NCBI RefSeq assembly: GCF_027587175.1
Contig: NZ_JAPCID010000018.1
Location: forward strand, 62,001-126,000
DNA from: Solirubrobacter deserti
GTDB lineage: Bacteria > Actinomycetota > Thermoleophilia > Solirubrobacterales > Solirubrobacteraceae
Direction of reading: 5' to 3'
Length of the DNA stretch: 64,000 bases
Numbering within the stretch: position 1 is the stretch's first letter; every line of letters starts with the position of its first letter. Shown one piece after another: positions 1 through 64,000 of this stretch. Below the pieces are notes generated by a model. That model searched no databases and had not been told where the DNA came from. It saw nothing but the letters and a program-made list of their open reading frames with translations. The position numbers and the translations under genes are program-made.

Positions 1-404
1 TTCAAGAGCTGGACGAGCGCCTGCCGGCCTACCAGACCTCGGCCGAGACGCCTGTCGGCGGCACCGTCCCGGCCACGCTGTCGCTGGCGGTCGGCACCCC
101 GGATCCGCTCGGCCCGTTCGTGCCGGGCGTCGAGCGCCTGTACGAGACGACCGCCGCGGCGACCGTCACGTCCACGGCGGGCGACGCCACGCTGTCGGTC
201 GGCGAGCCCGGTCACCTCGTCAACGGCGCCTTCAAGCTGCCGGAGCCGCTGGAGGTCGCGCTCTCGAAGTCCATCTGGGACGGCCCGGTCTCCAACGAGC
301 AGGTCACGGTCGGCTTCAAGCAGTTCGTGAAGGCCACCGACGCACTGCGCACCGGGCGCTACTCCAAGACCGTGACCTTCACGCTGTCGACGACGCAGCC
401 GTAG
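1..404 (+). CDS. C-terminal part of an exported protein (partial)
   Basis: The frame is open from the window edge to a TAG at 402-404, so only the last ~134 residues are visible. They contain a beta-rich, Ig-like segment with the motifs PATLSL, DATLSVG, GHLVNGAF and a final TFTLSTTQP. The same tail, with the same last nine residues, ends the large exported protein at 58539-60644, so this is a shared C-terminal module of secreted proteins. The catalytic part lies outside the window, so its function cannot be stated. It ends 2 bases before the next start codon, suggesting cotranscription with the PhoD genes. Confidence 0.75.
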   Translation, partial: QELDERLPAYQTSAETPVGGTVPATLSLAVGTPDPLGPFVPGVERLYETTAAATVTSTAGDATLSVGEPGHLVNGAFKLPEPLEVALSKSIWDGPVSNEQVTVGFKQFVKATDALRTGRYSKTVTFTLSTTQP

Positions 405-406
405 CG

Positions 407-1984
407 ATGAGCATCACCGGGGATTGGGACCGACGGATCAGCCGGCGCACGCTGCTGCGGACCGGGGGGACGCTCGCGGCGGGCGTGGTGCTGGCGCCCG
501 CGCTCGCGCGCGCGACGTCGTGGAGCGCGGGCGGAGATCCGTTCTCGCTCGGGATCGCTTCGGGTGATCCCACGCCGGACGGGGTGGTGCTCTGGACACG
601 GCTGGCCCCGGCGCCGCTGACGGTCGACGGCGGGATGGGCACGCAGCGCTGCGCGGTGCAGTACGAGGTCGCGCTCGACGAGCAGTTCAAGTTCCCGGTC
701 AGGCGCGGGACCGAGTACGCGGTGGCCGAGTGGGCGCACAGCGTCCATGTCGACGTGCGCGGATTGCTGCCGGCGCGCGAGTACTTCTACCGCTTCAAGT
801 GGGGCGCGCACGTGAGCCCGGTCGGGCGCACGCGCACCGCGCCGCCGCCCTTTTTCGCCAACCGCGAGCTGAAGTTCGCGTTCGTCTCGTGCCAGAACTG
901 GGCGAACGGCTACTTCAACGCCTACGAGGACATCGTCGCGCGCGACCCGGAGTTCGTCGTGCACCTCGGCGACTACATCTATGAGAACTACGGCGGCGTG
1001 GCGCCTTTCCAGCAGCCGCTGCCGGCCGTGGAGCTGATGACGCTGTCGGACTATCGCATCCGGCACGCGCAGACCAAGACGGACCCGGACCTGCAGGCGG
1101 CGCACGCCGCACTGCCGTTCCTCGTGACCTGGGACGACCACGAGGTCGACAACGCCTACGCGAACCTCGAGAACGAGTCGGGCCAGTCCGTCGACGTGTT
1201 CCGCGCTCGCCGGGCCGCGGCGTACAAGGCCTACTACGAGCACATGCCGCTGCGGGGCTCCTCGATGCCGTCCGGGCCGGACATGGACCTGTACCGGCGC
1301 TTCCACTGGGGGCGGCTCGCGACGGTTAACATGATCGACGGGCGCCAGTACCGCTCGGGCGATGTGTCCGGTGGGACGCGGCGGCGCCACGGCTACACCG
1401 ACGCCGAGATCGACCCGTCGCGGACGATGCTCGGCGGCGCGCAGATGGCGTGGCTGCTGGAGGAGCTGTCGAGCTCGCAAGCCGGGTGGAACGTGCTCGC
1501 CAACAACAAGGCGTTCGCGCCCGTGGACCGCAACACCGCGATCGACCGGGTCGCGTTCAACAACCCGACGACCTGGGACGGCTATGTCGCCGACCGCCAG
1601 CGGATCCTGGACGCGATCGCCGCTCGCCGGGGACTGAACGCCGTGGTGATCACCGGCGACACGCACAGCAACTACGTGCGCAACGTCCCGCCGAACTTCA
1701 ACAGCCTGGACGGTGCCCCGGTCGCCACCGAGTTCCTGGGCACCTCCGTCAGCACGGGCGGAGACAAGGAGGAGCCGGTGATCCAGTGGCAGGACGATTC
1801 CCACAATCCGCACCAGCTCCTGCGCAACAACAACCGCGGCTACGTGGAGTGCGTGCTGACGCCGCAGCTGTGGGCGACGAACTTCCGGATCGTCCCCTCG
1901 GTCGAGACCCGCGTCCATGGCCAGGGCTCGACGCTCACCTCGTTCGTGGTCGAGAGCGGCCGCGGCGGCGCCGCGCGCGCATAG
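407..1984 (+). CDS. PhoD-family alkaline phosphatase/phosphodiesterase, Tat-exported (copy 1)
   Basis: 525 residues. The N-terminus carries a twin-arginine signal (SRRTLLRTGG, about residues 12-21) followed by a hydrophobic stretch and an ARA-type cleavage region, so the enzyme should fold in the cytoplasm and act outside. The PhoD N-terminal domain begins near FSLGIASGDPTPDG. Metallophosphatase motifs follow: HLGDYIYE (near 185), TWDDHEVDN (near 240) and TGDTHSN (near 415), which provide metal ligands in this family. Family members release phosphate from phosphomono- and diesters, usually during phosphate scavenging. Length is normal for PhoD. The ATG at 407 directly follows the preceding stop. 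A close paralogue follows at 2065. Confidence 0.9.
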   Translation: MSITGDWDRRISRRTLLRTGGTLAAGVVLAPALARATSWSAGGDPFSLGIASGDPTPDGVVLWTRLAPAPLTVDGGMGTQRCAVQYEVALDEQFKFPVRRGTEYAVAEWAHSVHVDVRGLLPAREYFYRFKWGAHVSPVGRTRTAPPPFFANRELKFAFVSCQNWANGYFNAYEDIVARDPEFVVHLGDYIYENYGGVAPFQQPLPAVELMTLSDYRIRHAQTKTDPDLQAAHAALPFLVTWDDHEVDNAYANLENESGQSVDVFRARRAAAYKAYYEHMPLRGSSMPSGPDMDLYRRFHWGRLATVNMIDGRQYRSGDVSGGTRRRHGYTDAEIDPSRTMLGGAQMAWLLEELSSSQAGWNVLANNKAFAPVDRNTAIDRVAFNNPTTWDGYVADRQRILDAIAARRGLNAVVITGDTHSNYVRNVPPNFNSLDGAPVATEFLGTSVSTGGDKEEPVIQWQDDSHNPHQLLRNNNRGYVECVLTPQLWATNFRIVPSVETRVHGQGSTLTSFVVESGRGGAARA

Positions 1985-2064
1985 CCACGTGACCCGTCAT
2001 CCAGGGGACGGGTCACGAACTTCAAACACATGGCAGTTCGACGCACTGTGGGGTGCCCGGAGAC

Positions 2065-3654
2065 ATGAGCATCAGTGGGGATTGGGACCGGCGCATCAGC
2101 CGGCGGACATTGCTTCGTACAGGCGGGACGCTCGCGGCCGGCGTCGTGCTCGCTCCGACGATCGCGCGCGCGACGTCGTCGTCGAGCGTGGACGGGAATC
2201 CGTTCTCGCTCGGCGTCGCCTCGGGCGACCCGACGCCGGACGGGGTCGTGCTGTGGACGCGGCTCGCCCCGCAGCCGGAGCTGGCCCTCGGCGGCATGCG
2301 CCCGGAGCGCTGCGCGGTCCAGTACGAGGTCGCGCTCGACGAGCAGTTCAAGTTCCCGGTCCGCAAGGGCGTGGAGTACGCCGTCCCCGAATGGGCGCAC
2401 AGCGTCCACGTCGAGGTCGCCGGCCTGCTGCCCGCGCGCGAGTACTTCTACCGCTTCAAGTGGGGTACGAACGTGAGCCCCGTCGGGCGTACGCGGACCG
2501 CGCCGCCGCCGCTGCACGCCAACCGCGAGCTGACCTTCGCGTTCGTGTCCTGCCACAACTGGGCCAACGGCTACTTCAACGTCTACGACGACATCGTCCG
2601 GCGCGACCCGCAGTTCGTCGTCCACCTCGGCGACTACATCTACGAGGGGCCCGGCGGCACCGCCCCGTTCCGCCCGCACCTGCCCGCCGTCAGGCTCGCG
2701 TCACTGTCGGACTTCCGGATCCGGCACGCGCAGTACAAGACCGATCCGGACCTGCAGAAGGTGCACGCGGCGCTGCCGTTCTTCATGACCTGGGACGACC
2801 ACGAGGTCGACAACAACTACGCGGGCCTCGTCTCCGGGACGGGGGAGGTGCCGCCGGAGCAGTTCCCGGCCGTCCGCGCCGCCGCCTACAAGGCCTACTA
2901 CGAGCACATGCCGCTCCGCAAGACCGCGGTGCCCTCCGCCGGCACCGGGATGATGATGTTCCGGACGATCCAGTGGGGCCGCCTGGCGAGCTTCTATGCG
3001 ATCGACGGGCGCCAGTACCGCTCCCCGAACGCCGATCCGACCAGCCCGCGCGGCGCGAACGGCTACACGCCGAGCGAGCTGGACCCGAACCGGACGATGC
3101 TCGGCGCCGAGCAGATGAGCTGGCTGCTGAACGAGCTGTCGACCACCAAGGCCGGCTGGAACATCCTGGCCAACAACAAGGCCTTCTCGCCGTTCGACCG
3201 CGACACGGCGCTCAACTCGGTCGAGTTCAACAGCCCCGACAACTGGGACGGCTATGTCGCCGACCGGCAGAAGATCCTCGCGACACTCGCCGAGCGCCGC
3301 ACGCCCAACCCGATCGTCATCACGGGCGACTCGCACAACAACTGGGTCCGCAACGTGCCGCCGGACTTCAACCGCCTCGACGGCGCGCCCGTGGCGACCG
3401 AGTTCATGGGCACCTCGCTCTCGACCGCCGGCAACACGCCGAACCCGTTCGTCCGCTGGAACAACGACGCCAACAACCCGCACCTGCTGTTCCGCAACAA
3501 CCAGCGCGGCTACGTCGAGTGCTCGATGACCCCGCAGTCCTGGACCTCACGGTTCCGGATCGTCACCGAGGTCGAGAAACGCGTGTACGGCACCGCCACG
3601 ACGCTGGCGACCTTCGGCGTCGAGAGCGGCAAGGCCGGCGCCATCCGCATGTAA
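2065..3654 (+). CDS. PhoD-family alkaline phosphatase/phosphodiesterase, Tat-exported (copy 2)
   Basis: 529 residues, strongly similar throughout to the upstream gene, including an almost identical N-terminus (SISGDWDRRISRRTLLRTGG) with the twin-arginine motif. HLGDYIYE (near 186), TWDDHEVDN and TGDSHNN match the PhoD metal-binding motifs. The ATG at 2065 is chosen because it aligns exactly with the start of copy 1; an upstream GTG is open but unlikely. The 80-base gap between the copies has no obvious hairpin, so one transcript is possible. A strong hairpin terminator follows at 3693-3720. Tandem duplication of an extracellular phosphatase is the simplest explanation; differing substrate preference is inference. 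Confidence 0.9.
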   Translation: MSISGDWDRRISRRTLLRTGGTLAAGVVLAPTIARATSSSSVDGNPFSLGVASGDPTPDGVVLWTRLAPQPELALGGMRPERCAVQYEVALDEQFKFPVRKGVEYAVPEWAHSVHVEVAGLLPAREYFYRFKWGTNVSPVGRTRTAPPPLHANRELTFAFVSCHNWANGYFNVYDDIVRRDPQFVVHLGDYIYEGPGGTAPFRPHLPAVRLASLSDFRIRHAQYKTDPDLQKVHAALPFFMTWDDHEVDNNYAGLVSGTGEVPPEQFPAVRAAAYKAYYEHMPLRKTAVPSAGTGMMMFRTIQWGRLASFYAIDGRQYRSPNADPTSPRGANGYTPSELDPNRTMLGAEQMSWLLNELSTTKAGWNILANNKAFSPFDRDTALNSVEFNSPDNWDGYVADRQKILATLAERRTPNPIVITGDSHNNWVRNVPPDFNRLDGAPVATEFMGTSLSTAGNTPNPFVRWNNDANNPHLLFRNNQRGYVECSMTPQSWTSRFRIVTEVEKRVYGTATTLATFGVESGKAGAIRM

Positions 3655-3692
3655 ACGCGCGTTGCGTGCGACCCGACGCCGCTTCTGAAACG

Positions 3693-3720
3693 AGAAAAGC
3701 CCGCCTTAGCGGGCTTTTCT
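3693..3720. terminator. Perfect 12-bp hairpin, likely bidirectional terminator
   Basis: Arms 3693-3704 (AGAAAAGCCCGC) and 3709-3720 (GCGGGCTTTTCT) pair perfectly around a CTTA loop, with A/T-rich ends on both sides. It would stop the PhoD transcript on the plus strand. On the minus strand it sits just beyond the displaced tRNA-Leu 3' half, so it was probably the original terminator of tRNA-Leu before the element inserted. Confidence 0.8.
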
Positions 3721-3723
3721 TAG

Positions 3724-3776
3724 TGCGCCGAAGAGGACTCGAACCTCCACCCGGTTATCCCGGACCAGGCCCTCAA
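3724..3776 (-). repeat. attL: displaced 3' half of tRNA-Leu
   Basis: These 53 bases are identical to 10143-10195. They encode the anticodon loop to 3' end of tRNA-Leu, but no 5' half follows at 3777, so this is not a functional tRNA. It is the expected footprint of site-specific integration with crossover at or near the anticodon loop. Confidence 0.92.
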
Positions 3777-4064
3777 GACGGTTGAGCACTGACCGGATTG
3801 CGGCGATCTGCGCGGTGGAGCCGTTCGTGTTCGCGGGGGAGAACAGATTGGACGCCATGGACAACACGGATGTTGCCACGGGGCGTGCCGCCATAAGAGA
3901 CCAGGGGCGGGTTCAGGTGTTCTCCGGGAGCGTTCTCCGCCAGTCGAGTCGCGGTCAGTTCAGGCGCTGACTCCGGAGCCTCAGAGCGGCAATCTGTGTC
4001 GGCGAGCAGTCGGCGCCTTGCGTCGTCGGACTTCACGGCGGCGGAAAGCGAAGCCGGTCTCCTC
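3777..4064. other. Left end of the element: no convincing gene, candidate integrase arm sites
   Basis: About 290 bases with no well-supported gene; a 62-codon open frame here has no recognisable content. It contains GGAGAAC at 3838-3844 and GTTCTCC at 3919-3925 and 3932-3938. The right end, just inside attR, holds the same heptamer in the same orientation order. A 13-bp string (AGGTGTTCTCCGG) occurs at both 3915-3927 and 10039-10051. These are good candidates for integrase arm-type binding sites. Confidence 0.5.
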
Positions 4065-5771
4065 TTAGTCTCCGCGCCGGAGTTCCTCGGGGATTTCTAG
4101 CGCACGGGCGGCTCGCGGATTTCCTCCCGTGATCCGCCAGCACAAGCGCATGGTGATGAGTACACGCTCCAGTAGAAATCTCACGGCTTCCTCGGAGGTG
4201 CGTCCCTTTCGGATCTCGGGGTGCTCGGAAAGGAACCCCGCCGCGGACGCCTCGTCGAAGCTTCGGAACTCCAGCCGAACACCAGAGTCGCTGTCAGACG
4301 GCCACTCGTCGAATCGGATGGCTTCACGCAAGTCAAGCACCCAGACTCGGTCATCCGGCGCCCCAGCGAAGTCGATCGCCGCGACGTCCTCGAATATCCC
4401 GCAGAAGTCGCGTTGGTGGCTCGGTGGCACGGTTTGATGCTGAACAGGCGTAGCGCCGAATGCGGTAAGGCCTAGCTCACGTTCAACCTGCCAGTTGATC
4501 GGCAACACGATCAACGACGGGTGAAATCCGTCCGTGCGCATTCCCTCGATGGTCTTACTGAGCGCGCTGCGAAGGTCCCCCTGCTCCAGAGAGCTAGCTA
4601 CGTCCGGCAGAGCCGCGAACAACTGCTGAGCTTCGGCCGTGCGGGCCGAGCGCGCCAAGTCGCGGCCCATCATGTCGAGCCCGAGTACGCCAGACTCCGA
4701 GACGAAGAAGCTCTTCGGTGCCCAGTTGTATGCGACCAGCCCGGCGTTGTCAGGCGGCGGCTCGCGAAGCTCGTTCACGTTGCCTTGCAAGGCCAGGGTG
4801 TCGCGGAGGACGCGATACTCGGCCGCGCTTCGGAGAGCAGGTTGCCGAACTTCGTCAAGGCGCGTCTCATCGATGGAGGCGTTGCGGACTCGCTCCCGTT
4901 CTACGTCCTGTTGAGCCTCCCGGCCGCTGGCGAGCAATGTCGCTAGACGATCGAGACGCTGCGACCACCCGCGTTCAGGATCGGGCGGCGTTGCTGTTGA
5001 AGTCGTATCGAATGCATCCGCGACCCCGAGCACGGGTTGCCATCGATCCCGCTCCTGCACCAGTCTCCCGAGAAGCGCTTGGATCTCCTCGTGTCGCCAC
5101 TCAAACCAGTCGCGCGGGCGGAGCTCCGAAGGCTCCCCTGGCGCGACGAGCCGTGTGCACAGCAACAGCGCCGTGAGCAGGAGTTTCTCCGATGTCGGGA
5201 TGAAGTGGGCTGCCTCGTCGGGAAGCTCCGCGAGAAACCACATTGTCCAAGGGGGCTTGTCGCTCTCTTCCGCAGCTGTCGACGCGTCATAGGCGTCGAG
5301 GACCCACTCGACGTTCGGGAACTGCGATGCAAGCACTCCGAAAGCCGTGTGCAAGAAAGCGCTTCGTTCAACAGGCTGGGGACGCTCGAGGAGATGCACG
5401 ACCCACATTGCGAGACCGAAGCGCAGGATCTCTCTACGTCTTAGGAGAGCGAGCAGCTCTGACTGGACTTCGCCGCCGCGCCGTTCGTTGAACGCATGGG
5501 CAAGGTCCGCGTGAGGGAAAGCCGGCAGCCACACCTCATCGAACATTGCTTCCCACTTGCGTTCCACCGTCGCGAACGTGGCCTCATCAGCAAGGTCGAT
5601 GGCGCTCTTCAGGAGCCCGTTCACGGCGTTGAAGAACGAGAACCCGAGGTCGCGACCCTCATCCTCTGTCAGTGCGTCGGAGGAACCCGAGAAAGCGCTC
5701 TCGACGGCCCAACGTGCCGCGAAGAGGTGATCGACACTTTGATGGAGGAGCAACTCCTCGGAGTGGTTCAC
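4065..5771 (-). CDS. Unrecognised 568-aa soluble protein, element cargo
   Basis: I do not recognise this protein. It is 568 residues, mostly helical in character, without a signal peptide or clear membrane segment. Visible features are an acidic, leucine-rich N-terminal half with repeated helix-like LLERP/LLRRRE stretches and a mixed C-terminal half (about 340-568) with shorter hydrophobic strands such as HPSLIVLPINW and RVWVLDLREAI, which could form an alpha/beta domain. The GTG start at 5771 overlaps the stop of the upstream membrane-protein gene by 4 bases (GTGA), so the two are translationally coupled and probably act together. It is the last gene before attL. GC is lower than in host genes, consistent with acquisition. 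No motif gives a function. Confidence 0.8.
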   Translation of the reverse strand: MNHSEELLLHQSVDHLFAARWAVESAFSGSSDALTEDEGRDLGFSFFNAVNGLLKSAIDLADEATFATVERKWEAMFDEVWLPAFPHADLAHAFNERRGGEVQSELLALLRRREILRFGLAMWVVHLLERPQPVERSAFLHTAFGVLASQFPNVEWVLDAYDASTAAEESDKPPWTMWFLAELPDEAAHFIPTSEKLLLTALLLCTRLVAPGEPSELRPRDWFEWRHEEIQALLGRLVQERDRWQPVLGVADAFDTTSTATPPDPERGWSQRLDRLATLLASGREAQQDVERERVRNASIDETRLDEVRQPALRSAAEYRVLRDTLALQGNVNELREPPPDNAGLVAYNWAPKSFFVSESGVLGLDMMGRDLARSARTAEAQQLFAALPDVASSLEQGDLRSALSKTIEGMRTDGFHPSLIVLPINWQVERELGLTAFGATPVQHQTVPPSHQRDFCGIFEDVAAIDFAGAPDDRVWVLDLREAIRFDEWPSDSDSGVRLEFRSFDEASAAGFLSEHPEIRKGRTSEEAVRFLLERVLITMRLCWRITGGNPRAARALEIPEELRRGD

Positions 5772-7204
5772 GCCCGACCCCTTCTCGCGAGGGCGTACAT
5801 TGCTGGATAAAGCTGGAAAAGAGGCGCCGCTAGCGCCGGTGCACCGAGCCGCGTGGCCTCGATTGCGACGTGCTGTGGAAGGTACGTGATTGGGCCGATG
5901 AGTTCCCGACTATTCGCGTTCACCGCAGCGACGAGTTCGTCATAGAGGAAATCAGCGATCCGTTGTACCGGCCCGACGCCGAAGAATCCGGGGGCCATTA
6001 CCGCGCCCGCGAACGGAATACCCCAGGCCGCCGCGGCCTTAGGAAGCGCAAGGAGCACAAGTTCGTACAGCTGGCCGATGGCCCTCCACTCGTTTTCGCG
6101 TCCGCCCCGAGCCGCGCCCATAGCCTGCTGGTGAAGGCGCTCGAGCGCTTCCGTGAGCGCCCGATTCCCCGATTCGTCGTCTGCCCTGCGGACTCGCACA
6201 GCCGCGGCCAGACGCCGTCTCTTGCGCGGCGACACTTGTCCAGTGAGGTACAGGCCAGTCCCTGACTCTGCTACCGAGTCGCCGAGATTTACGGGCAGCC
6301 AAAGCTGTGAGTTAGGATGCCGCACCGCGAAACGGCTCAGGGGACCGAGGCGGACATCAACCACCTCACCCGCGCGCGACGCGACAATCGGCGTCGCGCC
6401 ACCAGGGTTCCCGAATGACGTGCGGATCGGCAGGGAAGAGCTACCCAGCCACAACGTAGCTGCCTGTCCGACAAGTTGCTGGGTCATCGCCTGGTCCACC
6501 AACCGTCGCACTCGCTCCTCTCGCATACGCCGCAACGCGGAGTCGTCGAGAAGCCGCACAACGCGGTGCATCACGTACCCCACTCCAACAAGAGTGATCC
6601 CCGAGACGATAATCGCCCACGCCGCTGGAAGCCCGCGCGGCGCATTGTGCCCCCAGCCGAATAGCACCACCCCGTCCAGAAGCAACGACACGAGCCCGAT
6701 TTCGATCACGAGAAGCAGTCGTGACGCGCCAGCGAACTCCCGTAGAGATCCACCGTACGCCTGTTGGCCTGAGCCGCGGAATGCCTCGAAGGCAAAAGCC
6801 ACCATGGCGACGGACACGCCGAGTGCAGCACCCACAACCTGCCAAAGCGTCCGAAGGAACTCCTCGGAGTCCTCGACATCGTCCAGGGGTCCCCATCGAA
6901 CATCGACCGGGATCAGGACGACAACGAAAAGGGCGGCAGCGTAGATGACAAAACGAGTCCAGCCAAGCCTTTGGCGCCGGCGCTGAATCGCGTCGGTCCA
7001 TCGCTTCCGCCGGTTTGAGGCAGACAGCAGTTTGAGTGCTTGACGTCGTAAGGACAGCCGTCCTGCAACAGGCGCCGGATGTACGGCAAGCATGCGAAAG
7101 AGCCAGCCGATTGCGGCTAGGTTGCTCGCTATCGCGGCAAGCAGCAGTACGTTGTAGAGCCATCCGTGAGTATCCATAGAGTCGTTGGGTGCAGATTCAA
7201 TCAT
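5768..7204 (-). CDS. Five-helix membrane protein with cytoplasmic C-domain, element cargo (DUF2254-like layout)
   Basis: 478 residues. Hydrophobic segments lie at about 15-37, 84-105, 128-145, 167-187 and 196-215, with a basic loop (RRKRW, RRRQR) between the first two and a soluble C-terminal half of ~260 residues. That half contains WLPVNLGDSVAESGTG, which recalls the 'GD-FV-G' stretch of DUF2254 membrane proteins; the resemblance is by eye and weak. The ATG at 7204 is used, with another in-frame ATG nine codons later. It is first of a coupled pair with the 568-aa protein and is the likely membrane partner. Location beside an integrase suggests a horizontally moved accessory function, perhaps defence or envelope stress; neither is shown by the sequence. 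Confidence 0.78.
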   Translation of the reverse strand: MIESAPNDSMDTHGWLYNVLLLAAIASNLAAIGWLFRMLAVHPAPVAGRLSLRRQALKLLSASNRRKRWTDAIQRRRQRLGWTRFVIYAAALFVVVLIPVDVRWGPLDDVEDSEEFLRTLWQVVGAALGVSVAMVAFAFEAFRGSGQQAYGGSLREFAGASRLLLVIEIGLVSLLLDGVVLFGWGHNAPRGLPAAWAIIVSGITLVGVGYVMHRVVRLLDDSALRRMREERVRRLVDQAMTQQLVGQAATLWLGSSSLPIRTSFGNPGGATPIVASRAGEVVDVRLGPLSRFAVRHPNSQLWLPVNLGDSVAESGTGLYLTGQVSPRKRRRLAAAVRVRRADDESGNRALTEALERLHQQAMGAARGGRENEWRAIGQLYELVLLALPKAAAAWGIPFAGAVMAPGFFGVGPVQRIADFLYDELVAAVNANSRELIGPITYLPQHVAIEATRLGAPALAAPLFQLYPAMYALARRGRA

Positions 7205-7539
7205 CTGAACGCAGCGGTCGAGCGGTTCAGTGAAGACTGTTCTTTCAGTGTCGTCGAACCAACGCGATGAGCCGTGCCCTTAGCTAGGGCTACGGTGGGC
7301 ACTGCGCACGGCAGGCAAATGCCTTGGCCGGACCACACGATGTGCCAGGCCTCAAAACGCGTCGGCACTCAGAAGCTCGGCGAGCTTCACATACTTGCGG
7401 TGCTCTCACATGGCGGCTCAGTCGATGTGGGCATGCGACCTGGCTTGGGTGCGGGGCAGACGCAGACCGGCAACACCGGATTTAGATCGGGCACGCAGTT
7501 GCACTCAAGTGCTGTATACAGCGGCGCTACAGTTCAGAC
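7205..7539. promoter_or_regulatory. Divergent control region with a 12-bp palindrome
   Basis: This 335-base gap separates the cargo operon (leftward) from the small basic-protein gene (rightward) and must hold both promoters. A perfect palindrome, GCTGTATACAGC (7511-7522), lies 17 bases before the GTG at 7540 and contains a TATAC-like element, so it could be an operator overlapping a promoter. A 95-codon open frame from 7274 has no recognisable protein character and is not called. Confidence 0.45.
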
Positions 7540-7926
7540 GTGGGTCGCAAGAGCCGACTGAAGCGCGAACGAGCCGCGAGTGCGCCGCCTCTAGAGTCAG
7601 ATGAACCTCCCGCGCTGCTGGCCGATGTAGCGGCCACCATCGAGCCGCCGGCGACCATCGAGCCACCCGTCATACGTCGCGCGGGACGTTCACGGAAGAA
7701 GCGTCCCGTTGGTGCTCGTGTAGCGCGAGTTGCGGTCGACGACGTGACCTGGGAGGCGTTCAAGAAGCTGTGCGGGTCCACGCCCGCAAGCATTCGGCTC
7801 GGTCAGATGGTCGCGGCTGAGGTAGAACGTGCGCGGGAGCCGTCTACGAGCACGGACGCCGTGTCCGCCCTCGCGGCGATTCGCGCGCACCTCGACGAGC
7901 TGGAAGCTCTCGCCCGAAGCCGGTAG
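7540..7926 (+). CDS. Small basic protein, ribbon-helix-helix-like C-terminal half
   Basis: 128 residues from a GTG start. The first half is very basic and Pro/Ala-rich (MGRKSRLKRERAAS, RAGRSRKKRPVGAR). The second half runs VARVAVDDVTWEAFKKL, then SIRLGQMVAAEVER. This is a short strand plus two helices like ribbon-helix-helix DNA-binding proteins of plasmids and small elements, and it ends in a probable coiled helix. The assignment is by pattern only. The palindrome just upstream fits autoregulation. It is transcribed away from the cargo and towards the excisionase-like gene, 63 bases further on. Confidence 0.6.
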   Translation: MGRKSRLKRERAASAPPLESDEPPALLADVAATIEPPATIEPPVIRRAGRSRKKRPVGARVARVAVDDVTWEAFKKLCGSTPASIRLGQMVAAEVERAREPSTSTDAVSALAAIRAHLDELEALARSR

Positions 7927-7989
7927 CCGGAAGATGAGAGCCGTCCCTCGGCGCAGAAAGATTGCCCGGAGGCGGCCCGACACGGCTTG

Positions 7990-8301
7990 ATGGACATGAC
8001 GGCCAATCTGGACACTGATCTGCTCAAGCCGACCGAGGTCGCTGCGCGCCTGCGCGTCTCGCGCTCCTGGGTCTACGAGGCGGCGAAGGAAGGACGCATT
8101 CCGAGCGTGCGGCTCGGTGGTCCTGACGGGCCGCTGCGCTTCCTCGCCCACGACGTCGACGCGTGGCTCGACCGCGCACGCAGCGCTTGGGTACCGGGCG
8201 AAACGACGACGGCCGCGACGCGTCGAGCGGCGCGGCCCGTGTCGCTGGTGCCGGCTCAGCTGTCGATCGACACGATCATCGACGGCCAGGGCGCTCCGTA
8301 G
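7990..8301 (+). CDS. Excisionase-like HTH (helix-turn-helix type 17) DNA-binding protein
   Basis: 103 residues. LLKPTEVAARLRVSRSWVYEAAKEG, read in two parts (residues ~10-34), is the winged-helix signature of MerR-like excisionase/AlpA proteins, followed by the usual IPSVRLGG and LRFLAHDVDAWL. Such proteins bend attachment-site DNA and direct excision, or act as element regulators. Start choice is uncertain: TTG 7987, ATG 7990 or ATG 7996, none with a clear Shine-Dalgarno sequence. It converges with the XRE gene and their 3' ends overlap by 26 bases. Its place near the integrase supports a role in excision. Confidence 0.75.
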   Translation: MDMTANLDTDLLKPTEVAARLRVSRSWVYEAAKEGRIPSVRLGGPDGPLRFLAHDVDAWLDRARSAWVPGETTTAATRRAARPVSLVPAQLSIDTIIDGQGAP

Positions 8302-8614
8302 TCGAGCCGAGCAAAGTCTCGCGTCCGCCGTCGGGGAATCGAGCGATCACCTCGAGCTCGCCGCCGAGCGCCGCGACGTAACGCTGCAGCGTCGACACGC
8401 GCACGTCGTCCTCGCGCTCGATCCGCGACACGTTCGGCCGGCTCGTGCCGAGGTGCTCAGCAACGTGCTCCTGCGTCACGCCTCGCCGCTCGCGCAACTC
8501 GTGCAGCGCGATCTCCAACTCGACCACGCGCTTGATCGTCTCGACGCGCTCGCGACGAGGCGGGCGCCGACGCCGGACGTCGTCGGCGCTCGTCAGCTTG
8601 GGTCGTTCGGTCAC
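8276..8614 (-). CDS. XRE-family HTH regulator
   Basis: 112 residues from a GTG start. The central region (EIALHELRERRGVTQEHV, then AEHLGTSRPNVSRIERED) is a typical XRE/Cro helix-turn-helix, followed by STLQRYVAALGGELEV as seen in HigA-type antitoxins and phage-like repressors. No RelE/HigB toxin gene is adjacent; only a 17-codon frame precedes it, overlapping by 4 bases. It lies downstream of the integrase on the same strand and is likely the element's repressor. A perfect 10-bp inverted repeat at 8670-8700 is a plausible operator. Confidence 0.75.
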   Translation of the reverse strand: MTERPKLTSADDVRRRRPPRRERVETIKRVVELEIALHELRERRGVTQEHVAEHLGTSRPNVSRIEREDDVRVSTLQRYVAALGGELEVIARFPDGGRETLLGSTTERPGRR

Positions 8615-8664
8615 GGCGAGTCCTCCCGCAGCGCGTCGAGCAAGTCGTCCGCGTCGTAGGGCAT
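8611..8664 (-). CDS. 17-codon leader frame overlapping the XRE start
   Basis: An ATG at 8664 opens an acidic 17-residue frame (MPYDADDLLDALREDSP) whose TGA overlaps the GTG of the XRE gene (GTGA). It could couple translation of the regulator or be the remnant of a lost partner gene such as a toxin. There is no clear Shine-Dalgarno sequence. Low confidence that it is a real product. Confidence 0.25.
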   Translation of the reverse strand: MPYDADDLLDALREDSP

Positions 8665-8669
8665 CAGCG

Positions 8670-8700
8670 TAATGATTGCATTACCGAAACGCAATCATTA
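8670..8700. promoter_or_regulatory. Perfect AT-rich inverted repeat at the integrase stop codon
   Basis: Arms TAATGATTGC (8670-8679) and GCAATCATTA (8691-8700) are exact inverted copies with an 11-base spacer. The right arm includes the integrase stop codon. The low GC content stands out from the surroundings. It is more like an operator for the downstream XRE gene than a terminator, because no T-run follows and the arms are AT-rich. Confidence 0.45.
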
Positions 8701-10002
8701 CGCCGCACGGCGATCGCCGCCCGCGGCGATCAGCGCCTCAGTGCGCGCCGCCGCCTCGCGCATGAACGAGGTCTCCAGGTGGCCGTAGTGCTCCTCGGTC
8801 GTCGTGATCGACCGGTGCCCGAGCTGGCGCTGCACGAAGATCAGCGGGTGGCCGGTCGCGAGCCACGCCGTCGCCGCGGTGTGCCGCAGCGAGTGCAGCG
8901 GCATGTCCCGCAGGCCGGCGTCCTGCAGTGCCCACTCATGCCAGTCGTGCGCGGTCTTGCGGCTCGGTGGCACCGGCTCCGTGCGGACTGAGTAGCGGCC
9001 GCGGCGTGGGGGAGGGCATAGGAAGATCCAGTCGCCGTCATCCAAACCCGAGGTCGTGCGCTCCTCACGGACGCCGCGCAACGTCGCGGCCAGTTGCGGC
9101 CCGACCTGCACCGAACGGAATCGCTTGCCTTTCGTCGGCGCGGTGCCGTCGCCGTCTCGCGCGCGCTGGCGCGAGATGCGGACGACGCCGGCCTCCAGGT
9201 CGACGTCTTGCCAACGCACGCCGAGCGCCTCCGAGATCCGCGCGCCCGTCCCGACCAGGAACTCGGCCAGCGGGCGGTAGAAGTCTGCGCACGCGTCGAG
9301 GTAGCGATCGATCTCGCCCATCCGCAGGTAGTCGATCTCCGTCCGCTCGACCGGCAGCTCCGGCACCCACCGGCACGGGTTCTGCGGGATGTACCGGCGG
9401 CGCACCGCCTCGCCCATCGTCATCGACAGACACGTCCGCGCGTTGTTGACCGTCTTGGCGCTCAGCTCGCCGTCAGCCACGAGCTCGGCCATCTGCGCGA
9501 GCCAGTCGCGGATGCGGTCCTCGTCGACGGCGGCGAGCTTCAGCGCCCCGAACCACGGCAACAGCCGCTTGCGCCCGTGCGTCGTGTAGTCCTGCAGCGT
9601 GCCGGCCGTGACATACGGACGCTTGGCCTCGAGCACCTTCGCCCAGAACTCGCCGAACGTGTCCCGCGTCGCGCGCACGTCGCCGCGGCGGACGTCCTCG
9701 ACCGCCTTCGCCCGGGCGGCCAGCGCTGCGGATCGGCTGGTGAATCCGCGTCGCGACGTCATGCGGCCATCGGAGAGCCGGAAGACGAACCGCCATCGTG
9801 GGCCGTCCGCGGTCTCGTACCCGTAGACGCCAGCGCCGTCGGCAATCGGTGCCTCCGCGGCGGGTGCGGTGCGCGCTGGCGACACCCTCGCATCGAGCGC
9901 CCTCGCCGCATCCTCGGATACGAACCGCCGCGCCCGTTGCCGTCCTGCCTCACGCCAGCGAACGACCCAACGCTCGCGGGTCCGGTCGTAGTGCACGCTC
10001 AT
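8698..10002 (-). CDS. int: Tyrosine-recombinase integrase
   Basis: 434 residues. The ATG at 10002 is chosen over an upstream open extension because AGGAGG lies 6 bases before it and because the protein then begins with the usual AP2-like arm-binding domain (SVHYDRTRERWVVRWREAG). A SAM-like core-binding domain follows. The catalytic domain shows all expected residues: Arg in GTGARISEAL, Lys in TKGKRFRSV, HSLRHTAATAWL, LGHRSITTTEEHYGH with the nucleophile Tyr near the end. Such enzymes integrate elements at tRNA genes, matching the tRNA-Leu repeats 141 bp beyond its start. Transcription runs away from attR into the element. Confidence 0.93.
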   Translation of the reverse strand: MSVHYDRTRERWVVRWREAGRQRARRFVSEDAARALDARVSPARTAPAAEAPIADGAGVYGYETADGPRWRFVFRLSDGRMTSRRGFTSRSAALAARAKAVEDVRRGDVRATRDTFGEFWAKVLEAKRPYVTAGTLQDYTTHGRKRLLPWFGALKLAAVDEDRIRDWLAQMAELVADGELSAKTVNNARTCLSMTMGEAVRRRYIPQNPCRWVPELPVERTEIDYLRMGEIDRYLDACADFYRPLAEFLVGTGARISEALGVRWQDVDLEAGVVRISRQRARDGDGTAPTKGKRFRSVQVGPQLAATLRGVREERTTSGLDDGDWIFLCPPPRRGRYSVRTEPVPPSRKTAHDWHEWALQDAGLRDMPLHSLRHTAATAWLATGHPLIFVQRQLGHRSITTTEEHYGHLETSFMREAAARTEALIAAGGDRRAA

Positions 10003-10028
10003 GGCGCCTCCTGCTCGAAGGGGAACGT

Positions 10029-10082
10029 GGAGAACGAAAGGTGTTCTCCGGTTGCCATAGGCGTTGCCGCGAAATGTTCTCC
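10029..10082. promoter_or_regulatory. Right-end heptamer cluster, candidate integrase arm sites
   Basis: GGAGAAC at 10029-10035 and GTTCTCC at 10043-10049 and 10076-10082 mirror the cluster at the left end, with the same order and orientation. The last copy ends 60 bases before attR; on the left the first copy begins 61 bases after attL. The cluster also overlaps the integrase promoter region, so occupancy could regulate int. Confidence 0.5.
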
Positions 10083-10111
10083 CCCACCGGGACGAACGGC
10101 TCCAGAACGTC

Positions 10112-10137
10112 GAAAGGCCCGCCGGAGCGGGCCTTTC
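10112..10137. terminator. Hairpin terminator beyond the restored tRNA-Leu
   Basis: Arms GAAAGGCCCGC (10112-10122) and GCGGGCCTTTC (10127-10137) pair perfectly around CGGA. It lies just after the tRNA 3' end on the minus strand and belongs to the element, replacing the host terminator now stranded at 3693-3720. It could also insulate the integrase promoter from tRNA transcription. Confidence 0.75.
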
Positions 10138-10142
10138 ACACA

Positions 10143-10195
10143 TGCGCCGAAGAGGACTCGAACCTCCACCCGGTTATCCCGGACCAGGCCCTCAA
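10143..10195 (-). repeat. attR: element-derived 3' half of tRNA-Leu
   Basis: Exact copy of 3724-3776. It completes the functional tRNA, so integration does not destroy it. Confidence 0.92.
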
Positions 10196-10227
10196 CCTGG
10201 CGCGTCTACCAATTCCGCCATCGGCGC
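10143..10227 (-). tRNA. tRNA-Leu(GAG)
   Basis: The minus strand folds into a full cloverleaf: acceptor GCGCCGA/TCGGCGC, D-arm with GGTAGACGC, anticodon stem CCAGG/CCTGG enclosing TTGAGGG (anticodon GAG), a long class II variable arm (CCGGGATAACCGG) and the T-loop TTCGAGT. The discriminator base is A; CCA is not encoded. The 53 bases from the anticodon loop to the 3' end are supplied by the inserted element (attR). Confidence 0.93.
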
Positions 10228-10297
10228 GAGAGCGGCGGCGAAGTATAGCCAGCGACGGGGCAAGGTTGAGTCCGTCCGCCGAGCCGGGTACCTTGTG

Positions 10298-10311
10298 CGA
10301 ACACACGTTCG
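10298..10311. promoter_or_regulatory. SOS (LexA) box upstream of lexA
   Basis: CGAACACACGTTCG has perfect CGAAC and GTTCG half-sites with a 4-base spacer, the known actinobacterial/Gram-positive LexA operator pattern. It ends 24 bases before the lexA start codon, which implies autorepression. Confidence 0.9.
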
Positions 10312-10335
10312 GGAACTCGAGGAGACGCACAGCGT

Positions 10336-10983
10336 ATGGACATCGGTAAGGACCTGACGAAGCGCCAGCAGGAGATCTTCGACTTCATCAAGCGCTATTC
10401 AGCGAGCCACGGCTATCCGCCCACAGTGCGGGACATCGGCAAGGCCGTGGGCCTGGCGTCGTCCTCGACGGTGCACGCGCACCTCGCGAACCTCGAGAAG
10501 GTCGGCCTGCTGCGGCGGGACCCGTCGAAGCCGCGCGCGATCGAGCTGCTGGACAAGGCGGCGTCGACCGCCGCGTCCGCCATGGACGCCGTCAAATCGG
10601 CCGTGTCCCCGAGCGGGCTGCCGCTCGTCGGGCACGTGGCCGCCGGTCAGCCGCTGCTGGCCGAGGAGAACATCGAGGAGTACGTCCACATCCCGGAGAT
10701 CGCGGGCGGAGAGGACGGCGAGTACCTCCTGCGCGTGCGCGGGGACTCGATGATCAAGGCGGGCATCCTCCCGGACGACGTAGTGGTCGTCCGCAAGCAG
10801 GATACCGCCGCGGACGGCGAGATCGTCGTCGCGCTCGTGGGCGAGGAAGCGACCGTCAAGCGCTTCTTCCGCGAGGACGACCACATTCGCCTGCAACCGG
10901 AGAACGACGCGCTGGAGCCCATCCGGTCGCGTGAGGTCAACGTCCTCGGCCGGGTGGTCGGGGTGATGCGGAGGGTCGCATAA
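10336..10983 (+). CDS. lexA: LexA, SOS repressor
   Basis: 215 residues. The N-terminal winged helix (LTKRQQEIFDFIKRY, GYPPTVRDIGKAVGLASSS) binds SOS boxes. The C-terminal domain is a Ser-Lys autoprotease: cleavage at Ala-Gly in VAAGQP (about 103/104), nucleophile Ser in RGDSMI (about 138) and general base Lys in ATVKRFF (about 175). RecA filaments trigger self-cleavage and derepress the regulon. A consensus box lies upstream, so the gene is autoregulated. The stop overlaps the ATG of the next gene by one base, making an operon with an uncharacterised zinc-ribbon protein. imuB and dnaE2, both with similar boxes, lie within 12 kb. Confidence 0.97.
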   Translation: MDIGKDLTKRQQEIFDFIKRYSASHGYPPTVRDIGKAVGLASSSTVHAHLANLEKVGLLRRDPSKPRAIELLDKAASTAASAMDAVKSAVSPSGLPLVGHVAAGQPLLAEENIEEYVHIPEIAGGEDGEYLLRVRGDSMIKAGILPDDVVVVRKQDTAADGEIVVALVGEEATVKRFFREDDHIRLQPENDALEPIRSREVNVLGRVVGVMRRVA

Positions 10984-11564
10984 TGAGTGCGCTGATGGCC
11001 GATCACCGCGACTTCGCGGATGAAGAGCGCCAGGCGTCCCTGTTCGACGTGCTCGCGCAGCCGTCGGCACGGCCGAGCGGCGAAGAGCCCGAGGGCGGCC
11101 GCGTCGTCGAGTTCCCGCGCCGCCGTGAGGTCCCGGCGTCCGCCGAGCCGGGGGCGGACGCGTCGGCGCTGACCCCGTCGCCCGCCACTGAAGCTCTCGG
11201 CGAGCGTGCGTTGGTGCCCGCTGCCGCGCCGTCGCCGGCCGAGACGCTCGCGCCTCCCACGGGTCTCCTCGAGCCCGCTCCGACGGTGGCGCCCGAGGAC
11301 GAGTGGCTCACGGAGATCGCGCCGGACGTCGACGAGGCGGAACGCTCGATGCTCGCTCCGGACGTTCCCGGCGCACCGCGCACGCAGAGGGCCGCGGGCG
11401 CGCCCTTGGCCGGACCGACGCTCGACGACGTGGTGTCGCGCGTATGGGAGGGTCTGGTCATGGCGCTGCCCGCGGCGTGCCCGGTCTGCGATGGCGAGGT
11501 GCTGCCGGCACCGCCCGGCGTCAACGGCGGCAGCTGCACCTCTTGCGGGACGACGATCGACTAG
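10983..11564 (+). CDS. Uncharacterised lexA-linked protein with C-terminal zinc ribbon
   Basis: 193 residues. The first ~150 are low-complexity, acidic and rich in Pro, Ala and Glu (likely disordered). The last ~35 carry CPVCDGEV and, 14 residues on, SCTSCGTTID, a four-Cys zinc-ribbon-like knuckle. The segment ASLFDVLAQ near residue 20 resembles a short linear motif. The ATG shares one base with the lexA stop, so it should be induced by DNA damage from the same SOS box. I do not recognise a family. A role in SOS or DNA metabolism is inferred only from linkage. Confidence 0.75.
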   Translation: MSALMADHRDFADEERQASLFDVLAQPSARPSGEEPEGGRVVEFPRRREVPASAEPGADASALTPSPATEALGERALVPAAAPSPAETLAPPTGLLEPAPTVAPEDEWLTEIAPDVDEAERSMLAPDVPGAPRTQRAAGAPLAGPTLDDVVSRVWEGLVMALPAACPVCDGEVLPAPPGVNGGSCTSCGTTID

Positions 11565-11573
11565 CCTCGTCGC

Positions 11574-11951
11574 ATGAGTGCAGCCGACCGCCAGGAACTC
11601 GCTGGACTCGAGGAGGAGTGGATGTCCGCGATGCAGTCGCGGGACATGGATCGCCTTGAGGCACTGGTCGCGGACGGCTTCCGCTTCACCGCGGTTCACC
11701 TCAATGACGAGCCGATGTCACGCGAGCAGTGGATGGACGCCGCCCGCGACGGCTACATGATCACCTCGTTCGCGTTCGAGCGCATGGAGATCGACGTGTT
11801 CGGCGACACCGCCGTCATCCACTCGCGCTTCAGTCAGGTCGCGAGCTGGGAGCAGAACAACCTCTCGAACGTGTTCCGCCTGACGGACGTCTGGTCCCGC
11901 GGGACGAACGGGTGGCAGGTCGTCGCCCGCCACTCGTCGACCCTGGGCTGA
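11574..11951 (+). CDS. NTF2-like/DUF4440 small protein
   Basis: 125 residues with the cone-fold pattern of SnoaL/DUF4440 proteins: an N-terminal helix (LAGLEEEWMSAMQSRDMDRL), EALVADGFRFT, then strands ending in NVFRLTDVWSRGTNGWQVVARHSS. Members are small enzymes or ligand-binding proteins; the substrate cannot be read from the sequence. The start is an ATG 10 bases after the zinc-ribbon gene, so it may be on the lexA transcript. It converges with the dehydrogenase gene, 3 bases apart. Confidence 0.75.
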   Translation: MSAADRQELAGLEEEWMSAMQSRDMDRLEALVADGFRFTAVHLNDEPMSREQWMDAARDGYMITSFAFERMEIDVFGDTAVIHSRFSQVASWEQNNLSNVFRLTDVWSRGTNGWQVVARHSSTLG

Positions 11952-11954
11952 GCG

Positions 11955-12803
11955 CTACTTCGAGTAGTCGTAGAAGCCGCGCCCGGTCTTGCGACCGAGC
12001 AGGCCCGCCTCGACCATCCGGTTCAGCAGCGCCGGCGAGACCGAAGCCGGATCGCGGAACTCGTCGTGCAGCGACTCGGCGACCGCCAGCAACGTGTCCA
12101 AGCCGATCAGATCGGAGAGCCGCAGCGGACCCATCGGGTGCGCGCAGCCCAGCACCATGCCCTGGTCGATGTCCTCCTTGGACGCGAACCCCGACTCATA
12201 CATGCGGATCGCGCTCAGCAGGTACGGGATCAGCAGCGCGTTCACGACGAAGCCCGCCCGGTCCTGGGAGTCGATGCACTGCTTGCCCAACGTGCCCTCG
12301 GCGAACGCGCGCACGCTCTCGACCGTCTCGGGCTCGGTCATGATCGACGTCACGAGCTCCACCAGCGGCAGCACGGGCACCGGGTTGAAGAAGTGCATGC
12401 CCAACACCCGGCCGGGGCGCTTGGTCTCCGCGCCGAGCTTCATGATCGGCACCGAGGACGTGTTGGAGGCGAGGAACTGCGCGTCGGGCAGCAGCTCGTC
12501 GAGCCGCCGGAACACGTCGCGCTTGAGCGCCTCGTTCTCGACGACGGCCTCGATCGCCGCGTCCGCGCCCTCGAGGTCCTCGAACACCGAGGTCACCACC
12601 AGGTGGTCGAGCGCCGCGGCCTTGTCCTCCTCGCTCGCCTTGCCCGAGCGCACGGCCCGGTCCAAGGAGCGCTCGATCGCCGCACGGGCACGCTCGACGC
12701 CCGCCTCGTCCGCCTCGACCACAGTCACGTCAACGCCCGAACGCGCGCAGACCTCCGCGATCCCCGCGCCCATCTGGCCACCACCGATCACACCGACTCG
12801 CAT
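11955..12803 (-). CDS. 3-hydroxybutyryl-CoA / 3-hydroxyacyl-CoA dehydrogenase
   Basis: 282 residues, the usual size for the single-domain-pair enzyme. The N-terminal Rossmann motif is VGVIGGGQMGAGIAEV. Catalytic features follow: SNTSS and GMHFFNPVPVLPLVE (the HFFNP signature with the catalytic His), then DRAGFVVNALLIPYL and a C-terminal helical dimerisation domain ending GLLGRKTGRGFYDY. It reduces acetoacetyl-CoA-type substrates or oxidises 3-hydroxyacyl-CoA with NAD(P), in fatty-acid oxidation or butyrate/PHB-type metabolism. No other beta-oxidation genes are adjacent. Confidence 0.92.
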   Translation of the reverse strand: MRVGVIGGGQMGAGIAEVCARSGVDVTVVEADEAGVERARAAIERSLDRAVRSGKASEEDKAAALDHLVVTSVFEDLEGADAAIEAVVENEALKRDVFRRLDELLPDAQFLASNTSSVPIMKLGAETKRPGRVLGMHFFNPVPVLPLVELVTSIMTEPETVESVRAFAEGTLGKQCIDSQDRAGFVVNALLIPYLLSAIRMYESGFASKEDIDQGMVLGCAHPMGPLRLSDLIGLDTLLAVAESLHDEFRDPASVSPALLNRMVEAGLLGRKTGRGFYDYSK

Positions 12804-12842
12804 GCCGGAGCAACCTAGCGGCTCGCGGGCCGCGGGCGCGCG

Positions 12843-13052
12843 TTACGCGGCTTTGGCCGGCGGCACCGGGATGACGCAGACACAGTTCGGCAGGCGGCTC
12901 GAGCCCGGGAGCATCATCCGTCCGGCCCCACGCTCGGCGGCTGCCTTGCGCGCGACATCGGCGGCGTCCTTCCGGTCATCCAGCTGCTGCGCCACCGGGG
13001 TCTCCGTCCCCTGCGCGTCGATGTAGACGACGTCGTACATGGTCACGTCCAT
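12843..13052 (-). CDS. Small uncharacterised protein
   Basis: About 69 residues (MDVTMYDVVYIDAQGTETP onward), ending in a small Cys-containing tail (LPNCVCVIPVPPAKAA). The middle is a charged helix (DDRKDAADVARKAAAERGAGR). The ATG at 13052 is used; an in-frame ATG four codons later and a GTG upstream are alternatives. I do not recognise the family. It is transcribed leftward from just before the RNase P RNA gene. Confidence 0.5.
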   Translation of the reverse strand: MDVTMYDVVYIDAQGTETPVAQQLDDRKDAADVARKAAAERGAGRMMLPGSSRLPNCVCVIPVPPAKAA

Positions 13053-13114
13053 GATCTTCGGCACCCCGGATGGATCCAGGACCCAAGATCACCATAGCTT
13101 CACAACCAGCTACT

Positions 13115-13442
13115 TTGACCGGGCGGTTCGAGCAGCCGCGGGGGCCTTGCGCCTTCGAGGAAAGTCCGGACATCACAGGGCAAGGTGGTCGGTAACGCCG
13201 ACCCGGGGAAACCCGCGGGAAAGTGCCACAGAAAACACACCGCCTACGGCCGCTCGCGAGAGTGGCCCGGCAAGGTTGAAAAGGTGCGGTAAGAGCGCAC
13301 CGGCGTCGCGGTGACGCGGCGGCCAGGTAAACCCCACCTGATGCAAGACCAAGCAGGGCCGATTGCAGGCTGCCCGCCGAGGTCCAGGTCGGTCGCACAG
13401 ATGGATGGCTGCTCTCGACAGAATCCGGCTTACAGAACCGCT
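13115..13442 (+). ncRNA. rnpB: RNase P RNA
   Basis: The conserved core is plain: GAGGAAAGTCCGGAC (13157-13171), the ACAGAAAACACACCGCC-type region near 13230, GGTAAGAGCGCACCGG near 13288, GGTAAACCCCACC near 13325, and the closing ACAGAATCCGGCTTACAG near 13419-13435. Length (~330 nt) and order fit bacterial type A RNase P RNA, which cleaves tRNA 5' leaders. Ends are estimated from the outer pairing. A terminator follows at 13449-13472. Confidence 0.95.
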
Positions 13443-13448
13443 ACGGGT

Positions 13449-13472
13449 GGGGCTCCGGGAAACCGGAGCCCC
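13449..13472 (+). terminator. Terminator after RNase P RNA
   Basis: GGGGCTCCGG and CCGGAGCCCC pair perfectly across a GAAA tetraloop, followed by a T-rich stretch (ATCTATTTC). Typical factor-independent terminator. Confidence 0.85.
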
Positions 13473-13542
13473 ATCTATTTCACATACCGCCGCCGCCCCG
13501 GCGCTTGACTCCCGGGCGCCAATCGAACTCGGGAGGTTCGCC

Positions 13543-14718
13543 ATGATGCGGCATCGCCGCCGTCCGTTCATCGCCGCCGCGGCCGCGCTCGCGTGCGTCG
13601 CCGCCGCCGTGCCGTCCGTCGCGCAGGCCACGCGCCACGGCGGCGGGCTCGCGCTGAACGAGGTCCAGGTCATCGGCACCCACAACAGCTACAAGCGCGA
13701 GATCACGCCCGCCGAGCAGGCCAAGTACGACGAGCTGATCCAGACGCCCGGCGACTACGCCAAGTACCTCGCCTACTCGCACCCGTCGATCACCAACCAG
13801 CTCGCGCGCCAGGACGTGCGCGGCCTCGAGCTCGACCTCTGGCCCGACCCGCAGGGCGGCCTGTACGCGCACCCGTTCGTGCGCAAGGCGCTCGGCCAGG
13901 GCCCGCTGCCCAACGCCGAGTGGACCAAGCCGGGCACGAAGCTCATCCACATCGCCGACCTCGACTACAACACGTCCGCCGGCTGCATCCGCTTCGTCAG
14001 CTGCCTGCAGCAGATCCGCGCCTGGTCGGACGCGAATCCGCGCCACCTTCCGCTGCTGATCATGCTCGAGTTCAAGCAGAGCGACGCCCGCGTCGTCGCC
14101 GGCGGCGGCGTGAAGGCCCCGCCGTGGGACATCACGGCGCTGGAGACCGTCGAGAGCGAGATCCGCTCCGTCTTCAGCGACCGCGACATGATCACCGCCG
14201 ACGACATCCGCCGCCGCGGCATGACGCTCGAGCAGTCCGTGCTCCGTCGCGGCTGGCCGTCGCTGGACGAGGCCCGCGGCAAGGTCCTGTTCCTGATGGA
14301 CAACGACCCGGGCCCGATCCGCGACGCCTACACCGCCAACCGCCCCAACCTCGAGGGCCGCGCGATCTTCACCAACTCGCGCCCCGGCTTCAGCGACATG
14401 GCCTTCATCAAGCGCAACGAGCCCCGCAACGCCGGTCTGGCGGAGATCCAGGACCTCGTCCGCCGCGGCTACCTCGTCCGCACCCGCTCGGACGTGCCGC
14501 TCACGACCATCCTGTCCGGCGACACCACCCAGCTCGACGCCGCCCTCCGCAGCGGCGCCCAGCTCATCTCGACCGACTTCCAGGACGTCGGCATGTCCGC
14601 CCGCTATGACAGCGACTTCGTGGCGGAGGTCCCGGGCGGCGGTACCTGGCGCTGCAACCCGATCCTCGTCCCCCGCGGGTGCCGACCGAGCGTGCTGGAA
14701 CCGTCGCGCGACTGGTAA
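13543..14718 (+). CDS. Exported phosphatidylinositol-specific phospholipase C-like enzyme (Ca2+-dependent PI-PLC family)
   Basis: 391 residues. The start ATG at 13543 has GGGAGG upstream and gives a Sec signal peptide (MMRHRRRPFIAAAAALAC, cleavage near AQA). The mature protein begins with the TIM-barrel signature QVIGTHNSYKR, containing the catalytic His, followed by RGLELDLWPDP and LIMLEFKQS and by FLMDNDPGP and ELISTDF-like metal-site segments (here QLISTDFQDVG). These fit the Ca2+-dependent phosphoinositide PLC family found in many bacteria. It would act outside the cell on glycerophosphoinositides or related phosphodiesters. No neighbouring gene clarifies the substrate. Confidence 0.85.
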   Translation: MMRHRRRPFIAAAAALACVAAAVPSVAQATRHGGGLALNEVQVIGTHNSYKREITPAEQAKYDELIQTPGDYAKYLAYSHPSITNQLARQDVRGLELDLWPDPQGGLYAHPFVRKALGQGPLPNAEWTKPGTKLIHIADLDYNTSAGCIRFVSCLQQIRAWSDANPRHLPLLIMLEFKQSDARVVAGGGVKAPPWDITALETVESEIRSVFSDRDMITADDIRRRGMTLEQSVLRRGWPSLDEARGKVLFLMDNDPGPIRDAYTANRPNLEGRAIFTNSRPGFSDMAFIKRNEPRNAGLAEIQDLVRRGYLVRTRSDVPLTTILSGDTTQLDAALRSGAQLISTDFQDVGMSARYDSDFVAEVPGGGTWRCNPILVPRGCRPSVLEPSRDW

Positions 14719-14780
14719 TCGGCGACGGCGGATTGTCGTCGCCTCGGTGACAGGTGCGGCGTTTCCCGCCGCCCCGCATG

Positions 14781-14794
14781 CGAACATACGTTCT
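14781..14794. promoter_or_regulatory. SOS box upstream of imuB
   Basis: CGAACATACGTTCT matches the LexA consensus at all but the last base. It ends 5 bases before the imuB ATG, so transcription must start inside or next to the box and the mRNA is probably leaderless or nearly so. Confidence 0.87.
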
Positions 14795-14799
14795 GCTCG

Positions 14800-16086
14800 A
14801 TGATCGTATGTGCCCTCTTCCCCCGTTTCGAGCTCGCGGTCGCCGCCGGCGGCCGCGAGGCGCTCGCCGCCGCGCCGCTCGCCCCCGCGCCCGAGATCGG
14901 CCGCGAGCAACTGGTGGGTGAGACGTCCGCCGCCGCCGAAGCCCACGGCGTCCGCGCCGGCCTGCGCCTCGGCGAGGCCCTGGCACGCTGTCCGACGCTC
15001 CAGCTCGTCACGCCCGACCCTGCCGGTGTCGCCGACGCCTGGGAGACCATCGTCGACGCCCTCGAAGGCATCGGCGCCGCGGTCGAGACCGACCGCCCCG
15101 GCATGGCCTGGTTCGACGAACGTGGGCTTCGCCGCCTCCACGGCGGAAGCGTCGAAGGCGTGATCACGGTCACCCGCCGGGCACTGGCCAAATGCCTCCG
15201 CGAACCTCGATTCGCCGTCGCGTCGGACCCGCCCGGTGCGTCCGCGCCGCACGCGGGTTCCGCCTCAAGTGGCCTGTCGGCCGGCGCTGGCGCGCGCATC
15301 GGCGTCGCGCCGTCTCGCTTCGCCGCGCTGTCCGCCGCGCACCGTGCGCGGGCCCGCCGGCCCGAGGTCGCGCCGGAGAAGCCGGCGAGCCTGGCCGCCT
15401 ACCTCGCGCCGTTGCCGGTCTCGCTGTTGACCTCCCGGCCCGAGGTCGCGGCTCTGCCCGAAGCGCTGGAGCGCTTCGGGATCGCGACCCTCGGCGAGCT
15501 GGCCAAGCTGCCCCGCGCCGCGCTGGCCGACCGCTTCGGCGAGCCCGGCCTGCTCGCGCGCGACCTCGCCCTCGGCCGCGACACTCCCTTGCGGCCCCGC
15601 GTCCCTGCCGAGCGCCTGCAAGAGGTGCTCGAGCTGCCGGAGTCGGCGCTCGGCCCTCAGCTCGAACGTGCCCTCGGCATGCTCATCGACCGCGTGCTCG
15701 CCCGGCCCGAGCGCCGCGGCCGGACGGTCCGCGCCGTCGTGCTCTCCGCCGCGCTCGTCGGCGGCGGCACCTGGCGCACCCAGCTCACCTTCCGCGAGTC
15801 CCTCGCCGATCCCCGCCGGATGCGCCTCGCGCTCGTCGGCCGCCTCACCGAACTCCCCGCACCCGCCGACTCACTGCGCCTGCGCGTGGAGGCCTTCGGC
15901 CCGCCGTCCGGGGATCAGCGCTCCCTGCTGGCCGAGCCGGCCGCCATCCGCCGCGCCCGCCTGCGCGAAGCCGTCCGCCAGACCCGCGCCGCCGCCGGCC
16001 CGGACGCCGCCCTGCGCATCCTCGCTGTGGACCCCGACTCGCGCGTGCCAGAACGTCGCCTCGCGCTCGCGCCGTGGGAGCCATGA
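14800..16086 (+). CDS. imuB: ImuB, Y-family polymerase-like mutasome subunit
   Basis: 428 residues. The N-terminal part (MIVCALFPRFELAVAAGG) and the helix-hairpin-helix (LERFGIATLGELAKLPRAAL) place it with ImuB, a Y-family polymerase homologue lacking catalytic activity. ImuB links the sliding clamp to DnaE2 for damage-induced mutagenesis. The little-finger region follows (TVRAVVLSAALVGGGTWRTQL). The first residues give MIVC rather than the acidic catalytic motif of active Y-polymerases. An SOS box sits directly upstream. No imuA' gene precedes it; the upstream gene is an exported PLC. The TGA overlaps the ATG of the next frame (ATGA). Confidence 0.9.
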   Translation: MIVCALFPRFELAVAAGGREALAAAPLAPAPEIGREQLVGETSAAAEAHGVRAGLRLGEALARCPTLQLVTPDPAGVADAWETIVDALEGIGAAVETDRPGMAWFDERGLRRLHGGSVEGVITVTRRALAKCLREPRFAVASDPPGASAPHAGSASSGLSAGAGARIGVAPSRFAALSAAHRARARRPEVAPEKPASLAAYLAPLPVSLLTSRPEVAALPEALERFGIATLGELAKLPRAALADRFGEPGLLARDLALGRDTPLRPRVPAERLQEVLELPESALGPQLERALGMLIDRVLARPERRGRTVRAVVLSAALVGGGTWRTQLTFRESLADPRRMRLALVGRLTELPAPADSLRLRVEAFGPPSGDQRSLLAEPAAIRRARLREAVRQTRAAAGPDAALRILAVDPDSRVPERRLALAPWEP

Positions 16087-16394
16087 GCCCCACGCCCTTG
16101 CCGCCTTTCGTCGATCTCGTCTCGCACGTGTCTCAGCCTCGCCGGGCGCTCAGGCCTTGGGTGCCCACGCCTGCGCGGACCATCGTCGCTCTCGTCTCGC
16201 GCGTGCCCCCGCGTCGCCGGGCGCTCAGGCCTTGGGTGTCCACGCCTGCGCGAACCATTGTCGCTCTCGTCTCGCGCGTGCCCACGCGTCGCCGGGCGCT
16301 TGCGCCTTGGGTGTCCACGCCTGCGCAGCCCATTGTCGCTCTCGACTCGCGCGTGGCCCGGCATTGCCGGGTGCTCGTGCCGTGTGAGCCATGA
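16083..16394 (+). CDS. Repeat-derived 103-codon frame between imuB and DUF6504
   Basis: This frame starts with an ATG overlapping the imuB stop (ATGA) and ends with a TGA overlapping the DUF6504 start (again ATGA), so it is coupled on both sides. It is made of 25-residue repeats of the type VSRVPPRRRALRPWVSTPA and is strongly basic, without recognisable fold. The DNA repeats are copies of the imuB 3' end. The last 56 bases align without gaps to the end of imuB at 43 positions, including the CGAGCCATGA-type junction. It may be a recently born peptide gene or simply a frame kept open to preserve coupling. Confidence 0.5.
   Translation: MSPTPLPPFVDLVSHVSQPRRALRPWVPTPARTIVALVSRVPPRRRALRPWVSTPARTIVALVSRVPTRRRALAPWVSTPAQPIVALDSRVARHCRVLVPCEP
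16119..16391 (+). repeat. 75-bp imperfect tandem repeats derived from the imuB 3' end
   Basis: Units begin at 16119, 16194, 16269 and 16344 (last one partial), each opening with G(T/A)CTCGCRCGTG and containing GCCGGGCGCT at 16141, 16216 and 16291. The period is exactly 75 bases, a multiple of three. The parental sequence is at 16036 onward inside imuB. Confidence 0.85.
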
Positions 16395-16861
16395 GCGCCG
16401 AACGCGGCCATCCGCCCAGCCGTCCTCAGCCTGGCCCTCCGCCTGCCCAGGGCGGGCCACGTCGGCTGCCCACCACCGTGCCACCGGGTGCGGTCGAGCG
16501 GGACGAGTCCCGTGGCCTGCGTCGCGCACCGGCCGGCCCGCCCGGTTCGCGTCCGCCGGCGCCCCGACGCGGTGGCGCGAACGGCGGTGCGGCGAGCGTC
16601 GGTATCGAGCCGATCGCCAGCCGCGGCCCGCGCCGCCTTGCAAAGCCCAAGCCGGTCCGGGTCCAGGCCGACAATGCCGGTCGCCCTTTGACGATCGGCC
16701 GCCGTGAGGTGGATGCCGTGCGGGAGTCCTGGCTCGTCGAGGACCGCTGGTGGACGGACACGCCACTGCGCCGGCGCTACTGGGAGGTCGTCACCGGCGA
16801 CGGTCGCGACCTCGTCGTGTTCCGCGACCTCGAAGAGGGCCTCTGGTACTCGCAGCGATAG
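16391..16861 (+). CDS. DUF6504-type protein linked to imuB
   Basis: 156 residues. The first ~85 are Pro/Arg/Gly-rich and probably disordered. The C-terminal ~60 form a compact conserved block (RPLTIGRREVDAVRESWLVE, DRWWTDTPLRRRYWEVV, VVFRDLEEGLWYSQR). This matches small DUF6504 proteins that follow imuB in many actinobacteria; the assignment rests on remembered family pattern and context. Its ATG overlaps the stop of the repeat-derived frame, so it should share the imuB SOS box. Function is unknown, but linkage suggests a part in translesion synthesis. Confidence 0.78.
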   Translation: MSAERGHPPSRPQPGPPPAQGGPRRLPTTVPPGAVERDESRGLRRAPAGPPGSRPPAPRRGGANGGAASVGIEPIASRGPRRLAKPKPVRVQADNAGRPLTIGRREVDAVRESWLVEDRWWTDTPLRRRYWEVVTGDGRDLVVFRDLEEGLWYSQR

Positions 16862-16950
16862 GCCACCCCTGCGGCGCGTGCCGGGGCGCCGCTCCCGCCC
16901 GGTGGCGTCGGCGGGGTGCGGTCGCAAAGTTGCCTGGGAGGACACTCTCC

Positions 16951-17013
16951 GACCGCACCTGTCCGCGGGCGGTGCGTGCGGTCGGAAAGCTCGCTCAGCG
17001 CACGCTTCCGACC
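16951..17013. terminator. Hairpins between convergent genes
   Basis: Two inverted repeats lie in the 165-base gap: GACCGCAC (16951-16958) with GTGCGGTC (16976-16983), and GGTCGGAA (16980-16987) with TTCCGACC (17006-17013). They share bases and could be alternative structures ending both converging transcripts. Confidence 0.45.
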
Positions 17014-17026
17014 TCACCCCGAACGC

Positions 17027-17824
17027 CTAGCGCGAGAGGCGCTGGTAGCGACGCACCGACAGCGGGAGGAAGATCGCGGTGATCACGAGCGGCCACACAG
17101 CCGCCATCAGCACCGCGTTGGAGGCGATCCAGGAACTGCCCGTCTCCGCGCCGACGTTGCCGAAGAGCTCGCGGGCGGCGCCCACGGTGGAGGAGAGCGG
17201 GTTCCACTCGGCCAGGAAGCCGAGCCAGTCCGGCATCAGCTCCGGGGCGACGAAGGCGCTGGTGACCATGGTGAACGGGAACAGCAGACCCCAGATCGCG
17301 CCCGCGGCTTCCGGGCTGCCGACGATCAGGCCGAGGTAGATCCCGATCCACAGGCAGGCGAAGCGCAACAGCAACAACAGCAGCACGGCGAACAGCGCGT
17401 TGAGCAGGCCGTCGTGCCAGCTCCAGCCGACCACCAGGCCGCACGCGATGGTGATCAGCAGGCCAAGGAACGAGTTCACCATGTCGGCCGAGCAGCGGCC
17501 GGCGACGATCGCCGAAGGCGCCATCGGCAGCGAGCGGAAGCGGTCCATCACGCCGCGTTCGATGTCGGTGGCGACGACGGTCATGGTGTTGCCGATGCCG
17601 AACGCCATGGTCATGGCGAAGATGCCGGGCATCAGGAAGTCGCGGTAGTCGCCGCCGCCGGGGACGACCATGCCGCTCCCGAAGACGTAGCCGAACAGCA
17701 GCACGAACATGATCGGGAACACCAGCTCGCCGACCACGCGGACCGGGTTGATGACCCACGTGATGAGGTCGCGCCGGGTGATTGTCCACGTGTCGTACAC
17801 GCCCCACTGCAGGCGCGCGATCAC
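17027..17824 (-). CDS. ABC-2 type permease of a DrrAB-like drug exporter
   Basis: 265 residues from a GTG start that overlaps the ATPase stop (GTGA), so the pair is translationally coupled. Six hydrophobic segments can be seen (for example VVGELVFPIMFVLLFGYVFG and LLLLLLRFACLWIGIYLGLI), with the PEAAGAIWGLLFPFTMVTSA region typical of the DrrB/NodJ ABC-2 family. With the ATPase it should form a membrane exporter for hydrophobic compounds such as antibiotics. The substrate cannot be read. A TetR regulator is divergent upstream of the ATPase. Confidence 0.9.
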   Translation of the reverse strand: MIARLQWGVYDTWTITRRDLITWVINPVRVVGELVFPIMFVLLFGYVFGSGMVVPGGGDYRDFLMPGIFAMTMAFGIGNTMTVVATDIERGVMDRFRSLPMAPSAIVAGRCSADMVNSFLGLLITIACGLVVGWSWHDGLLNALFAVLLLLLLRFACLWIGIYLGLIVGSPEAAGAIWGLLFPFTMVTSAFVAPELMPDWLGFLAEWNPLSSTVGAARELFGNVGAETGSSWIASNAVLMAAVWPLVITAIFLPLSVRRYQRLSR

Positions 17825-18792
17825 GCCGCCACCTCCTCGGCCGACGTCTCGGACTCGGCCGGCCGGCCCGTCAGCTGCAGGAACACCTCGTCGAGCGTCG
17901 GCCGGCGCAACGCGACGTCCTCGGCGGTCACGCCGACGTCCTCGAGTCCGCGCAGCACCGCGCCCAGCGCGGCGACCGGCTCGACGGCCGGCGCGGTGAC
18001 CCGGCGGACGGCCGTGTCCACGGACGGCGTGCACCCGCAGGCGAAGCCGACCGCCGAGGCCGCCACGGACAGGTCCGACTCCGCTGCGACGACGACATCG
18101 ATCTGAGAGCCGCCGACCCGGGCCTTCAGCTCCGCCGGCGTGCCCGACGCGATCACGCGGCCGCGATCGATCACCGAGATCGAATCCGCGAGTTGGTCCG
18201 CCTCGTCCAGGTAGTGCGTGGTCAGCAGCACCGTCGTGCCCTCCGCGACTAGCGACCGCACCACGTCCCAGACCTCGTTGCGGTTGCGCGGGTCCTGCCC
18301 CGTCGTCGGCTCGTCGAGGAACAGCACGCGCGGCGCACGGATGAAGCTCGCCGCGAGATCGAGCCGCCGCCGCATCCCGCCGGAGTACTTCTTCGCCGGC
18401 CGCGTGGCCGCCTCGCTCAGCCCGAACCGCTCGAGCAGCTCGTCGGCACGCCGCCGCGCCGCCGCCGGCGACAAGTGGTGCAAGCGCCCGAACATCTCGA
18501 GGTTGCGGCGGCCGCTGAGCGCCTCGTCGACCGCATCGTGCTGGCTGGTGAGGCCGATCTTGGCGCGGACCGCGCGCGGGTCGCTCGTGACATCGCACCC
18601 CGCCACGGTCGCTCGCCCGGAGTCCATCCGCAGCAGGGTCGCCAGCACGCGCACCGCCGTCGTCTTGCCGGCGCCGTTCGGCCCGAGCAGCCCGCACACC
18701 GTTCCCTCCGGCACGGCGAGATCCAAACCGTCGAGTGCCACAGTGTCCCCGTAGCGCTTGCGTAAGTCCTCTGCGACGATCGCCAACCCCAT
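17821..18792 (-). CDS. ABC transporter ATPase, DrrA-like
   Basis: 323 residues. ATG 18792 is chosen because GGAGGAG lies 7 bases upstream and the protein then begins with the usual IVAEDLRKRYGD strand. Walker A is GPNGAGKTTAVRV, the signature YSGGMRRRLDLAA, Walker B VLFLDEPTTGQDP and the H-loop TTHYLDEAD. A C-terminal extension (DEVFLQLTGRPAE) matches daunorubicin-resistance DrrA proteins. It powers the coupled permease. The start lies beside a palindromic operator shared with the divergent TetR gene. Confidence 0.93.
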   Translation of the reverse strand: MGLAIVAEDLRKRYGDTVALDGLDLAVPEGTVCGLLGPNGAGKTTAVRVLATLLRMDSGRATVAGCDVTSDPRAVRAKIGLTSQHDAVDEALSGRRNLEMFGRLHHLSPAAARRRADELLERFGLSEAATRPAKKYSGGMRRRLDLAASFIRAPRVLFLDEPTTGQDPRNRNEVWDVVRSLVAEGTTVLLTTHYLDEADQLADSISVIDRGRVIASGTPAELKARVGGSQIDVVVAAESDLSVAASAVGFACGCTPSVDTAVRRVTAPAVEPVAALGAVLRGLEDVGVTAEDVALRRPTLDEVFLQLTGRPAESETSAEEVAA

Positions 18793-18807
18793 ATCCGACT
18801 CCTCCGA

Positions 18808-18839
18808 GTACGCTGTACGCATAAGCGAGTACAGCGTAC
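18808..18839. promoter_or_regulatory. Palindromic operator between ABC and TetR genes
   Basis: GTACGCTGTAC (18808-18818) and GTACAGCGTAC (18829-18839) are perfect inverted copies 10 bases apart. They lie between the two divergent start codons (18792 and 18858), the expected site for TetR to repress both genes. Confidence 0.8.
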
Positions 18840-18857
18840 GCACTTTGTCAAGTCTGC

Positions 18858-19607
18858 ATGCCTGAATCCACCGGCGGAAGCGACTTCCGCATCAGCCTCA
18901 AGCTCCTCTGGGGCACGAAGGAACGCGCGCCGCGCGGCCCGAAACCGACCCTCACGGTCGATCGGGTCGTCGAGACCGCCATCGCGCTGGCCGACGCCGA
19001 GGGCATCGAGCAGGTGAGCATGCGCCGGGTCGCCGAGCGCCTGGGCGTCGGTGCCATGTCGCTCTACCGCTACGTCCCGTCCAAGGCCGAGCTACTGGAC
19101 CTGATGCTCGACCGCATCCACGCCGAGCACGCTGACGCGACGCCGCCCGCCGACACCGAACCGTGGCGCGCACGGCTCACCTGGCACGCTCATCAAAGCC
19201 GCGCACTCATCCAGCGACACCCGTGGATGCTGCAGGTCCGGATGGGGCAGCGCCCGCCGCTCGGGCCGAACATCATGGCCGTGTTCAACGCGATCCTGGG
19301 TGCCGCGAAGGACATCGGGCTCGAGCCGCACGAGACGCTGGCGGTGACCGAGCTCATCGACAACTACGTCCGCGGCTCGACGCGCGCCGCCGTCGAGGCC
19401 GTGCAGGTGACGGAGGAGAGCGGTGTCTCCGACGAGGAGTGGTGGGGAGAGCGGAACGCGTTCTGGGAGGAGTACTTCGAGGTCGAGCGCTTCCCGCACA
19501 TCACGTTGATGTGGGAGCAGGGCGCATACGAGGAGCCCGTGGACCAGTTCGAGTTCGGCCTTCAGCGCGTGCTCGACGGCATCGAGGCGATGCTCGCCGG
19601 CCGCTGA
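18858..19607 (+). CDS. TetR/AcrR-family repressor
   Basis: 249 residues. A basic N-terminal tail is followed by the TetR helix-turn-helix (VVETAIALADAEGIEQVSMR, RVAERLGVGAMSLYRYVPSK) and a long C-terminal ligand domain of the type that starts WRARLTWHAHQSRALIQRHPW. Divergent from the DrrAB-like exporter with a palindromic site between them, it most likely represses the exporter and itself until a transported compound binds. Its 3' end overlaps the convergent GNAT gene by 46 bases. Confidence 0.92.
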   Translation: MPESTGGSDFRISLKLLWGTKERAPRGPKPTLTVDRVVETAIALADAEGIEQVSMRRVAERLGVGAMSLYRYVPSKAELLDLMLDRIHAEHADATPPADTEPWRARLTWHAHQSRALIQRHPWMLQVRMGQRPPLGPNIMAVFNAILGAAKDIGLEPHETLAVTELIDNYVRGSTRAAVEAVQVTEESGVSDEEWWGERNAFWEEYFEVERFPHITLMWEQGAYEEPVDQFEFGLQRVLDGIEAMLAGR

Positions 19608-20095
19608 CCGCGGAACACCGCGTGCGGGCGCCCGAACGCGAGGCGCTCGCCCGCCCGCCGCATCCCGAGCTTCTCCAGCACGTGCAGCGAGCCCGTGTTC
19701 GCCGGCTCGGCGAGCGCCACGACCTCCTCCACCCGCAGCTCCTCGAACGCGACACGCAACCACGTGCCCGCCGCCTCCGTCGCGTACCCACGGCCCCACC
19801 ACGCCTTGCCGAGCGTGTAGCCGAGCTCGACCTCGCCGTTCGGCGTCCGGTACAGGCCCGCGTCGCCGATCAACGCTCCGGACGCGCTTTCGATCACGGC
19901 CCAGAACGAGTAGCCGTGTTGGAGCTGGTGGTCGGTGTAGTCGTCGATCAGACGCTGCGTGTAGCTGATGTCCGCCATCGGCCCGGTCGCCACGTAGCGC
20001 ATGACCTCCGGATCCGAGTAGACCGGATGCACGAGCTCCACGTCCTCGGGCACGAACGGGCGCAGGAGCAGGCGGGGCGTCACGAGCTGATCCAC
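19562..20095 (-). CDS. GNAT-family N-acetyltransferase (RimJ/RimL type)
   Basis: 177 residues: TPRLLLRPFVPEDVELVHPV at the N-terminus, ELGYTLGKAWWGRGYATEAA for the acetyl-CoA binding loop (motif A) and VALAEPANTGSLHVLEKLGM for motif B. These are hallmarks of the RimJ/RimL group, which acetylates protein N-termini or small amines. The last ~15 residues overlap the TetR gene on the other strand. The target is unknown. Confidence 0.88.
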   Translation of the reverse strand: MDQLVTPRLLLRPFVPEDVELVHPVYSDPEVMRYVATGPMADISYTQRLIDDYTDHQLQHGYSFWAVIESASGALIGDAGLYRTPNGEVELGYTLGKAWWGRGYATEAAGTWLRVAFEELRVEEVVALAEPANTGSLHVLEKLGMRRAGERLAFGRPHAVFRGQRPASIASMPSSTR

Positions 20096-20129
20096 GCCTC
20101 GGTTCTACCTCACTCGTACGCTGCGTGCG

Positions 20130-21341
20130 GTGGGGGTTCTCAAGCTGCGCGAATTCCGCCTGCTGTTCGGCGCCCAGGCAGTCTCCGTCCTGGGTGACCG
20201 GATGGTCGCGATCGCGCTCGCGTTCGCCGTGATCGAACTCGGTGGATCGGCTTCCGAGATCGGCATCGTGCTCGCCGTCCGCACCCTGCCAATGGTCCTC
20301 ACGCTCTTGATCGGCGGCGTCCTGGCCGACCGCATGTCGCGGCGCGCGGTCATGGTCGGCGCCGACCTCGCCCGGCTGCTCAGCCAAGGAGCGATCGCTG
20401 CGCTGCTCATCGCCGGCACCGCCGAGGTCTGGATGATCGCCGTGTTGTCCGGGTTGACGGGCGCGGCCACGGGCTTCTTCAACCCCGCCTCCACGGGCCT
20501 GCTGCCGGTCATCGTCCCGGCTGACCGTCTGCAGGAGGCCAACGGTGTGCGCGCGACCGCGCTCAGCGCCGGTGAGATCGTCGGACCGGCGATCGCGGGC
20601 GTGCTGATCGCGGCCGTCGGCGCCGGCTGGGCGATGGCGATCGACGCGCTTACGTTCGCCGTCAGCGCGCTCTTCCTGCTCGGCCTGCGCCTTCCTGACC
20701 AGGTGCCCCGCGCGGCCTCGTCGTTCGTGGCCGATCTCAAAGCAGGGTGGAGCCTGTTCCGCTCGCTGACATGGGTGTGGACGTTCGTGCTCGCGGCCGC
20801 GATCGGGAACCTCGTGTGGGGAGCGTGGTCGACGCTCGGACCCATCGTCGCCGAGGAGGATCTCGGCGGCGCGGCGGCCTGGGGCACCGTGCTCGGCGCG
20901 ATCGGCGTCGGGGCGTTGATCGGCGCGCTCGTCGCGGTGCGCGTGCGGCCGCGAGGCCCGCTTGTCGTCGCCGGCGGCTCGTTCGTCCTGATGGCGTTTC
21001 CGCTTGCGTTCCTCGCCGCCGGCGCCCCCGTCGCGCTGCTCGCCGCGGCAGCGCTGCTCGGCGGCGTGTCGATGGTGCTCGGCAACGCCATCTGGGAGTC
21101 CACGCTCATGCGCCATGTGCCGGGCGAGGCGCTGTCGCGCGTCAGCGCCTACGACTGGTTCGGGTCGATCGCCTTTCAGCCGGTCGGCATGATCATCTGG
21201 GGGCCGATCGCGGCGCTGATCGGAATCTCCCCGGCACTCTGGGTCGCGTCCGCCGTCGTGCTCGTGACGACCGTCGCCCTGCTCGCCGTGCCCGCGATCC
21301 GCCATCTGCGCGACGAGCCGGCGGTTCAGCCCGGCGTGTAG
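20130..21341 (+). CDS. Major facilitator superfamily efflux transporter
   Basis: 403 residues from a GTG start with about 12 membrane spans. The family motif after helix 2 is visible as GGVLADRMSRRAVM, and the N-terminus (LREFRLLFGAQAVSVLGDRM) matches the DHA3/MefA-like efflux group. Probable drug or metabolite:H+ antiporter in the inner membrane. The gene lies 35 bases from the divergent GNAT start. Its 3' end overlaps the convergent RibD_C gene by 16 bases. Confidence 0.88.
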   Translation: MGVLKLREFRLLFGAQAVSVLGDRMVAIALAFAVIELGGSASEIGIVLAVRTLPMVLTLLIGGVLADRMSRRAVMVGADLARLLSQGAIAALLIAGTAEVWMIAVLSGLTGAATGFFNPASTGLLPVIVPADRLQEANGVRATALSAGEIVGPAIAGVLIAAVGAGWAMAIDALTFAVSALFLLGLRLPDQVPRAASSFVADLKAGWSLFRSLTWVWTFVLAAAIGNLVWGAWSTLGPIVAEEDLGGAAAWGTVLGAIGVGALIGALVAVRVRPRGPLVVAGGSFVLMAFPLAFLAAGAPVALLAAAALLGGVSMVLGNAIWESTLMRHVPGEALSRVSAYDWFGSIAFQPVGMIIWGPIAALIGISPALWVASAVVLVTTVALLAVPAIRHLRDEPAVQPGV

Positions 21342-21862
21342 GTCATCGCCACCGTTCCGCTCGAGAACCGCCGCATGTCGACGAGGTTGAGCTTCAGCGG
21401 CGCGTCGAACAGCGACCGGCCCGAGCCGAGCGCCGTCGGATGTACGTGCAGGCGGTACTCGTCGATCAGTCTGCTCCGAGTGAGCGACTGAACGAAACGC
21501 ACGCCGCCGTGTACGACGATCGGGCCTCCGTCCTGGAGTTTCAGGCGTTCGATCTCCTCCGCGAGGTCGCCGCGGTGGATCCGCGTCTCGGGCCAGTTCG
21601 CCTCTTCGAGCGACCGCGAGAAGACGACCTTCGGGGTGTCGTTCATGGGCTTCGCGAACGGCGAGGTCGACGTCGGCCAGTACGGCGCCATGTCCTCGTA
21701 CGACTGCCGGCCCATGATGTGCAGTCCCGCGGCGGCCAAGAACGCGACGCAGTCCGCAGTGAGCTTGTCGTCGTAGAAGTCGAGCGGCCAGGAGGAGCCG
21801 CCTTCCGAGTCGGCGACGTGGCCGTCGAGCGACATCTCCATCTTCAAGAGCAGTTTCCGCAT
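21326..21862 (-). CDS. Dihydrofolate-reductase-fold / RibD C-terminal domain protein
   Basis: 178 residues: MRKLLLKMEMSLDGHVADSE at the start, FLAAAGLHIMGRQSYEDMAP, KVVFSRSLEEANWPETR and GGPIVVHGGVRFVQSL. This pattern is the RibD_C/DHFR-like NADPH-binding fold common as single-domain proteins in actinobacteria. The true reaction is unknown. It is divergent from dnaE2; its start is 40 bases from the first LexA-like box there. Confidence 0.87.
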   Translation of the reverse strand: MRKLLLKMEMSLDGHVADSEGGSSWPLDFYDDKLTADCVAFLAAAGLHIMGRQSYEDMAPYWPTSTSPFAKPMNDTPKVVFSRSLEEANWPETRIHRGDLAEEIERLKLQDGGPIVVHGGVRFVQSLTRSRLIDEYRLHVHPTALGSGRSLFDAPLKLNLVDMRRFSSGTVAMTYTPG

Positions 21863-21901
21863 GCAGGGAAAGACCGGTGTCGAGGGCGGAAGTCATCGAT
21901 G

Positions 21902-21948
21902 CGAACGAATGTACGCTTCCGTCCGGACGGAATGGGAACATGTGTTCG
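21902..21948. promoter_or_regulatory. Two LexA-like boxes at the dnaE2 start
   Basis: GGAACATGTGTTCG (21935-21948) fits the SOS consensus except for its first base, and its last base is the G of the proposed GTG start. A weaker box, CGAACGAATGTACG, lies at 21902-21915, exactly 33 bases (about three helical turns) upstream. Box placement supports SOS control of dnaE2. Confidence 0.78.
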
Positions 21949-24900
21949 TGCCTTACGTCGAGCTCCATGCCCATACCGCCTTCTCGTTCCTGGACGGCGC
22001 CTCCTCGCCCGCCGAGCTCGCGGCCGCGGCGATCGAGCTGGGGCACGAGGCGATGGCGGTGGTCGACCACAACGGGGTCTCGGGTTCGATGGAGTTCGCG
22101 CAGGCGGCCCAGCCGCTCGGCCTGCGCGCCATCCACGGAGTGGAGATCGACGTCGAGGAACCACGCTGGGAGGGGGCACGTGGCGGGCGCGGCGCGCGCG
22201 AGCCGGTGCCGACCCGGCACGTCACGCTGCTGGTCGAGAATGCGACGGGCTGGCGCAACCTGTGCCGGATCGTCACGCGCGCGCACGTGCATGATCGAGA
22301 CCCGCACGATCCGCCGCCGATGGTGCCGCTCGAGACGTTGGAGGCGCACGCGGCCGGCCTGGTCTGCTTGAGCGGGTGCGCGGATCACGGCGTGCACGAC
22401 GCGCCGACGCTGAAGCGGTTGAAGGCCGCGTTCGGGGCCGACAACCTGCGGGTCGAGCTCCAGCGGCCGTTCCAGCGTCACGACCGCGCGCGCAACCGGG
22501 AGCTGGCGCAGCTGGCGAGCGGGCTCGGGCTGCGGACGGTCGCGACGGGCAACGTCCACGTGCACGCGCGGTCGCGCGCGCCCCTGCAGGACGCGTTCGT
22601 CGCGCTCCGTCACCACCTCACGCTGGACTCGTCGGAACCCGTCCGGCGCGGCAACACAGCGCACGTGCTCGCTTCGCCGAAGGCCATGGCGGCGCGCTTC
22701 GAAGGCCACGCGGACGCGGTCGAGGAAAGCGGCGAGCTCGCCGCGCGGCTGCGGTTCGACCTCACGCAGGACCTCGGCTACCGCTACCCCGGCGCGGAGG
22801 ATCCGCAGTCCACGCGCAAGCTCTCCGACCTGTGCTGGGCGATGATGGACGTGCGCTATCCGCCGGGGTCGCCCAACCACGGCGCTGCGCAGGCGCGGCT
22901 GAACGAGGAGCTGCGGGTGATCGACGGGCTCGGCCTGTCCGGGTTCTTCCTGCTGCACCGGGATCTGTTGGAGCTCGCGCGGGACGTCGCGGTCGAGGTC
23001 CGCGGGCCGAGTTCGGCGCGGGCGCTGCTGCCGCCGGGGCGCGGTCGCGGGTCGTCGGTGTCGTCGATCGTGTGCTACCTCACCGGCCTCTCGCACATCG
23101 ATCCGATCGCGAACGACCTGTTCCTCGGGCGCTTCCTCAACGAGGAGCTCAACTCGCTGCCGGACATCGACCTGGACTTCCCGCGCGACGTGCGCGAGAA
23201 GCTCATCCCGCGGGTGCACGACCGCTACGGCAAGCAGCGGTCGGCGCTCGTGGCGGCGTTCCCGACGTTCCGCTCGCGCGGGGCCATCCGCGAGCTGGGA
23301 AAGGTGCTCGGCCTCCCGGCCGGCGAGCTCGAGCGGGTGGCGCGCGGGGCGGAGCCGTGGGCGGTCAAGAACGTGGGGCGGGACGTCGAGGTCGCGATGG
23401 GGATGGAGCCCACGGGGGAGCCGGGCCCGTTCGTGGACCCCGACGCGCGGGCGAACGCGTTCGCGATGAGCACGTCGGAGTGGCTGGCGATGGTCAACGG
23501 CAAGCGGCCGGACCAGGCTGATGCGCACGAGACGGACACCTCCGAGCGGTCGTACACGCACCTGCCGGGGCGGTGGGCGTGGCTCGCGCGGCTGTGCGAC
23601 GAGGCGTACGGCCTGCCGCGACATCTGTCGCAGCACTCGGGCGGGATGATCGTCTCGACTCGGCCGCTGATCGACTGCTGCCCGGTGTTGCCGGCGGCGA
23701 TGGAAGGTCGTCAGCTCTGCCAGTGGGACAAGGACTCGTGCTCGGACGCGGGGTTCCTGAAGATCGACCTGCTCGGGCTCGGGATGCTGTCGGCGGTCGA
23801 GCGGTGCGTCGAGGAGATCGGGCGCGTGCGCGGGCAGCGGGTGGACCTGTCGCGGATCCCGTACGACGACAAGCCGACCTACGACGCGATCCAGGTCGCG
23901 GACACGATGGGTGTGTTCCAGATCGAGTCGCGGGCGCAGATGGCGTCGCTGCTGCGCACGCGGCCCGAGTCGCTGGAGGACCTGACGATCCAGGTGGCGA
24001 TCGTGCGGCCGGGGCCGATCCTCGGCGGCGCGGTCAACCCCTACATCTCGCGGCGTCAGACGCAGCGCGAGAACCCGGACTACGAGGTTCCCTACGAGCA
24101 CGAGTCACTGCGCGGGCCGCTCAAGGACACGCTCGGGACGATCATCTTCCAGGACCAGGTGATCGAGGTCGCGATGGCGTTCGCGGGCTTCACGCCGGGC
24201 GAGGCTGAAGGCCTGCGCCGCGCGATGAGCCGCAAGCGCTCGGAGGAGGCGATCGAGGCCTATCACCAGCGGTTCCTGGAAGGGGCGATGAAGACGCACG
24301 GCGTGAGCGAGGAGGTCGCCGAGCGCGTCTACGGGATGATCGTCGGGTTCTCCGGCTTCGGCTTCCCGAAGGCCCACGGCGCCGCCTTCGGACTGCTCGC
24401 CTACCAGTCCACCTGGCTACGCGTGCACCACACCCCAGAGTTCCTGGCCGCACTGCTCAACGAGCAGCCGATGGGCTTCTACGCGCCGGACACGCTCGCG
24501 CACGAGGCCCAGCGCCGTGGGATCGAGCTGCGGCCGCCGGACGTCAATGAGAGCGACGCGCTGTGCAAGGTCGAGTGGGTGCCCGAGATGGGGCCGTATC
24601 CAGGACCCGTGCCGGAGGCCGAAGCGGAACGGGCGGTCGCGGCGTTGCACGAGATCGGGTCCGCCGCGGATGAGGGCGGCGCGTTGCGCGCCGTCGCGAA
24701 GGCCGGCGGCAGCGGTGCGGCGCTCAGCGCGGTGGCGCGCGAGGGACGGGCGGGGTCGGCGATCGCGCGCGTGGGAGGTGGTGCGGCGGCGCTCAGCGCT
24801 GCAGCGCGGGGAGATCGCGCGAACGCAACCGTTTCGTGGCCGGAAGAGGACGTGACCGCGCATGTCGCAGAGAGGGACGTGACCGCGCAGGTCGCGACTC

Positions 24901-26108
24901 GGCCGGAAAAGGGCGGCGGGGGCGACACGGCGGGCGTGGGAGGCCCGCACCGCGGGGGCGGGACGGCGGGCGTGGGTGGCCCGCACCGCGGGGGCGGCGA
25001 GGCGGGCGTGGGTGGCCCGCACCGCGGGGGTGGCGAGGCGGGCGTGGGTGGCCCGCACCGCGGGGGTGGCGAGGCGGGCATGGGTGGCCCGCACCGCGGG
25101 GGTGGCGAGGCGGGCATGGGAGGCCCGCACCGCGGGGGCGGCGAGGCGGGCATGGGAGGCTCGCACCGCGGGGGCGGCGCGGCGGGCATGGGAGGCCCGC
25201 ACCGCGGGGGCGGCGAGGCGGGCGCCGTCCCCACGGGGATCGTGCGGCTCGGGCTCGGGTTCGTGTCGGGGGTGCGGGAGGAGGAGGTCAAGGCGCTCGT
25301 GGCCGCGCGTGAGGAGGGCGGGCGGTTCACCTCGTTGGCGGATCTGGCGTCGCGGGCGGGGGCGGGGCGGCCGTCGCTGGACAAGCTGGCGTGGGCGGGG
25401 GCGTGCGACTCGCTCACGGGTGGGTCGTCCGAGCATGCGCGGCGGACCGCGCTGTGGCAGCTGGGCGTGGCGGCGCCCGGGGAGCGGGTGGTGGAGGGGA
25501 CGCAGCTGTCCCTGCCGCTCGATGTTCCGCAGGCGCCGGATCTGCGGCCGCTCACGCCGTGGGAGTCGATGATCGGCGACTACGCGACGACGGGGCTGAC
25601 GCTCGGGCCGCATCCGATGAAGCTGTTGCGGCCGTCGTTGCCGCCGAACACGGTGTCGATCGCGGATCTGCAGCGGATTCCGCACGACACACCGGTGCGG
25701 TTGGGCGGGCTGGTGGTTGCGCGGCAGCGGCCGGGGACGGCGAAGGGGATCGTGTTCCTGTTGCTCGAGGATGAGTTCGGGACGATCAACCTCATCGTCC
25801 CGCCGGATCTCTACGAGGCGAACCGGCTGACGGTGCGGTCGGAGCCGTTGCTGCTGTGTCAGGGGCGCTTGGAGAAGCTGCCGCAGGCGGGGGGAGGGAT
25901 CAACCTGTTCGTCAAGGCGGTGCGGGCGCTGGTGACTCCGGACGACGTGAAGGCGGACGTGGTCGAACTCGCGGAGCGGCGCGTGCAGGCGGCGGCGACG
26001 GGGCGCGGCGAGGGCGCGCAGGGCGGGCGCGAGGCGGCGTCGACGCTCGGCGAGTTCCGCCAGGTCTCGCCGCCGATTCAGAGCTTCGCGTCAGGGAGGC
26101 GCCGATGA
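21948..26108 (+). CDS. dnaE2: DnaE2, error-prone DNA polymerase III alpha subunit, with a large low-complexity insert
   Basis: 1386 residues from GTG 21948, where the PHP domain begins at once (YVELHAHTAFSFLDG). ATG 21909 is an alternative but falls upstream of the better SOS box. The polymerase core has PDIDLDFPRD (near 405) with catalytic Asp residues, GFSGFGFPKAHGAAFGLLAY and the DVNESD block (near 865). The DnaE2-type C-terminus (TTGLTLGPHPM and an OB-like VRLGGLVVARQRPGTAKG) follows. Residues ~905-1092 are an insert unlike family members (usually ~1,000-1,150 aa): Ala/Gly/Arg-rich, then eight 12-residue repeats. DnaE2 performs mutagenic translesion synthesis with ImuB. Confidence 0.93.
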   Translation: MPYVELHAHTAFSFLDGASSPAELAAAAIELGHEAMAVVDHNGVSGSMEFAQAAQPLGLRAIHGVEIDVEEPRWEGARGGRGAREPVPTRHVTLLVENATGWRNLCRIVTRAHVHDRDPHDPPPMVPLETLEAHAAGLVCLSGCADHGVHDAPTLKRLKAAFGADNLRVELQRPFQRHDRARNRELAQLASGLGLRTVATGNVHVHARSRAPLQDAFVALRHHLTLDSSEPVRRGNTAHVLASPKAMAARFEGHADAVEESGELAARLRFDLTQDLGYRYPGAEDPQSTRKLSDLCWAMMDVRYPPGSPNHGAAQARLNEELRVIDGLGLSGFFLLHRDLLELARDVAVEVRGPSSARALLPPGRGRGSSVSSIVCYLTGLSHIDPIANDLFLGRFLNEELNSLPDIDLDFPRDVREKLIPRVHDRYGKQRSALVAAFPTFRSRGAIRELGKVLGLPAGELERVARGAEPWAVKNVGRDVEVAMGMEPTGEPGPFVDPDARANAFAMSTSEWLAMVNGKRPDQADAHETDTSERSYTHLPGRWAWLARLCDEAYGLPRHLSQHSGGMIVSTRPLIDCCPVLPAAMEGRQLCQWDKDSCSDAGFLKIDLLGLGMLSAVERCVEEIGRVRGQRVDLSRIPYDDKPTYDAIQVADTMGVFQIESRAQMASLLRTRPESLEDLTIQVAIVRPGPILGGAVNPYISRRQTQRENPDYEVPYEHESLRGPLKDTLGTIIFQDQVIEVAMAFAGFTPGEAEGLRRAMSRKRSEEAIEAYHQRFLEGAMKTHGVSEEVAERVYGMIVGFSGFGFPKAHGAAFGLLAYQSTWLRVHHTPEFLAALLNEQPMGFYAPDTLAHEAQRRGIELRPPDVNESDALCKVEWVPEMGPYPGPVPEAEAERAVAALHEIGSAADEGGALRAVAKAGGSGAALSAVAREGRAGSAIARVGGGAAALSAAARGDRANATVSWPEEDVTAHVAERDVTAQVATRPEKGGGGDTAGVGGPHRGGGTAGVGGPHRGGGEAGVGGPHRGGGEAGVGGPHRGGGEAGMGGPHRGGGEAGMGGPHRGGGEAGMGGSHRGGGAAGMGGPHRGGGEAGAVPTGIVRLGLGFVSGVREEEVKALVAAREEGGRFTSLADLASRAGAGRPSLDKLAWAGACDSLTGGSSEHARRTALWQLGVAAPGERVVEGTQLSLPLDVPQAPDLRPLTPWESMIGDYATTGLTLGPHPMKLLRPSLPPNTVSIADLQRIPHDTPVRLGGLVVARQRPGTAKGIVFLLLEDEFGTINLIVPPDLYEANRLTVRSEPLLLCQGRLEKLPQAGGGINLFVKAVRALVTPDDVKADVVELAERRVQAAATGRGEGAQGGREAASTLGEFRQVSPPIQSFASGRRR
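24927..25214 (+). repeat. Eight 36-bp tandem repeats inside dnaE2
   Basis: Units start at 24927, 24963, 24999, 25035, 25071, 25107, 25143 and 25179. They encode (T/E/A)AG(V/M)GG(P/S)HRGGG, residues 994-1089. The repeats stay in frame. Copies differ by a few bases, mostly V/M and P/S switches, so expansion is recent or homogenised. Confidence 0.93.
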
Positions 26109-26282
26109 GGGCGCCCGCAGCGCGTCATCAGGGCCGCGTCGACAGTTGTTTCGGTGCCGTGGTCTCGCCGGTGATGGATGGCGCGGCGCGGCGCCGGATT
26201 TCGCGCGTCTGGTGGTCAGATGGGAGCCGTCGGAGGGGAGGAGGCCGCTAGCCGTTCGGCCGAGCGGGTACATTGCACGCCC

Positions 26283-26792
26283 GTGGGCACCCTCTTTTTC
26301 GTCCTGGTCTTCGTAGCGCTCGGCCTGATCACGCTGGTGATCGCGATGAGTCGCGGTCGTGGCGGTCTTGCCGGCCTGATGCACTCGCAGACGCGGGGCA
26401 GCCGCCGGTTCGCGACGTTCCTGTTCTTCGTGGCGCTGCTCGTGCTCGGCGCGGCCGTGCCGGCGTGGGTGATCAGCGAGGAGGTCAACCGGGACGACAT
26501 TCCGTCGGCTCAGGTGTCCGGTCTCACGGAGGACGAGAAGCGCGGGCACGAGCTGTTCGGCACGCGGTGCAGCATGTGCCACACCCTGAAGGCCGCGAAC
26601 GCGGTCGCGAAGGTGGGTCCGAACCTCGACGAGATGCGCCCGAATGAGGCGCTTACGCTGGACGCGATCCTCAAGGGCCGCTCGCAGGGAAACGGGCAGA
26701 TGCCCGCTCAGCTGTTCACGGGGAAGGACGCCGAGGACGTCGCGAAATTTGTCGCAAAGTCCGTGGGCGCCGAGACTCCGTCCGGCGGTTGA
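26283..26792 (+). CDS. Membrane-anchored c-type cytochrome
   Basis: 169 residues from GTG 26283, which gives a first hydrophobic helix (GTLFFVLVFVALGLITLVIA). A second helix follows (FLFFVALLVLGAAVPAWV). The haem-binding CSMCH motif is at about residue 95-99, in GHELFGTRCSMCHTL. The distal Met ligand is probably in GNGQMPAQLF. It is a monohaem cytochrome c facing the outside of the membrane, likely an electron carrier or a subunit of a respiratory complex. No oxidase genes are adjacent. Confidence 0.87.
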   Translation: MGTLFFVLVFVALGLITLVIAMSRGRGGLAGLMHSQTRGSRRFATFLFFVALLVLGAAVPAWVISEEVNRDDIPSAQVSGLTEDEKRGHELFGTRCSMCHTLKAANAVAKVGPNLDEMRPNEALTLDAILKGRSQGNGQMPAQLFTGKDAEDVAKFVAKSVGAETPSGG

Positions 26793-26844
26793 TGTAAAAA
26801 GCACAAGCGTGCAGGCGCTTTCGGCGCTGGTACGATCTCGAATC

Positions 26845-26970
26845 GCATCCGCTGAATTCCCGTTGGAAGCGGGAAGCGGGGGACCCACTGCAGGTGGGGC
26901 GAATCGATGGTCGGTCAAGCCTCGTAGCGCCGCTCTTCTGGCGCGAGCCCGTCAGCTAACCCCGTAAGCC
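26845..26970 (+). ncRNA. c-di-AMP riboswitch (ydaO-yuaA type)
   Basis: The conserved core is clear in order: GCTGAATTCC, GAAGCGGGGGACCCA (spanning 26874-26886), GGTGGGGCGAATC near 26893-26905, and the 3' signature GAGCCCGTCAGCTAACCCC (26945-26963) followed by GTAAGC. These are hallmarks of ydaO riboswitches, which bind cyclic di-AMP and in actinobacteria often control wall hydrolases. Here the regulated gene starts at 26989, after GAGGAAGAGG. A TACGAT element at 26831-26836 could be the -10 box. Confidence 0.92.
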
Positions 26971-26988
26971 GAGGAAGAGGACGAGTCG

Positions 26989-27708
26989 ATGGCCCCTGAA
27001 TCAGAAGCTCATACGCGGGCTTTGTACGACCACGAAAGCGACGAGCCGCGACGGCGCCGTCGTGCTGCGGCCGACTGGGGCGTCAACGAGGACATCTTCG
27101 ACCGCATGCCGAGCCGCGTCGCGCGCTTCGAACGGCGCGCCGAGCACCACGACATCGTGCTGCGTCGCGACGAGACCGACGCGAGCGTCGCCGTGATCGA
27201 GCAGGGCGAGCCGCCGGTGCGCGGCGCCGTGTCCGCTCGCACCGAGCGCTCGGCGCGTTCCGGCGAGACGGGCGCGCTGGACCCGCGCGCGGCCGCGCGG
27301 GCCATGATGTCCTGGGGCGCGGACCTCGACGACGACACGGCGCCGATGGTCCCCGGCGAGACCCGGACGATCGTGCTCTCGCGCGACGCGGGCCCGGGCA
27401 CGGCGGCGGACACGCACGCGCAGGACTACGACGACGCGGGCCATGACCCGCGCGCGTACGACGAGCTGATGCTCGACGGGGAGCTGGCGAGGGACACCAA
27501 GGAGTACGTCGCTGCGGGCGGCGAGGTGCGCGAGCGCCGGACGATCAAGATCAGCGGGCACCCTGACCGGCTGCCCGCGCCGCGGACGCAGCGGGCGCCG
27601 CGGACCGCGGTGGAGCGGATCGGCCACCGGCCGGACCGGATCGCGGCGTACGCGGTCGCGCTCGGGTTCCTGCTCGTGCTGATCGCGGTGCTGACCACCG
27701 GGCAGTGA
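26989..27708 (+). CDS. Unrecognised C-terminally anchored protein under c-di-AMP riboswitch control
   Basis: 239 residues. Highly charged and probably disordered for ~210 residues, with Arg-rich patches (EPRRRRRAAADWGVNED), a segment around VARFERRAEHHDIVLRRDET and an acidic DYDDAGHDPRAYDELM stretch. It ends with one hydrophobic helix (IAAYAVALGFLLVLIAVLTT). No signal peptide: the layout is a tail-anchored cytoplasmic protein. I do not recognise a family. The strong riboswitch just upstream ties it to osmotic or cell-wall stress signalled by c-di-AMP. A hairpin follows its stop. Confidence 0.83.
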   Translation: MAPESEAHTRALYDHESDEPRRRRRAAADWGVNEDIFDRMPSRVARFERRAEHHDIVLRRDETDASVAVIEQGEPPVRGAVSARTERSARSGETGALDPRAAARAMMSWGADLDDDTAPMVPGETRTIVLSRDAGPGTAADTHAQDYDDAGHDPRAYDELMLDGELARDTKEYVAAGGEVRERRTIKISGHPDRLPAPRTQRAPRTAVERIGHRPDRIAAYAVALGFLLVLIAVLTTGQ

Positions 27709-27720
27709 TCCGGCGCGTGC

Positions 27721-27745
27721 CGGCCGGGTGCACACTGTCCGGCCG
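27721..27745 (+). terminator. Hairpin after the riboswitch-controlled gene
   Basis: CGGCCGG (27721-27727) and CCGGCCG (27739-27745) pair perfectly around 11 bases, 13 bases after the stop. There is no T-run, so termination is likely but not certain. The rest of the gap to 27902 holds only a possible promoter (TTATCT near 27859). Confidence 0.5.
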
Positions 27746-27902
27746 CAGCTTGATCGCCACTGCGGACGACGACCGGACGGTTGCCGCCGTGCCATCCGGC
27801 GTCATTTCCTTTTCCAATGATGAGCGCCTGCCTTGCGGGGTGCGCCGTCCGCAAATACCCTTATCTGTCGTAAGCCCCCCTAGCTCCCCCACGGTGGTGG
27901 CA

Positions 27903-28466
27903 ATGCCCAAGACAGAGATGAGCCGGTTCCCTATCCACGACGATCTGACAGCGCCCGAAGGTTCGCTTCCGATCCTCAAGGGTGCGTCGTCGGCAGCAGG
28001 GCAACTTCCGAACTTCCTCGGCGTGCTCGCCAACGCTCCGGCGGCGCTGCGCGCGTACACGCGCTCCCGCGCGGAGCTGCGGCACGGCGAGCTGCCGAAG
28101 CACTCGGCGGAGCGGATCGGCCTGGCGGTGGCCGAGTACTACGGCTCCAAGCCCGGGCTCCAGCTTCATACGCGCACGGGCCGGCAGGCGGGCCTGGGCA
28201 TCGACGAGGTCGCTCGGGCGAAGCGCTGGGACTCGGCGGACGCCCGCGAGGCGGCGCTGCTGCGCTATCTGCGCCCGCTGCTGATCGACGGCGAGTTCCC
28301 GCAGCACCTGCACGAGGAAGCGCGCGAGGCGGGATGGAGCGACGCGCAGCTGCTGGAAGCGATCGCGGTGCTGTCGATGGAATCCTTCACCGCTATGGTC
28401 AACGTCGCCGGGGACGTCCCGGTCGACGGCTCCGTCGAAGAGACGCGGGTGCTGCGCGCCGCGTAA
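27903..28466 (+). CDS. Carboxymuconolactone decarboxylase/AhpD-like protein
   Basis: 187 residues. The helical pattern matches the CMD/AhpD fold: LPNFLGVLANAPAALRAYTR, ERIGLAVAEYYGSKPGLQLH and LLEAIAVLSMESFTAMVNVA. AhpD-type members use a CxxC...H relay; here the equivalent stretch (SKPGLQLHTRT, about residues 80-92) keeps His but has no Cys, so peroxidase/thiol chemistry is unlikely. It is probably a CMD relative with other activity. An HxlR regulator follows after 5 bases, likely on the same transcript. Confidence 0.8.
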   Translation: MPKTEMSRFPIHDDLTAPEGSLPILKGASSAAGQLPNFLGVLANAPAALRAYTRSRAELRHGELPKHSAERIGLAVAEYYGSKPGLQLHTRTGRQAGLGIDEVARAKRWDSADAREAALLRYLRPLLIDGEFPQHLHEEAREAGWSDAQLLEAIAVLSMESFTAMVNVAGDVPVDGSVEETRVLRAA

Positions 28467-28471
28467 CGCCT

Positions 28472-28828
28472 ATGAAGTCCGGGTCCACGACAACCGAGGC
28501 ACCGAGCGCCAGCGCCGAGTGCGCGCACTGCTGCCCGCGGTACCACGAGGCCGTGGAGCTGGTGGGCAAGCGGTGGACGGGCGCGATCCTCTATGTCCTG
28601 CTGCACGGTGGACGGATGCGGTTCACCGAGATCGCGCACGCGGTGCCGGACCTGTCCGATCGCCTGCTGTCGGAGCGCATGAAGGAGCTCGAGTCCCGCG
28701 GGATCGTCGAGCGCCACGTGAGCGACGGCACGCCGACCAGGGTCTCGTACGAGCTCACGGCGAAGGGCCGTGAGCTCGCGCCCGCGATGGCGGAGCTCAA
28801 GACCTGGGCCGACCGCTGGTTGGACTGA
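28472..28828 (+). CDS. HxlR-family transcriptional regulator
   Basis: 118 residues. CAHCCPRYHEAVELVGKRW contains the conserved N-terminal Cys region, then ILYVLLHGGRMRFTEIAHAV and LSDRLLSERMKELESRGIVE form the MarR-like winged helix typical of HxlR. Such regulators sense redox or electrophile stress; several use the N-terminal Cys. It directly follows the CMD-like gene and probably controls that pair. The start ATG is the first after the previous stop. Confidence 0.9.
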   Translation: MKSGSTTTEAPSASAECAHCCPRYHEAVELVGKRWTGAILYVLLHGGRMRFTEIAHAVPDLSDRLLSERMKELESRGIVERHVSDGTPTRVSYELTAKGRELAPAMAELKTWADRWLD

Positions 28829-28884
28829 GTCCGACCGCGCGTCCACCCCAGCACGCCGCCCGGTCCACTAGCCTCCACGCGGCC

Positions 28885-30225
28885 ATGTCTGACCGCCCCC
28901 AAACCCCCGAAGACGTCAAGGCGCTCGTCGCGGACAACTCGATCCGCTTCATCCGCCTGTGGTTCACCGACATCCTCGGGCAGCTCAAGTCCTTCTCGAT
29001 CTCCGCCGAGCAGCTCGACGACGCCTTTGAGGGCGGCATGGGCTTCGACGGCTCCTCGATCACCGGCTTCAACGCCATCGAGGAGTCGGACATGATCGCG
29101 ATGCCCGACCCGACGACGTTCAACGTGCTGCCGTGGCGGCCGGAGGACGGGGCCGGTGTCGCGCGCATGTTCGCCGACGTCAAGACGCCGGAGGGCCGCC
29201 CGTACGAGGGCGACCCGCGCCACGTGCTGCGCCGCGCCGAGCAGCGCGCGAAGGACATGGGCTTCGATGTCTTCAACATCGGCCCGGAGCTCGAGTACTA
29301 CCTGTTCAAGGACAACAAGGGCACCGAGGTGCTCGACGAGGGCGGCTACTTCGACCTCACGACGCTGGACGCCGGCTCGGACGTCCGCCGCGACACGGTC
29401 CTCGCGCTCGAGCGCCTCGGCATCGACGTCGAGTACTCCCATCATGAGGTCGGCCCGTCCCAGCACGAGATCGACATGCGCTACAGCAGCGCGCTCAAGA
29501 TGGCCGACGACTGCATGACCTACCGCATCACGGTCAAGGAGTACGCGCTCAAGTACGGCTGGCACGCGACGTTCATGCCCAAGCCGCTGTTCGGCCAGAA
29601 CGGCTCGGGCATGCACACCCACCAGTCCCTGTTCAAGGACGGCCGCAACGCCTTCTACGACGCGGACGACAAGTACTTCCTGAGCGACATCGGCAAGGCG
29701 TTCATCGCCGGTCAGCTCCGCCACGCGCGCGAGATCTGCAGCATCTTCGCCCAGTGGGTGAACTCCTACAAGCGCCTGGTGCCGGGCTACGAGGCGCCGG
29801 TCTACGTCGCGTGGTCACGCCGCAACCGCAGCGCGCTCGTGCGCGTCCCGCTCTACCACCCCGGCAAGGAGAACGCGACCCGGATGGAGCTGCGCGCGCC
29901 AGACCCCGCGTGCAACCCATACCTGACGTTCGCGGTGCTTCTGCAGGCGGGCCTCGAGGGGATCGAGCGCGGCTACGAGCTGCCGGAGCCGATGGAGAAG
30001 AACCTCTATCACCTGAGCCCCGACGAGCGCCGCCGGCTCGGCATCGAGCAGCTGCCGGAGACGCTGGGCGAGGCGATCGAGGTCACCGCCGAGTCCGAGC
30101 TCGTGCTGCGCACGCTCGGCGAGCACATCTTCAACCGCTACATTGAGATCAAGCGCCAGGAGTGGGAGGACTATCGCGTCCAGGTCACTCCGTGGGAACT
30201 CGAGCGGTATCTCTCGATTCTTTAG
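28885..30225 (+). CDS. glnA: Class I glutamine synthetase (type I-alpha/GlnA2-like)
   Basis: 446 residues. Substrate and metal motifs: GMGFDGSSITGF, NIGPELEYYL, GPSQHEIDMRY, NGSGMHTHQSLF and NRSALVRVP. It makes glutamine from glutamate, ammonia and ATP as a dodecamer. Length near 446 and the ending TPWELERYLSIL fit the shorter GSI-alpha/GlnA2 group rather than the ~470-residue adenylylated GlnA. A Tyr is present at KNLYHLSPDE, where the adenylylated enzyme has its target, but the context differs, so regulation by adenylylation is uncertain. Its 3' end overlaps the convergent MMPL gene by 41 bases. Confidence 0.94.
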   Translation: MSDRPQTPEDVKALVADNSIRFIRLWFTDILGQLKSFSISAEQLDDAFEGGMGFDGSSITGFNAIEESDMIAMPDPTTFNVLPWRPEDGAGVARMFADVKTPEGRPYEGDPRHVLRRAEQRAKDMGFDVFNIGPELEYYLFKDNKGTEVLDEGGYFDLTTLDAGSDVRRDTVLALERLGIDVEYSHHEVGPSQHEIDMRYSSALKMADDCMTYRITVKEYALKYGWHATFMPKPLFGQNGSGMHTHQSLFKDGRNAFYDADDKYFLSDIGKAFIAGQLRHAREICSIFAQWVNSYKRLVPGYEAPVYVAWSRRNRSALVRVPLYHPGKENATRMELRAPDPACNPYLTFAVLLQAGLEGIERGYELPEPMEKNLYHLSPDERRRLGIEQLPETLGEAIEVTAESELVLRTLGEHIFNRYIEIKRQEWEDYRVQVTPWELERYLSIL

Positions 30226-32247
30226 CTAGCCGCGAAGGCCACCAGACCCGGCGGCCCATGTCGATCACGGCCGCCGGGACGATCACCGACCGCACGAGGA
30301 AGGTGTCGAGCAGCACGCCGAAGGCGACGATGAAGCCGATCTGCGTGAGGATCACGAGCGGGAGCACGGCCAGCGCGCCGAAGGTCCCGGCGAGCACGAT
30401 GCCCGCGCCCGTGATGACCGCGCCGGTCACGGCCAGCCCGCGCAGCGTGCCCTCGCGCGTACCGTGTTTGAGGGCCTCCTCGCGTACCCGGGCCATCAAG
30501 AAGATGTTGTAGTCGATGCCGAGAGCGACGAGGAACACGAACGCAAGCAGCGGCAGCGTCGGCGTCACGCCCGTGAAGCCGAAGATGTAGTCGGACACGA
30601 ACACGCCGACCCCCAGAGCGGCCGCGAACGAGACGATCACGGACGCGATCAGCAGCAGCGGCGCGACCATCGCGCGCAACAGCAGGACCAGGATCGCGAA
30701 CACGACGATGAGCGTGAGCGGCAGGATGAGCCGGTTGTCGCGGTTCGCCGCCTCGCGCAGGTCGTATTCCTGCGCGGAGGGCCCGCCCACGAGGCCCGCC
30801 TCGCCGACGGCCTGCCGCAGGCGCGGGACCGTGTCCAGCGCCGCGTTGGAGAACGGCGCGTCCGCGAGCGTCACGCTGAGCACGGTCCCGGCCTCGCCGG
30901 ACGGACCCGGGCGCACCTGCCCGAACTCGCTCGCGGCCTGCGTGACGCGCTCGACGTTCGCGCGGTCGGGCACGACGATGTCCGTCGGCGCGGACGCGCC
31001 CGCCGCGAAGTTGCGCGCGAGGATCTCCTGGCCCGTCACGCTGTCCACCTCGCCGCGGAACTGTTGTCCTGCGTCTGCGTCGGGTCCAGCGCGAGCGCGT
31101 TCGCCGCCATGACGAGCAGGACGATCGTGCCCGTGATCCACACCGCCCGCGGCCGCGAGGCGACGCGGTTGCCGATCCCGCGCCAGAACCCGTGCGTCTC
31201 GTCCACGCCCCCCTGGCCGGGGTGCGGGATGGTGTCGAACGGCGACCAGAACGCGTTGCGGCCCGCGATCGCGAGCAGCGCGGGAAGGATGGTGAGCATC
31301 GACAGCATCGCCAGCACGACGCCGACCGCGCCGACCGGCCCGAGGCCCGCGGTGGAGTTGACCTCGGCGAGCGAGAGGCACAGCAGCGCGGCGATGACGG
31401 TGCCGCCCGAGGCGATTATCGCCGGCCCGGCGCTCCTCATCGCGATCGCCACCGCCTCGTGCTTGTCCTCGTGCCGGCGCAGCTCCTCGCGATAGCGCGA
31501 GACCAGCAGCAGCGCGTAGTCCGTGCCCGCGCCGAACACCAGCACGGGCAGGATGCCGCCCGTCTGGCCGTTGATGGTCAGGCCCGCCTCGCCGAGGACG
31601 TAGCCCGCGCCGCGCGACGCCCCTTCGGCGAGCAGCACGCTGAAGAACGGGATCGCCCAGAAGATCGGCGAGCGGTAGATGGCGATCAGCAGGATCAGGA
31701 CGATGCCCGCGGCCGCGAACAGCAGCGGGCCGTTGACGCCGCCGAAGACCTTGATCGCGTCGAGGCTGTAACCCGCCGCGCCCGTGACCTTGACCTCGAG
31801 CCCGTCCTGCGCGGTGCCCGCGCGGTCGCGGACGGACTGGACGGCGTTCTCGAACTTGTCGGCCACACCGCCGCCCGGCTGGACGGGCTGGACGATCAGC
31901 GCCGCCTCCCCGTTCTCGCTGAACACGGGCTCCTGCGCCTCCAGCACGAGCTCGCGCCGGTCCTGGTTGAGCCGCGTCCGCGTGTCCGCGATGCGCTGCC
32001 GGTCGGCCTCGGTCAGGCCGCCGCGACGCTCGAAGACGACCACGGCCGGAGCGAGCTCCCCTCCTGGTAGCCGCTCGAGCGCCTCGAGCGTACGCACGGA
32101 TTCCGCGTCCCCCGGCAAAAAGGACGACGACTCGTTCTTCTGGATGCCCTCGAACTTGCCGGCGAACGACGCCAAGCCACCGAAGCAGACGATCGCGAGG
32201 AAGAGGACGACGTACTTGGAGCGGCGACCCGCGGGGAGCGTCAGCAT
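30185..32247 (-). pseudogene. MMPL/RND-type transporter gene with a frameshift
   Basis: Two overlapping frames together make one MMPL exporter of ~690 residues. The first (start 32247) encodes helix 1, the extracytoplasmic loop and helices 2-6 to ALALDPTQTQD. The second resumes with QQFRGEVDSVTGQEILARNF and covers the second loop and the last helices (GVTPTLPLLAFVFLVALGID). The joint lies near 31062-31080, and loss of one base explains it. Without correction the product stops after the first repeat. It would export lipids or other hydrophobic compounds by proton motive force. A sequencing error is possible. Confidence 0.85.
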
Positions 32248-32386
32248 GTCAGGGACCTCTACGGCGCGCGCCCGCGGCTTGGATTCTCGCGATCGTCTGG
32301 TCCGGTGGCGCGTCGTCCTGGCGGGCGAGCGGGTGATCCTGGAACTCCACGAAGCATCACCGCGGGCGCTGTGCCGGATCTACGCG

Positions 32387-34345
<1,959 letters not shown>

Positions 34346-34364
34346 CTCAGATACGGTCCTTCAC

Positions 34365-34751
34365 ATGAGCCATTCTCGCGAAACCGTGACGGCGAACCCG
34401 GGCCCGCCGGCTGCCGGACCCTACTCGCACGCCGTGAAGTCGAACGGCCATCTGTTCATCAGCGGACAGGTCCATCTGGACCCGGAGACGGGCCAGCTGA
34501 TCGACGGCTCGCCCGCCGAGAAGGCCAAGCGCTGCCTGGACAACCTCACGATCATCGCCGAGGCCGCGGGCGCGAAGCTCGAGAACGCCGTGCGGGTCGC
34601 CGTCTACGTGACCGACATCAGCGTGTTCGCCGAGATGAACGAGGCGTACGCGACCTACTTCCCCGCCGACCCGCCCGCGCGCACCACCATCGGCGTCGCC
34701 GCCCTCCCGATGGGCGCCGAGGTCGAGATGGACGCCATCATCGCGCTGTGA
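34365..34751 (+). CDS. ridA: RidA-family enamine/imine deaminase
   Basis: 128 residues with the RidA core: NPGPPAAGPYSHAVKSNGHL, FISGQVHLDPETG, NLTIIAEAAGAKLENAVRVA, NEAYATYFPADPPART and the closing EVEMDAIIAL. The catalytic Arg is in PPARTTIGVAALP. RidA hydrolyses reactive 2-aminoacrylate/2-aminocrotonate released by PLP enzymes such as threonine dehydratase. The next gene encodes exactly that enzyme, with a GTGA overlap, so coupled synthesis makes functional sense. Confidence 0.93.
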   Translation: MSHSRETVTANPGPPAAGPYSHAVKSNGHLFISGQVHLDPETGQLIDGSPAEKAKRCLDNLTIIAEAAGAKLENAVRVAVYVTDISVFAEMNEAYATYFPADPPARTTIGVAALPMGAEVEMDAIIAL

Positions 34752-35959
34752 CCGTCACCGCGCGCGACGTCGAAGCCGCACGCGCGGCGGTTCAGACCGT
34801 CGCGCGCCGCACACCGATGCTGTCCACCCGCACCTTCTCCGAGCGCACGGGCGGCACGGTGGCGCTGAAGGCCGAGAATCTCCAGCGGACCGGCTCGTTC
34901 AAGGTCCGCGGCGTGGCCGCCAAGCTCGAAGCGCTCGGCGCGCCGGGCTGCGCGAACGGCGTCGTGGCCGCGTCCGCCGGCAACCACGCGCAGGCGCTCG
35001 CGGCCGGGGCGGCGGCCCGCAACGTCCGGTGCGAGGTGTTCGTCCCGCACGACGCCCCGATGGCCAAGGTCGAGGCCGCCCGCCGCTACGGCGCGATCGT
35101 GCACGAGGGCGGCAAGAGCGTGGACGAGTGCATCGTCGCGGCGCTGGAACGGGCCGAGACCGGCGGGTTGGCGTTCGTGCACCCGTTCGACGACCCGGCG
35201 ATCGTCGCCGGCCAGGGCTCGCTCGGGCTCGAGCTGCTCGAAGACGTGCCGGACCTCGCCCAGGTGGTGATCCCGGTCGGCGGTGGCGGCCTGTGCGCCG
35301 GCTCTGCGCTCGCGATCAAGGCCGCCAAGCCCGGCGTGAAGATCATCGGCGTCCAGGCCGCGGCCTGCGCGCCGTACCCCGAGTCGATGCAGGCCGGGAC
35401 GCCGGTGGAGGCCAAGACCGCGCTGACGATCGCCGACGGCATCGCGGTCAAGCGCCCCGGCGGCATCCCGCTCGAGATCCTGCGCACGCACCTCGACGAC
35501 CTCGTGGTCGTCAGTGAGGAGGCGACCGCCGAGGCGATGGCGCTGCTGCTGGAACGCTGCAAGCTCGTCGTCGAAGGCGCGGGAGCGGTGGGCGTCGCGG
35601 CGCTGCTCGGCGGCCAGGCGGAGACGGTCGAGGGTACGACCGTCGCGGTGCTCTCGGGCGGGAACGTGGACGCGGGCCTGCTGGCCGCGATCGCCCGCCG
35701 CCACGAGACGGAGGCCGGGCGGCGCCTGGTCGCGCTCACCCGCATACCCGACCGGCCCGGCGGCCTCGCCACGCTGCTCGCCGCCGTCGCGGGCACGGGC
35801 GCGAACATCGTCGACGTGTCCCACGTGCGCGAAGGCCTCGGCCTGCACGTGCGCGAGACCGCCGTCGAGCTGGTGCTCGAGACGCGCGGGCGCGACCACG
35901 CGCAGGAGGTGCTCAGCCGGCTGCAGGAGGAGGGCTACGAGGCCCAGGTGCTGAGCTGA
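34748..35959 (+). CDS. Threonine ammonia-lyase with C-terminal ACT domain
   Basis: 403 residues from a GTG overlapping the ridA stop. The PLP Lys is in RTGSFKVRGV (Lys ~55), and the phosphate-binding glycine loop is PVGGGGLCAG. SAGNHAQALA and the late SGGNVD are standard for TdcB/IlvA. The last ~80 residues (RLVALTRIPDRPGGLATLLA to LETRGRDHAQEVLSRLQEEG) form one ACT domain, the short form seen in catabolic-type enzymes. It converts threonine to 2-oxobutyrate and ammonia, feeding isoleucine synthesis or catabolism; RidA removes its toxic intermediate. Confidence 0.94.
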   Translation: MTVTARDVEAARAAVQTVARRTPMLSTRTFSERTGGTVALKAENLQRTGSFKVRGVAAKLEALGAPGCANGVVAASAGNHAQALAAGAAARNVRCEVFVPHDAPMAKVEAARRYGAIVHEGGKSVDECIVAALERAETGGLAFVHPFDDPAIVAGQGSLGLELLEDVPDLAQVVIPVGGGGLCAGSALAIKAAKPGVKIIGVQAAACAPYPESMQAGTPVEAKTALTIADGIAVKRPGGIPLEILRTHLDDLVVVSEEATAEAMALLLERCKLVVEGAGAVGVAALLGGQAETVEGTTVAVLSGGNVDAGLLAAIARRHETEAGRRLVALTRIPDRPGGLATLLAAVAGTGANIVDVSHVREGLGLHVRETAVELVLETRGRDHAQEVLSRLQEEGYEAQVLS

Positions 35960-36008
35960 CAAGGCGCGGGCAACCTTTTGGCAACCGGGGGTAGCGAAAT
36001 TCCCGGTC

Positions 36009-37289
36009 ATGCTCTCACGCCTGATCCTCGCCGCCGGCCTGCTGGCGCTCGCGCCGGCCGCGGCGAACGCCGACTCGATCGTCTACGTCGACCAGGGCAA
36101 CGTGTGGTCCGCCGCTCCCGACGGCTCGCACAAGGTCCAGCTGACGACCGGCGGGAGCTGGCACTCGCCCACGCAGGCCGACAACGGGACGATCGCCGCG
36201 GTCCAGGGGACCGGGCCGATCCAGGTGATGGCGCGTGACGGACGTCCGCTGCACACGATCACCACGCCGCCCGCGAAGTCCGGCAACGGCGGGACCTTCG
36301 CGCCCAACCCGGTGCAGTTGTCCTTCTCGCCCGACGGCACGAAGATCGCTTACGCCTACCTCGGCCACTCGTGCCCGCCCGGCGCCGGCTGCGGCGGCGT
36401 CCAGCGCTCCGTCTTCTACACGGACGCCAACGTCACCACGGCCACGCCGCACAGCGTCTACGGCAACCAGCACAGCGTCTCCAACCCCGAATGGGTGACG
36501 AACACGCGCACGCTGGTGTTCGGCGGCTTCGGGCGCCAGGTGGCGATCGACGACCTCGACGCCGGCGACTACAACAGCAAGCCCTGGATGGTCCCGAACG
36601 GGGACATGGGCGACGGCGAAGTCACCCGCGACGGCACCAAGCTCGCCGTCACCTCCGACTACGGGGAGAACCTCAAGATCAAGTTCTTCGCCGTCAAGGG
36701 CGACGTCAAGACCGAGCTCCCGCCCGCCCACCCCGAGTACGCGTGCGAGATGACGCAGCCGGACCGCAAGTACCACGACCCGACGTGGGCGCCGGACGGC
36801 GCCGGGTTCGCGTGGGGGTCGAGCAAGGGCATCGAGGTCACGCGCTTCACGAAGTTCGCGCCGATGGACTGCGCCGCGCCCCATGACGTGCTGCTGACGC
36901 CCACCGGCACCGAGCCCGACTGGGGGCCCGCCGACCCGCCCGCGGCCGCCTACACGCCGCCGGTCACCACGCCGGCCCCGCCGACGCCCGCGCCCACCCA
37001 GCCCGCGCCGGTCGCCACCGCGCCGGCCAAGGCGACGCTCGCGCTGGCCAAGACGACCAAGAAGGCGCTCCGCAAGGGACTCGCCATCAAGGTCACGGTG
37101 CCGGGCGCCGGCAAGGTGGAGCTCGCGGCCGTCGCCAAGGGCAAGACGCTCGCGAGCGGCAAAGCCATGGCCAAGCAGGCCGGAACGGTGACGGTGAAGC
37201 TCGGCAAGGTGCGCCAGAACGTCAGGAGTCTCACCCTCAAGTTGACGTTCAACGGTGTGACGACGACGTCAGCGCTGAAGGTCCGCTAG
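36009..37289 (+). CDS. Exported beta-propeller (TolB/WD40-like) protein
   Basis: 426 residues. A Sec signal peptide (MLSRLILAAGLLALAPAAAN) is followed by propeller-type repeats: IVYVDQGNVWSAAPDGSHKV, LSFSPDGTKIAYAY and DPTWAPDGAGFAWGSS. A Pro/Thr-rich linker (about 315-335) leads to a small C-terminal Lys-rich beta domain (KVTVPGAGKVELAAVAKGKT). Such proteins are often secreted or wall-associated binding proteins. Four Cys in the mature part could form disulfides. No enzymatic motif is visible. It converges with the next gene, 4 bases overlapping. Confidence 0.7.
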   Translation: MLSRLILAAGLLALAPAAANADSIVYVDQGNVWSAAPDGSHKVQLTTGGSWHSPTQADNGTIAAVQGTGPIQVMARDGRPLHTITTPPAKSGNGGTFAPNPVQLSFSPDGTKIAYAYLGHSCPPGAGCGGVQRSVFYTDANVTTATPHSVYGNQHSVSNPEWVTNTRTLVFGGFGRQVAIDDLDAGDYNSKPWMVPNGDMGDGEVTRDGTKLAVTSDYGENLKIKFFAVKGDVKTELPPAHPEYACEMTQPDRKYHDPTWAPDGAGFAWGSSKGIEVTRFTKFAPMDCAAPHDVLLTPTGTEPDWGPADPPAAAYTPPVTTPAPPTPAPTQPAPVATAPAKATLALAKTTKKALRKGLAIKVTVPGAGKVELAAVAKGKTLASGKAMAKQAGTVTVKLGKVRQNVRSLTLKLTFNGVTTTSALKVR

Positions 37290-38209
37290 CACGAGGGCTG
37301 CGGTGCGACCCGCGCGATCGTCGCCGGAAAGCCGGTGAAGACGACCTCGACGGTCCGCCACGACGTCCGGCCACGCGCCTGGTGGTGATCGACGATGCGG
37401 ACGCGCTGCAGCAGGCCGTCCGCGCCGATCACCGCCTCGCCGTCGGCGACGAACCCCGTCCAGCGCACGAGCCGCGAACGGTCCGGGAGCGTGATGATCG
37501 GCTTGTAGGAGACATGCCAGGACGTCTTGGTGGACGGCGGCGCGTCCCAGTCCTCGAGCTCGAGGCGCGGTTCGAGCGCGTCGTCCTCGTCGGGGTCGTA
37601 TCCGCCGTCCCAGCAGGTCTGACCAGGGTGACGCACGTATCCGGCGTCTGAGTCGAGCACGGACTGGTACGAGAGGCCGCGGAAGCGCACGGACTGGTAC
37701 GCGTAACCGCCGTCGTAGGCGAACGCGGACTCGATCGGCGCGTCGATGCCGAACGGCACGGCCGTCGCGGTGCCCACCATGCGCGGCTGGGCCAGCGTCC
37801 GCTCGCGCGCCGCACGGGCGAGCTGCTCGGCGGCCATGTCGGACCGCGGCGTCCGCCCGCCTTCGCCGAGCACGGGCCGCAGGCTCCGGGCGAACCGCAG
37901 CGAACCGCCCGTGATCCCGAGGCAGGACCCTCCGCGGATCGGCACGTACCCAGCTCGCGCGCGCCGCCCGGCCATGTTGACCGTGACCCCCGTGTGGCGG
38001 GTGAGCGGGCACTGATAGAGGACGATCCGCCGGCCCGAGCGGGTCAGCACGGTCGCCGTCCGCCGTTCTTGGACCTTCCAGCCCGCCGGCACCGTGAGCG
38101 TGACCTCCGGCGCCCCCTGCTGGCGGATCTTGACCTTGCGGGCCTCGGCGGCTTCGGCCAGGCCGAAGAACACGAGGGCGGCGAGATAGGGTCCCGGGTG
38201 ATGTCGCAC
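37286..38209 (-). CDS. Exported protein of unknown function
   Basis: 307 residues from a GTG, with an N-terminal hydrophobic stretch (YLAALVFFGLAEAAEA) likely to be a signal peptide. The mature part starts with a strand pair (KIRQQGAPEVTLTVPAGWKV) and includes four Cys (QCPL, SCLG, TCWDGG and the final SC), which suggests disulfides. The C-terminal half (WTGFVADGEAVIGADGLLQR onward) is beta-rich, like a sub-domain of LolA/LppX-type carriers; this is only a visual impression. Its start overlaps the divergent M24 peptidase start by 9 bases, so a later start may be used. Confidence 0.6.
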   Translation of the reverse strand: MRHHPGPYLAALVFFGLAEAAEARKVKIRQQGAPEVTLTVPAGWKVQERRTATVLTRSGRRIVLYQCPLTRHTGVTVNMAGRRARAGYVPIRGGSCLGITGGSLRFARSLRPVLGEGGRTPRSDMAAEQLARAARERTLAQPRMVGTATAVPFGIDAPIESAFAYDGGYAYQSVRFRGLSYQSVLDSDAGYVRHPGQTCWDGGYDPDEDDALEPRLELEDWDAPPSTKTSWHVSYKPIITLPDRSRLVRWTGFVADGEAVIGADGLLQRVRIVDHHQARGRTSWRTVEVVFTGFPATIARVAPQPSC

Positions 38210-39277
38210 GCTGCGAGAGTCTCCGCTCTGGACGGATTGCTAACGGACGCTGGACTGGATGCGGTCCTCGCCACCAAAGACGCGTCGATCGCGTACCTGA
38301 CCGGCTTCTGGGGTCTGCAGCTCGAGCGCTTCTTCGGCGTCGCCGTCCGCCGCGGCGGCGAAGGCGCGCTGATCGCACCGTCCCTGGACCGCGACAGCGT
38401 CGGCCAGGCACCGACCGCGCTCGAGAAGTCGCTCTACGACGCCGCCAAGGGCAACGGCCTCTCGACGCTCTACGACACGCTCGACGGCGCGAAGCGCATC
38501 GGCGTGGAGGAGGACCACCTCAACTTCGCCCGCGCGAAGGCCCTCACGGACGCCGGCTACGAGCTCGTCCCCGCCAGCGACCTGATCATGGAGCTGCGCG
38601 CGGCCAAGGACGCGGAGGAGATCGCCGCGGTCAAGTACGCCTGCACGCAGATCATCGCCGTCTATGAGGAGCTGTGGGCGGATCTGAAGGTCGGCGACAG
38701 CGAAGCGGACGTAAACGCCAAGGCCGCGTACGCGCTCGCCCGCCGCGGCGGCAGCCACCCCGAGCCGCACATCCTCTTCGGCGCCCACGCCGGTGACCCG
38801 CACGGCTCGCCCGGCCCTCGCACGCTCCAGCCCGGCGACGTCGTCGTGGCCGACATCTCCGCCCAGTTCAACGGCTACTGGGGCGACATGACGCGCTGCG
38901 CCCACGCCGGGACGCCGTCCGACTGGGCCCAACGGGCCTGGGACGTCGTCAAGCAGGCCTACGACGACGCGGTCGCGGCCACGAAGCTCGGCAACACGGC
39001 CAAGGACGTGGACGCGGCCCAGCGGCGGATCATCGAGGCCCACCCCGACCTCGGGGCCTGCCTGCACGGCGCCGGCCACGCGATCGGCACCGAGATCCAC
39101 GAGCCGCCGTTCCTCGTCGCGAGCAGCGACACGCCCCTGCGCGAAGGCATGATCTTCACGGTCGAGCCTGGCATCTACGACTCGCAACGCGGCGGCATCC
39201 GGCTCGAGGACGACATCCTCGTCGGGCCGGAGAACCTGTCGCCGTACCCGCTGGAGCTACGCGTCCTCGGCGGCTGA
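38201..39277 (+). CDS. M24-family metallopeptidase (Xaa-Pro aminopeptidase/prolidase-like)
   Basis: 358 residues. A creatinase N-terminal domain (LLTDAGLDAVLATKDASIAY) is followed by the pita-bread fold with five metal ligands: two Asp in VVADISAQFNGYWGDMTRC, His in GAGHAIGTEIHEPP, Glu in FTVEPGIY and Glu in GIRLEDDI. It removes N-terminal residues before proline or splits X-Pro dipeptides in the cytoplasm. ATG 38201 is chosen since it starts the conserved N-terminal domain. Its 3' end overlaps the convergent CGNR gene by 21 bases. Confidence 0.92.
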   Translation: MSHAARVSALDGLLTDAGLDAVLATKDASIAYLTGFWGLQLERFFGVAVRRGGEGALIAPSLDRDSVGQAPTALEKSLYDAAKGNGLSTLYDTLDGAKRIGVEEDHLNFARAKALTDAGYELVPASDLIMELRAAKDAEEIAAVKYACTQIIAVYEELWADLKVGDSEADVNAKAAYALARRGGSHPEPHILFGAHAGDPHGSPGPRTLQPGDVVVADISAQFNGYWGDMTRCAHAGTPSDWAQRAWDVVKQAYDDAVAATKLGNTAKDVDAAQRRIIEAHPDLGACLHGAGHAIGTEIHEPPFLVASSDTPLREGMIFTVEPGIYDSQRGGIRLEDDILVGPENLSPYPLELRVLGG

Positions 39278-39856
39278 GGCGGCGGCGCGCTTGCGCGCGT
39301 ACATCCGGCGCATCTTCTCGCGCGAGCCGCACGTCTGCATGGAGCACCAGCGGCGCCGGCCGCTGGTGTCGAGGAAGACCCAGCCGCAGTCGCGGCCCGG
39401 GCAGCGGTGCAGCCGCGCGATGCGGGCGGGATCGGCGAGCAGCGCGACCGCGTCCGCGGCGACCGCGAACCGTACGCGCCGCGTCTCCTCGCTCGACCAC
39501 TCGAGCCCGAAGCCTCCGTCCGGCTGGCGCACGAGCGTCCCCGCGGCGACCGCCTGCGCGTACGCGAACCGCAGCCGCGCGAGCGAGTACTGATCGGGCG
39601 CTTCGTCGCGGGCCAAAGCGGAGAAGATCGAGTGCAGCGCGTGCCGCAGGCCGCGCGCCAGCTCCAGCTCCTCCGGGCCGCCCGGCCGGCCGGCGACGCC
39701 CATGCGTGCGCCCCAGCGCTCCAGCGAGTCCGGCTCAAGCAGGACGTCCTGGGCCTCGATGAGTTCCTCGGCCGCCGTCCAGTCCGCCGAGTTGGCGAAG
39801 TCGAGGGACAGGGAACCGCCCTGGAGCTTGATCGTCTCAGGCGTGGGTATTACCAC
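39257..39856 (-). CDS. CGNR zinc-finger / ABATE-domain regulator
   Basis: 199 residues from a GTG. The N-terminal ABATE-type domain (LQGGSLSLDFANSADW) is stress-sensing in related proteins. The C-terminal zinc finger shows RCPGRDCGWVFLDTSGRRRW followed by CSMQTCGSREKMRRMYARKR. The eponymous CGNR tetrapeptide is CGSR here. These are probable DNA-binding regulators in actinobacteria. It is divergent from azlC with 31 bases between start codons, suggesting it controls the AzlCD exporter. Confidence 0.88.
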   Translation of the reverse strand: MVIPTPETIKLQGGSLSLDFANSADWTAAEELIEAQDVLLEPDSLERWGARMGVAGRPGGPEELELARGLRHALHSIFSALARDEAPDQYSLARLRFAYAQAVAAGTLVRQPDGGFGLEWSSEETRRVRFAVAADAVALLADPARIARLHRCPGRDCGWVFLDTSGRRRWCSMQTCGSREKMRRMYARKRAAASAAEDA

Positions 39857-39877
39857 TGTGGTGCCAGTATACGGTAA
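39850..39877. promoter_or_regulatory. Divergent promoter/operator between CGNR gene and azlC
   Basis: A short region holds TTACC (39850-39854) mirrored by GGTAA (39873-39877), and a TATACG element at 39868-39873 that could be the azlC -10 box. The symmetry is partial. It is the only space available for control of both genes. Confidence 0.35.
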
Positions 39878-39887
39878 GGTGCCCGCG

Positions 39888-40559
39888 ATGCATCAAGACA
39901 GCGACATCCGCGCGGGCCTCAGGGCCGGGCTGCCGCTCGTCCTTCCGACCCTCGCCATCGGCATCTCCTTCGGTGTCCTGGCGGAACCCGTGATGGGCTC
40001 GGTCGCGCCGGTGGTGATGTCGATCACGGTCTTCTCGGGCGCGGCGCAGTTCGCGGCGCTGACCGTCCTCACGGCGGGCGGCGGCGCGTTCGCGGCGATC
40101 GCGGCGGGCATGCTGCTCAACGCGCGCTGGCTGCCGATGGGGCTCGCGATCGGGCCGTTCCTCAAGGGCGGGCCGGTCCAGCGCTCGATTGAGTCGATCG
40201 CGATCGTCGATTCCTCCTTCGCGCTCGCGAGCCGCGGCGATGGCACATTCGATCGCCTCAAGCTCATCGGGTCGACGCTGCCGCAGGGCGCGGCCTGGGT
40301 GGGCGGGACGGTGATCGGCGTGCTCGGCGGCTCGTTCCTCGGCGACCCGCAGGCGCTCGGGCTGGACGCGATGTTCCCCGCGTTCTTCGCCTACCTGCTG
40401 TTCGAGGAGCTCAAGGACCGCACGCGCGTGGTCGCGGCGGTCGGCGGCGCGCTGATCGCGCTCGCGCTGCTGCCGTTCACGCCGCCGGGCGTGCCCGTAC
40501 TGGTCGCGGCCTTCGCCGCGCTGATCGGCCTCAAGCGAACGCCGGCCGCCGCGCGATGA
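39888..40559 (+). CDS. azlC: AzlC-family branched-chain amino acid exporter subunit
   Basis: 223 residues with six to seven membrane spans: LPLVLPTLAIGISFGVLAEP, SITVFSGAAQFAALTVLTAG and LLNARWLPMGLAIGPFLKGG, the last being the conserved NARW/R-LPMG segment of AzlC/BrnF. With AzlD it exports branched-chain amino acids or analogues. The ATG at 39888 begins the conserved region. Its stop overlaps azlD by 4 bases (ATGA). Confidence 0.92.
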   Translation: MHQDSDIRAGLRAGLPLVLPTLAIGISFGVLAEPVMGSVAPVVMSITVFSGAAQFAALTVLTAGGGAFAAIAAGMLLNARWLPMGLAIGPFLKGGPVQRSIESIAIVDSSFALASRGDGTFDRLKLIGSTLPQGAAWVGGTVIGVLGGSFLGDPQALGLDAMFPAFFAYLLFEELKDRTRVVAAVGGALIALALLPFTPPGVPVLVAAFAALIGLKRTPAAAR

Positions 40560-40867
40560 CCGCCGTCTGGATCACCGTCGCCGTCCTCACGGTCGGCACG
40601 TTCGCCGCGAAGGCGTCCGGGACGCTCGTCCTCGGCGACCGCGAGCTGCCACCGCGCGCGCTCAACGTCACCGCGCTGCTGGCCCCGGCGCTGCTCGCCG
40701 GCCTGCTCGTCTTCGAAACACTCGGGGCCGAAGGCGGCGGCCTGACGGTCGACGCGCGCGCCGCCGGCCTGGTCGCCGCGATCGTCGCGATCCTCCTCAA
40801 GGCCCCGATGTTCGCCGTGGTCCTCGTCGCGGCCGCCGCGGCAGCGGGCTTGCGCCTGTTTACGTGA
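40556..40867 (+). CDS. azlD: AzlD-family small subunit of branched-chain amino acid exporter
   Basis: 103 residues with four hydrophobic stretches (VWITVAVLTVGTFAAKASGT, LNVTALLAPALLAGLLVFET, AAGLVAAIVAILLKAPMFAV and the tail). Small size, topology and direct coupling to azlC identify it as the partner subunit. A 48-base gap separates it from cstA. Confidence 0.9.
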   Translation: MTAVWITVAVLTVGTFAAKASGTLVLGDRELPPRALNVTALLAPALLAGLLVFETLGAEGGGLTVDARAAGLVAAIVAILLKAPMFAVVLVAAAAAAGLRLFT

Positions 40868-40915
40868 GCCCGCGCGCGGGGAGGGATTCCCCGCTAGCGG
40901 ACGGGAGGAGACACC

Positions 40916-43012
40916 GTGAGGGCCAAGTCGATTGCGATCTGGTCGGCCGTCGCCATTGTCGGCGCCGTCGCCTGGGGCGTCATCGCGCTCATGCGCGACG
41001 AGGCGATCAGCGCTGCCTGGCTGATCGCCGCGGCGGTCGGCTCCTACGCGATCGCGTACCGCTTCTACGCGCGCTTCATCCAGTACAAGGTCCTCGGCGC
41101 GGATGCGCGGCGCGCCACGCCCGCCGAGCGCCTCAACAACGACCGCGACTACCAGCCGACCGACCGGCGCGTCCTGTTCGGCCACCACTTCGCGGCCATC
41201 GCGGGCGCCGGCCCGCTCGTCGGCCCCGTGCTCGCCGCCCAGATGGGCTACCTGCCGGGCACGATCTGGATCATCGTCGGCGTCATCTTCGCCGGCGCGG
41301 TCCAGGACATGGTCGTCCTGTTCTTCTCCATGCGCCGCGACGGCAAGAGCCTCGGGCAGATGGCGCGCGACGAGATCGGCCCGGTCGGCGGCGCCGCCGC
41401 GCTGATCGCCGTGCTGGCGATCATGGTCATCCTGCTCGCGGTCCTCGCGCTGGTCGTGGTGAACGCGCTCGCGGACTCGCCGTGGGGCACGTTCAGCATC
41501 GCGATGACGATCCCGATCGCGTTCTTCATGGGCTTCTACCTGCGCGTGCTGCGGCCCGGGCGGGTGCTGGAGACGACGGCGATCGGCGTGACGCTGCTGC
41601 TGATCGCGATCGCGGCCGGCGGCTGGGTGCAGGACTCGAGCCTCGCGGACACGTTCACGCTCGAGGCCGAGACGCTCGTCTTCTGCCTGATCGCGTACGG
41701 CTTCGTGGCCAGTGTCCTGCCCGTCTGGATGCTGCTCGCCCCGCGCGACTACCTGTCCACGTTCATGAAGATCGGCACGATCGTCCTGCTGGCGATCGGC
41801 ATCGTCGTGACGTTGCCGGTGATGCAGAACGACGCGGTGAGCGAGTTCGCGTCCACCGGCAAGGGCCCGGTCTTCGCCGGCTCGCTGTTCCCGTTCGTGT
41901 TCATCACGATCGCGTGCGGCGCGCTCTCGGGCTTCCACAGCCTGATCGCCTCCGGCACCACGCCCAAGCTGATCGAGAAGGAGACGCAGGTCCGCTTCAT
42001 CGGCTACGGCGCGATGCTGATGGAGTCCTTCGTCGCGGTGATGGCGATCATCGCCGCGTCGATCATCGACCCAGGCCTCTACTTCGCCATGAACTCGCCC
42101 GCGGGCGCGACGGGCGGGAGCGTCGAGTCGGCGTCGCAGTTCGTGAACGGGCTCGGCTTCACCATCTCGCCGGAGGCGCTGCAGTCCGCGGCCACCGCGG
42201 TCGAGGAGGAGAGCCTGGTGAGCCGCACGGGCGGCGCGCCCACCCTGGCCATCGGCATGTCGGAGATCTTCGCCGGCGCGACCGGTGAGGGCCTCAGAGC
42301 GTTCTGGTACCACTTCGCGATCATGTTCGAGGCCCTGTTCATCCTCACGACGGTGGACGCGGGCACGCGGGTCGGGCGCTTCATGCTCCAGGACACGCTC
42401 GGCAACGTCTACAAGCCGTTCCGCGAGGTGTCGTGGAAGCCGGGCGTGTGGCTCTGCAGCGCGATCATCGTCGGCGCGTGGGGCTACTTCCTGTACGCGG
42501 GCGTGACCGACCCGCTCGGCGGCATCAACCAGCTGTTCCCGCTGTTCGGCATCGCGAACCAGCTGCTCGCGGCCGTCGCGCTCACGGTCTGCACGGTGCT
42601 GCTGATCAAGCACGGCAAGCTCAAGTGGGCGTGGGTGACCGGCATCCCGCTCGCCTGGGACGCGACGGTCACGCTCACCGCCAGCTATCAGAAGGTCTTC
42701 AGCGGCGATCCGACGCTCGGCTTCTTCGCCCAGCGCGACCGCTTCCAGGACGCGATCGCGAACGGCGAGGTGCTCGCGCCGGCCAAGACCATGGACGACA
42801 TGAACAAGGTCGTGACAAACTCGACCGTGGACGGCATCCTCGCCGCCCTGTTCGCCGTCCTGATCATCGTGGTCATCCTCGACGCCACCCGCATGTGCAT
42901 CAAGGCCATCCGGTCGCGCGAGCTGCTGCCCACCACCGAGGTTTCCGCGGAGGAGTCCACGCTGGACGCGCCCGACGGGCTGTTCGACCGCAAGCGCGAG
43001 GCCGTCGCATGA
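40916..43012 (+). CDS. cstA: CstA-family peptide/pyruvate transporter (carbon starvation protein A)
   Basis: 698 residues from a GTG with about 16-18 membrane spans. Family landmarks: ERLNNDRDYQPTDRRVLFGH, HFAAIAGAGPLVGPVLAAQM, GYLPGTIWIIVGVIFAGAVQ, SGFHSLIASGTTPKLIEKE and the late ALFILTTVDAGTRVGRFMLQ. CstA/BtsT proteins take up peptides or pyruvate during carbon limitation. GGAGGAG precedes the start. The stop overlaps the YbdD gene (ATGA), the standard partner. Confidence 0.94.
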   Translation: MRAKSIAIWSAVAIVGAVAWGVIALMRDEAISAAWLIAAAVGSYAIAYRFYARFIQYKVLGADARRATPAERLNNDRDYQPTDRRVLFGHHFAAIAGAGPLVGPVLAAQMGYLPGTIWIIVGVIFAGAVQDMVVLFFSMRRDGKSLGQMARDEIGPVGGAAALIAVLAIMVILLAVLALVVVNALADSPWGTFSIAMTIPIAFFMGFYLRVLRPGRVLETTAIGVTLLLIAIAAGGWVQDSSLADTFTLEAETLVFCLIAYGFVASVLPVWMLLAPRDYLSTFMKIGTIVLLAIGIVVTLPVMQNDAVSEFASTGKGPVFAGSLFPFVFITIACGALSGFHSLIASGTTPKLIEKETQVRFIGYGAMLMESFVAVMAIIAASIIDPGLYFAMNSPAGATGGSVESASQFVNGLGFTISPEALQSAATAVEEESLVSRTGGAPTLAIGMSEIFAGATGEGLRAFWYHFAIMFEALFILTTVDAGTRVGRFMLQDTLGNVYKPFREVSWKPGVWLCSAIIVGAWGYFLYAGVTDPLGGINQLFPLFGIANQLLAAVALTVCTVLLIKHGKLKWAWVTGIPLAWDATVTLTASYQKVFSGDPTLGFFAQRDRFQDAIANGEVLAPAKTMDDMNKVVTNSTVDGILAALFAVLIIVVILDATRMCIKAIRSRELLPTTEVSAEESTLDAPDGLFDRKREAVA

Positions 43013-43197
43013 CCGTCCGGGAAGTGGTCAGCGGCGTGCGCTGGTACCTGCGCGAGGTGGCAGGTGAGAGCGCCTACGACCGCTACGTCGAGCACCGCCG
43101 GCGCGAGCACCCGGACGAGCCGGTGATGACGCGGCGCGCGTTCGAGCGCTGGCGCCAGGACGAGCGCGAGGCCCGGCCGCAGGCTCGCTGTTGCTGA
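43009..43197 (+). CDS. ybdD: YbdD/YjiX-family small protein
   Basis: 62 residues: a Trp-containing helix (GVRWYLREVAGESAYDRYVE), then HRRREHPDEPVMTRRAFERW, the conserved core of YbdD/YjiX proteins, ending in Cys-Cys. These small proteins are encoded with CstA-type transporters and help pyruvate or peptide uptake. It overlaps cstA by 4 bases and its last 7 bases overlap the coaA start. Confidence 0.92.
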   Translation: MTVREVVSGVRWYLREVAGESAYDRYVEHRRREHPDEPVMTRRAFERWRQDEREARPQARCC

Positions 43198-44117
43198 AGC
43201 TCGGCGCCGCGTCGCCGTTCGTGGCGGTCGAGCGCTCGCGCTGGAGCGAGCTGGGCGCGCCCGCGCCGCCGCTCGCCTACGACGAGCTCGCCGACCTCTC
43301 GGGCCTCGGCGAGCCCGTCAAGCTGGCCGAGGTCAGCGACGTCTACGTGCCGCTCGCGCGGCTGCTGGAGCTGCGCATCGACGCGGCGCGGCAACTCAGC
43401 GCGGCGCAGGGCTCGTTCCTGGGCGACCCATCGCACGCCGTGCCGTACCTGATCGCGCTCGGCGGGAGCGTCGCCGTCGGCAAGTCGACCGCCGCGCGCG
43501 TGATCGTCCGCCTGCTGCAGCTGCTGCGACCCGAGTGGCGCGTGCAGCTCGTGACCACGGACGGCTTCCTGCTGCCCAACGCGGCCCTGATCGAGAAGGG
43601 GATCCTCGCCCGCAAGGGCTTCCCGGAGAGCTATGACCGGCGCGCGCTGCTGCGCTTCGTGGCCGACCTCAAGAGCGGGGTGGACGAGGTCCACGCGCCC
43701 GTCTACTCGCACCTGTCCTACGACATCGTCGAGGGCGAGACGCAGATCGTCGACCGCTCCGACGTCGTCGTGCTCGAGGGCGTGAACGTCCTCCAGCGCG
43801 GCTCGGGCCGGGTCTACGTGTCCGACTTCGCGGACTTCGCGCTCTACCTGGACGCGCTCGAGACCGACGTCCAGCGCTGGTACCTGAACCGCTTCCTCGC
43901 CCTGCGCAACGGCGCCTTCCAGAACCCCGAGTCCTACTTCCACCGCTACGCACGGCTGTCCGACGAGGAGGCGGTGGAGGTCGCGTCGGGCATCTGGGAG
44001 CGCACCAACCGCCCAAACCTGCGCGAAAACATCAAGCCCACGCGCCCGCGCGCGGACCTCATCCTCGAAAAGGGCGGGGACCACTTCGTGTCGCGTATCC
44101 TGCTCCGGCGCGCGTGA
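43191..44117 (+). CDS. coaA: Type I pantothenate kinase
   Basis: 308 residues from a TTG inside the end of ybdD; this start is needed to keep the conserved N-terminus (ASPFVAVERSRWSEL). Walker A is GGSVAVGKSTAARV, followed by LVTTDGFLLPNAALIEKGIL and KGFPESYD, typical of CoaA, and by NRPNLRENIKPTRPRADLIL near the end. It phosphorylates pantothenate, the first step of coenzyme A synthesis. The stop overlaps the next GTG (GTGA). Its presence in this operon with a transporter and an oxidoreductase is probably packing rather than pathway logic. Confidence 0.95.
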   Translation: MLKLGAASPFVAVERSRWSELGAPAPPLAYDELADLSGLGEPVKLAEVSDVYVPLARLLELRIDAARQLSAAQGSFLGDPSHAVPYLIALGGSVAVGKSTAARVIVRLLQLLRPEWRVQLVTTDGFLLPNAALIEKGILARKGFPESYDRRALLRFVADLKSGVDEVHAPVYSHLSYDIVEGETQIVDRSDVVVLEGVNVLQRGSGRVYVSDFADFALYLDALETDVQRWYLNRFLALRNGAFQNPESYFHRYARLSDEEAVEVASGIWERTNRPNLRENIKPTRPRADLILEKGGDHFVSRILLRRA

Positions 44118-45673
44118 CCGACTTCGACTGGCTCGTCATAGGTTCTGGCTTCGGCGGCAGCGTGAGCGCGCTGCGGCTGGCGCAGAAGGGCCATCGGGTC
44201 GGGGTGCTCGAGTGCGGGCGGCGCTTCGCCGACCACGAGTTGCCCAAGTCCACCTGGGATCTGCGGCGCTACTGGTGGGCGCCGCGGCTCGGCCTGAAAG
44301 GCATCTTCCGGATGACGATCTTCCGGGACGTCGCGATTGCGAGCGGGTCCGGGGTCGGCGGCGGATCGTTGGGCTACGCGAACACGCTCTACCGCGCGCC
44401 CGCCCGCTTCTATGAGGACCCGCAGTGGGCGGAGCTCAACGACTGGCAGGTGGAGCTCGCGCCGCACTACGCCGAGGCGGAGCGGATGCTCGGCGTGACG
44501 ACCTACGACGAGGACGACCCCGCCGACGACTACCTGCGCGAGTACGCGGAAGCGACCGGGGTGGGGGAGACGTACGCCAAGACCCGCGTCGGCGTGTTCC
44601 TCGGCGCGCCCGGCAAGACCGTCCCGGACCCGTTCTTCGGCGGCGAAGGGCCGGACCGCACGGGCTGCATGCGCTGCGGGCGCTGCATGGTCGGCTGTCC
44701 GCACGGCGCCAAGAACACGCTGGTCAAGAACTACCTGTGGTTCGCGGAGCGCGCCGGCGCGCGGATCATGCCCGAGCGCACGGTGACCGACATCAAGCCG
44801 CTGCCGGGCGGCGGGTACGCGGTGACGAGCGAGCGCTCCGGCGCGTGGATGCGCAAGCAGCGCCGCACCCAGACGGCGAAGGGTGTCGTGGTCGCCGCGG
44901 GTGCGCTGGGCACCAACCGGCTGCTGGCCGCGTGCAAGCTCCACGGCTCGCTGCCGCGCATCAGCGACCGGCTCGGGGAGCTCGTGCGCACGAACTCGGA
45001 GGCGATCCTGGCCGTGACGCTGCCCAAGGACACGTCCGAGGACGTGATCCGGCGTGTCGCGATCACCGGCTCGATCTACCCCGACCCGCACACGCACATC
45101 GAGACCGTCGTCTACGGCGACGCCGGCGACGCGATGTCGGGCATCTTCACGCTGCTGACCGGCGACGGCACGACCCTCACCCGCCCGTTGAAGCTGGTCG
45201 GGGCGGCGGCGCGGCACCCGGTCCGGCTCGCGCGCTCGATGAACCCGCGCGGCTGGTCGCGGCGCACGATCATCGTCCTGGTCATGCAGTCGCTCGACAA
45301 CGCGATCGCGCTGCGGGCGCGCAAGACGCGCCGCGGCGTGCGGCTGACCACCGAGCAGGACCCGGAGCGCCCGAACCCCACGTTCATCCCGGTCGCGAAC
45401 GCGTTCACGGAGTGGCTGGCCAAGCGCACGGGCGGCATCGCGCAGAGCTCGATCATGGAGGCCGCGGCCAACATCCCGTCGACGGCGCACATCCTCGGCG
45501 GCGCGGTGATCGGCGCCTCGCCCGCCAGCGGCGTCGTCGACTCCGACCTGCGGGTGTTCGGCTACGAGAACCTGCTCGTGTGCGACGGCGCCGCCATCCC
45601 GGCCAATGTCGGCGTCAATCCGAGCCTCACGATCACCGCGCTCGCCGAGCACGCGATGAGCCGGGTAGCCTGA
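44114..45673 (+). CDS. GMC-family FAD oxidoreductase, ChoD-like
   Basis: 519 residues from a GTG. The FAD motif is VIGSGFGGSVSALRLAQKG and a second flavin site is ASGSGVGGGSLGYANTL. A Cys cluster, GCMRCGRCMVGCPHGAKNT (near residues 180-198), matches the one in mycobacterial ChoD-type cholesterol oxidase-like proteins. The C-terminal GMC part ends PANVGVNPSLTITALAEHAM. It probably oxidises a sterol-like or alcohol substrate; cholesterol is not proved. It overlaps coaA by 4 bases and is followed closely by clpS. Confidence 0.88.
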   Translation: MTDFDWLVIGSGFGGSVSALRLAQKGHRVGVLECGRRFADHELPKSTWDLRRYWWAPRLGLKGIFRMTIFRDVAIASGSGVGGGSLGYANTLYRAPARFYEDPQWAELNDWQVELAPHYAEAERMLGVTTYDEDDPADDYLREYAEATGVGETYAKTRVGVFLGAPGKTVPDPFFGGEGPDRTGCMRCGRCMVGCPHGAKNTLVKNYLWFAERAGARIMPERTVTDIKPLPGGGYAVTSERSGAWMRKQRRTQTAKGVVVAAGALGTNRLLAACKLHGSLPRISDRLGELVRTNSEAILAVTLPKDTSEDVIRRVAITGSIYPDPHTHIETVVYGDAGDAMSGIFTLLTGDGTTLTRPLKLVGAAARHPVRLARSMNPRGWSRRTIIVLVMQSLDNAIALRARKTRRGVRLTTEQDPERPNPTFIPVANAFTEWLAKRTGGIAQSSIMEAAANIPSTAHILGGAVIGASPASGVVDSDLRVFGYENLLVCDGAAIPANVGVNPSLTITALAEHAMSRVA

Positions 45674-45679
45674 GGGGGA

Positions 45680-45967
45680 GTGTCCGCCGCTCCCGTAGAG
45701 GTCAAGCTCCCGGAGACCGACGACGATTCCGTCGCCGACCGCCCGTGGATCGTGATCGTCTGGAACGACCCGATCAACCTCATGAGCTATGTGGTGCTCG
45801 TGTTCCAGAAGCTGTTCGGGTACTCGCGCGAGAAGGCGACCGAGCTGATGCTCGACGTGCACCACAAGGGCCGCGCCGTCGTCTCCAGCGGGACGCGCGA
45901 GAAGGCCGAGCTGGACGTGTTCCGGCTGCACGAGCACGGCCTGTGGGCGACCATGCGGCAGGACTGA
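45680..45967 (+). CDS. clpS: ClpS, ClpAP/ClpCP adaptor for N-degron substrates
   Basis: 95 residues from a GTG. The ClpS fold motifs are [20 protein letters not shown] (with the NDP...M segment that binds N-degrons), [20 protein letters not shown] and [19 protein letters not shown]. It hands proteins with destabilising N-terminal residues to the Clp protease. It is 6 bases after the GMC oxidoreductase and 2 bases before the DUF2017 gene, a clpS-DUF2017 pair common in actinobacteria. Confidence 0.95.
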
Positions 45968-45969
45968 GC

Positions 45970-46446
45970 GTGTTCGGCCGCCAGCGGCGCCGGATCGACC
46001 GGCGCCAGAACCGCTTCATCGTGCGCATGGACGACCAGGAGCGCGCGCTGATCCGCCAGCTGCTGTCCGAGCTGCGGGAGCTGCTCGCGCTCAGCCCCGA
46101 GGACCCGCGGGTGCGCCGGCTGTACCCGTCCGCCTACGCCGATGACGCCGAGCTCGAGAACGAGTACCGCTCGCTCACGCGCGAGGAGCTGCAGAGCGGG
46201 CGGCTGGCGAGCATCGAGGTCGTCGAGTCATCGGTGGACGCGGAGCTGCTCGACATCGACCAGCTCACGGCCTGGATGCAGGCCGTGAACTCGCTGCGGC
46301 TCGTGCTGGGGACGATGCTCGACATCACCGACGACGATCACGACCTCAGCTTCGACCCGAACGATCCCAACGCACGCACGGTGGCCCTGTACGGCTATCT
46401 CGGTGGCCTGCTCGACGAAATCGTCGACGCGCAGCTTTCCGATTAA
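45970..46446 (+). CDS. DUF2017-family protein
   Basis: 158 residues from a GTG 2 bases after clpS. A basic start (FGRQRRRIDRRQNRFIVRM) leads to helices (ERALIRQLLSELRELLALSP), then DPRVRRLYPSAYADDAELEN and LRLVLGTMLDITDDDHD, all typical of DUF2017. Function is unknown, but the steady pairing with clpS suggests involvement in regulated proteolysis. Its stop overlaps the convergent PspC gene by 4 bases. Confidence 0.9.
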   Translation: MFGRQRRRIDRRQNRFIVRMDDQERALIRQLLSELRELLALSPEDPRVRRLYPSAYADDAELENEYRSLTREELQSGRLASIEVVESSVDAELLDIDQLTAWMQAVNSLRLVLGTMLDITDDDHDLSFDPNDPNARTVALYGYLGGLLDEIVDAQLSD

Positions 46447-46673
46447 GCGGCCAGCGGGTCATAGTGGTGCTCGACGGTCTTCTTGTCGGAGGGCATGACG
46501 ACGAGCATCGCGAGGTACGCGAGCGCGCCGGCCCCGCCGGTGAACAGCGTCGTGGCGATGAAGCCGACGCGGGTCACGACAGGATCGATGTCGAAGTAGC
46601 GGGCGAGGCCGCCGCACACGCCGCCGACCTGCTTGTCGGTGGAGGAGCGGGTGAGGGTCTTCTTGGTTTCCAT
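46443..46673 (-). CDS. PspC-domain small membrane protein
   Basis: 76 residues: LTRSSTDKQVGGVCGGLARY, FDIDPVVTRVGFIATTLF and TGGAGALAYLAMLVVMPSD, the full PspC domain with one or two hydrophobic helices. PspC domains sense or transmit envelope stress. Standalone copies in actinobacteria are membrane proteins of unclear role. It follows the kinase/ATPase gene on the same strand, starting 48 bases beyond that gene's end. Confidence 0.92.
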   Translation of the reverse strand: METKKTLTRSSTDKQVGGVCGGLARYFDIDPVVTRVGFIATTLFTGGAGALAYLAMLVVMPSDKKTVEHHYDPLAA

Positions 46674-46721
46674 GGTGTGCAGCTTGCCGTCGCGGCGGCC
46701 CGCCCACCATTGGGAATGACC

Positions 46722-49700
46722 CTAGGTGCCCCCTATCTGTGTGGCCGCCATCCCTGAGTCGCCCCTGATGGCGGCCCTGGTCATCCGCAGCATCGACGGG
46801 ATGGCGGCGTTGCGCGCGAGCGCGCGCTCGAAGTGCGCGTCGGCGGCCGCGGGATCACTCGCGAGCATCCCGAGGAAGCGCTCCACCGACCCCCAGCACG
46901 CGACGATCCCGATCACCAGGTTGCGGTCACGGTAGGGGAGCAGGAGCTCGTAGAGGACGCGGGCGCGCGCGCTGTCGCCGAGCATCGTGCACACGTGCGT
47001 GAGCACGGCCATCGCGCCCATCCACAGCATGTCGCGCGGGATCGAGGCGAAGTCGTCGGCCGCGAAGCGCTCGAAGATCGCCGCGCCTGCCTCACGTTCG
47101 CCGGCCTGCAGGTGCGCGAGCGCGAGCACGGGCAGGTTGACGACCAGCTGCGGGTCGCTCTGGATCTGAGCGGCGAGCGCGGGGGCGAACGCGCCGAGCG
47201 TGCCGGTGCGGTACGCGAGCCCGGCGTGCTGGCCGGCGGACTCGACGTCCACCTCGGGACGGCGGGCGCGGACGCCGAGCTCGTGCGCGACGGCGATGAG
47301 GTCCGGCACCTCGTCGAGCCGGTCCTCGATCATCGCCCAGATCACGTTCCAGCGCGCCGCGCGGTAGCGGTAGATCGGCTGGCCGAGGCGGTCCGCCAGC
47401 TCGCGCAGCGTCAGCAACCAGCCGTGGGCGGCGTCGAGGTCGAACAGCTCCAGCGAGTCGTACAGGCGCCACTGCAGGCCGAGCACGAGGAGCTCCGGCT
47501 CGTCGATGCGGACCGCCAGCTCCGAGAACGCGTTCGCGATCTCCAGCCGCTCCTCGGCTTCGGCGGTGAGCAGCAGCGCGGTGTGCCGGCTCTCGAGCGC
47601 GTTCAGCAGCGCGAGCGGGTCGTCGCCGGCGCGGGCCAGCTCGAGCGCGCGGGCCGTGAGCGCCGCGACGCGCTCCTGCTGGCCCGTGAAGTGCAGCGCG
47701 TTGGCCAGCCGGGTGAGCAGGCGGGCGGTGAGCGGGCTCTCTTCGTCGCCGAGTGCGGCGAGCGCGTGTTCGAGCAGCTCGATGGCGGGATAGTCGACCG
47801 CGCCCGCGTGCGCGTAGTTGCCGAAGCGGCCGAGCGCGGCCTCCGCCAGCAGCGTCGGCTCGTGGTTGCGCTGCGCGAGCTCTGCCGCTTCCATGAACGC
47901 GTCGTCGGCCTCCGGGTCGTAGAGGCGCGCGGCGGACGTGCCGAGGCCGATCAGCAGCCGGGCGCGCCGCGGCTCGTCCCCTTGCCCGAGGCGTTCGAGG
48001 GCGGCGACGTAGTGGTTCTTGGCCTCGAAGTCGGCGAGCGCGTCCGAGGCCGCGGCGGCCGCGCGCTCGGAGAAGTCCACGGCCTTGCCCTCGCGGTCCA
48101 GGTGGCGGCTCTCGACGTAGTGGTACGCGAGCTCGGCGGGCGTCGCGAGGTCAAGTTGCTCGAGCGCCTGCGCGATCCGGTGGTGCATGCGCACGCGCCG
48201 CGACGCGGACTGGCGCTCGTACAGCGTCTCGCGCACGAGCGCGTGGGTGAACGCGAAGCGGTCGGCGTCGTCCGGGACCTCGCGCACGAGCCCGGCCTCG
48301 TCGGCTTCCTCGAGGGCGGTGATCAGCCGCTCCACCGGTTCGTCCAGCAGCGTCTCCAGCACCTCGAGCCGGAACTCGCGACCCACGACCGACGCCGCCG
48401 TGAGCACGGCGGTGGTCGTCTCCGACAGGCGCGCGAGCCGCGTGCCGATCAGCTCCTTCACGCTCTCCGGCACCGGGACGAGCCGCAGGGTCTCGTCGCG
48501 CAGCTCGGGCTCGTCGGCGAGGCTGCGCAGCGTCTCCTTGATGAAGAACGGGTTGCCTTCCGTGCCCTCATGGAGGCGGACGATGAACGACCCGCTGGCG
48601 CGGCGGTCGGCGGCCGCGACGAGCTCGCCGGTCTCGGCGTCGTCGAGGCCCGTGAGCGCGACGCGCTCGAAGCCCGGGTCGCGGTACAGCCGCGCGAGCA
48701 GCGCCGTCAGCTCGTCCGCGCGGTGCTCGCCCGCGGCGCGGATCGTGCCGATGATCAGCAGCGGCGTCGGCTCGACGTCCTGCAGCAGGTGGCCGAGCAG
48801 CAGCGCCGTGGAGGTGTCCGCCCAGTGCAGGTCGTCGAGGATCAGGACGGTGGGCGCGTCGCGCGCCGCTCGGGCCAGGACGCGGGTGACGGCCTCGAAC
48901 AGGCGGTAGCGGCGTGTCTCGCCGTCCTCGGCGGCGGGTTCGCGCAGCTCGGGCAGATGGCGGCGCAGCGCGGGGACCAGGCGCGCGAGCTCGCTCAGCT
49001 CCGGGCCGAGCTCGGGCGGGAACTCGAGCGTCGCGCGGTGGGCCATGAAGTGCTGGACGGCGGTGACGAACGGCTGGTACGGGACGAGCGACTCCGCGTC
49101 GTTGCGGCCGTAGAGGATGGTCGCGCCGGCGGCGTGCGCCTCGTGCGCGAACTCGACGGCCAGGCGCGTCTTGCCGATCCCGGGATCGCCGCTGACGAGC
49201 ACGAACTGGCGCGCCCCGGCCGCGGCCCTGTTCCAGCGGGCGCGCAGGTGGTCGAGCGCGCCGGCGCGGCCGACGAAGCGCCCGCTCTCGAGCTCGCTCA
49301 CGAGCGCGCCCTGCAGCGGGAGGCCGGCACTGGGCGCGGCCGGGGCGGGCCACGACCAGCTCGACGGGGTGCGCACGAGCGACGGGTGGTCGACGGCGGC
49401 GAGCGCGGCGCGGGCGAGGTCACCGGCGCTGGCGTAGCGGGCTTCCGGCTCCTTCGCCATCGCGACGGCGATCACCTGGTCGAGCGCGGGCGGCGCCTCC
49501 GGGACGAGCGCGGTCACCGACGGCGGTGGGTCCTTGAAGTGGGCGAAGAGCGTCGCGCCGACCGAGTCGCGCGGGAACGGGACGCGGCCCGTGAGCGCCT
49601 GGAAGAGCACGCAGCCGAGCGCGTACACGTCCGTGCGCGCGTCCACCGGGCGGCCGTCCAGTTGCTCGGGCGCGGCGTAGTCGAAGGTGCCGATCACGGT

Positions 49701-50213
49701 CCCGGGCTTGGTCACCTGCGTGTCGGCGCCCTCGATGTGCTTGATCAGGCCGAAGTCGGTGAGCAGCGCGTGCTCGCCCTCGACCAGGACGTTGGCCGGC
49801 TTGACGTCGCGGTGGACGAGACCGCGCGCGTGCGCGGCGTCCAGCGCCGCCGCGACCTGGCCGACGATCAGCGCGGCGCGGGTGGGAGCGAGCCGGGTCT
49901 CGGTCATCACCAGGCGGGCGAGGTCGACGCCGTCGACGAACCGCATGGTCACGTACAGCAGCCCGTCCTCCTCGCCCGCGTGGTAGATCGGGACCACGTT
50001 CGGGTGCTGGACGGACGCGGCGGCCTCGAACTCGTGCCGGAAGCGGGCGCGGAACTCGGGATCGGCCGAGACGCTCGGCGCGATGACCTTGAGCGCCACC
50101 TCGCGCTTGAGCGGGACGTGCAGCGCCCGGTAGACGATGCCCATGCCCCCGCGACCCGCGACGCCGCGGATCACGTGGTCGGCGAACGTCGCCCCGATCG
50201 CCAGCTCGTCCAT
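46722..50213 (-). CDS. Serine/threonine protein kinase fused to an AAA-type ATPase and TPR-like region
   Basis: 1163 residues. ATG 50213 is used because MDELAIGATFADHVIRGVAG begins the kinase. The kinase domain (1-270) has GRGGMGIVY, EVALKVI, HRDVKPANVLV, TDFGLIKH and GTFDYAAPEQL. The ATPase (about 310-640) has RFVGRAGALDHLRARW, Walker A SGDPGIGKTRLAVEF and Walker B VLILDDLHWADTS. The rest is helical repeats (for example LEHALAALGDEESPLTARLL), like MalT/adenylate-cyclase-associated regulators. No membrane segment, so cytoplasmic. It may integrate a signal into phosphorylation; the partner is unknown. Confidence 0.93.
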   Translation of the reverse strand: MDELAIGATFADHVIRGVAGRGGMGIVYRALHVPLKREVALKVIAPSVSADPEFRARFRHEFEAAASVQHPNVVPIYHAGEEDGLLYVTMRFVDGVDLARLVMTETRLAPTRAALIVGQVAAALDAAHARGLVHRDVKPANVLVEGEHALLTDFGLIKHIEGADTQVTKPGTVIGTFDYAAPEQLDGRPVDARTDVYALGCVLFQALTGRVPFPRDSVGATLFAHFKDPPPSVTALVPEAPPALDQVIAVAMAKEPEARYASAGDLARAALAAVDHPSLVRTPSSWSWPAPAAPSAGLPLQGALVSELESGRFVGRAGALDHLRARWNRAAAGARQFVLVSGDPGIGKTRLAVEFAHEAHAAGATILYGRNDAESLVPYQPFVTAVQHFMAHRATLEFPPELGPELSELARLVPALRRHLPELREPAAEDGETRRYRLFEAVTRVLARAARDAPTVLILDDLHWADTSTALLLGHLLQDVEPTPLLIIGTIRAAGEHRADELTALLARLYRDPGFERVALTGLDDAETGELVAAADRRASGSFIVRLHEGTEGNPFFIKETLRSLADEPELRDETLRLVPVPESVKELIGTRLARLSETTTAVLTAASVVGREFRLEVLETLLDEPVERLITALEEADEAGLVREVPDDADRFAFTHALVRETLYERQSASRRVRMHHRIAQALEQLDLATPAELAYHYVESRHLDREGKAVDFSERAAAAASDALADFEAKNHYVAALERLGQGDEPRRARLLIGLGTSAARLYDPEADDAFMEAAELAQRNHEPTLLAEAALGRFGNYAHAGAVDYPAIELLEHALAALGDEESPLTARLLTRLANALHFTGQQERVAALTARALELARAGDDPLALLNALESRHTALLLTAEAEERLEIANAFSELAVRIDEPELLVLGLQWRLYDSLELFDLDAAHGWLLTLRELADRLGQPIYRYRAARWNVIWAMIEDRLDEVPDLIAVAHELGVRARRPEVDVESAGQHAGLAYRTGTLGAFAPALAAQIQSDPQLVVNLPVLALAHLQAGEREAGAAIFERFAADDFASIPRDMLWMGAMAVLTHVCTMLGDSARARVLYELLLPYRDRNLVIGIVACWGSVERFLGMLASDPAAADAHFERALARNAAIPSMLRMTRAAIRGDSGMAATQIGGT

Positions 50214-50271
50214 GGGCTCGTCTCTATCAGCCGCTCGCCCGCGACGCAATCATCGGGGCCCGACGGACCCT

Positions 50272-51648
50272 TTAGAATACGTTGGCCGACAGCCAGTCGG
50301 AGGCGAAGAACGCGAGGAAGAGCGGGACGAGCGCCCACATCAGCGGGTGGACCCGGCTCGCTCGGCCGGTGCCCGCCATCACGAGGACGTAGCTGAGGAT
50401 GCCGAGGCCGATGCCCGCCGCGATCGAGAACGTCAGCGGCACGCCGGCGATCACGAAGAAGGCGGGGATCGCGGCCTCCGGGCGGCTCCAGTCGATGTCC
50501 GCCACCAGCCGGATCATCAGGAAGCCGATCATGATCAACGCGGGCGCGACGGCCGGGTGCGTCTCCTGCTGCGCGCCCTCCGGGCCGATCAGCACGGTCT
50601 GCGCGACCACGGTGATCAGCGGCACGAGGAAGATGGTGAGCAGGAAGCAGCCGGCGGTGACGACCGACGCCAGGCCCGTCCGCGCGCCCTCCGCGACGCC
50701 CGCCCCGGACTCCACGTACGTGGTGTTGGAGGACGTGCCGAGTACGCCGCCGCCCGCCGCCGCGACCGAGTCCACGAGCAGCAGGCGCTTGAGCCGGGGC
50801 GGCTGACCGTTCTCGTCCAGCAGGTTGCCGGCACTGGAGACCGCGACCGCCGTCCCGATCGTGTCGAAGAAGTCGGTCACGAACAGCACGAAGATGAGCG
50901 GGACCAGGGCCCAGGTGAGCGCGTCGAGCAGGTTGTCGGGCGCCAGCGCGTCGCCGATCGTCGAGAAGTCGTCCCCCTGCGGGAGACGCGCGATGCTGTC
51001 CGGCCCCTCGAGCACGCCGAAGACGAGGCCGACGACGGTCGAGACCGCGATGCCGATCAACAGCGAGCCTTTGACGTTGCGCGCCGCCAGCACGATCATC
51101 GTCAGCAGGCCGGCGAGCGCGACCAGCGGCGGGCCGGCCGTGATGTCCCCCAGCTCGATGCCGGTCGCGGGCGAGTTGACGGTGATGCCGGCGTCGCGCA
51201 GGCCGACGAGCGTGATGAACAGACCGATGCCGACCCCGATCGAGAGCTTGATCTCGTGCGGGACCGCGCGCATGATCGCCTCCCGCAGACCCGCGAGAAC
51301 CAGCACGATCGCGAGCACGCCCTCGATCACGATGCAGGCCATCGCGACCTGCCAGGGGACGCCCTCGCCCCCGACGATCTGGAACGCGACGACGGCGTTG
51401 ATGCCGAGGCCCGCGGCGATCGCGAACGGCAGGTTGGTCGCCAGCCCCATCGCCAGGGTGAACACCGCCGCGCCCAGCGCCGTGGCGACCGTGACGGCCT
51501 CGACGGGCATGTCCGCGGCGCTCAGGATCGCGGGGTTGACGACGACGATGTAGGCCATCGTCAGGAACGTCACGACCCCGCCGAGGACCTCGGTGCGGAC
51601 GGTCGATCCACGCTCACGAATCTGGAAATGACGCTCGAGGGCGGACAT
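50272..51648 (-). CDS. AzgA-type purine (guanine/hypoxanthine/adenine) permease, NCS2 family
   Basis: 458 residues with 12-14 membrane spans. Hallmarks: RTEVLGGVVTFLTMAYIVVV, NPAILSAADMP, GLGINAVVAF, TDFFDTIGTAVAVSSAGNLL and GTSSNTTYVESGAGVAEGAR. They match AzgA/PbuG, proton symporters for purine bases. ATG 51648 is chosen because the upstream extension is Arg-rich and unlike the family. Divergent from a methyltransferase gene with 75 bases between. Confidence 0.93.
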   Translation of the reverse strand: MSALERHFQIRERGSTVRTEVLGGVVTFLTMAYIVVVNPAILSAADMPVEAVTVATALGAAVFTLAMGLATNLPFAIAAGLGINAVVAFQIVGGEGVPWQVAMACIVIEGVLAIVLVLAGLREAIMRAVPHEIKLSIGVGIGLFITLVGLRDAGITVNSPATGIELGDITAGPPLVALAGLLTMIVLAARNVKGSLLIGIAVSTVVGLVFGVLEGPDSIARLPQGDDFSTIGDALAPDNLLDALTWALVPLIFVLFVTDFFDTIGTAVAVSSAGNLLDENGQPPRLKRLLLVDSVAAAGGGVLGTSSNTTYVESGAGVAEGARTGLASVVTAGCFLLTIFLVPLITVVAQTVLIGPEGAQQETHPAVAPALIMIGFLMIRLVADIDWSRPEAAIPAFFVIAGVPLTFSIAAGIGLGILSYVLVMAGTGRASRVHPLMWALVPLFLAFFASDWLSANVF

Positions 51649-51723
51649 CGCGGATGACGCTACAACGAGCACCGGCGGTAGCGGGAGGGACCGACGGTCG
51701 GAACGTACGCGAAGACACGTCGA

Positions 51724-52347
51724 GTGGGAGCGGAGCATCCACGGTTCGCGCGCGTGTATCCGGCGATGGCCGCGCGGGCGGACCGGCGCGGGGCGGCCGG
51801 GCACCGGCGGCGGTTGCTCGCGGGGCTGAGCGGTCGCGTGGTGGAGGTCGGCGCCGGCAACGGGCGCAACTTCGTGCACTACCCGCCGGAGGTGCTCGAG
51901 GTGGTCGCGATCGAGCCCGAGCCGACGTTGCGGGCGCTCGCCGAGGAGGCCGAGCGCGCGGTGCCCGTGCGGGTCCGCGACGGGTACGCGGACGAGCTGC
52001 CGCTGGCCGACGGCGAGGTGGACGCGGCGGTCGTCAGCCTCGTGCTCTGCAGCGTCCCCGACCAGGCGCGGGCGCTGGCGGAGGTCCGGCGCGTCGTGCG
52101 CCCGGGCGGGCAGCTGCGCTTCTACGAGCACGTGGTCCCGCCCGCCCAGCCCAAGCGGGCGCTGTTCGGGCTCGCGGACCGCACCGGGCTGTGGCCGAAG
52201 GTCGGCGCGGGCTGCCACCTCGCGCGCGACACGGCGGCGGCGATCACGGCCGCCGGATTCGCGATCGAGCGCTGCGAGCGGCTCGAGTTCCGCGCCGCGC
52301 CGCTGGAACCGCGGCTGTCGTACATCCTCGGCTGCGCGCACCGATGA
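51724..52347 (+). CDS. Class I SAM-dependent methyltransferase
   Basis: 207 residues from a GTG. Motif I is VVEVGAGNGRNF, motif II follows as VVAIEPEPTLRAL, and later ADGEVDAAVVSLVLCSVPDQ and RVVRPGGQLRFYEHV complete the UbiE/METTL7-like methyltransferase fold. The substrate is unknown; family members methylate quinones, lipids or thiols. It starts opposite the purine permease. Confidence 0.87.
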   Translation: MGAEHPRFARVYPAMAARADRRGAAGHRRRLLAGLSGRVVEVGAGNGRNFVHYPPEVLEVVAIEPEPTLRALAEEAERAVPVRVRDGYADELPLADGEVDAAVVSLVLCSVPDQARALAEVRRVVRPGGQLRFYEHVVPPAQPKRALFGLADRTGLWPKVGAGCHLARDTAAAITAAGFAIERCERLEFRAAPLEPRLSYILGCAHR

Positions 52348-52376
52348 GTTCCTGCAGCGCGTGACGTTTCACTGGC

Positions 52377-52859
52377 ATGGACGCACAGCGCATCACCACC
52401 AGCCTCTGGTTCGACACGCAGGCCGTCGAGGCCGCGGAGTTCTACTGCTCGATCTTCGAGGACGCGCGGATCGTCAGCCGCGCGGACTACCCCGAGGGCA
52501 CCGACAAGGCGGGCACGCCGATGGTCGTCGAGTTGGAGCTGCTCGGGCAGCGCTTCATCGCCATCAACGGCGGGCCGCAGTTCACCTTCAACGAGGCGAT
52601 CTCGCTCGCGGTCGAGTGCTCCGACCAGGAGGAGATCGACCGCTACTGGGAGCGCCTGACCGACGGCGGCGAGGAGGGCGCGTGCGGGTGGCTCAAGGAC
52701 CGCTACGGGCTCTCCTGGCAGATCAAGCCGCGCCACATGAGCCGCTTCTTCACCGGCGGCGGCGAGCCCGCCGCGCGCGCAGCGCAGGCGATGTTCGGCA
52801 TGCGCAAGCTCGACATCGCCGCGCTGGAGGCGGCGCACGCAGGGCCGGTGCACGCTTAG
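52377..52859 (+). CDS. VOC-family (PhnB-like) protein
   Basis: 160 residues: ITTSLWFDTQAVEAAEFYCS, IFEDARIVSRADYPEG, RFIAINGGPQFTFNEAISLA and CGWLKDRYGLSWQIKPRHM, the '3-demethylubiquinone-9 3-methyltransferase'/PhnB subgroup of the vicinal oxygen chelate fold. Despite the old name, most are uncharacterised and not methyltransferases. It follows the SAM methyltransferase by 29 bases. Confidence 0.88.
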   Translation: MDAQRITTSLWFDTQAVEAAEFYCSIFEDARIVSRADYPEGTDKAGTPMVVELELLGQRFIAINGGPQFTFNEAISLAVECSDQEEIDRYWERLTDGGEEGACGWLKDRYGLSWQIKPRHMSRFFTGGGEPAARAAQAMFGMRKLDIAALEAAHAGPVHA

Positions 52860-52868
52860 CTGAGCGGT

Positions 52869-53273
52869 GTGAGCCGGCTCACCCAGCACCATGACTTCGG
52901 GCCGTTCCTGCGCGACCCGTGGGCCATCGCCGTGATCGACCGCACGGTACAGGAGCTCGCGGACGCGCACGGCTGGACCTGGGAGGCGGTCGAGGAGGAG
53001 GGCCTGGGCCTGATGTTCTACGTCGCGCTCGCGTGGGAGGGAGTGCCGCGCTTCCTGCTGAGCGCGAGCGACGTCTATCCGGGCGACGGCGTAGGCGTCG
53101 AGGTGGCTTCGAGCGAGAACCACGCGAGCGCCCGCGCCGACCTGCTCACCGAGCTCGGCGCGGACGCGGACCTGTTTCTCGCCATCAGCGAGGGCGGCGT
53201 GTGGTTCGCGCGCTGGGACGCGCCGCACACGTCCGGCGAGCGCCCGCCGACCGCGCGCCCCCGCGCGGGCTAG
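52869..53273 (+). CDS. Uncharacterised cytoplasmic protein
   Basis: 134 residues from a GTG 9 bases after the VOC gene. Visible content: LRDPWAIAVIDRTVQELADA, WTWEAVEEEGLGLMFYVALA, DLFLAISEGGVWFARWDAPH. It is a mixed alpha/beta, Trp-rich, acidic protein without export signal. I do not recognise the family. Likely cotranscribed with its neighbours on both sides. Confidence 0.6.
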   Translation: MSRLTQHHDFGPFLRDPWAIAVIDRTVQELADAHGWTWEAVEEEGLGLMFYVALAWEGVPRFLLSASDVYPGDGVGVEVASSENHASARADLLTELGADADLFLAISEGGVWFARWDAPHTSGERPPTARPRAG

Positions 53274-53284
53274 AGTCGGCCGCG

Positions 53285-53485
53285 ATGATCAACGACCGCC
53301 GCGACGAGATGGACCTCGCCGAGCTCGTCGAGGAGCTCGAGCTCTCGCACCCCGAGAAGGTCGCCGACTTCGAACGCCGCCATCCGGACGCGATGGCGGC
53401 GGTCGCCGACGACGACCTCGACGCCTGCGACCCCGACGATCTCGACGACCTCGCGCGCGACCTGCGCAACCTGCTGCGCGTGTGA
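53285..53485 (+). CDS. Small acidic protein
   Basis: 66 residues, very acidic (DDDLDACDPDDLDDLARDLR), with an N-terminal helix (MDLAELVEELELSHPEKVAD). I do not recognise a family. The ATG lies 11 bases after the previous gene. The regular acidic helix may bind a partner or metal. Confidence 0.5.
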   Translation: MINDRRDEMDLAELVEELELSHPEKVADFERRHPDAMAAVADDDLDACDPDDLDDLARDLRNLLRV

Positions 53486-53534
53486 GGCGGTTCAGCCCCG
53501 AGGGTGATCCACGAACCTGCCGCAGAGCGCAACC

Positions 53535-53654
53535 ATGGGCACCACTCCCATGACCTCCAGCTCCCCACAGCCCACCAAGACCCGCCCGGCCGTGACGTCG
53601 GCGTCCAGCCAGCGCGAGCTCGTCGCGCTGTCGCTGCTGCTCTGCGGCCGCTAG
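53535..53654 (+). CDS. Possible 39-aa peptide
   Basis: A short Ser/Thr/Pro-rich frame (MGTTPMTSSSPQPTKTRPA) with a C-terminal LVALSLLLCGR stretch. It fills the gap before the convergent aminotransferase and overlaps its stop by 4 bases. There is no clear ribosome site, so it may not be real. Confidence 0.2.
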   Translation: MGTTPMTSSSPQPTKTRPAVTSASSQRELVALSLLLCGR

Positions 53655-55018
53655 CGCGCGGTGACCTCGCGCGCGAAGGTCTCGAACGCGTCGACGTAGC
53701 GCTGCCGGTCCGCGCCTGAGTGCATCACCGACAGCGTCCACTCCTCGTCCTGGCCGGGCGTCATGAACACGCCGCGGTTCATGTGGAACAGCCAGGCGAG
53801 GTCGGTGAGTTCGTGGTGGATCTTCGTCAGGTAGTCGCGGTACTCGAGCACCGGCTCGGGTGACATGACGACGCAGCCCTTGGAGCCCATGCCGACGGTG
53901 TGCGCCGGCAGCGCGTACGTCTCGATCACGCGGTCGCACTCGGCCATCAGCCGCTCGTTGGCGGCGTGCAACGCGCGGTAGGCGTCGTCGGTGAGCACGC
54001 GCAGGAGGGTCGCCTCGGCGGCGGCCATCGTCAGCGGGTTGCCGTTGAAGGTGCCCTGCTGCTTGACGCGCCCCTCGGCGATCAGCTCGCCGAGCGCGGC
54101 GGTCATGCCGACGGCGCCGCCCGGGAGGCCGCCGCACATCGCCTTGGCCAGGCACACGACGTCGGGCGTGACGCCGTAGAGCTCGGTCGCGCCGCCCGCG
54201 GCGACGGCCGCGCCGGTCTTGACCTCGTCGAAGATCAGCAAGGCGCCGGCCTCGTCGCACGCCGCGCGCACCGCCTCCAGATAGCCCGGGACCGGCGGCA
54301 CGATGTTCACGTTCATCATCGCGGGCTCCATGATCACGCCCGCGACGCGCTCGTCGAGGACGGCGCGCAGGGCGTCCGCGTCGTTGAACGGCACCACGCG
54401 CGTCGCCTCCGCGGTGCCGGGCGCGAAGCCCTCGCCATAGGGGACGGGGACGGGCGCCGAACGCGGGCCCATGCGGTCCGGTGGCGGCTTGACCGACACC
54501 ATCACGGCGTCGTGGTGCCCGTGATAGGTGCCCTCGATCTTGACCATGACGTCACGCCCGGTCGCCCCGCGCGCGAGGTGGACGGCGTCCATGGTGGACT
54601 CGGTGCCGGAGTTGGTGAAGCGCCAGGCGGGAAGGCCCCAGCGCCGCCGCAGCTCCTCGGCGACCACGATCGAGCCCTCGGTCGGCGCGGCGAAGTGCGT
54701 CCCGAGCGCCATCCGCTCGGACACGGCCGCGGCGATCACCGGGTTCGCGTGCCCGACGCACATCACGCCGAACCCGTTGTGGAAGTCCGCGTACTCGTTG
54801 CCGTCGACATCCCACACCGTGGCGCCGGACCCGTGCGAGAGATAGGTCGGCCACGGGTCGCTCGCCTGGAACCCCGAGGGCACGCCGCGCGGCATCACCG
54901 CGGCCGCGCGGGCGAACAGCTCGCCGGAGCGGACGGTGCGGGTGTGCAGGCGAGCCCGCTCGCGCTCCATCAGCTCCTTCACGCGCGCAGAATCGATGTG
55001 CGGCAGCGTCGCGGCCAT
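53651..55018 (-). CDS. Class III aminotransferase, glutamate-1-semialdehyde aminomutase-like
   Basis: 455 residues. DVDGNEYADFHNGFGVMCVG, FTNSGTESTMDAVHLARGAT, KIEGTYHGHHDAV, LLIFDEVKTG and VVCLAKAMCGGLPGGAVGM (with the PLP-binding Lys) are class III/GSAM-type motifs. True HemL enzymes have slightly different active-site segments and sit with haem genes; here there are none, so it may act on another amino acid or amine. The ATG at 55018 has GGAGGT-like bases upstream. It is divergent from the monooxygenase pseudogene. Confidence 0.87.
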   Translation of the reverse strand: MAATLPHIDSARVKELMERERARLHTRTVRSGELFARAAAVMPRGVPSGFQASDPWPTYLSHGSGATVWDVDGNEYADFHNGFGVMCVGHANPVIAAAVSERMALGTHFAAPTEGSIVVAEELRRRWGLPAWRFTNSGTESTMDAVHLARGATGRDVMVKIEGTYHGHHDAVMVSVKPPPDRMGPRSAPVPVPYGEGFAPGTAEATRVVPFNDADALRAVLDERVAGVIMEPAMMNVNIVPPVPGYLEAVRAACDEAGALLIFDEVKTGAAVAAGGATELYGVTPDVVCLAKAMCGGLPGGAVGMTAALGELIAEGRVKQQGTFNGNPLTMAAAEATLLRVLTDDAYRALHAANERLMAECDRVIETYALPAHTVGMGSKGCVVMSPEPVLEYRDYLTKIHHELTDLAWLFHMNRGVFMTPGQDEEWTLSVMHSGADRQRYVDAFETFAREVTAR

Positions 55019-55099
55019 GCTCGTGCACCTCCGTGGAAGGGTGAGGCGAGCCTACTCCCGGCCCAGGCAGAACCTGGTACGGATATCCCGCATACGCGG

Positions 55100-55909
55100 G
55101 TGGCGGTCATCGGGGCGGGGTTCGGCGGGATCGCGGCCGCGCTGGCGCTCAAGCCACGCCATGACGTGCTAATGATCGACCGCGCGCACGACGTCGGCGG
55201 GACGTGGCTGCTCAACGACTACCCGGGCGCCGCGTGCGACGTCCCGAGCCACCTGTGCTCGTTCTCGTTCGAGCAGCGCCGCGACTGGCCGCGCCTGTGC
55301 TCGCCGCGCGACGAGATCATCGCCTACATCCGCCGGCTCGCCGCCAAGCACAGGCTCGAGCCGACGCTGAGATCGCGCGAGGTCGCCGAGCTGTTCATCT
55401 TCCAGCGCACGCGCACCGACCCGGTCGTGGTGGACGGCGACGCGGTCAACGGCTACGCGGTGGACTGCATCATCTACGCGACCGGCTTCAAGGCGACCGA
55501 CTTCGTGCTGCCGCTGCGGATCACCGCGCGCGGTCGCGCGCTGCAGGACGCGTAGGCGGGCGGCCCGTAGCACCCAGGCATCACGGTCCCCGGCTTCCCG
55601 AGCCTGTACCTGATGTACGGGCCGAACACGAACACCAGCGGCGGCTCGATCCTCGTGTTCCTCGACGCGCAGGGCGCGTACGTCGCGCAGGCGCTCGAGC
55701 ACGGCGTGGTCGAGGTGGGCGACGAGGTCGCGGCCCGCTCGGACCGCGACCTCCAGCAGCGCTTCGACGGCACCGCCTGGACGGCGTGCCACTCCTGGGA
55801 CCGCGACCCCAGCGGCCGCGTCGTCACCAGCTGGCCGGGCTACCGGCGCGAGTACCAGGCGCGCACACGGGTCTTCGATCCCGCCGAGTTCAGCTCCCTC
55901 GCACCGTGA
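55100..55909 (+). pseudogene. Decayed flavin-containing (Baeyer-Villiger-type) monooxygenase
   Basis: The frame begins with VAVIGAGFGGIAAALALK and DVGGTWLLNDYPGAACDVPS, the FAD end of a BVMO. It then jumps straight to FIFQRTRTD and to CIIYATGFKATDFVLPL, so two internal blocks of the ~490-residue family are missing. In-frame TAG codons stand at 55553 and 55568, the first where a Trp is expected; the frame then continues with GITVPGFPSLYLMYGPNTNT to the end. Deletions plus two nonsense codons in one frame mark a dead gene. Confidence 0.87.
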
Positions 55910-57662
55910 ACGTCCGGCCGCCGAGCGTGCCGGTGGCGCTCGTGCGCGTGAACCGGATCGTGCCCGCGGCGGCCTGCGATCCGCTCACGGTCAGCGTCCC
56001 GTTGGAGCCGCGCAGCGTGCCGGAGACGCGCACGCCGTGCACCCACTCGACGCCGTGCAGCGTCAGCGACGAGCCCTTGCCGGTGATGTAGCCCGCACGC
56101 AGGCCGGGCAGCCGGAAGGACCGCGAGGACGGGACACCCGCGGTGTCGAACGCGATGCCGGTCAACGTCACCCGCACGGCGCTGAACGTCTGGCCGGCGC
56201 TGCCGGACGTGCCGGTCGGGCGCAGGTCGGAGATCGACGCGGGGATGAACGGCGCGGATGGCAGCGCGGCGCGGTCACGGGCGCTGATGTCCGAGCAGTT
56301 GCGCACCTCCTCGCCGGTGAGGAAGGCGACGGTGTTCGTGGCCGCGCAACCGGTGAGGTCGGTGCTCAGGACGGAGTGCCCGGCCGAGCGGACGGCGACC
56401 AGGCGCGCGTTCGGGTACTGCGCCTGCGTACGGCGCGCGCTCTCCAGCGGCGTGCGCAGGTCCTGCCGGCCGGCGAGGATCAGCACCGGCACGTTCGGGC
56501 CCGCGTAGGGGACACCCTCCGGCTTGGGCGTCGGCGGCCATTGGGCGCACAGCTCCGCGAGCGAGTTGCCGAGCACGACCTCCGGGTCGAACGGCGCGAA
56601 CGCCTCCGAGCGCGCGGCGACGAACGCCTTCAGCGCGTCCGTGCGGGTCGCGACGGCCGAGTCCGGCGCCCACGGCAGGCGCGCCTCCATGCACGAGGTC
56701 GCGAGCAGGCGCGAGATCGCGGTGCCCGAGCTCGAGGAGGAGCCGTCGCCGGCCGTGACCTCGACGAGGTGGATCAGCGGCGCGGCGTCGCCGTCGGCGA
56801 GCGAGGCGATCGCGGCCGGAAGCCCGGCGCGCAGCAGCGGGTTGGTGTCGCTCAGCGCGATCAGGTTGTAGAGCGCGACCTGGGAGACCCTCGCGGTGCG
56901 CACGCGCCCGCTGCGGGTCACGCGCGGACCGCGCAGCGTGTCGTCGCCCAGGCGCTCGACGGCCGCGGCGAGTGCCTCGGACGCGTCGGTCACGGTCTCG
57001 GCGCAGATGCCCGGGTAACAGACCTCCTTGAGCACGCGCGGGGCGCCGAACGTGCGCAGCTCGTCGACGCCGTCGAGCCCGTCCACAGGCGTCGGCGAGT
57101 CGAGGATGATCGCGGCGGTCTGCGCCGGATAGCGGCGCACGTACTCCTGCGCGACCTGCGTGCCGTAGGAGACGCCGAACAGCGTGAGCTTGTCGACGCC
57201 GAGCGCGGTGCGCAGGTTCTCGAGGTCGTGCGCGGTCTCGGCCGTGCTCCAGAACGCGCGCCGGTTGCCGAGCTGGGTCGCGCACGCGGCGACGTCCTCG
57301 GACTTGTCGATCTCGCAGTCGACGGCGCCGGAGCCGCCGGTGCCGCGCTGGTCGACCGCGACGATGTCGTAGGTCGAGCGCAGCGGCTCCAGCAGCTCGG
57401 CGAAGTCATTGAGGATCGGCAGAGCGGCCTGTCCCGGCCCACCGCTCAACAGGACGAGCGTGCCCGCCCGCGTACCCGTCGCGGGCAGCTTGGCGTAGGC
57501 GAGGTCGAGCGTTCCGGGCGTGCCGCCCTTGTGGTCGAGCGGGACGGTGACCTTGGCGCACTGGGCGTCTTCCGGGCATTCCTGGGCGGACGCGACCGTG
57601 GCCGGGGCAAGGGCCAGGGCCCCGAGGGCCAGTACGGCGATCTTCGCAACGCGTGACGGCAT
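55890..57662 (-). CDS. Exported alpha/beta-hydrolase, tripeptidyl-aminopeptidase (TAP)-like
   Basis: 590 residues. A signal peptide (KIAVLALGALALAPATVASA) leads to a hydrolase domain: GTLVLLSGGPGQAALPIL (oxyanion region), DIVAVDQRGTGGSG, nucleophile in LFGVSYGTQVAQEY, acid in LAGRQDLRTP and His in SAGHSVLST. The TAP-type C-terminal region follows, then a beta-rich tail from about 480 (GTLRGSNGTLTVSGSQAAAG). It should act outside the cell, cleaving peptides or esters. Its last 20 bases overlap the pseudogene on the other strand. A long inverted repeat lies just upstream of its start. Confidence 0.88.
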   Translation of the reverse strand: MPSRVAKIAVLALGALALAPATVASAQECPEDAQCAKVTVPLDHKGGTPGTLDLAYAKLPATGTRAGTLVLLSGGPGQAALPILNDFAELLEPLRSTYDIVAVDQRGTGGSGAVDCEIDKSEDVAACATQLGNRRAFWSTAETAHDLENLRTALGVDKLTLFGVSYGTQVAQEYVRRYPAQTAAIILDSPTPVDGLDGVDELRTFGAPRVLKEVCYPGICAETVTDASEALAAAVERLGDDTLRGPRVTRSGRVRTARVSQVALYNLIALSDTNPLLRAGLPAAIASLADGDAAPLIHLVEVTAGDGSSSSSGTAISRLLATSCMEARLPWAPDSAVATRTDALKAFVAARSEAFAPFDPEVVLGNSLAELCAQWPPTPKPEGVPYAGPNVPVLILAGRQDLRTPLESARRTQAQYPNARLVAVRSAGHSVLSTDLTGCAATNTVAFLTGEEVRNCSDISARDRAALPSAPFIPASISDLRPTGTSGSAGQTFSAVRVTLTGIAFDTAGVPSSRSFRLPGLRAGYITGKGSSLTLHGVEWVHGVRVSGTLRGSNGTLTVSGSQAAAGTIRFTRTSATGTLGGRTFTVRGS

Positions 57663-57681
57663 GGGGCCTTTCAGCGGACAG

Positions 57682-57731
57682 GTTTGAGCAGGGCGCAGCG
57701 AGCCATACCCCGGAGGCTCGCCTGCTCAAAC
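57682..57731. repeat. Long stem-loop between DUF305 and hydrolase genes
   Basis: GTTTGAGCAG (57682-57691) pairs with CTGCTCAAAC (57722-57731), and inside it GCGAGCC (57698-57704) pairs with GGCTCGC (57715-57721), leaving a 6-base bulge. No T-run follows. It may terminate the DUF305 transcript or regulate the hydrolase leader. Confidence 0.55.
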
Positions 57732-57748
57732 TGCTGAAGAAAAGTCGA

Positions 57749-58399
57749 TCAGAGGTCGGCCGCGAGCTGCGCCATGCGCTTGATCTCGATCGACTGATCG
57801 GAGTCCACGTGCATCGCGAACTGGCTGAGCTCGGGCTCGTTGCCGCCGCCGTCGGCCCACAGCTGCTGCACCATCTGGATCGCGCCCTCGTGGTGCTGGG
57901 TCATGTAGGCCAGGAACAGCTGGTCGAAGCGCTTGCCCTGCGCGTCCTGCAGCGCGTCCAGCTGCTCCTCGTTGAGCATCCCGGGCATCCGCTCGGCGCC
58001 GTGCGCGTGCTCGCCCGCCGGCTTGCCGTGCTTCTCGAGCCACTTCTTGATGAAGGCGACCTCGTCCGTCTGCGAGACCTCCATCCGCTTCGCCAGCAGC
58101 CGGACGCTCGGGCTGGACGTGCGATCCGGCACCCAGCGCGTCATCACGAGCGCCTGGTTGTGGTGATGGATCATGTCCTGGGCGAACTTGACGTCGGCCT
58201 CGTGGATCCCACCTTCCGGGGCGTCGGCTGCCGTCGCGGGCCGCTCCGGTTCGTCGGGGGTGGCCGGGATCACGGCCTGGACGGACGACGTCGCCTCGGG
58301 GGTCGGCGTCGGGTCCCCCGCCTCTTCGCCGGAACCGCCGCAGCCGGCCAGAACGGCGGCCACGACGCAGACCGTCAGCCCTGACGTTCGCACCCTCAT
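57749..58399 (-). CDS. DUF305 lipoprotein
   Basis: 216 residues from ATG 58399. The lipobox VLAGC (Cys ~20) makes it a membrane-attached exported lipoprotein, then a Pro/Thr-rich linker. The DUF305 domain has DVKFAQDMIHHHNQALVMTR and YMTQHHEGAIQMVQQLWADG, His-rich helix pairs suited to metal binding; relatives are linked to copper. No copper genes are adjacent. The ATG is preferred to one 17 codons upstream because the signal peptide then starts normally (MRVRTSGLTVCVVAAVLAGC). Confidence 0.92.
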   Translation of the reverse strand: MRVRTSGLTVCVVAAVLAGCGGSGEEAGDPTPTPEATSSVQAVIPATPDEPERPATAADAPEGGIHEADVKFAQDMIHHHNQALVMTRWVPDRTSSPSVRLLAKRMEVSQTDEVAFIKKWLEKHGKPAGEHAHGAERMPGMLNEEQLDALQDAQGKRFDQLFLAYMTQHHEGAIQMVQQLWADGGGNEPELSQFAMHVDSDQSIEIKRMAQLAADL

Positions 58400-58538
58400 G
58401 GCGCCAATGTACCGTCCGATTAACACCTTTGTACCGACTTCAGTTGCCAATGAGCTGCCGGTGAAGGTAGCGTTCCGAGCCTGAGGGCCCGTGCCATGAG
58501 GGGCACACCTTGATCAACTGGAGGGGGTTTTCGAACCT

Positions 58539-60644
58539 ATGTCGCATGACGCGACGCTGAAGCGTCCCGACCGCCGGCGGTCCCGGCGGCTTCTGGGGGC
58601 CGTCGTGGGAGCGGCGCTCCTGGCGGGCATCCCGGCCGCTGCGGCTTCCGCCCAGGCGCCGGCGCCGAACTACCCGCTGACCTCGGGCGATCCGCGGATC
58701 GGTCTCGCGGCGGGTGCGGGCGACACGGCCGGCAAGGCCGCGCTCGGACTTGAGCACCTGAAGAACACGCCGCTGCCCACGACGAACCCGTCCGGGCAGC
58801 CCGCCGTCAACGGCATCAACTCGGACGCCGCCTTCCAGGGCGACTACGCGTTCGTCGGCAACTTCAGCGGCATCAACATCTACAACATCGCCAACCCGGC
58901 CGCGCCCGTGCTGGTGAAGCAGGTCTACTGCCTGGGCAGCCAGAACGACGTGTCGGTGCACGGCAACCTGCTGTTCGTGTCCGTGGAGTCCCAGAACGCC
59001 AAGCGCGACTGCACCGCGTCGACGCAGCAGGCGCCGGCAACCCCACAGAACCGCTTCCGCGGCGTCCGCATTTTCGACATCTCGGACATCAACAACCCGG
59101 TGAACCTCGGCGGCGTCGTGACGTGCCGCGGCTCGCACACGCACACGCTGCTGACGCCGAAGAGCGACCCGAACAACGTCTACATCTACGTCTCGGGCAC
59201 GAGCTCGTCCTCGGCGACCGACCAGACCGCGATCGCCGGCCTGGAGTGCAACAACGCGATGGCCGACAACCCGAACTCGTCGTTCTGGCGCATCGAGGTC
59301 ATCAAGGTCCCGCTCGCCAACCCGACCGCCGCGGCGGTCGTGAACCACTCGCGCCTGTTCCGCGACGAGACGACGGGCCGCATCGACGGTCTGCAGAACG
59401 CGCCGCAGACGCCGCAGCACCCGTGCGCGTCGGCCACGCCGGCCTGCACGCCGACCCCGCCGATGCAGAGCCCGAATCTGCACGGCGCCCAGTGGCAGCC
59501 GTCGCCGATCACGGACGCCTGCCACGACATCACGGTCTACGAGGAGATCGGCCTGGCCGCCGGCGCCTGCGAGGGCAACGGCCTCCTGATCGACATCTCC
59601 GACCCGGCCAACCCGAAGCGCATCGACGCCGTGGCCGACCCGCTGTTCGCCTACTGGCACGGCGCGACGTTCTCCAATGACGGCAAGGCCATCCTGTTCA
59701 CGGACGAGTGGGGCGGCGGCAACTACGCCCGCTGCCGCGCGGCCGACCAGCTGAGCTGGGGCGCCGACGCCATCTACGAGATCGTCAACAAGAAGCTCGT
59801 GTTCCGCAGCTACTACAAGCTGCCGGTCGCGCAGACGACGGCCGAGAACTGCGTCTCGCACGTGGGCAACCTCGTGCCGGTGCGCGGTAAGAACATCATG
59901 ATCCAGGCCTGGTACCAGGGCGGCGCCTCGCTGATCGACTGGACCGACCTGTCGAAGCCGAAGGAGATCGGCTACTTCGACCGCGGCCCGGTCGACGCCA
60001 ACGGCAACCCGTCCAACGGCGGCTTCTGGTCGACCTACTGGTACAACGGCGCCATCTACGGCACCGAGATCTCGCGCGGTCTGGACACGTTCAAGCTCGC
60101 GCCGACGGCCGGTGGCCTGACCGCCGCCGACATCCGCTCCGCGGAGGCGACGCAGAAGCTCGTGCGCTCGAACCCGCAGAGCCAGGTCAGCGCCGTCTAC
60201 ATGGAGGCCCCGCCGGTCGAGGCGCCGGTCACGGGCAACGTGCCGGCGACGCTGTCGCTGTCGCTGGGGGCCGCGCCGGGGCTCGGCGCGTTCCAGCCTG
60301 GTGTTACGCAGGACTACTTCGGCGGTACGCAGGCGACGGTCATCTCGACCGCTGGTTCCGCGCTGCTGACCGTGTCGGATCCGTCGTCCACGAGCACCGG
60401 GCACCTGGTCAACGGCACGTTCACGATGGCTCAGCCGTTGCAGGTCCGCGCTCGGAAGTCCGGGGCCGCGGGCACGGAGTACTTCAGCCTGACCACGCCG
60501 AAGAACGTGTTCATCTGGAACGCTCCGGTGACCAACGACATGATCGAGGTCGAGTTCAAGCAGTCGGTCAAGGACACCGATCCGCTGCGGACGGGCACGT
60601 ACAGCAAGACGCTGACGTTCACCCTGTCGACGACGCAGCCGTAG
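58539..60644 (+). CDS. Large exported LVIVD-repeat-type protein with Ig-like C-terminal module
   Basis: 701 residues. GGAGGGGG lies 12 bases before the ATG, and the signal peptide is RRLLGAVVGAALLAGIPAAA. The main body is a propeller-like array: FVGNFSGINIYNIANPAAPV, GVRIFDISDINNPVNLGGVV and GNGLLIDISDPANPKRIDAV, i.e. LVIVD-type units, plus YWHGATFSNDGKAILFTDEW. Seven or more Cys suggest disulfides. From about 565 (VPATLSLSLGAA) it carries the tail also found at 1-404, ending TFTLSTTQP. Probably a surface or extracellular binding protein; no active site is recognised. Confidence 0.85.
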   Translation: MSHDATLKRPDRRRSRRLLGAVVGAALLAGIPAAAASAQAPAPNYPLTSGDPRIGLAAGAGDTAGKAALGLEHLKNTPLPTTNPSGQPAVNGINSDAAFQGDYAFVGNFSGINIYNIANPAAPVLVKQVYCLGSQNDVSVHGNLLFVSVESQNAKRDCTASTQQAPATPQNRFRGVRIFDISDINNPVNLGGVVTCRGSHTHTLLTPKSDPNNVYIYVSGTSSSSATDQTAIAGLECNNAMADNPNSSFWRIEVIKVPLANPTAAAVVNHSRLFRDETTGRIDGLQNAPQTPQHPCASATPACTPTPPMQSPNLHGAQWQPSPITDACHDITVYEEIGLAAGACEGNGLLIDISDPANPKRIDAVADPLFAYWHGATFSNDGKAILFTDEWGGGNYARCRAADQLSWGADAIYEIVNKKLVFRSYYKLPVAQTTAENCVSHVGNLVPVRGKNIMIQAWYQGGASLIDWTDLSKPKEIGYFDRGPVDANGNPSNGGFWSTYWYNGAIYGTEISRGLDTFKLAPTAGGLTAADIRSAEATQKLVRSNPQSQVSAVYMEAPPVEAPVTGNVPATLSLSLGAAPGLGAFQPGVTQDYFGGTQATVISTAGSALLTVSDPSSTSTGHLVNGTFTMAQPLQVRARKSGAAGTEYFSLTTPKNVFIWNAPVTNDMIEVEFKQSVKDTDPLRTGTYSKTLTFTLSTTQP

Positions 60645-60656
60645 CCACTCGGGCAC

Positions 60657-60686
60657 GGCGGACCTGCCCCTCGGGGCGGGTCCGCC
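60657..60686. terminator. GC-rich hairpin between convergent genes
   Basis: GGCGGACC (60657-60664) pairs with GGTCCGCC (60679-60686); inner bases continue the stem around TCGG. It lies 13 bases after the exported protein's stop and also faces the end of the phosphoesterase gene. Confidence 0.7.
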
Positions 60687-60721
60687 GGTGCCTCACGGGC
60701 GACCGTAGGGTGAGGGAAGCG

Positions 60722-61441
60722 TCATGGGTCGTCGATCCCGAGGGCACGGGCGCGTAGACGGCCCGGCCGGGGATCGTACGGGGCGCGACGCCAGGTCGCG
60801 AGCTGCGCGGCCAGATCGAGCTCGAGCCAGAACGCGCCGTCGGCTGCCTCGGCGTCCAGCGCGGCGAACCAGCCGCGGCGAGGCGGCACGCGCGCGCCCA
60901 CCGCGCCCGGGTTCAGCAGCCATTTGCCGCCGCGCAGGTCGAGCGGCTCGCCCACGCGGACCTTCACCCGGCGCCCGGGCGTGAAGGCGGCCGCGACGTG
61001 CGTGTGCGCGACCAGCCCGAGCGACGCCTTCTGCCGCGCCAGGCACGCGTCCGCGTTGGACGGGCCGACGAACTCCCACACCGGGTTGCGCGGCCCGCCG
61101 TGCCAGCACTCCACGTCCGCGCGGCGCGCCGCGGGCCGGCGGCCGCGCATCCAGGCGAGGTCGTCTTCGCCGAGCGCCTCGCGGGCGAGCTCGAGCGAGC
61201 GCGTCGCGCCGCCCAACCGCGACGGGTCGACCGAGCCGGTCGCGGCGTAGTCGTGGTTGCCCATCAGCGCGAGGAGGCAGCGCTCGCGCGTGACCCGCAC
61301 GACGTACGCCGGGTCCGGCCCGCCGCCGATCATGTCCCCGAGCGACCACAGCGCGTCGACGCCCGCGCGCTCGGCGGCGGCGATCACCGCGTCGAGCGCC
61401 TCGGCGTGCGCGTGGGCGTCACCGAAGACCGCGATCCGCAT
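60722..61441 (-). CDS. Calcineurin-like metallophosphoesterase
   Basis: 239 residues: RIAVFGDAHAHAEALDAV (first metal Asp/His), ALWSLGDMIGGGPDP (second Asp), LMGNHDYAATG (GNHD), a His in VECWHGGPRNP and LVAHTHVAAAF (final His pair). This is the YfcE/MJ0936-like single-domain phosphodiesterase fold. It is cytoplasmic and the substrate is unknown. The ATG overlaps the end of the upstream alpha/beta hydrolase by 23 bases, so the two are cotranscribed. Confidence 0.9.
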   Translation of the reverse strand: MRIAVFGDAHAHAEALDAVIAAAERAGVDALWSLGDMIGGGPDPAYVVRVTRERCLLALMGNHDYAATGSVDPSRLGGATRSLELAREALGEDDLAWMRGRRPAARRADVECWHGGPRNPVWEFVGPSNADACLARQKASLGLVAHTHVAAAFTPGRRVKVRVGEPLDLRGGKWLLNPGAVGARVPPRRGWFAALDAEAADGAFWLELDLAAQLATWRRAPYDPRPGRLRARALGIDDP

Positions 61442-62159
61442 TCGTGTGCCGGAGGATGGCGGACACGACGGTGTCCCAGTGCCGGCGCGGCGGGTACTCG
61501 TGGCCGGTCTCCGGCAGCACGAGCAGCGCGGCGCCCGGGATCTCGCGCGCGAGCGTCTCGCCGTGCTCGAGCGGGAAGACGGGGTCCTGCGCGCCGTGGA
61601 TGACGAGCGTCGGGGTGCGCAGCGTGCCCAGGCGCGCCCGCATCGGCTCGCCCCAGTCGAACGGGGCCTCGATGAACGTGCGCACCGAGCTGGGATCGTC
61701 CGCGACGCGCTCGGCGTACGCGCGCGTGGCGGGCTCGTCGAAGCGGGGCGAGAACGGCCGCTCGGACTCGACGAGGAACTCGACCACGGCGGCGCGATCG
61801 GACCAGTCGGGCGGCTCCGGCAAGTCGTCGAACAGGCCGTCGGCGCTGTCGGGCAGTCCGTCGCCGCCGGGCGTGGTGGAGAGCAGCGTGAGCGAGTGGA
61901 CTCGCTCGGGGTGGTCGAGCGCCAGCCGCAGGCCGACGAGGCCGCCGAGCGAGAGCCCGACGACGTGGGCGTCGTCGAAGCGGCGCAGCGCGTCTTCGGC
62001 GAGCGCGTCGACGCTCGCGCCGGCGAAGTCGTAGCGGATCACGAACCGTCCGCCGTCCGCGAGCCGCGTGCAGAACTCGTCCGGCCACGCGAAGCGGTTG
62101 TTGCCGGCGCCGTGGATGAGCAGGATCGCCGGGTCGGTCTTGGCTCCGAAGGTGTCCAT
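61419..62159 (-). CDS. Alpha/beta-hydrolase
   Basis: 246 residues: ILLIHGAGNNRFAWPDEFC (oxyanion loop), nucleophile Ser in VVGLSLGGLVGLRLA, acid in VIHGAQDPVFPLEHG and His in ETGHEYPPRRHWD. Intact triad, cytoplasmic, normal length. The substrate is unknown. Upstream partner of the phosphoesterase on the same strand. Confidence 0.92.
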   Translation of the reverse strand: MDTFGAKTDPAILLIHGAGNNRFAWPDEFCTRLADGGRFVIRYDFAGASVDALAEDALRRFDDAHVVGLSLGGLVGLRLALDHPERVHSLTLLSTTPGGDGLPDSADGLFDDLPEPPDWSDRAAVVEFLVESERPFSPRFDEPATRAYAERVADDPSSVRTFIEAPFDWGEPMRARLGTLRTPTLVIHGAQDPVFPLEHGETLAREIPGAALLVLPETGHEYPPRRHWDTVVSAILRHTNADRGLR

Positions 62160-62222
62160 GCGGAGCTTTGACGGCCGGACGCCGCCGAATTCATCGGCGG
62201 GCGCCCGGCCGGTGCGGTGCGT

Positions 62223-62810
62223 CTACGCGCGCTTGAAGTGCAGCAGCGCGAGCTCCGTCTGGAACGCGCCATCGGTTCCGCGTTTGGCGCTCTCGGCCGC
62301 GATGGCCAGCGCCTGCTCCTGCGTCTTGGCGAGCAGCTTGTTGAGCTTCTTCCAGGCGCGCTCGTCGAGCTCGAGCGGGGTGCGCGTGAGCACGACCTCG
62401 GGGTCGGTCAGCTGGTCCGCGTCGGCCGCGGCCGCCAGGTCCTCGACGAGCGCCGTGAGCGTGCCGTCGGCAAGCTCCCCGCGCAGCTGCGAGGGCAGCG
62501 TGCGCCACGTGGCGTCGTCGAGGTTCGGGCGCGCGGTGGCCTTGTAGAAGTGCTGCAGGGCGCCGCGGACGGGCTCGGTGCGGACGAGCTCGACGCAGTT
62601 GTAGTCCCGCAGCATGCGGACGTGGTAGCTGACGACGCCGAGCGGCGCGCCCAGCTCATCGGCGAGGTCACCGGGGCTGGACACGCGCTCGCCGAGTCGC
62701 TGGAGGATCTGGGCGCGGAGGGGATGGGCGAGAGCCTTGGCGATGCGGGCCTCGGAGGTCTCCCCAGAGGGCCGGCCATTCTTAGACGAAGTGCTGGGCA
62801 TGGTCAACAC
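62223..62810 (-). CDS. ArsR-like winged-helix regulator
   Basis: 195 residues. RIAKALAHPLRAQILQRLGE, VSSPGDLADELGAPLGVVSY and HVRMLRDYNCVELVRTEPVR make up an ArsR/HTH_20 winged helix. It is followed by a long helical C-terminal half (QLTDPEVVLTRTPLELDERA onward) found in a group of actinobacterial regulators. No metal-binding Cys pair, so the signal is not obviously metal. ATG 62801 (MPSTSSKN) is an alternative start. Confidence 0.87.
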   Translation of the reverse strand: MLTMPSTSSKNGRPSGETSEARIAKALAHPLRAQILQRLGERVSSPGDLADELGAPLGVVSYHVRMLRDYNCVELVRTEPVRGALQHFYKATARPNLDDATWRTLPSQLRGELADGTLTALVEDLAAAADADQLTDPEVVLTRTPLELDERAWKKLNKLLAKTQEQALAIAAESAKRGTDGAFQTELALLHFKRA

Positions 62811-62884
62811 TCAGGCTATGGCCGGTTCCTCAAGAACCTCCATGCGCTTTGTTTGATTCTCGTCAAGTCGGCGCGGTGCCGCGC

Positions 62885-63328
62885 TCAGGCCTCCTCGAAC
62901 TTGTAGCCATTGGCCATCAGCTCCCGCTGCGCGGTCTCGAGCTCCTTGGCGCCCGCGGAGGTCTGGATGCCGTTGAGCAGCTCCGCCATCTTGGCCGTGT
63001 CCTTGGCGCGGGCGGCGTCGGCCGCGTCGTGGAACGTGGACGCGAGCGCCGACAGGCCGTTCACGATCCGGCCATGGGGCTTGGTGGCGTCGTCGGGCGG
63101 GGTGATGGCCTGCAGGTCCTTGACCGCCGTGTCGATCGCCTCGCCGCCCTCGTCGAGCTCGGCCGCGATCTGGTTCGGCTTGCCCGCGGGGTTGATCTTC
63201 GTCAGCGTCGTCGTCAGCGCGGCTTGGGCCTGGTTGACGCTGTTGACGTATTCGTTCTTGTCGGCGGTCGAGCCGCAGCCGGCCGCGAGGGCCGCCACCG
63301 CGAGCGCCAGTCCGATGATCCGCTTCAT
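62885..63328 (-). CDS. Small exported lipoprotein
   Basis: 147 residues from ATG 63328 (preceded by GAGAACACCC). The lipobox is LAAGC (Cys ~18) after MKRIIGLALAVAALAAGC. The mature part is helical (NQAQAALTTTLTKINPAGKP, VKDLQAITPPDDATKPHGRI), like a small coiled helical bundle. I do not recognise the family. It lies downstream of no obvious partner and upstream of the ArsR-like gene's end region by gap only. Confidence 0.75.
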   Translation of the reverse strand: MKRIIGLALAVAALAAGCGSTADKNEYVNSVNQAQAALTTTLTKINPAGKPNQIAAELDEGGEAIDTAVKDLQAITPPDDATKPHGRIVNGLSALASTFHDAADAARAKDTAKMAELLNGIQTSAGAKELETAQRELMANGYKFEEA

Positions 63329-63436
63329 GGGTGTTCTCCGAGGTTGGGGAAGCGGCAGCGTGGACGGGCGGCGGCGCCCGGACAATCAGGGCGCCACCCT
63401 GGACTTTGGGCGGCGACCCTGTGGTAGGAAGGGGCC

Positions 63437-63790
63437 ATGGCGCTCGAGGACATGCCCACTTCGGTCGGCTACATCACGACTGCGACCGGTGTGGCGCTCG
63501 TCGCCGCTCCGGGGCTCGCGGCTCGCCGGTTGGGGCTGCGCGGCCAGGAAGGGCCGCTGCGGCTGATCGGCGCGGCGGATCTGGCGTTGGCGCCGGGCCT
63601 CGTGCGGGGTGAGCCGCGCTGGCCGTGGATGATCGGGCGCGCGGCGCTCAACCTGGCGATGGCGGCCTACTTTCTCGGGGTGGGCCGCCGATCGCGCGAG
63701 GCGCGCTGGACCGGGTACGCGCTCCTCGGCCTGACGGTCGTGGACGGCGCGACCGGCGTCGCGCTCAGTCGGCGGACGCCCGCCGGTTGA
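63437..63790 (+). CDS. Small membrane protein, unknown
   Basis: 117 residues with three or four hydrophobic segments (VGYITTATGVALVAAPGLAA, LRLIGAADLALAPGLV, ALNLAMAAYFLGVG, YALLGLTVVDGATGVAL). No family recognised. Its end overlaps the convergent GntR gene by 26 bases. Confidence 0.65.
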   Translation: MALEDMPTSVGYITTATGVALVAAPGLAARRLGLRGQEGPLRLIGAADLALAPGLVRGEPRWPWMIGRAALNLAMAAYFLGVGRRSREARWTGYALLGLTVVDGATGVALSRRTPAG

Positions 63791-64000
63791 GGATCAGCTC
63801 GAACGCGTCGCCGACGTGCCACTCCAGTGAGAGCATCACCGCGCGGCCGGGCGCGTCGTAGGCGATCTGGTCGACCTGGAGCAGCGGGCTGCCGGGGGCG
63901 ATGTCCAGGCGCTGGGCGAGGTGCTCGTCCGCGAGCGTGGGCATCAGGTGGGCGGACGCGCGGCGGATCAGGTGCGTCGGGCTGGCGGTGTTCGCGGGGT
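63765..64000 (-). CDS. GntR-family regulator, C-terminal UTRA part (partial)
   Basis: Only the last ~77 residues are in the window; the frame continues past the right edge. HLIRRASAHLMPTLADEHLA, QRLDIAPGSPLLQVDQIAYD and VMLSLEWHVGDAFELILNRR are the end of a UTRA effector domain as in HutC/FadR-type GntR regulators. The DNA-binding part and its targets lie outside the window. Confidence 0.85.
   Translation of the reverse strand, partial: PANTASPTHLIRRASAHLMPTLADEHLAQRLDIAPGSPLLQVDQIAYDAPGRAVMLSLEWHVGDAFELILNRRASAD

What the first reader, a model, noticed from the sequence alone, without database searches (positions are those of the whole stretch)
4065..7204. Coupled two-gene cargo of unknown function in a small integrative element
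Seen: a five-helix membrane protein and a 568-aa soluble protein, overlapping by GTGA, sit at the attL end of a tRNA-borne element, in lower GC than the host. Known: small integrase-borne elements at tRNA genes often carry compact accessory modules, including anti-phage systems with a membrane effector and a soluble sensor. Inference: the pair is one functional module and could be an undescribed defence or stress system. Neither protein shows a motif I recognise beyond a faint DUF2254-like layout.
Basis: partly seen in the sequence, partly recalled or inferred. Interest (0 to 1): 0.8.

Follow-up and report, generated by a model that had tools for sequence, protein, structure and literature searches.

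The report
Mobile membrane-tethered candidate defence gene pair
A small mobile DNA element in a soil actinobacterium (Solirubrobacter) carries two undescribed genes, one for a membrane protein and one for a soluble protein, that are kept together in relatives, fused into a single protein in one of them, and usually found among anti-virus genes, so they are probably a new bacterial immune system, although nobody has tested this.

Summary
The pair lies in a 6.4-kb element bounded by a perfect 53-bp repeat of the tRNA-Leu 3' end. A homologous pair (44% / 33% identity, again with a 4-base overlap) occurs in another Solirubrobacter genome. In a third genome of the same class both proteins form one continuous 1,026-aa polypeptide. 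No full-length relative of the soluble protein was found without the membrane protein. The membrane protein is a remote relative of DUF2254 (profile-profile probability 96%, shuffled controls near zero) but falls below Pfam's cut-off, so it is not filed as a member. The soluble protein has no known family.

The defence reading is contextual only. A sister element with the same backbone at the same tRNA carries a KAP-NTPase (PADLOC QatA/PifA-like) in place of the pair. The other intact homologues sit near AbiE, or DUF3644 and type IIG methylase genes. The soluble protein's C-terminal domain recurs beside a TIR gene. I propose a membrane-anchored sensor-effector that damages the membrane on infection (about 0.45). 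That the two proteins form one unit is close to certain. The family is undescribed in Pfam, NCBIfam, PADLOC and PHROGs; no function has been shown.

The parts
3724..3776 (.). attachment-site repeat, left end (copy of the tRNA-Leu 3' end)
   Evidence: perfect 53-bp direct repeat with 10143-10195
10143..10195 (.). attachment-site repeat, right end, inside the tRNA-Leu gene
10143..10227 (-). tRNA-Leu (gag), the insertion site
   Evidence: ARAGORN, Rfam RF00005 53.6 bits
4065..5771 (-). soluble partner (P0001, 568 aa): helical N-terminal part plus alpha/beta C-terminal domain
   Evidence: ORF; homologue L059:10350-12035 33%; fused form L075
4068..4691 (-). C-terminal domain of P0001 (about residues 361-568), shared with a protein beside a TIR gene in G508
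   Evidence: hmmsearch E 1.5e-5 among 3,378 ORFs, next unrelated hit 0.058
5768..7204 (-). membrane partner (P0002, 478 aa): five predicted helices, DUF2254-like core, helical C-terminal tail
   Evidence: homologue L059:8935-10371 44%; fused form L075
6188..6898 (-). DUF2254-like segment of P0002 (about residues 103-339: membrane core and following beta domain)
   Evidence: hhalign probability 95.7, E 1.1e-8, score 72 against at most 24 for 50 shuffles
5768..5771 (-). GTGA stop/start overlap of the two genes (ATGA at the same place in G584)
7540..7926 (+). element backbone ORF of unknown function, conserved in the sister element
   Evidence: 90% DNA identity over 7484-8653 in L024
7987..8301 (+). 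excisionase-like HTH_17 protein
   Evidence: Pfam HTH_17 46 bits, PHROG excisionase
8276..8614 (-). Xre-type antitoxin-like regulator; its toxin partner is deleted here
   Evidence: Pfam HTH_31/HTH_3; Gp49-type toxin present in L024
8698..10143 (-). tyrosine integrase (likely start at 10002)
   Evidence: Pfam Phage_integrase 83.5 bits, PHROG integrase 3.9e-65
3907..7483 (.). exchangeable cargo segment: replaced by a KAP-NTPase cargo in the sister element of G577
   Evidence: identity to L024 stops at 3906 and resumes at 7484

Best explanation
The two genes encode one membrane-anchored, two-component unit carried as exchangeable cargo of a small integrative element, most likely an anti-phage (or anti-mobile-element) system of the abortive type. 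SHOWN by sequence: the element, the pairing, a fused single-protein form, remote DUF2254 homology of the membrane half, and cargo exchange on the same backbone. INFERRED: the fusion implies that the soluble protein continues the cytosolic C-terminal tail of the membrane protein, so it sits at the inner face of the membrane. Its helical array and C-terminal domain act as the sensor or regulator; that domain also occurs without the membrane module, beside a TIR gene, which suggests a regulatory part usable with different effectors. On infection the DUF2254-like membrane module changes state and permeabilises or disturbs the inner membrane, stopping phage production at the cost of the cell.
For: Same backbone (integrase, xis, xre; 86-90% DNA identity) at the same tRNA in G577 carries a KAP NTPase instead (Pfam KAP_NTPase 78 bits; PADLOC QatA 4.7e-16, PifA 8.9e-16). 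The homologous pair in G584 lies between a TrwC relaxase, IS110-like transposases and an integrase, within 9 kb of AbiEii (241 bits) and AbiEi. The fused 1,026-aa form in G675 is one gene away from DUF3644 (PADLOC PDC-S19, 5.5e-88) and near a type IIG-like methylase and a DUF488 protein (PDC-M45C). The C-terminal domain recurs beside a TIR gene and a DUF2971 gene. Sporadic distribution: three independent intact loci among the sampled Actinomycetota genomes. Control: 1 of 10 ordinary genes of this window hits PADLOC at E<=1e-8.
Against: No enzyme motif, and no PADLOC/NCBIfam hit or Pfam hit above cut-off for either protein. Neighbourhood evidence rests on three loci. No relative in phages, plasmids or viral contigs. 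Structure models without an alignment were uninformative (pLDDT 38 and 47), so the permeabiliser step is a guess. DUF2254 itself has no known function. A P0002-like protein also lies beside lexA at the end of a contig in G748, not obviously in a mobile context.
Confidence: 0.45

Rival explanations
1. A mobile envelope or stress module that is not defence: the DUF2254-like protein is an osmotic or membrane-stress sensor or channel, and the soluble partner is its cytosolic regulator.
For: Remote DUF2254 homology; ordinary DUF2254 genes occur in about a third of relatives (21 of 61). No defence hit for the proteins themselves.
Against: Sporadic distribution, mobile cargo position, exchange with a KAP cassette, and PADLOC-type neighbours in both other intact loci.
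Confidence: 0.25
2. An element-maintenance or exclusion module: the pair keeps the element in the cell (toxin-antitoxin-like) or excludes related elements.
For: It is the sole cargo of a small element; the sister element carries a Gp49/Xre toxin-antitoxin pair whose toxin is deleted here.
Against: A fused single-protein form is hard to square with a toxin-antitoxin pair; the large soluble protein is untypical; the G584 and G675 copies are not in this element type.
Confidence: 0.15
3. Inert passenger: recently acquired foreign genes with no function in this host.
For: Lower GC; a truncated membrane-gene remnant beside a DDE transposase in G010.
Against: Both frames are intact in two independent genomes with conserved pairing and a 4-base overlap, and intact as a fusion in a third.
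Confidence: 0.1

Closest known systems
DUF2254 (Pfam PF10011), predicted membrane proteins of unknown function
   Same: About 220 columns of membrane core plus following beta domain align (hhalign probability 95.7, E 1.1e-8)
   Different: Below Pfam's cut-off (13.3 and 22.1 bits against 28.8); the last third of the DUF2254 model is not matched and is replaced by a helical tail leading into the soluble partner; found with a dedicated partner or fused to it
KAP-NTPase defence proteins (PifA, QatA), cargo of the sister element
   Same: Occupy the same cargo slot of the same integrative backbone at the same tRNA
   Different: No P-loop NTPase or sequence similarity in our pair
TIR-containing defence loci (Thoeris, bSEFIR and similar)
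   Same: The soluble protein's C-terminal domain recurs in a gene next to a TIR gene in G508
   Different: No TIR domain in our pair; no DUF2254-like protein was recognised in the TIR locus
tRNA-borne integrative elements / genomic islands with exchangeable defence cargo
   Same: tRNA 3'-end repeat, tyrosine integrase, excisionase-like gene, swappable cargo
   Different: Very small (6.4 kb) with a single two-gene cargo of undescribed family

Membership tests
DUF2254 (PF10011) | score above Pfam's gathering cut-off (28.8 bits) | tested here: not met
   P0002 13.3 bits, G584 homologue 22.1 bits, fused form no hit
DUF2254 (PF10011) | detectable homology to the family by profile-profile comparison | tested here: met
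   probability 95.7, score 72.1 against maximum 23.6 in 50 column shuffles and 24.9 reversed
DUF2254 (PF10011) | full-length domain including its C-terminal third | tested here: not met
   match ends near model position 262 of 368
Known anti-phage systems in PADLOC-DB 2.0.0 | model match for either protein | tested here: not met
   no family at E<=1 for P0001, P0002 or the G584 pair, none at E<=0.1 for the fused form
Anti-phage defence system (functional sense) | protects cells from phage | not testable with these tools
   needs expression and phage challenge
Anti-phage defence system (genomic sense) | location among defence genes or as defence-type mobile cargo | tested here: met
   based on three independent loci, with 1 of 10 background genes positive
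tRNA-associated integrative element | direct repeat of the tRNA 3' end at both ends | tested here: met
   53 bp, 100%
tRNA-associated integrative element | tyrosine integrase next to the tRNA | tested here: met
tRNA-associated integrative element | clean empty site in a relative | tested here: inconclusive
   G530 has the same flanks about 2.5 kb apart but with a different insert
Type II toxin-antitoxin pair | small toxin plus small antitoxin neutralising it | tested here: not met
   478 and 568 aa proteins, fused into one chain in G675

The most novel reading that the evidence does not exclude
A new abortive-infection system in which a DUF2254-like membrane protein is the effector and a cytosolic partner, split or fused, is the sensor; the sensor's C-terminal domain is a module shared with TIR-based systems. 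This would give the DUF2254 superfamily its first function.
Probability: 0.35. Interest if true: 0.75.

Novelty: new variant of a known kind. Interest (0 to 1): 0.57.

Why it matters
It adds a previously undescribed protein pair, with a fused form as independent evidence of partnership, to the list of testable defence candidates in a poorly sampled class of Actinomycetota. It also gives a concrete handle on the uncharacterised DUF2254-type membrane fold, and a compact integrative element whose cargo slot could be mined in relatives for more candidates.

Tried and rejected
Weak single-sequence genome hits (L004, L005, L008-L011) look like chance alignments. I suspected an HK97-capsid-like fold in the soluble protein's C-terminal domain; hhalign against three phage capsids scored no better than against other phage proteins and a PDB profile search was empty, so it is dropped. 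The DUF4175 hit of P0001 (16.6 bits against cut-off 27.3) did not recur in the homologue. Two first hhalign runs used wrongly chosen frames and were discarded. Viral contigs, plasmids and phages hold no relatives. 'CTD versus middle region 95%' is an artefact of overlapping input sequences. Papers: only two hold the term DUF2254, and the one read concerns predicted knots; DUF2971 with TIR and phage gave none.

Full report
OBSERVATION. The two ORFs are as described: 4065-5771 (-), 568 aa, and 5768-7204 (-), 478 aa, sharing GTGA. The 478-aa protein has five hydrophobic helices and the other none. The segment has 63% GC and third-position GC of 67-72%, against ~70% and 93-96% in host genes. A perfect 53-bp repeat at 3724-3776 and 10143-10195 is the 3' end of tRNA-Leu(gag). 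Between the repeats lie a tyrosine integrase, an Xre regulator, an excisionase-like HTH_17 protein and a small ORF. The window comes from a Solirubrobacter species; the first 14 kb are identical to contig NZ_QPKJ02000006.1 of Solirubrobacter sp. CPCC 204708.

THE ELEMENT IS A PLATFORM WITH EXCHANGEABLE CARGO. In G577, of the same genus, the same tRNA-Leu carries an element with the same left end (window 3693-3906, 91%) and the same right half (from 7484 on, 86-90%). The middle is different: window 3907-7483 is replaced by 4.5 kb encoding a 1,016-aa KAP-family P-loop NTPase and a 197-aa protein. The NTPase matches Pfam KAP_NTPase at 78 bits and the PADLOC models QatA (4.7e-16) and PifA (8.9e-16). 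In G530 the two window flanks are about 2.5 kb apart with an unrelated insert. The tRNA-Leu and lexA stretch (window 10100-11000) is conserved in all seven Solirubrobacter genomes searched, and tRNA-Leu(gag) was confirmed in five of the relatives.

THE PAIR IS A UNIT. Single-sequence searches found only this species. Following a weak DUF2254 match in G584 gave a second, adjacent pair: L059 8935-10371 (44% to P0002) and 10350-12035 (33% to P0001), with ATGA at the equivalent overlap. Profiles built from both pairs then found G675, of another family in the same class, where one ORF of 1,026 aa aligns end to end with P0002 followed by P0001. The G675 contig is 9.4 kb and the genome 76% complete, so its taxonomic placement is less certain than the fusion itself. 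The fused protein lacks the first residues of P0001 and aligns continuously, so a simple frameshift error joining two genes is unlikely. Fragments of the membrane protein occur in G010 (63 aa at 57% identity, beside a DDE transposase), G748 (cut by a contig end), G706 and G372. No full-length P0001 relative without P0002 was found. Its C-terminal domain alone occurs in G508.

FAMILY RELATIONS. P0002 and its homologues are remotely related to DUF2254. Profile-profile alignment of the three sequences with DUF2254 proteins of relatives gives probability 95.7, E 1.1e-8, score 72, against at most 24 for 50 column shuffles and 25 reversed (two-sequence version). They fall below Pfam's cut-off and lack the last third of the domain, so they are not filed as members. 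DUF2254 has no known function; the one paper read treats it as a predicted-knot membrane family (PMC11184937). P0001 has no match above cut-off in Pfam, and none that is significant in NCBIfam, PADLOC, PHROGs or the PDB. Its C-terminal domain is also found in a gene just upstream of a TIR gene and a DUF2971 gene in G508 (E 1.5e-5 among 3,378 ORFs, next unrelated ORF 0.058).

CONTEXT OF HOMOLOGUES. In G584 the pair lies between a TrwC relaxase, IS110-like transposases and a tyrosine integrase, with AbiEii and AbiEi within 9 kb. In G675 the fusion is one gene away from DUF3644 (PADLOC PDC-S19, 294 bits) and close to a type IIG-like methylase and a DUF488 protein (PDC-M45C, 153 bits). As a rough background, 1 of 10 ordinary window genes hits PADLOC at E<=1e-8. 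This is consistent with defence but is a small sample.

MECHANISM. Shown: pairing, fusion, membrane topology by hydropathy, remote DUF2254 homology, cargo exchange. Inferred: because the soluble protein continues the cytosolic tail of the membrane protein in the fusion, it is held at the inner face of the membrane. Its C-terminal domain, reused beside a TIR gene, is probably the sensing or regulatory part. The DUF2254-like membrane part is probably the effector that disturbs the membrane on infection. The last step is the weakest, since no usable structure was obtained.

VERDICT. The interpretation as one functional module is supported; as defence it is plausible and favoured but unproven. Membrane-effector systems carried on small integrative elements are a known kind; this protein family is undescribed in the libraries searched, so I rate it a new variant of a known kind, interest 0.57.

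Noticed in passing
window 8276-8698; L024 7970-8682: The Xre gene of the backbone is the antitoxin half of a Gp49/HigB-like toxin-antitoxin pair that is complete in the G577 sister element; about 280 bp of toxin gene are missing in the window, leaving an orphan antitoxin.
   Followed up: partly
L078 3452-9039 (G508): Possible defence cluster: 268-aa protein with hydrophobic helices, gene with the P0001 C-terminal domain, TIR gene, DUF2971 gene, all on one strand.
   Followed up: partly
L076 1-546 and 1462-2304 (G748): A P0002-like gene cut by the contig end lies on the other side of the same lexA / tRNA-Leu(gag) neighbourhood that holds the element in the window.
   Followed up: partly
L028 2229-3870, L025 11480-12960: Other integrases at the same tRNA-Leu in G446 and at a second tRNA-like copy in G579, suggesting a recurrent insertion hotspot next to lexA.
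   Followed up: partly
window 407-1984 and 2053-3654: Two tandem paralogous genes (about 78% identical DNA, PhoD-like phosphodiesterase appearance with Tat-like start) at the left flank of the element.
   Followed up: no
window about 16090-16390: Degenerate repeats of roughly 65 bases after the ORF 14800-16086, seen as repeated peptide LVSRVPPRRRALRPWVSTPARTIVA in an overlapping frame.
   Followed up: no
window 17821-18843 (-): Ordinary-looking host gene that matches PADLOC mad3 (99 bits) and AriA; not checked whether it belongs to a MADS-type system or is a generic domain hit.
   Followed up: no
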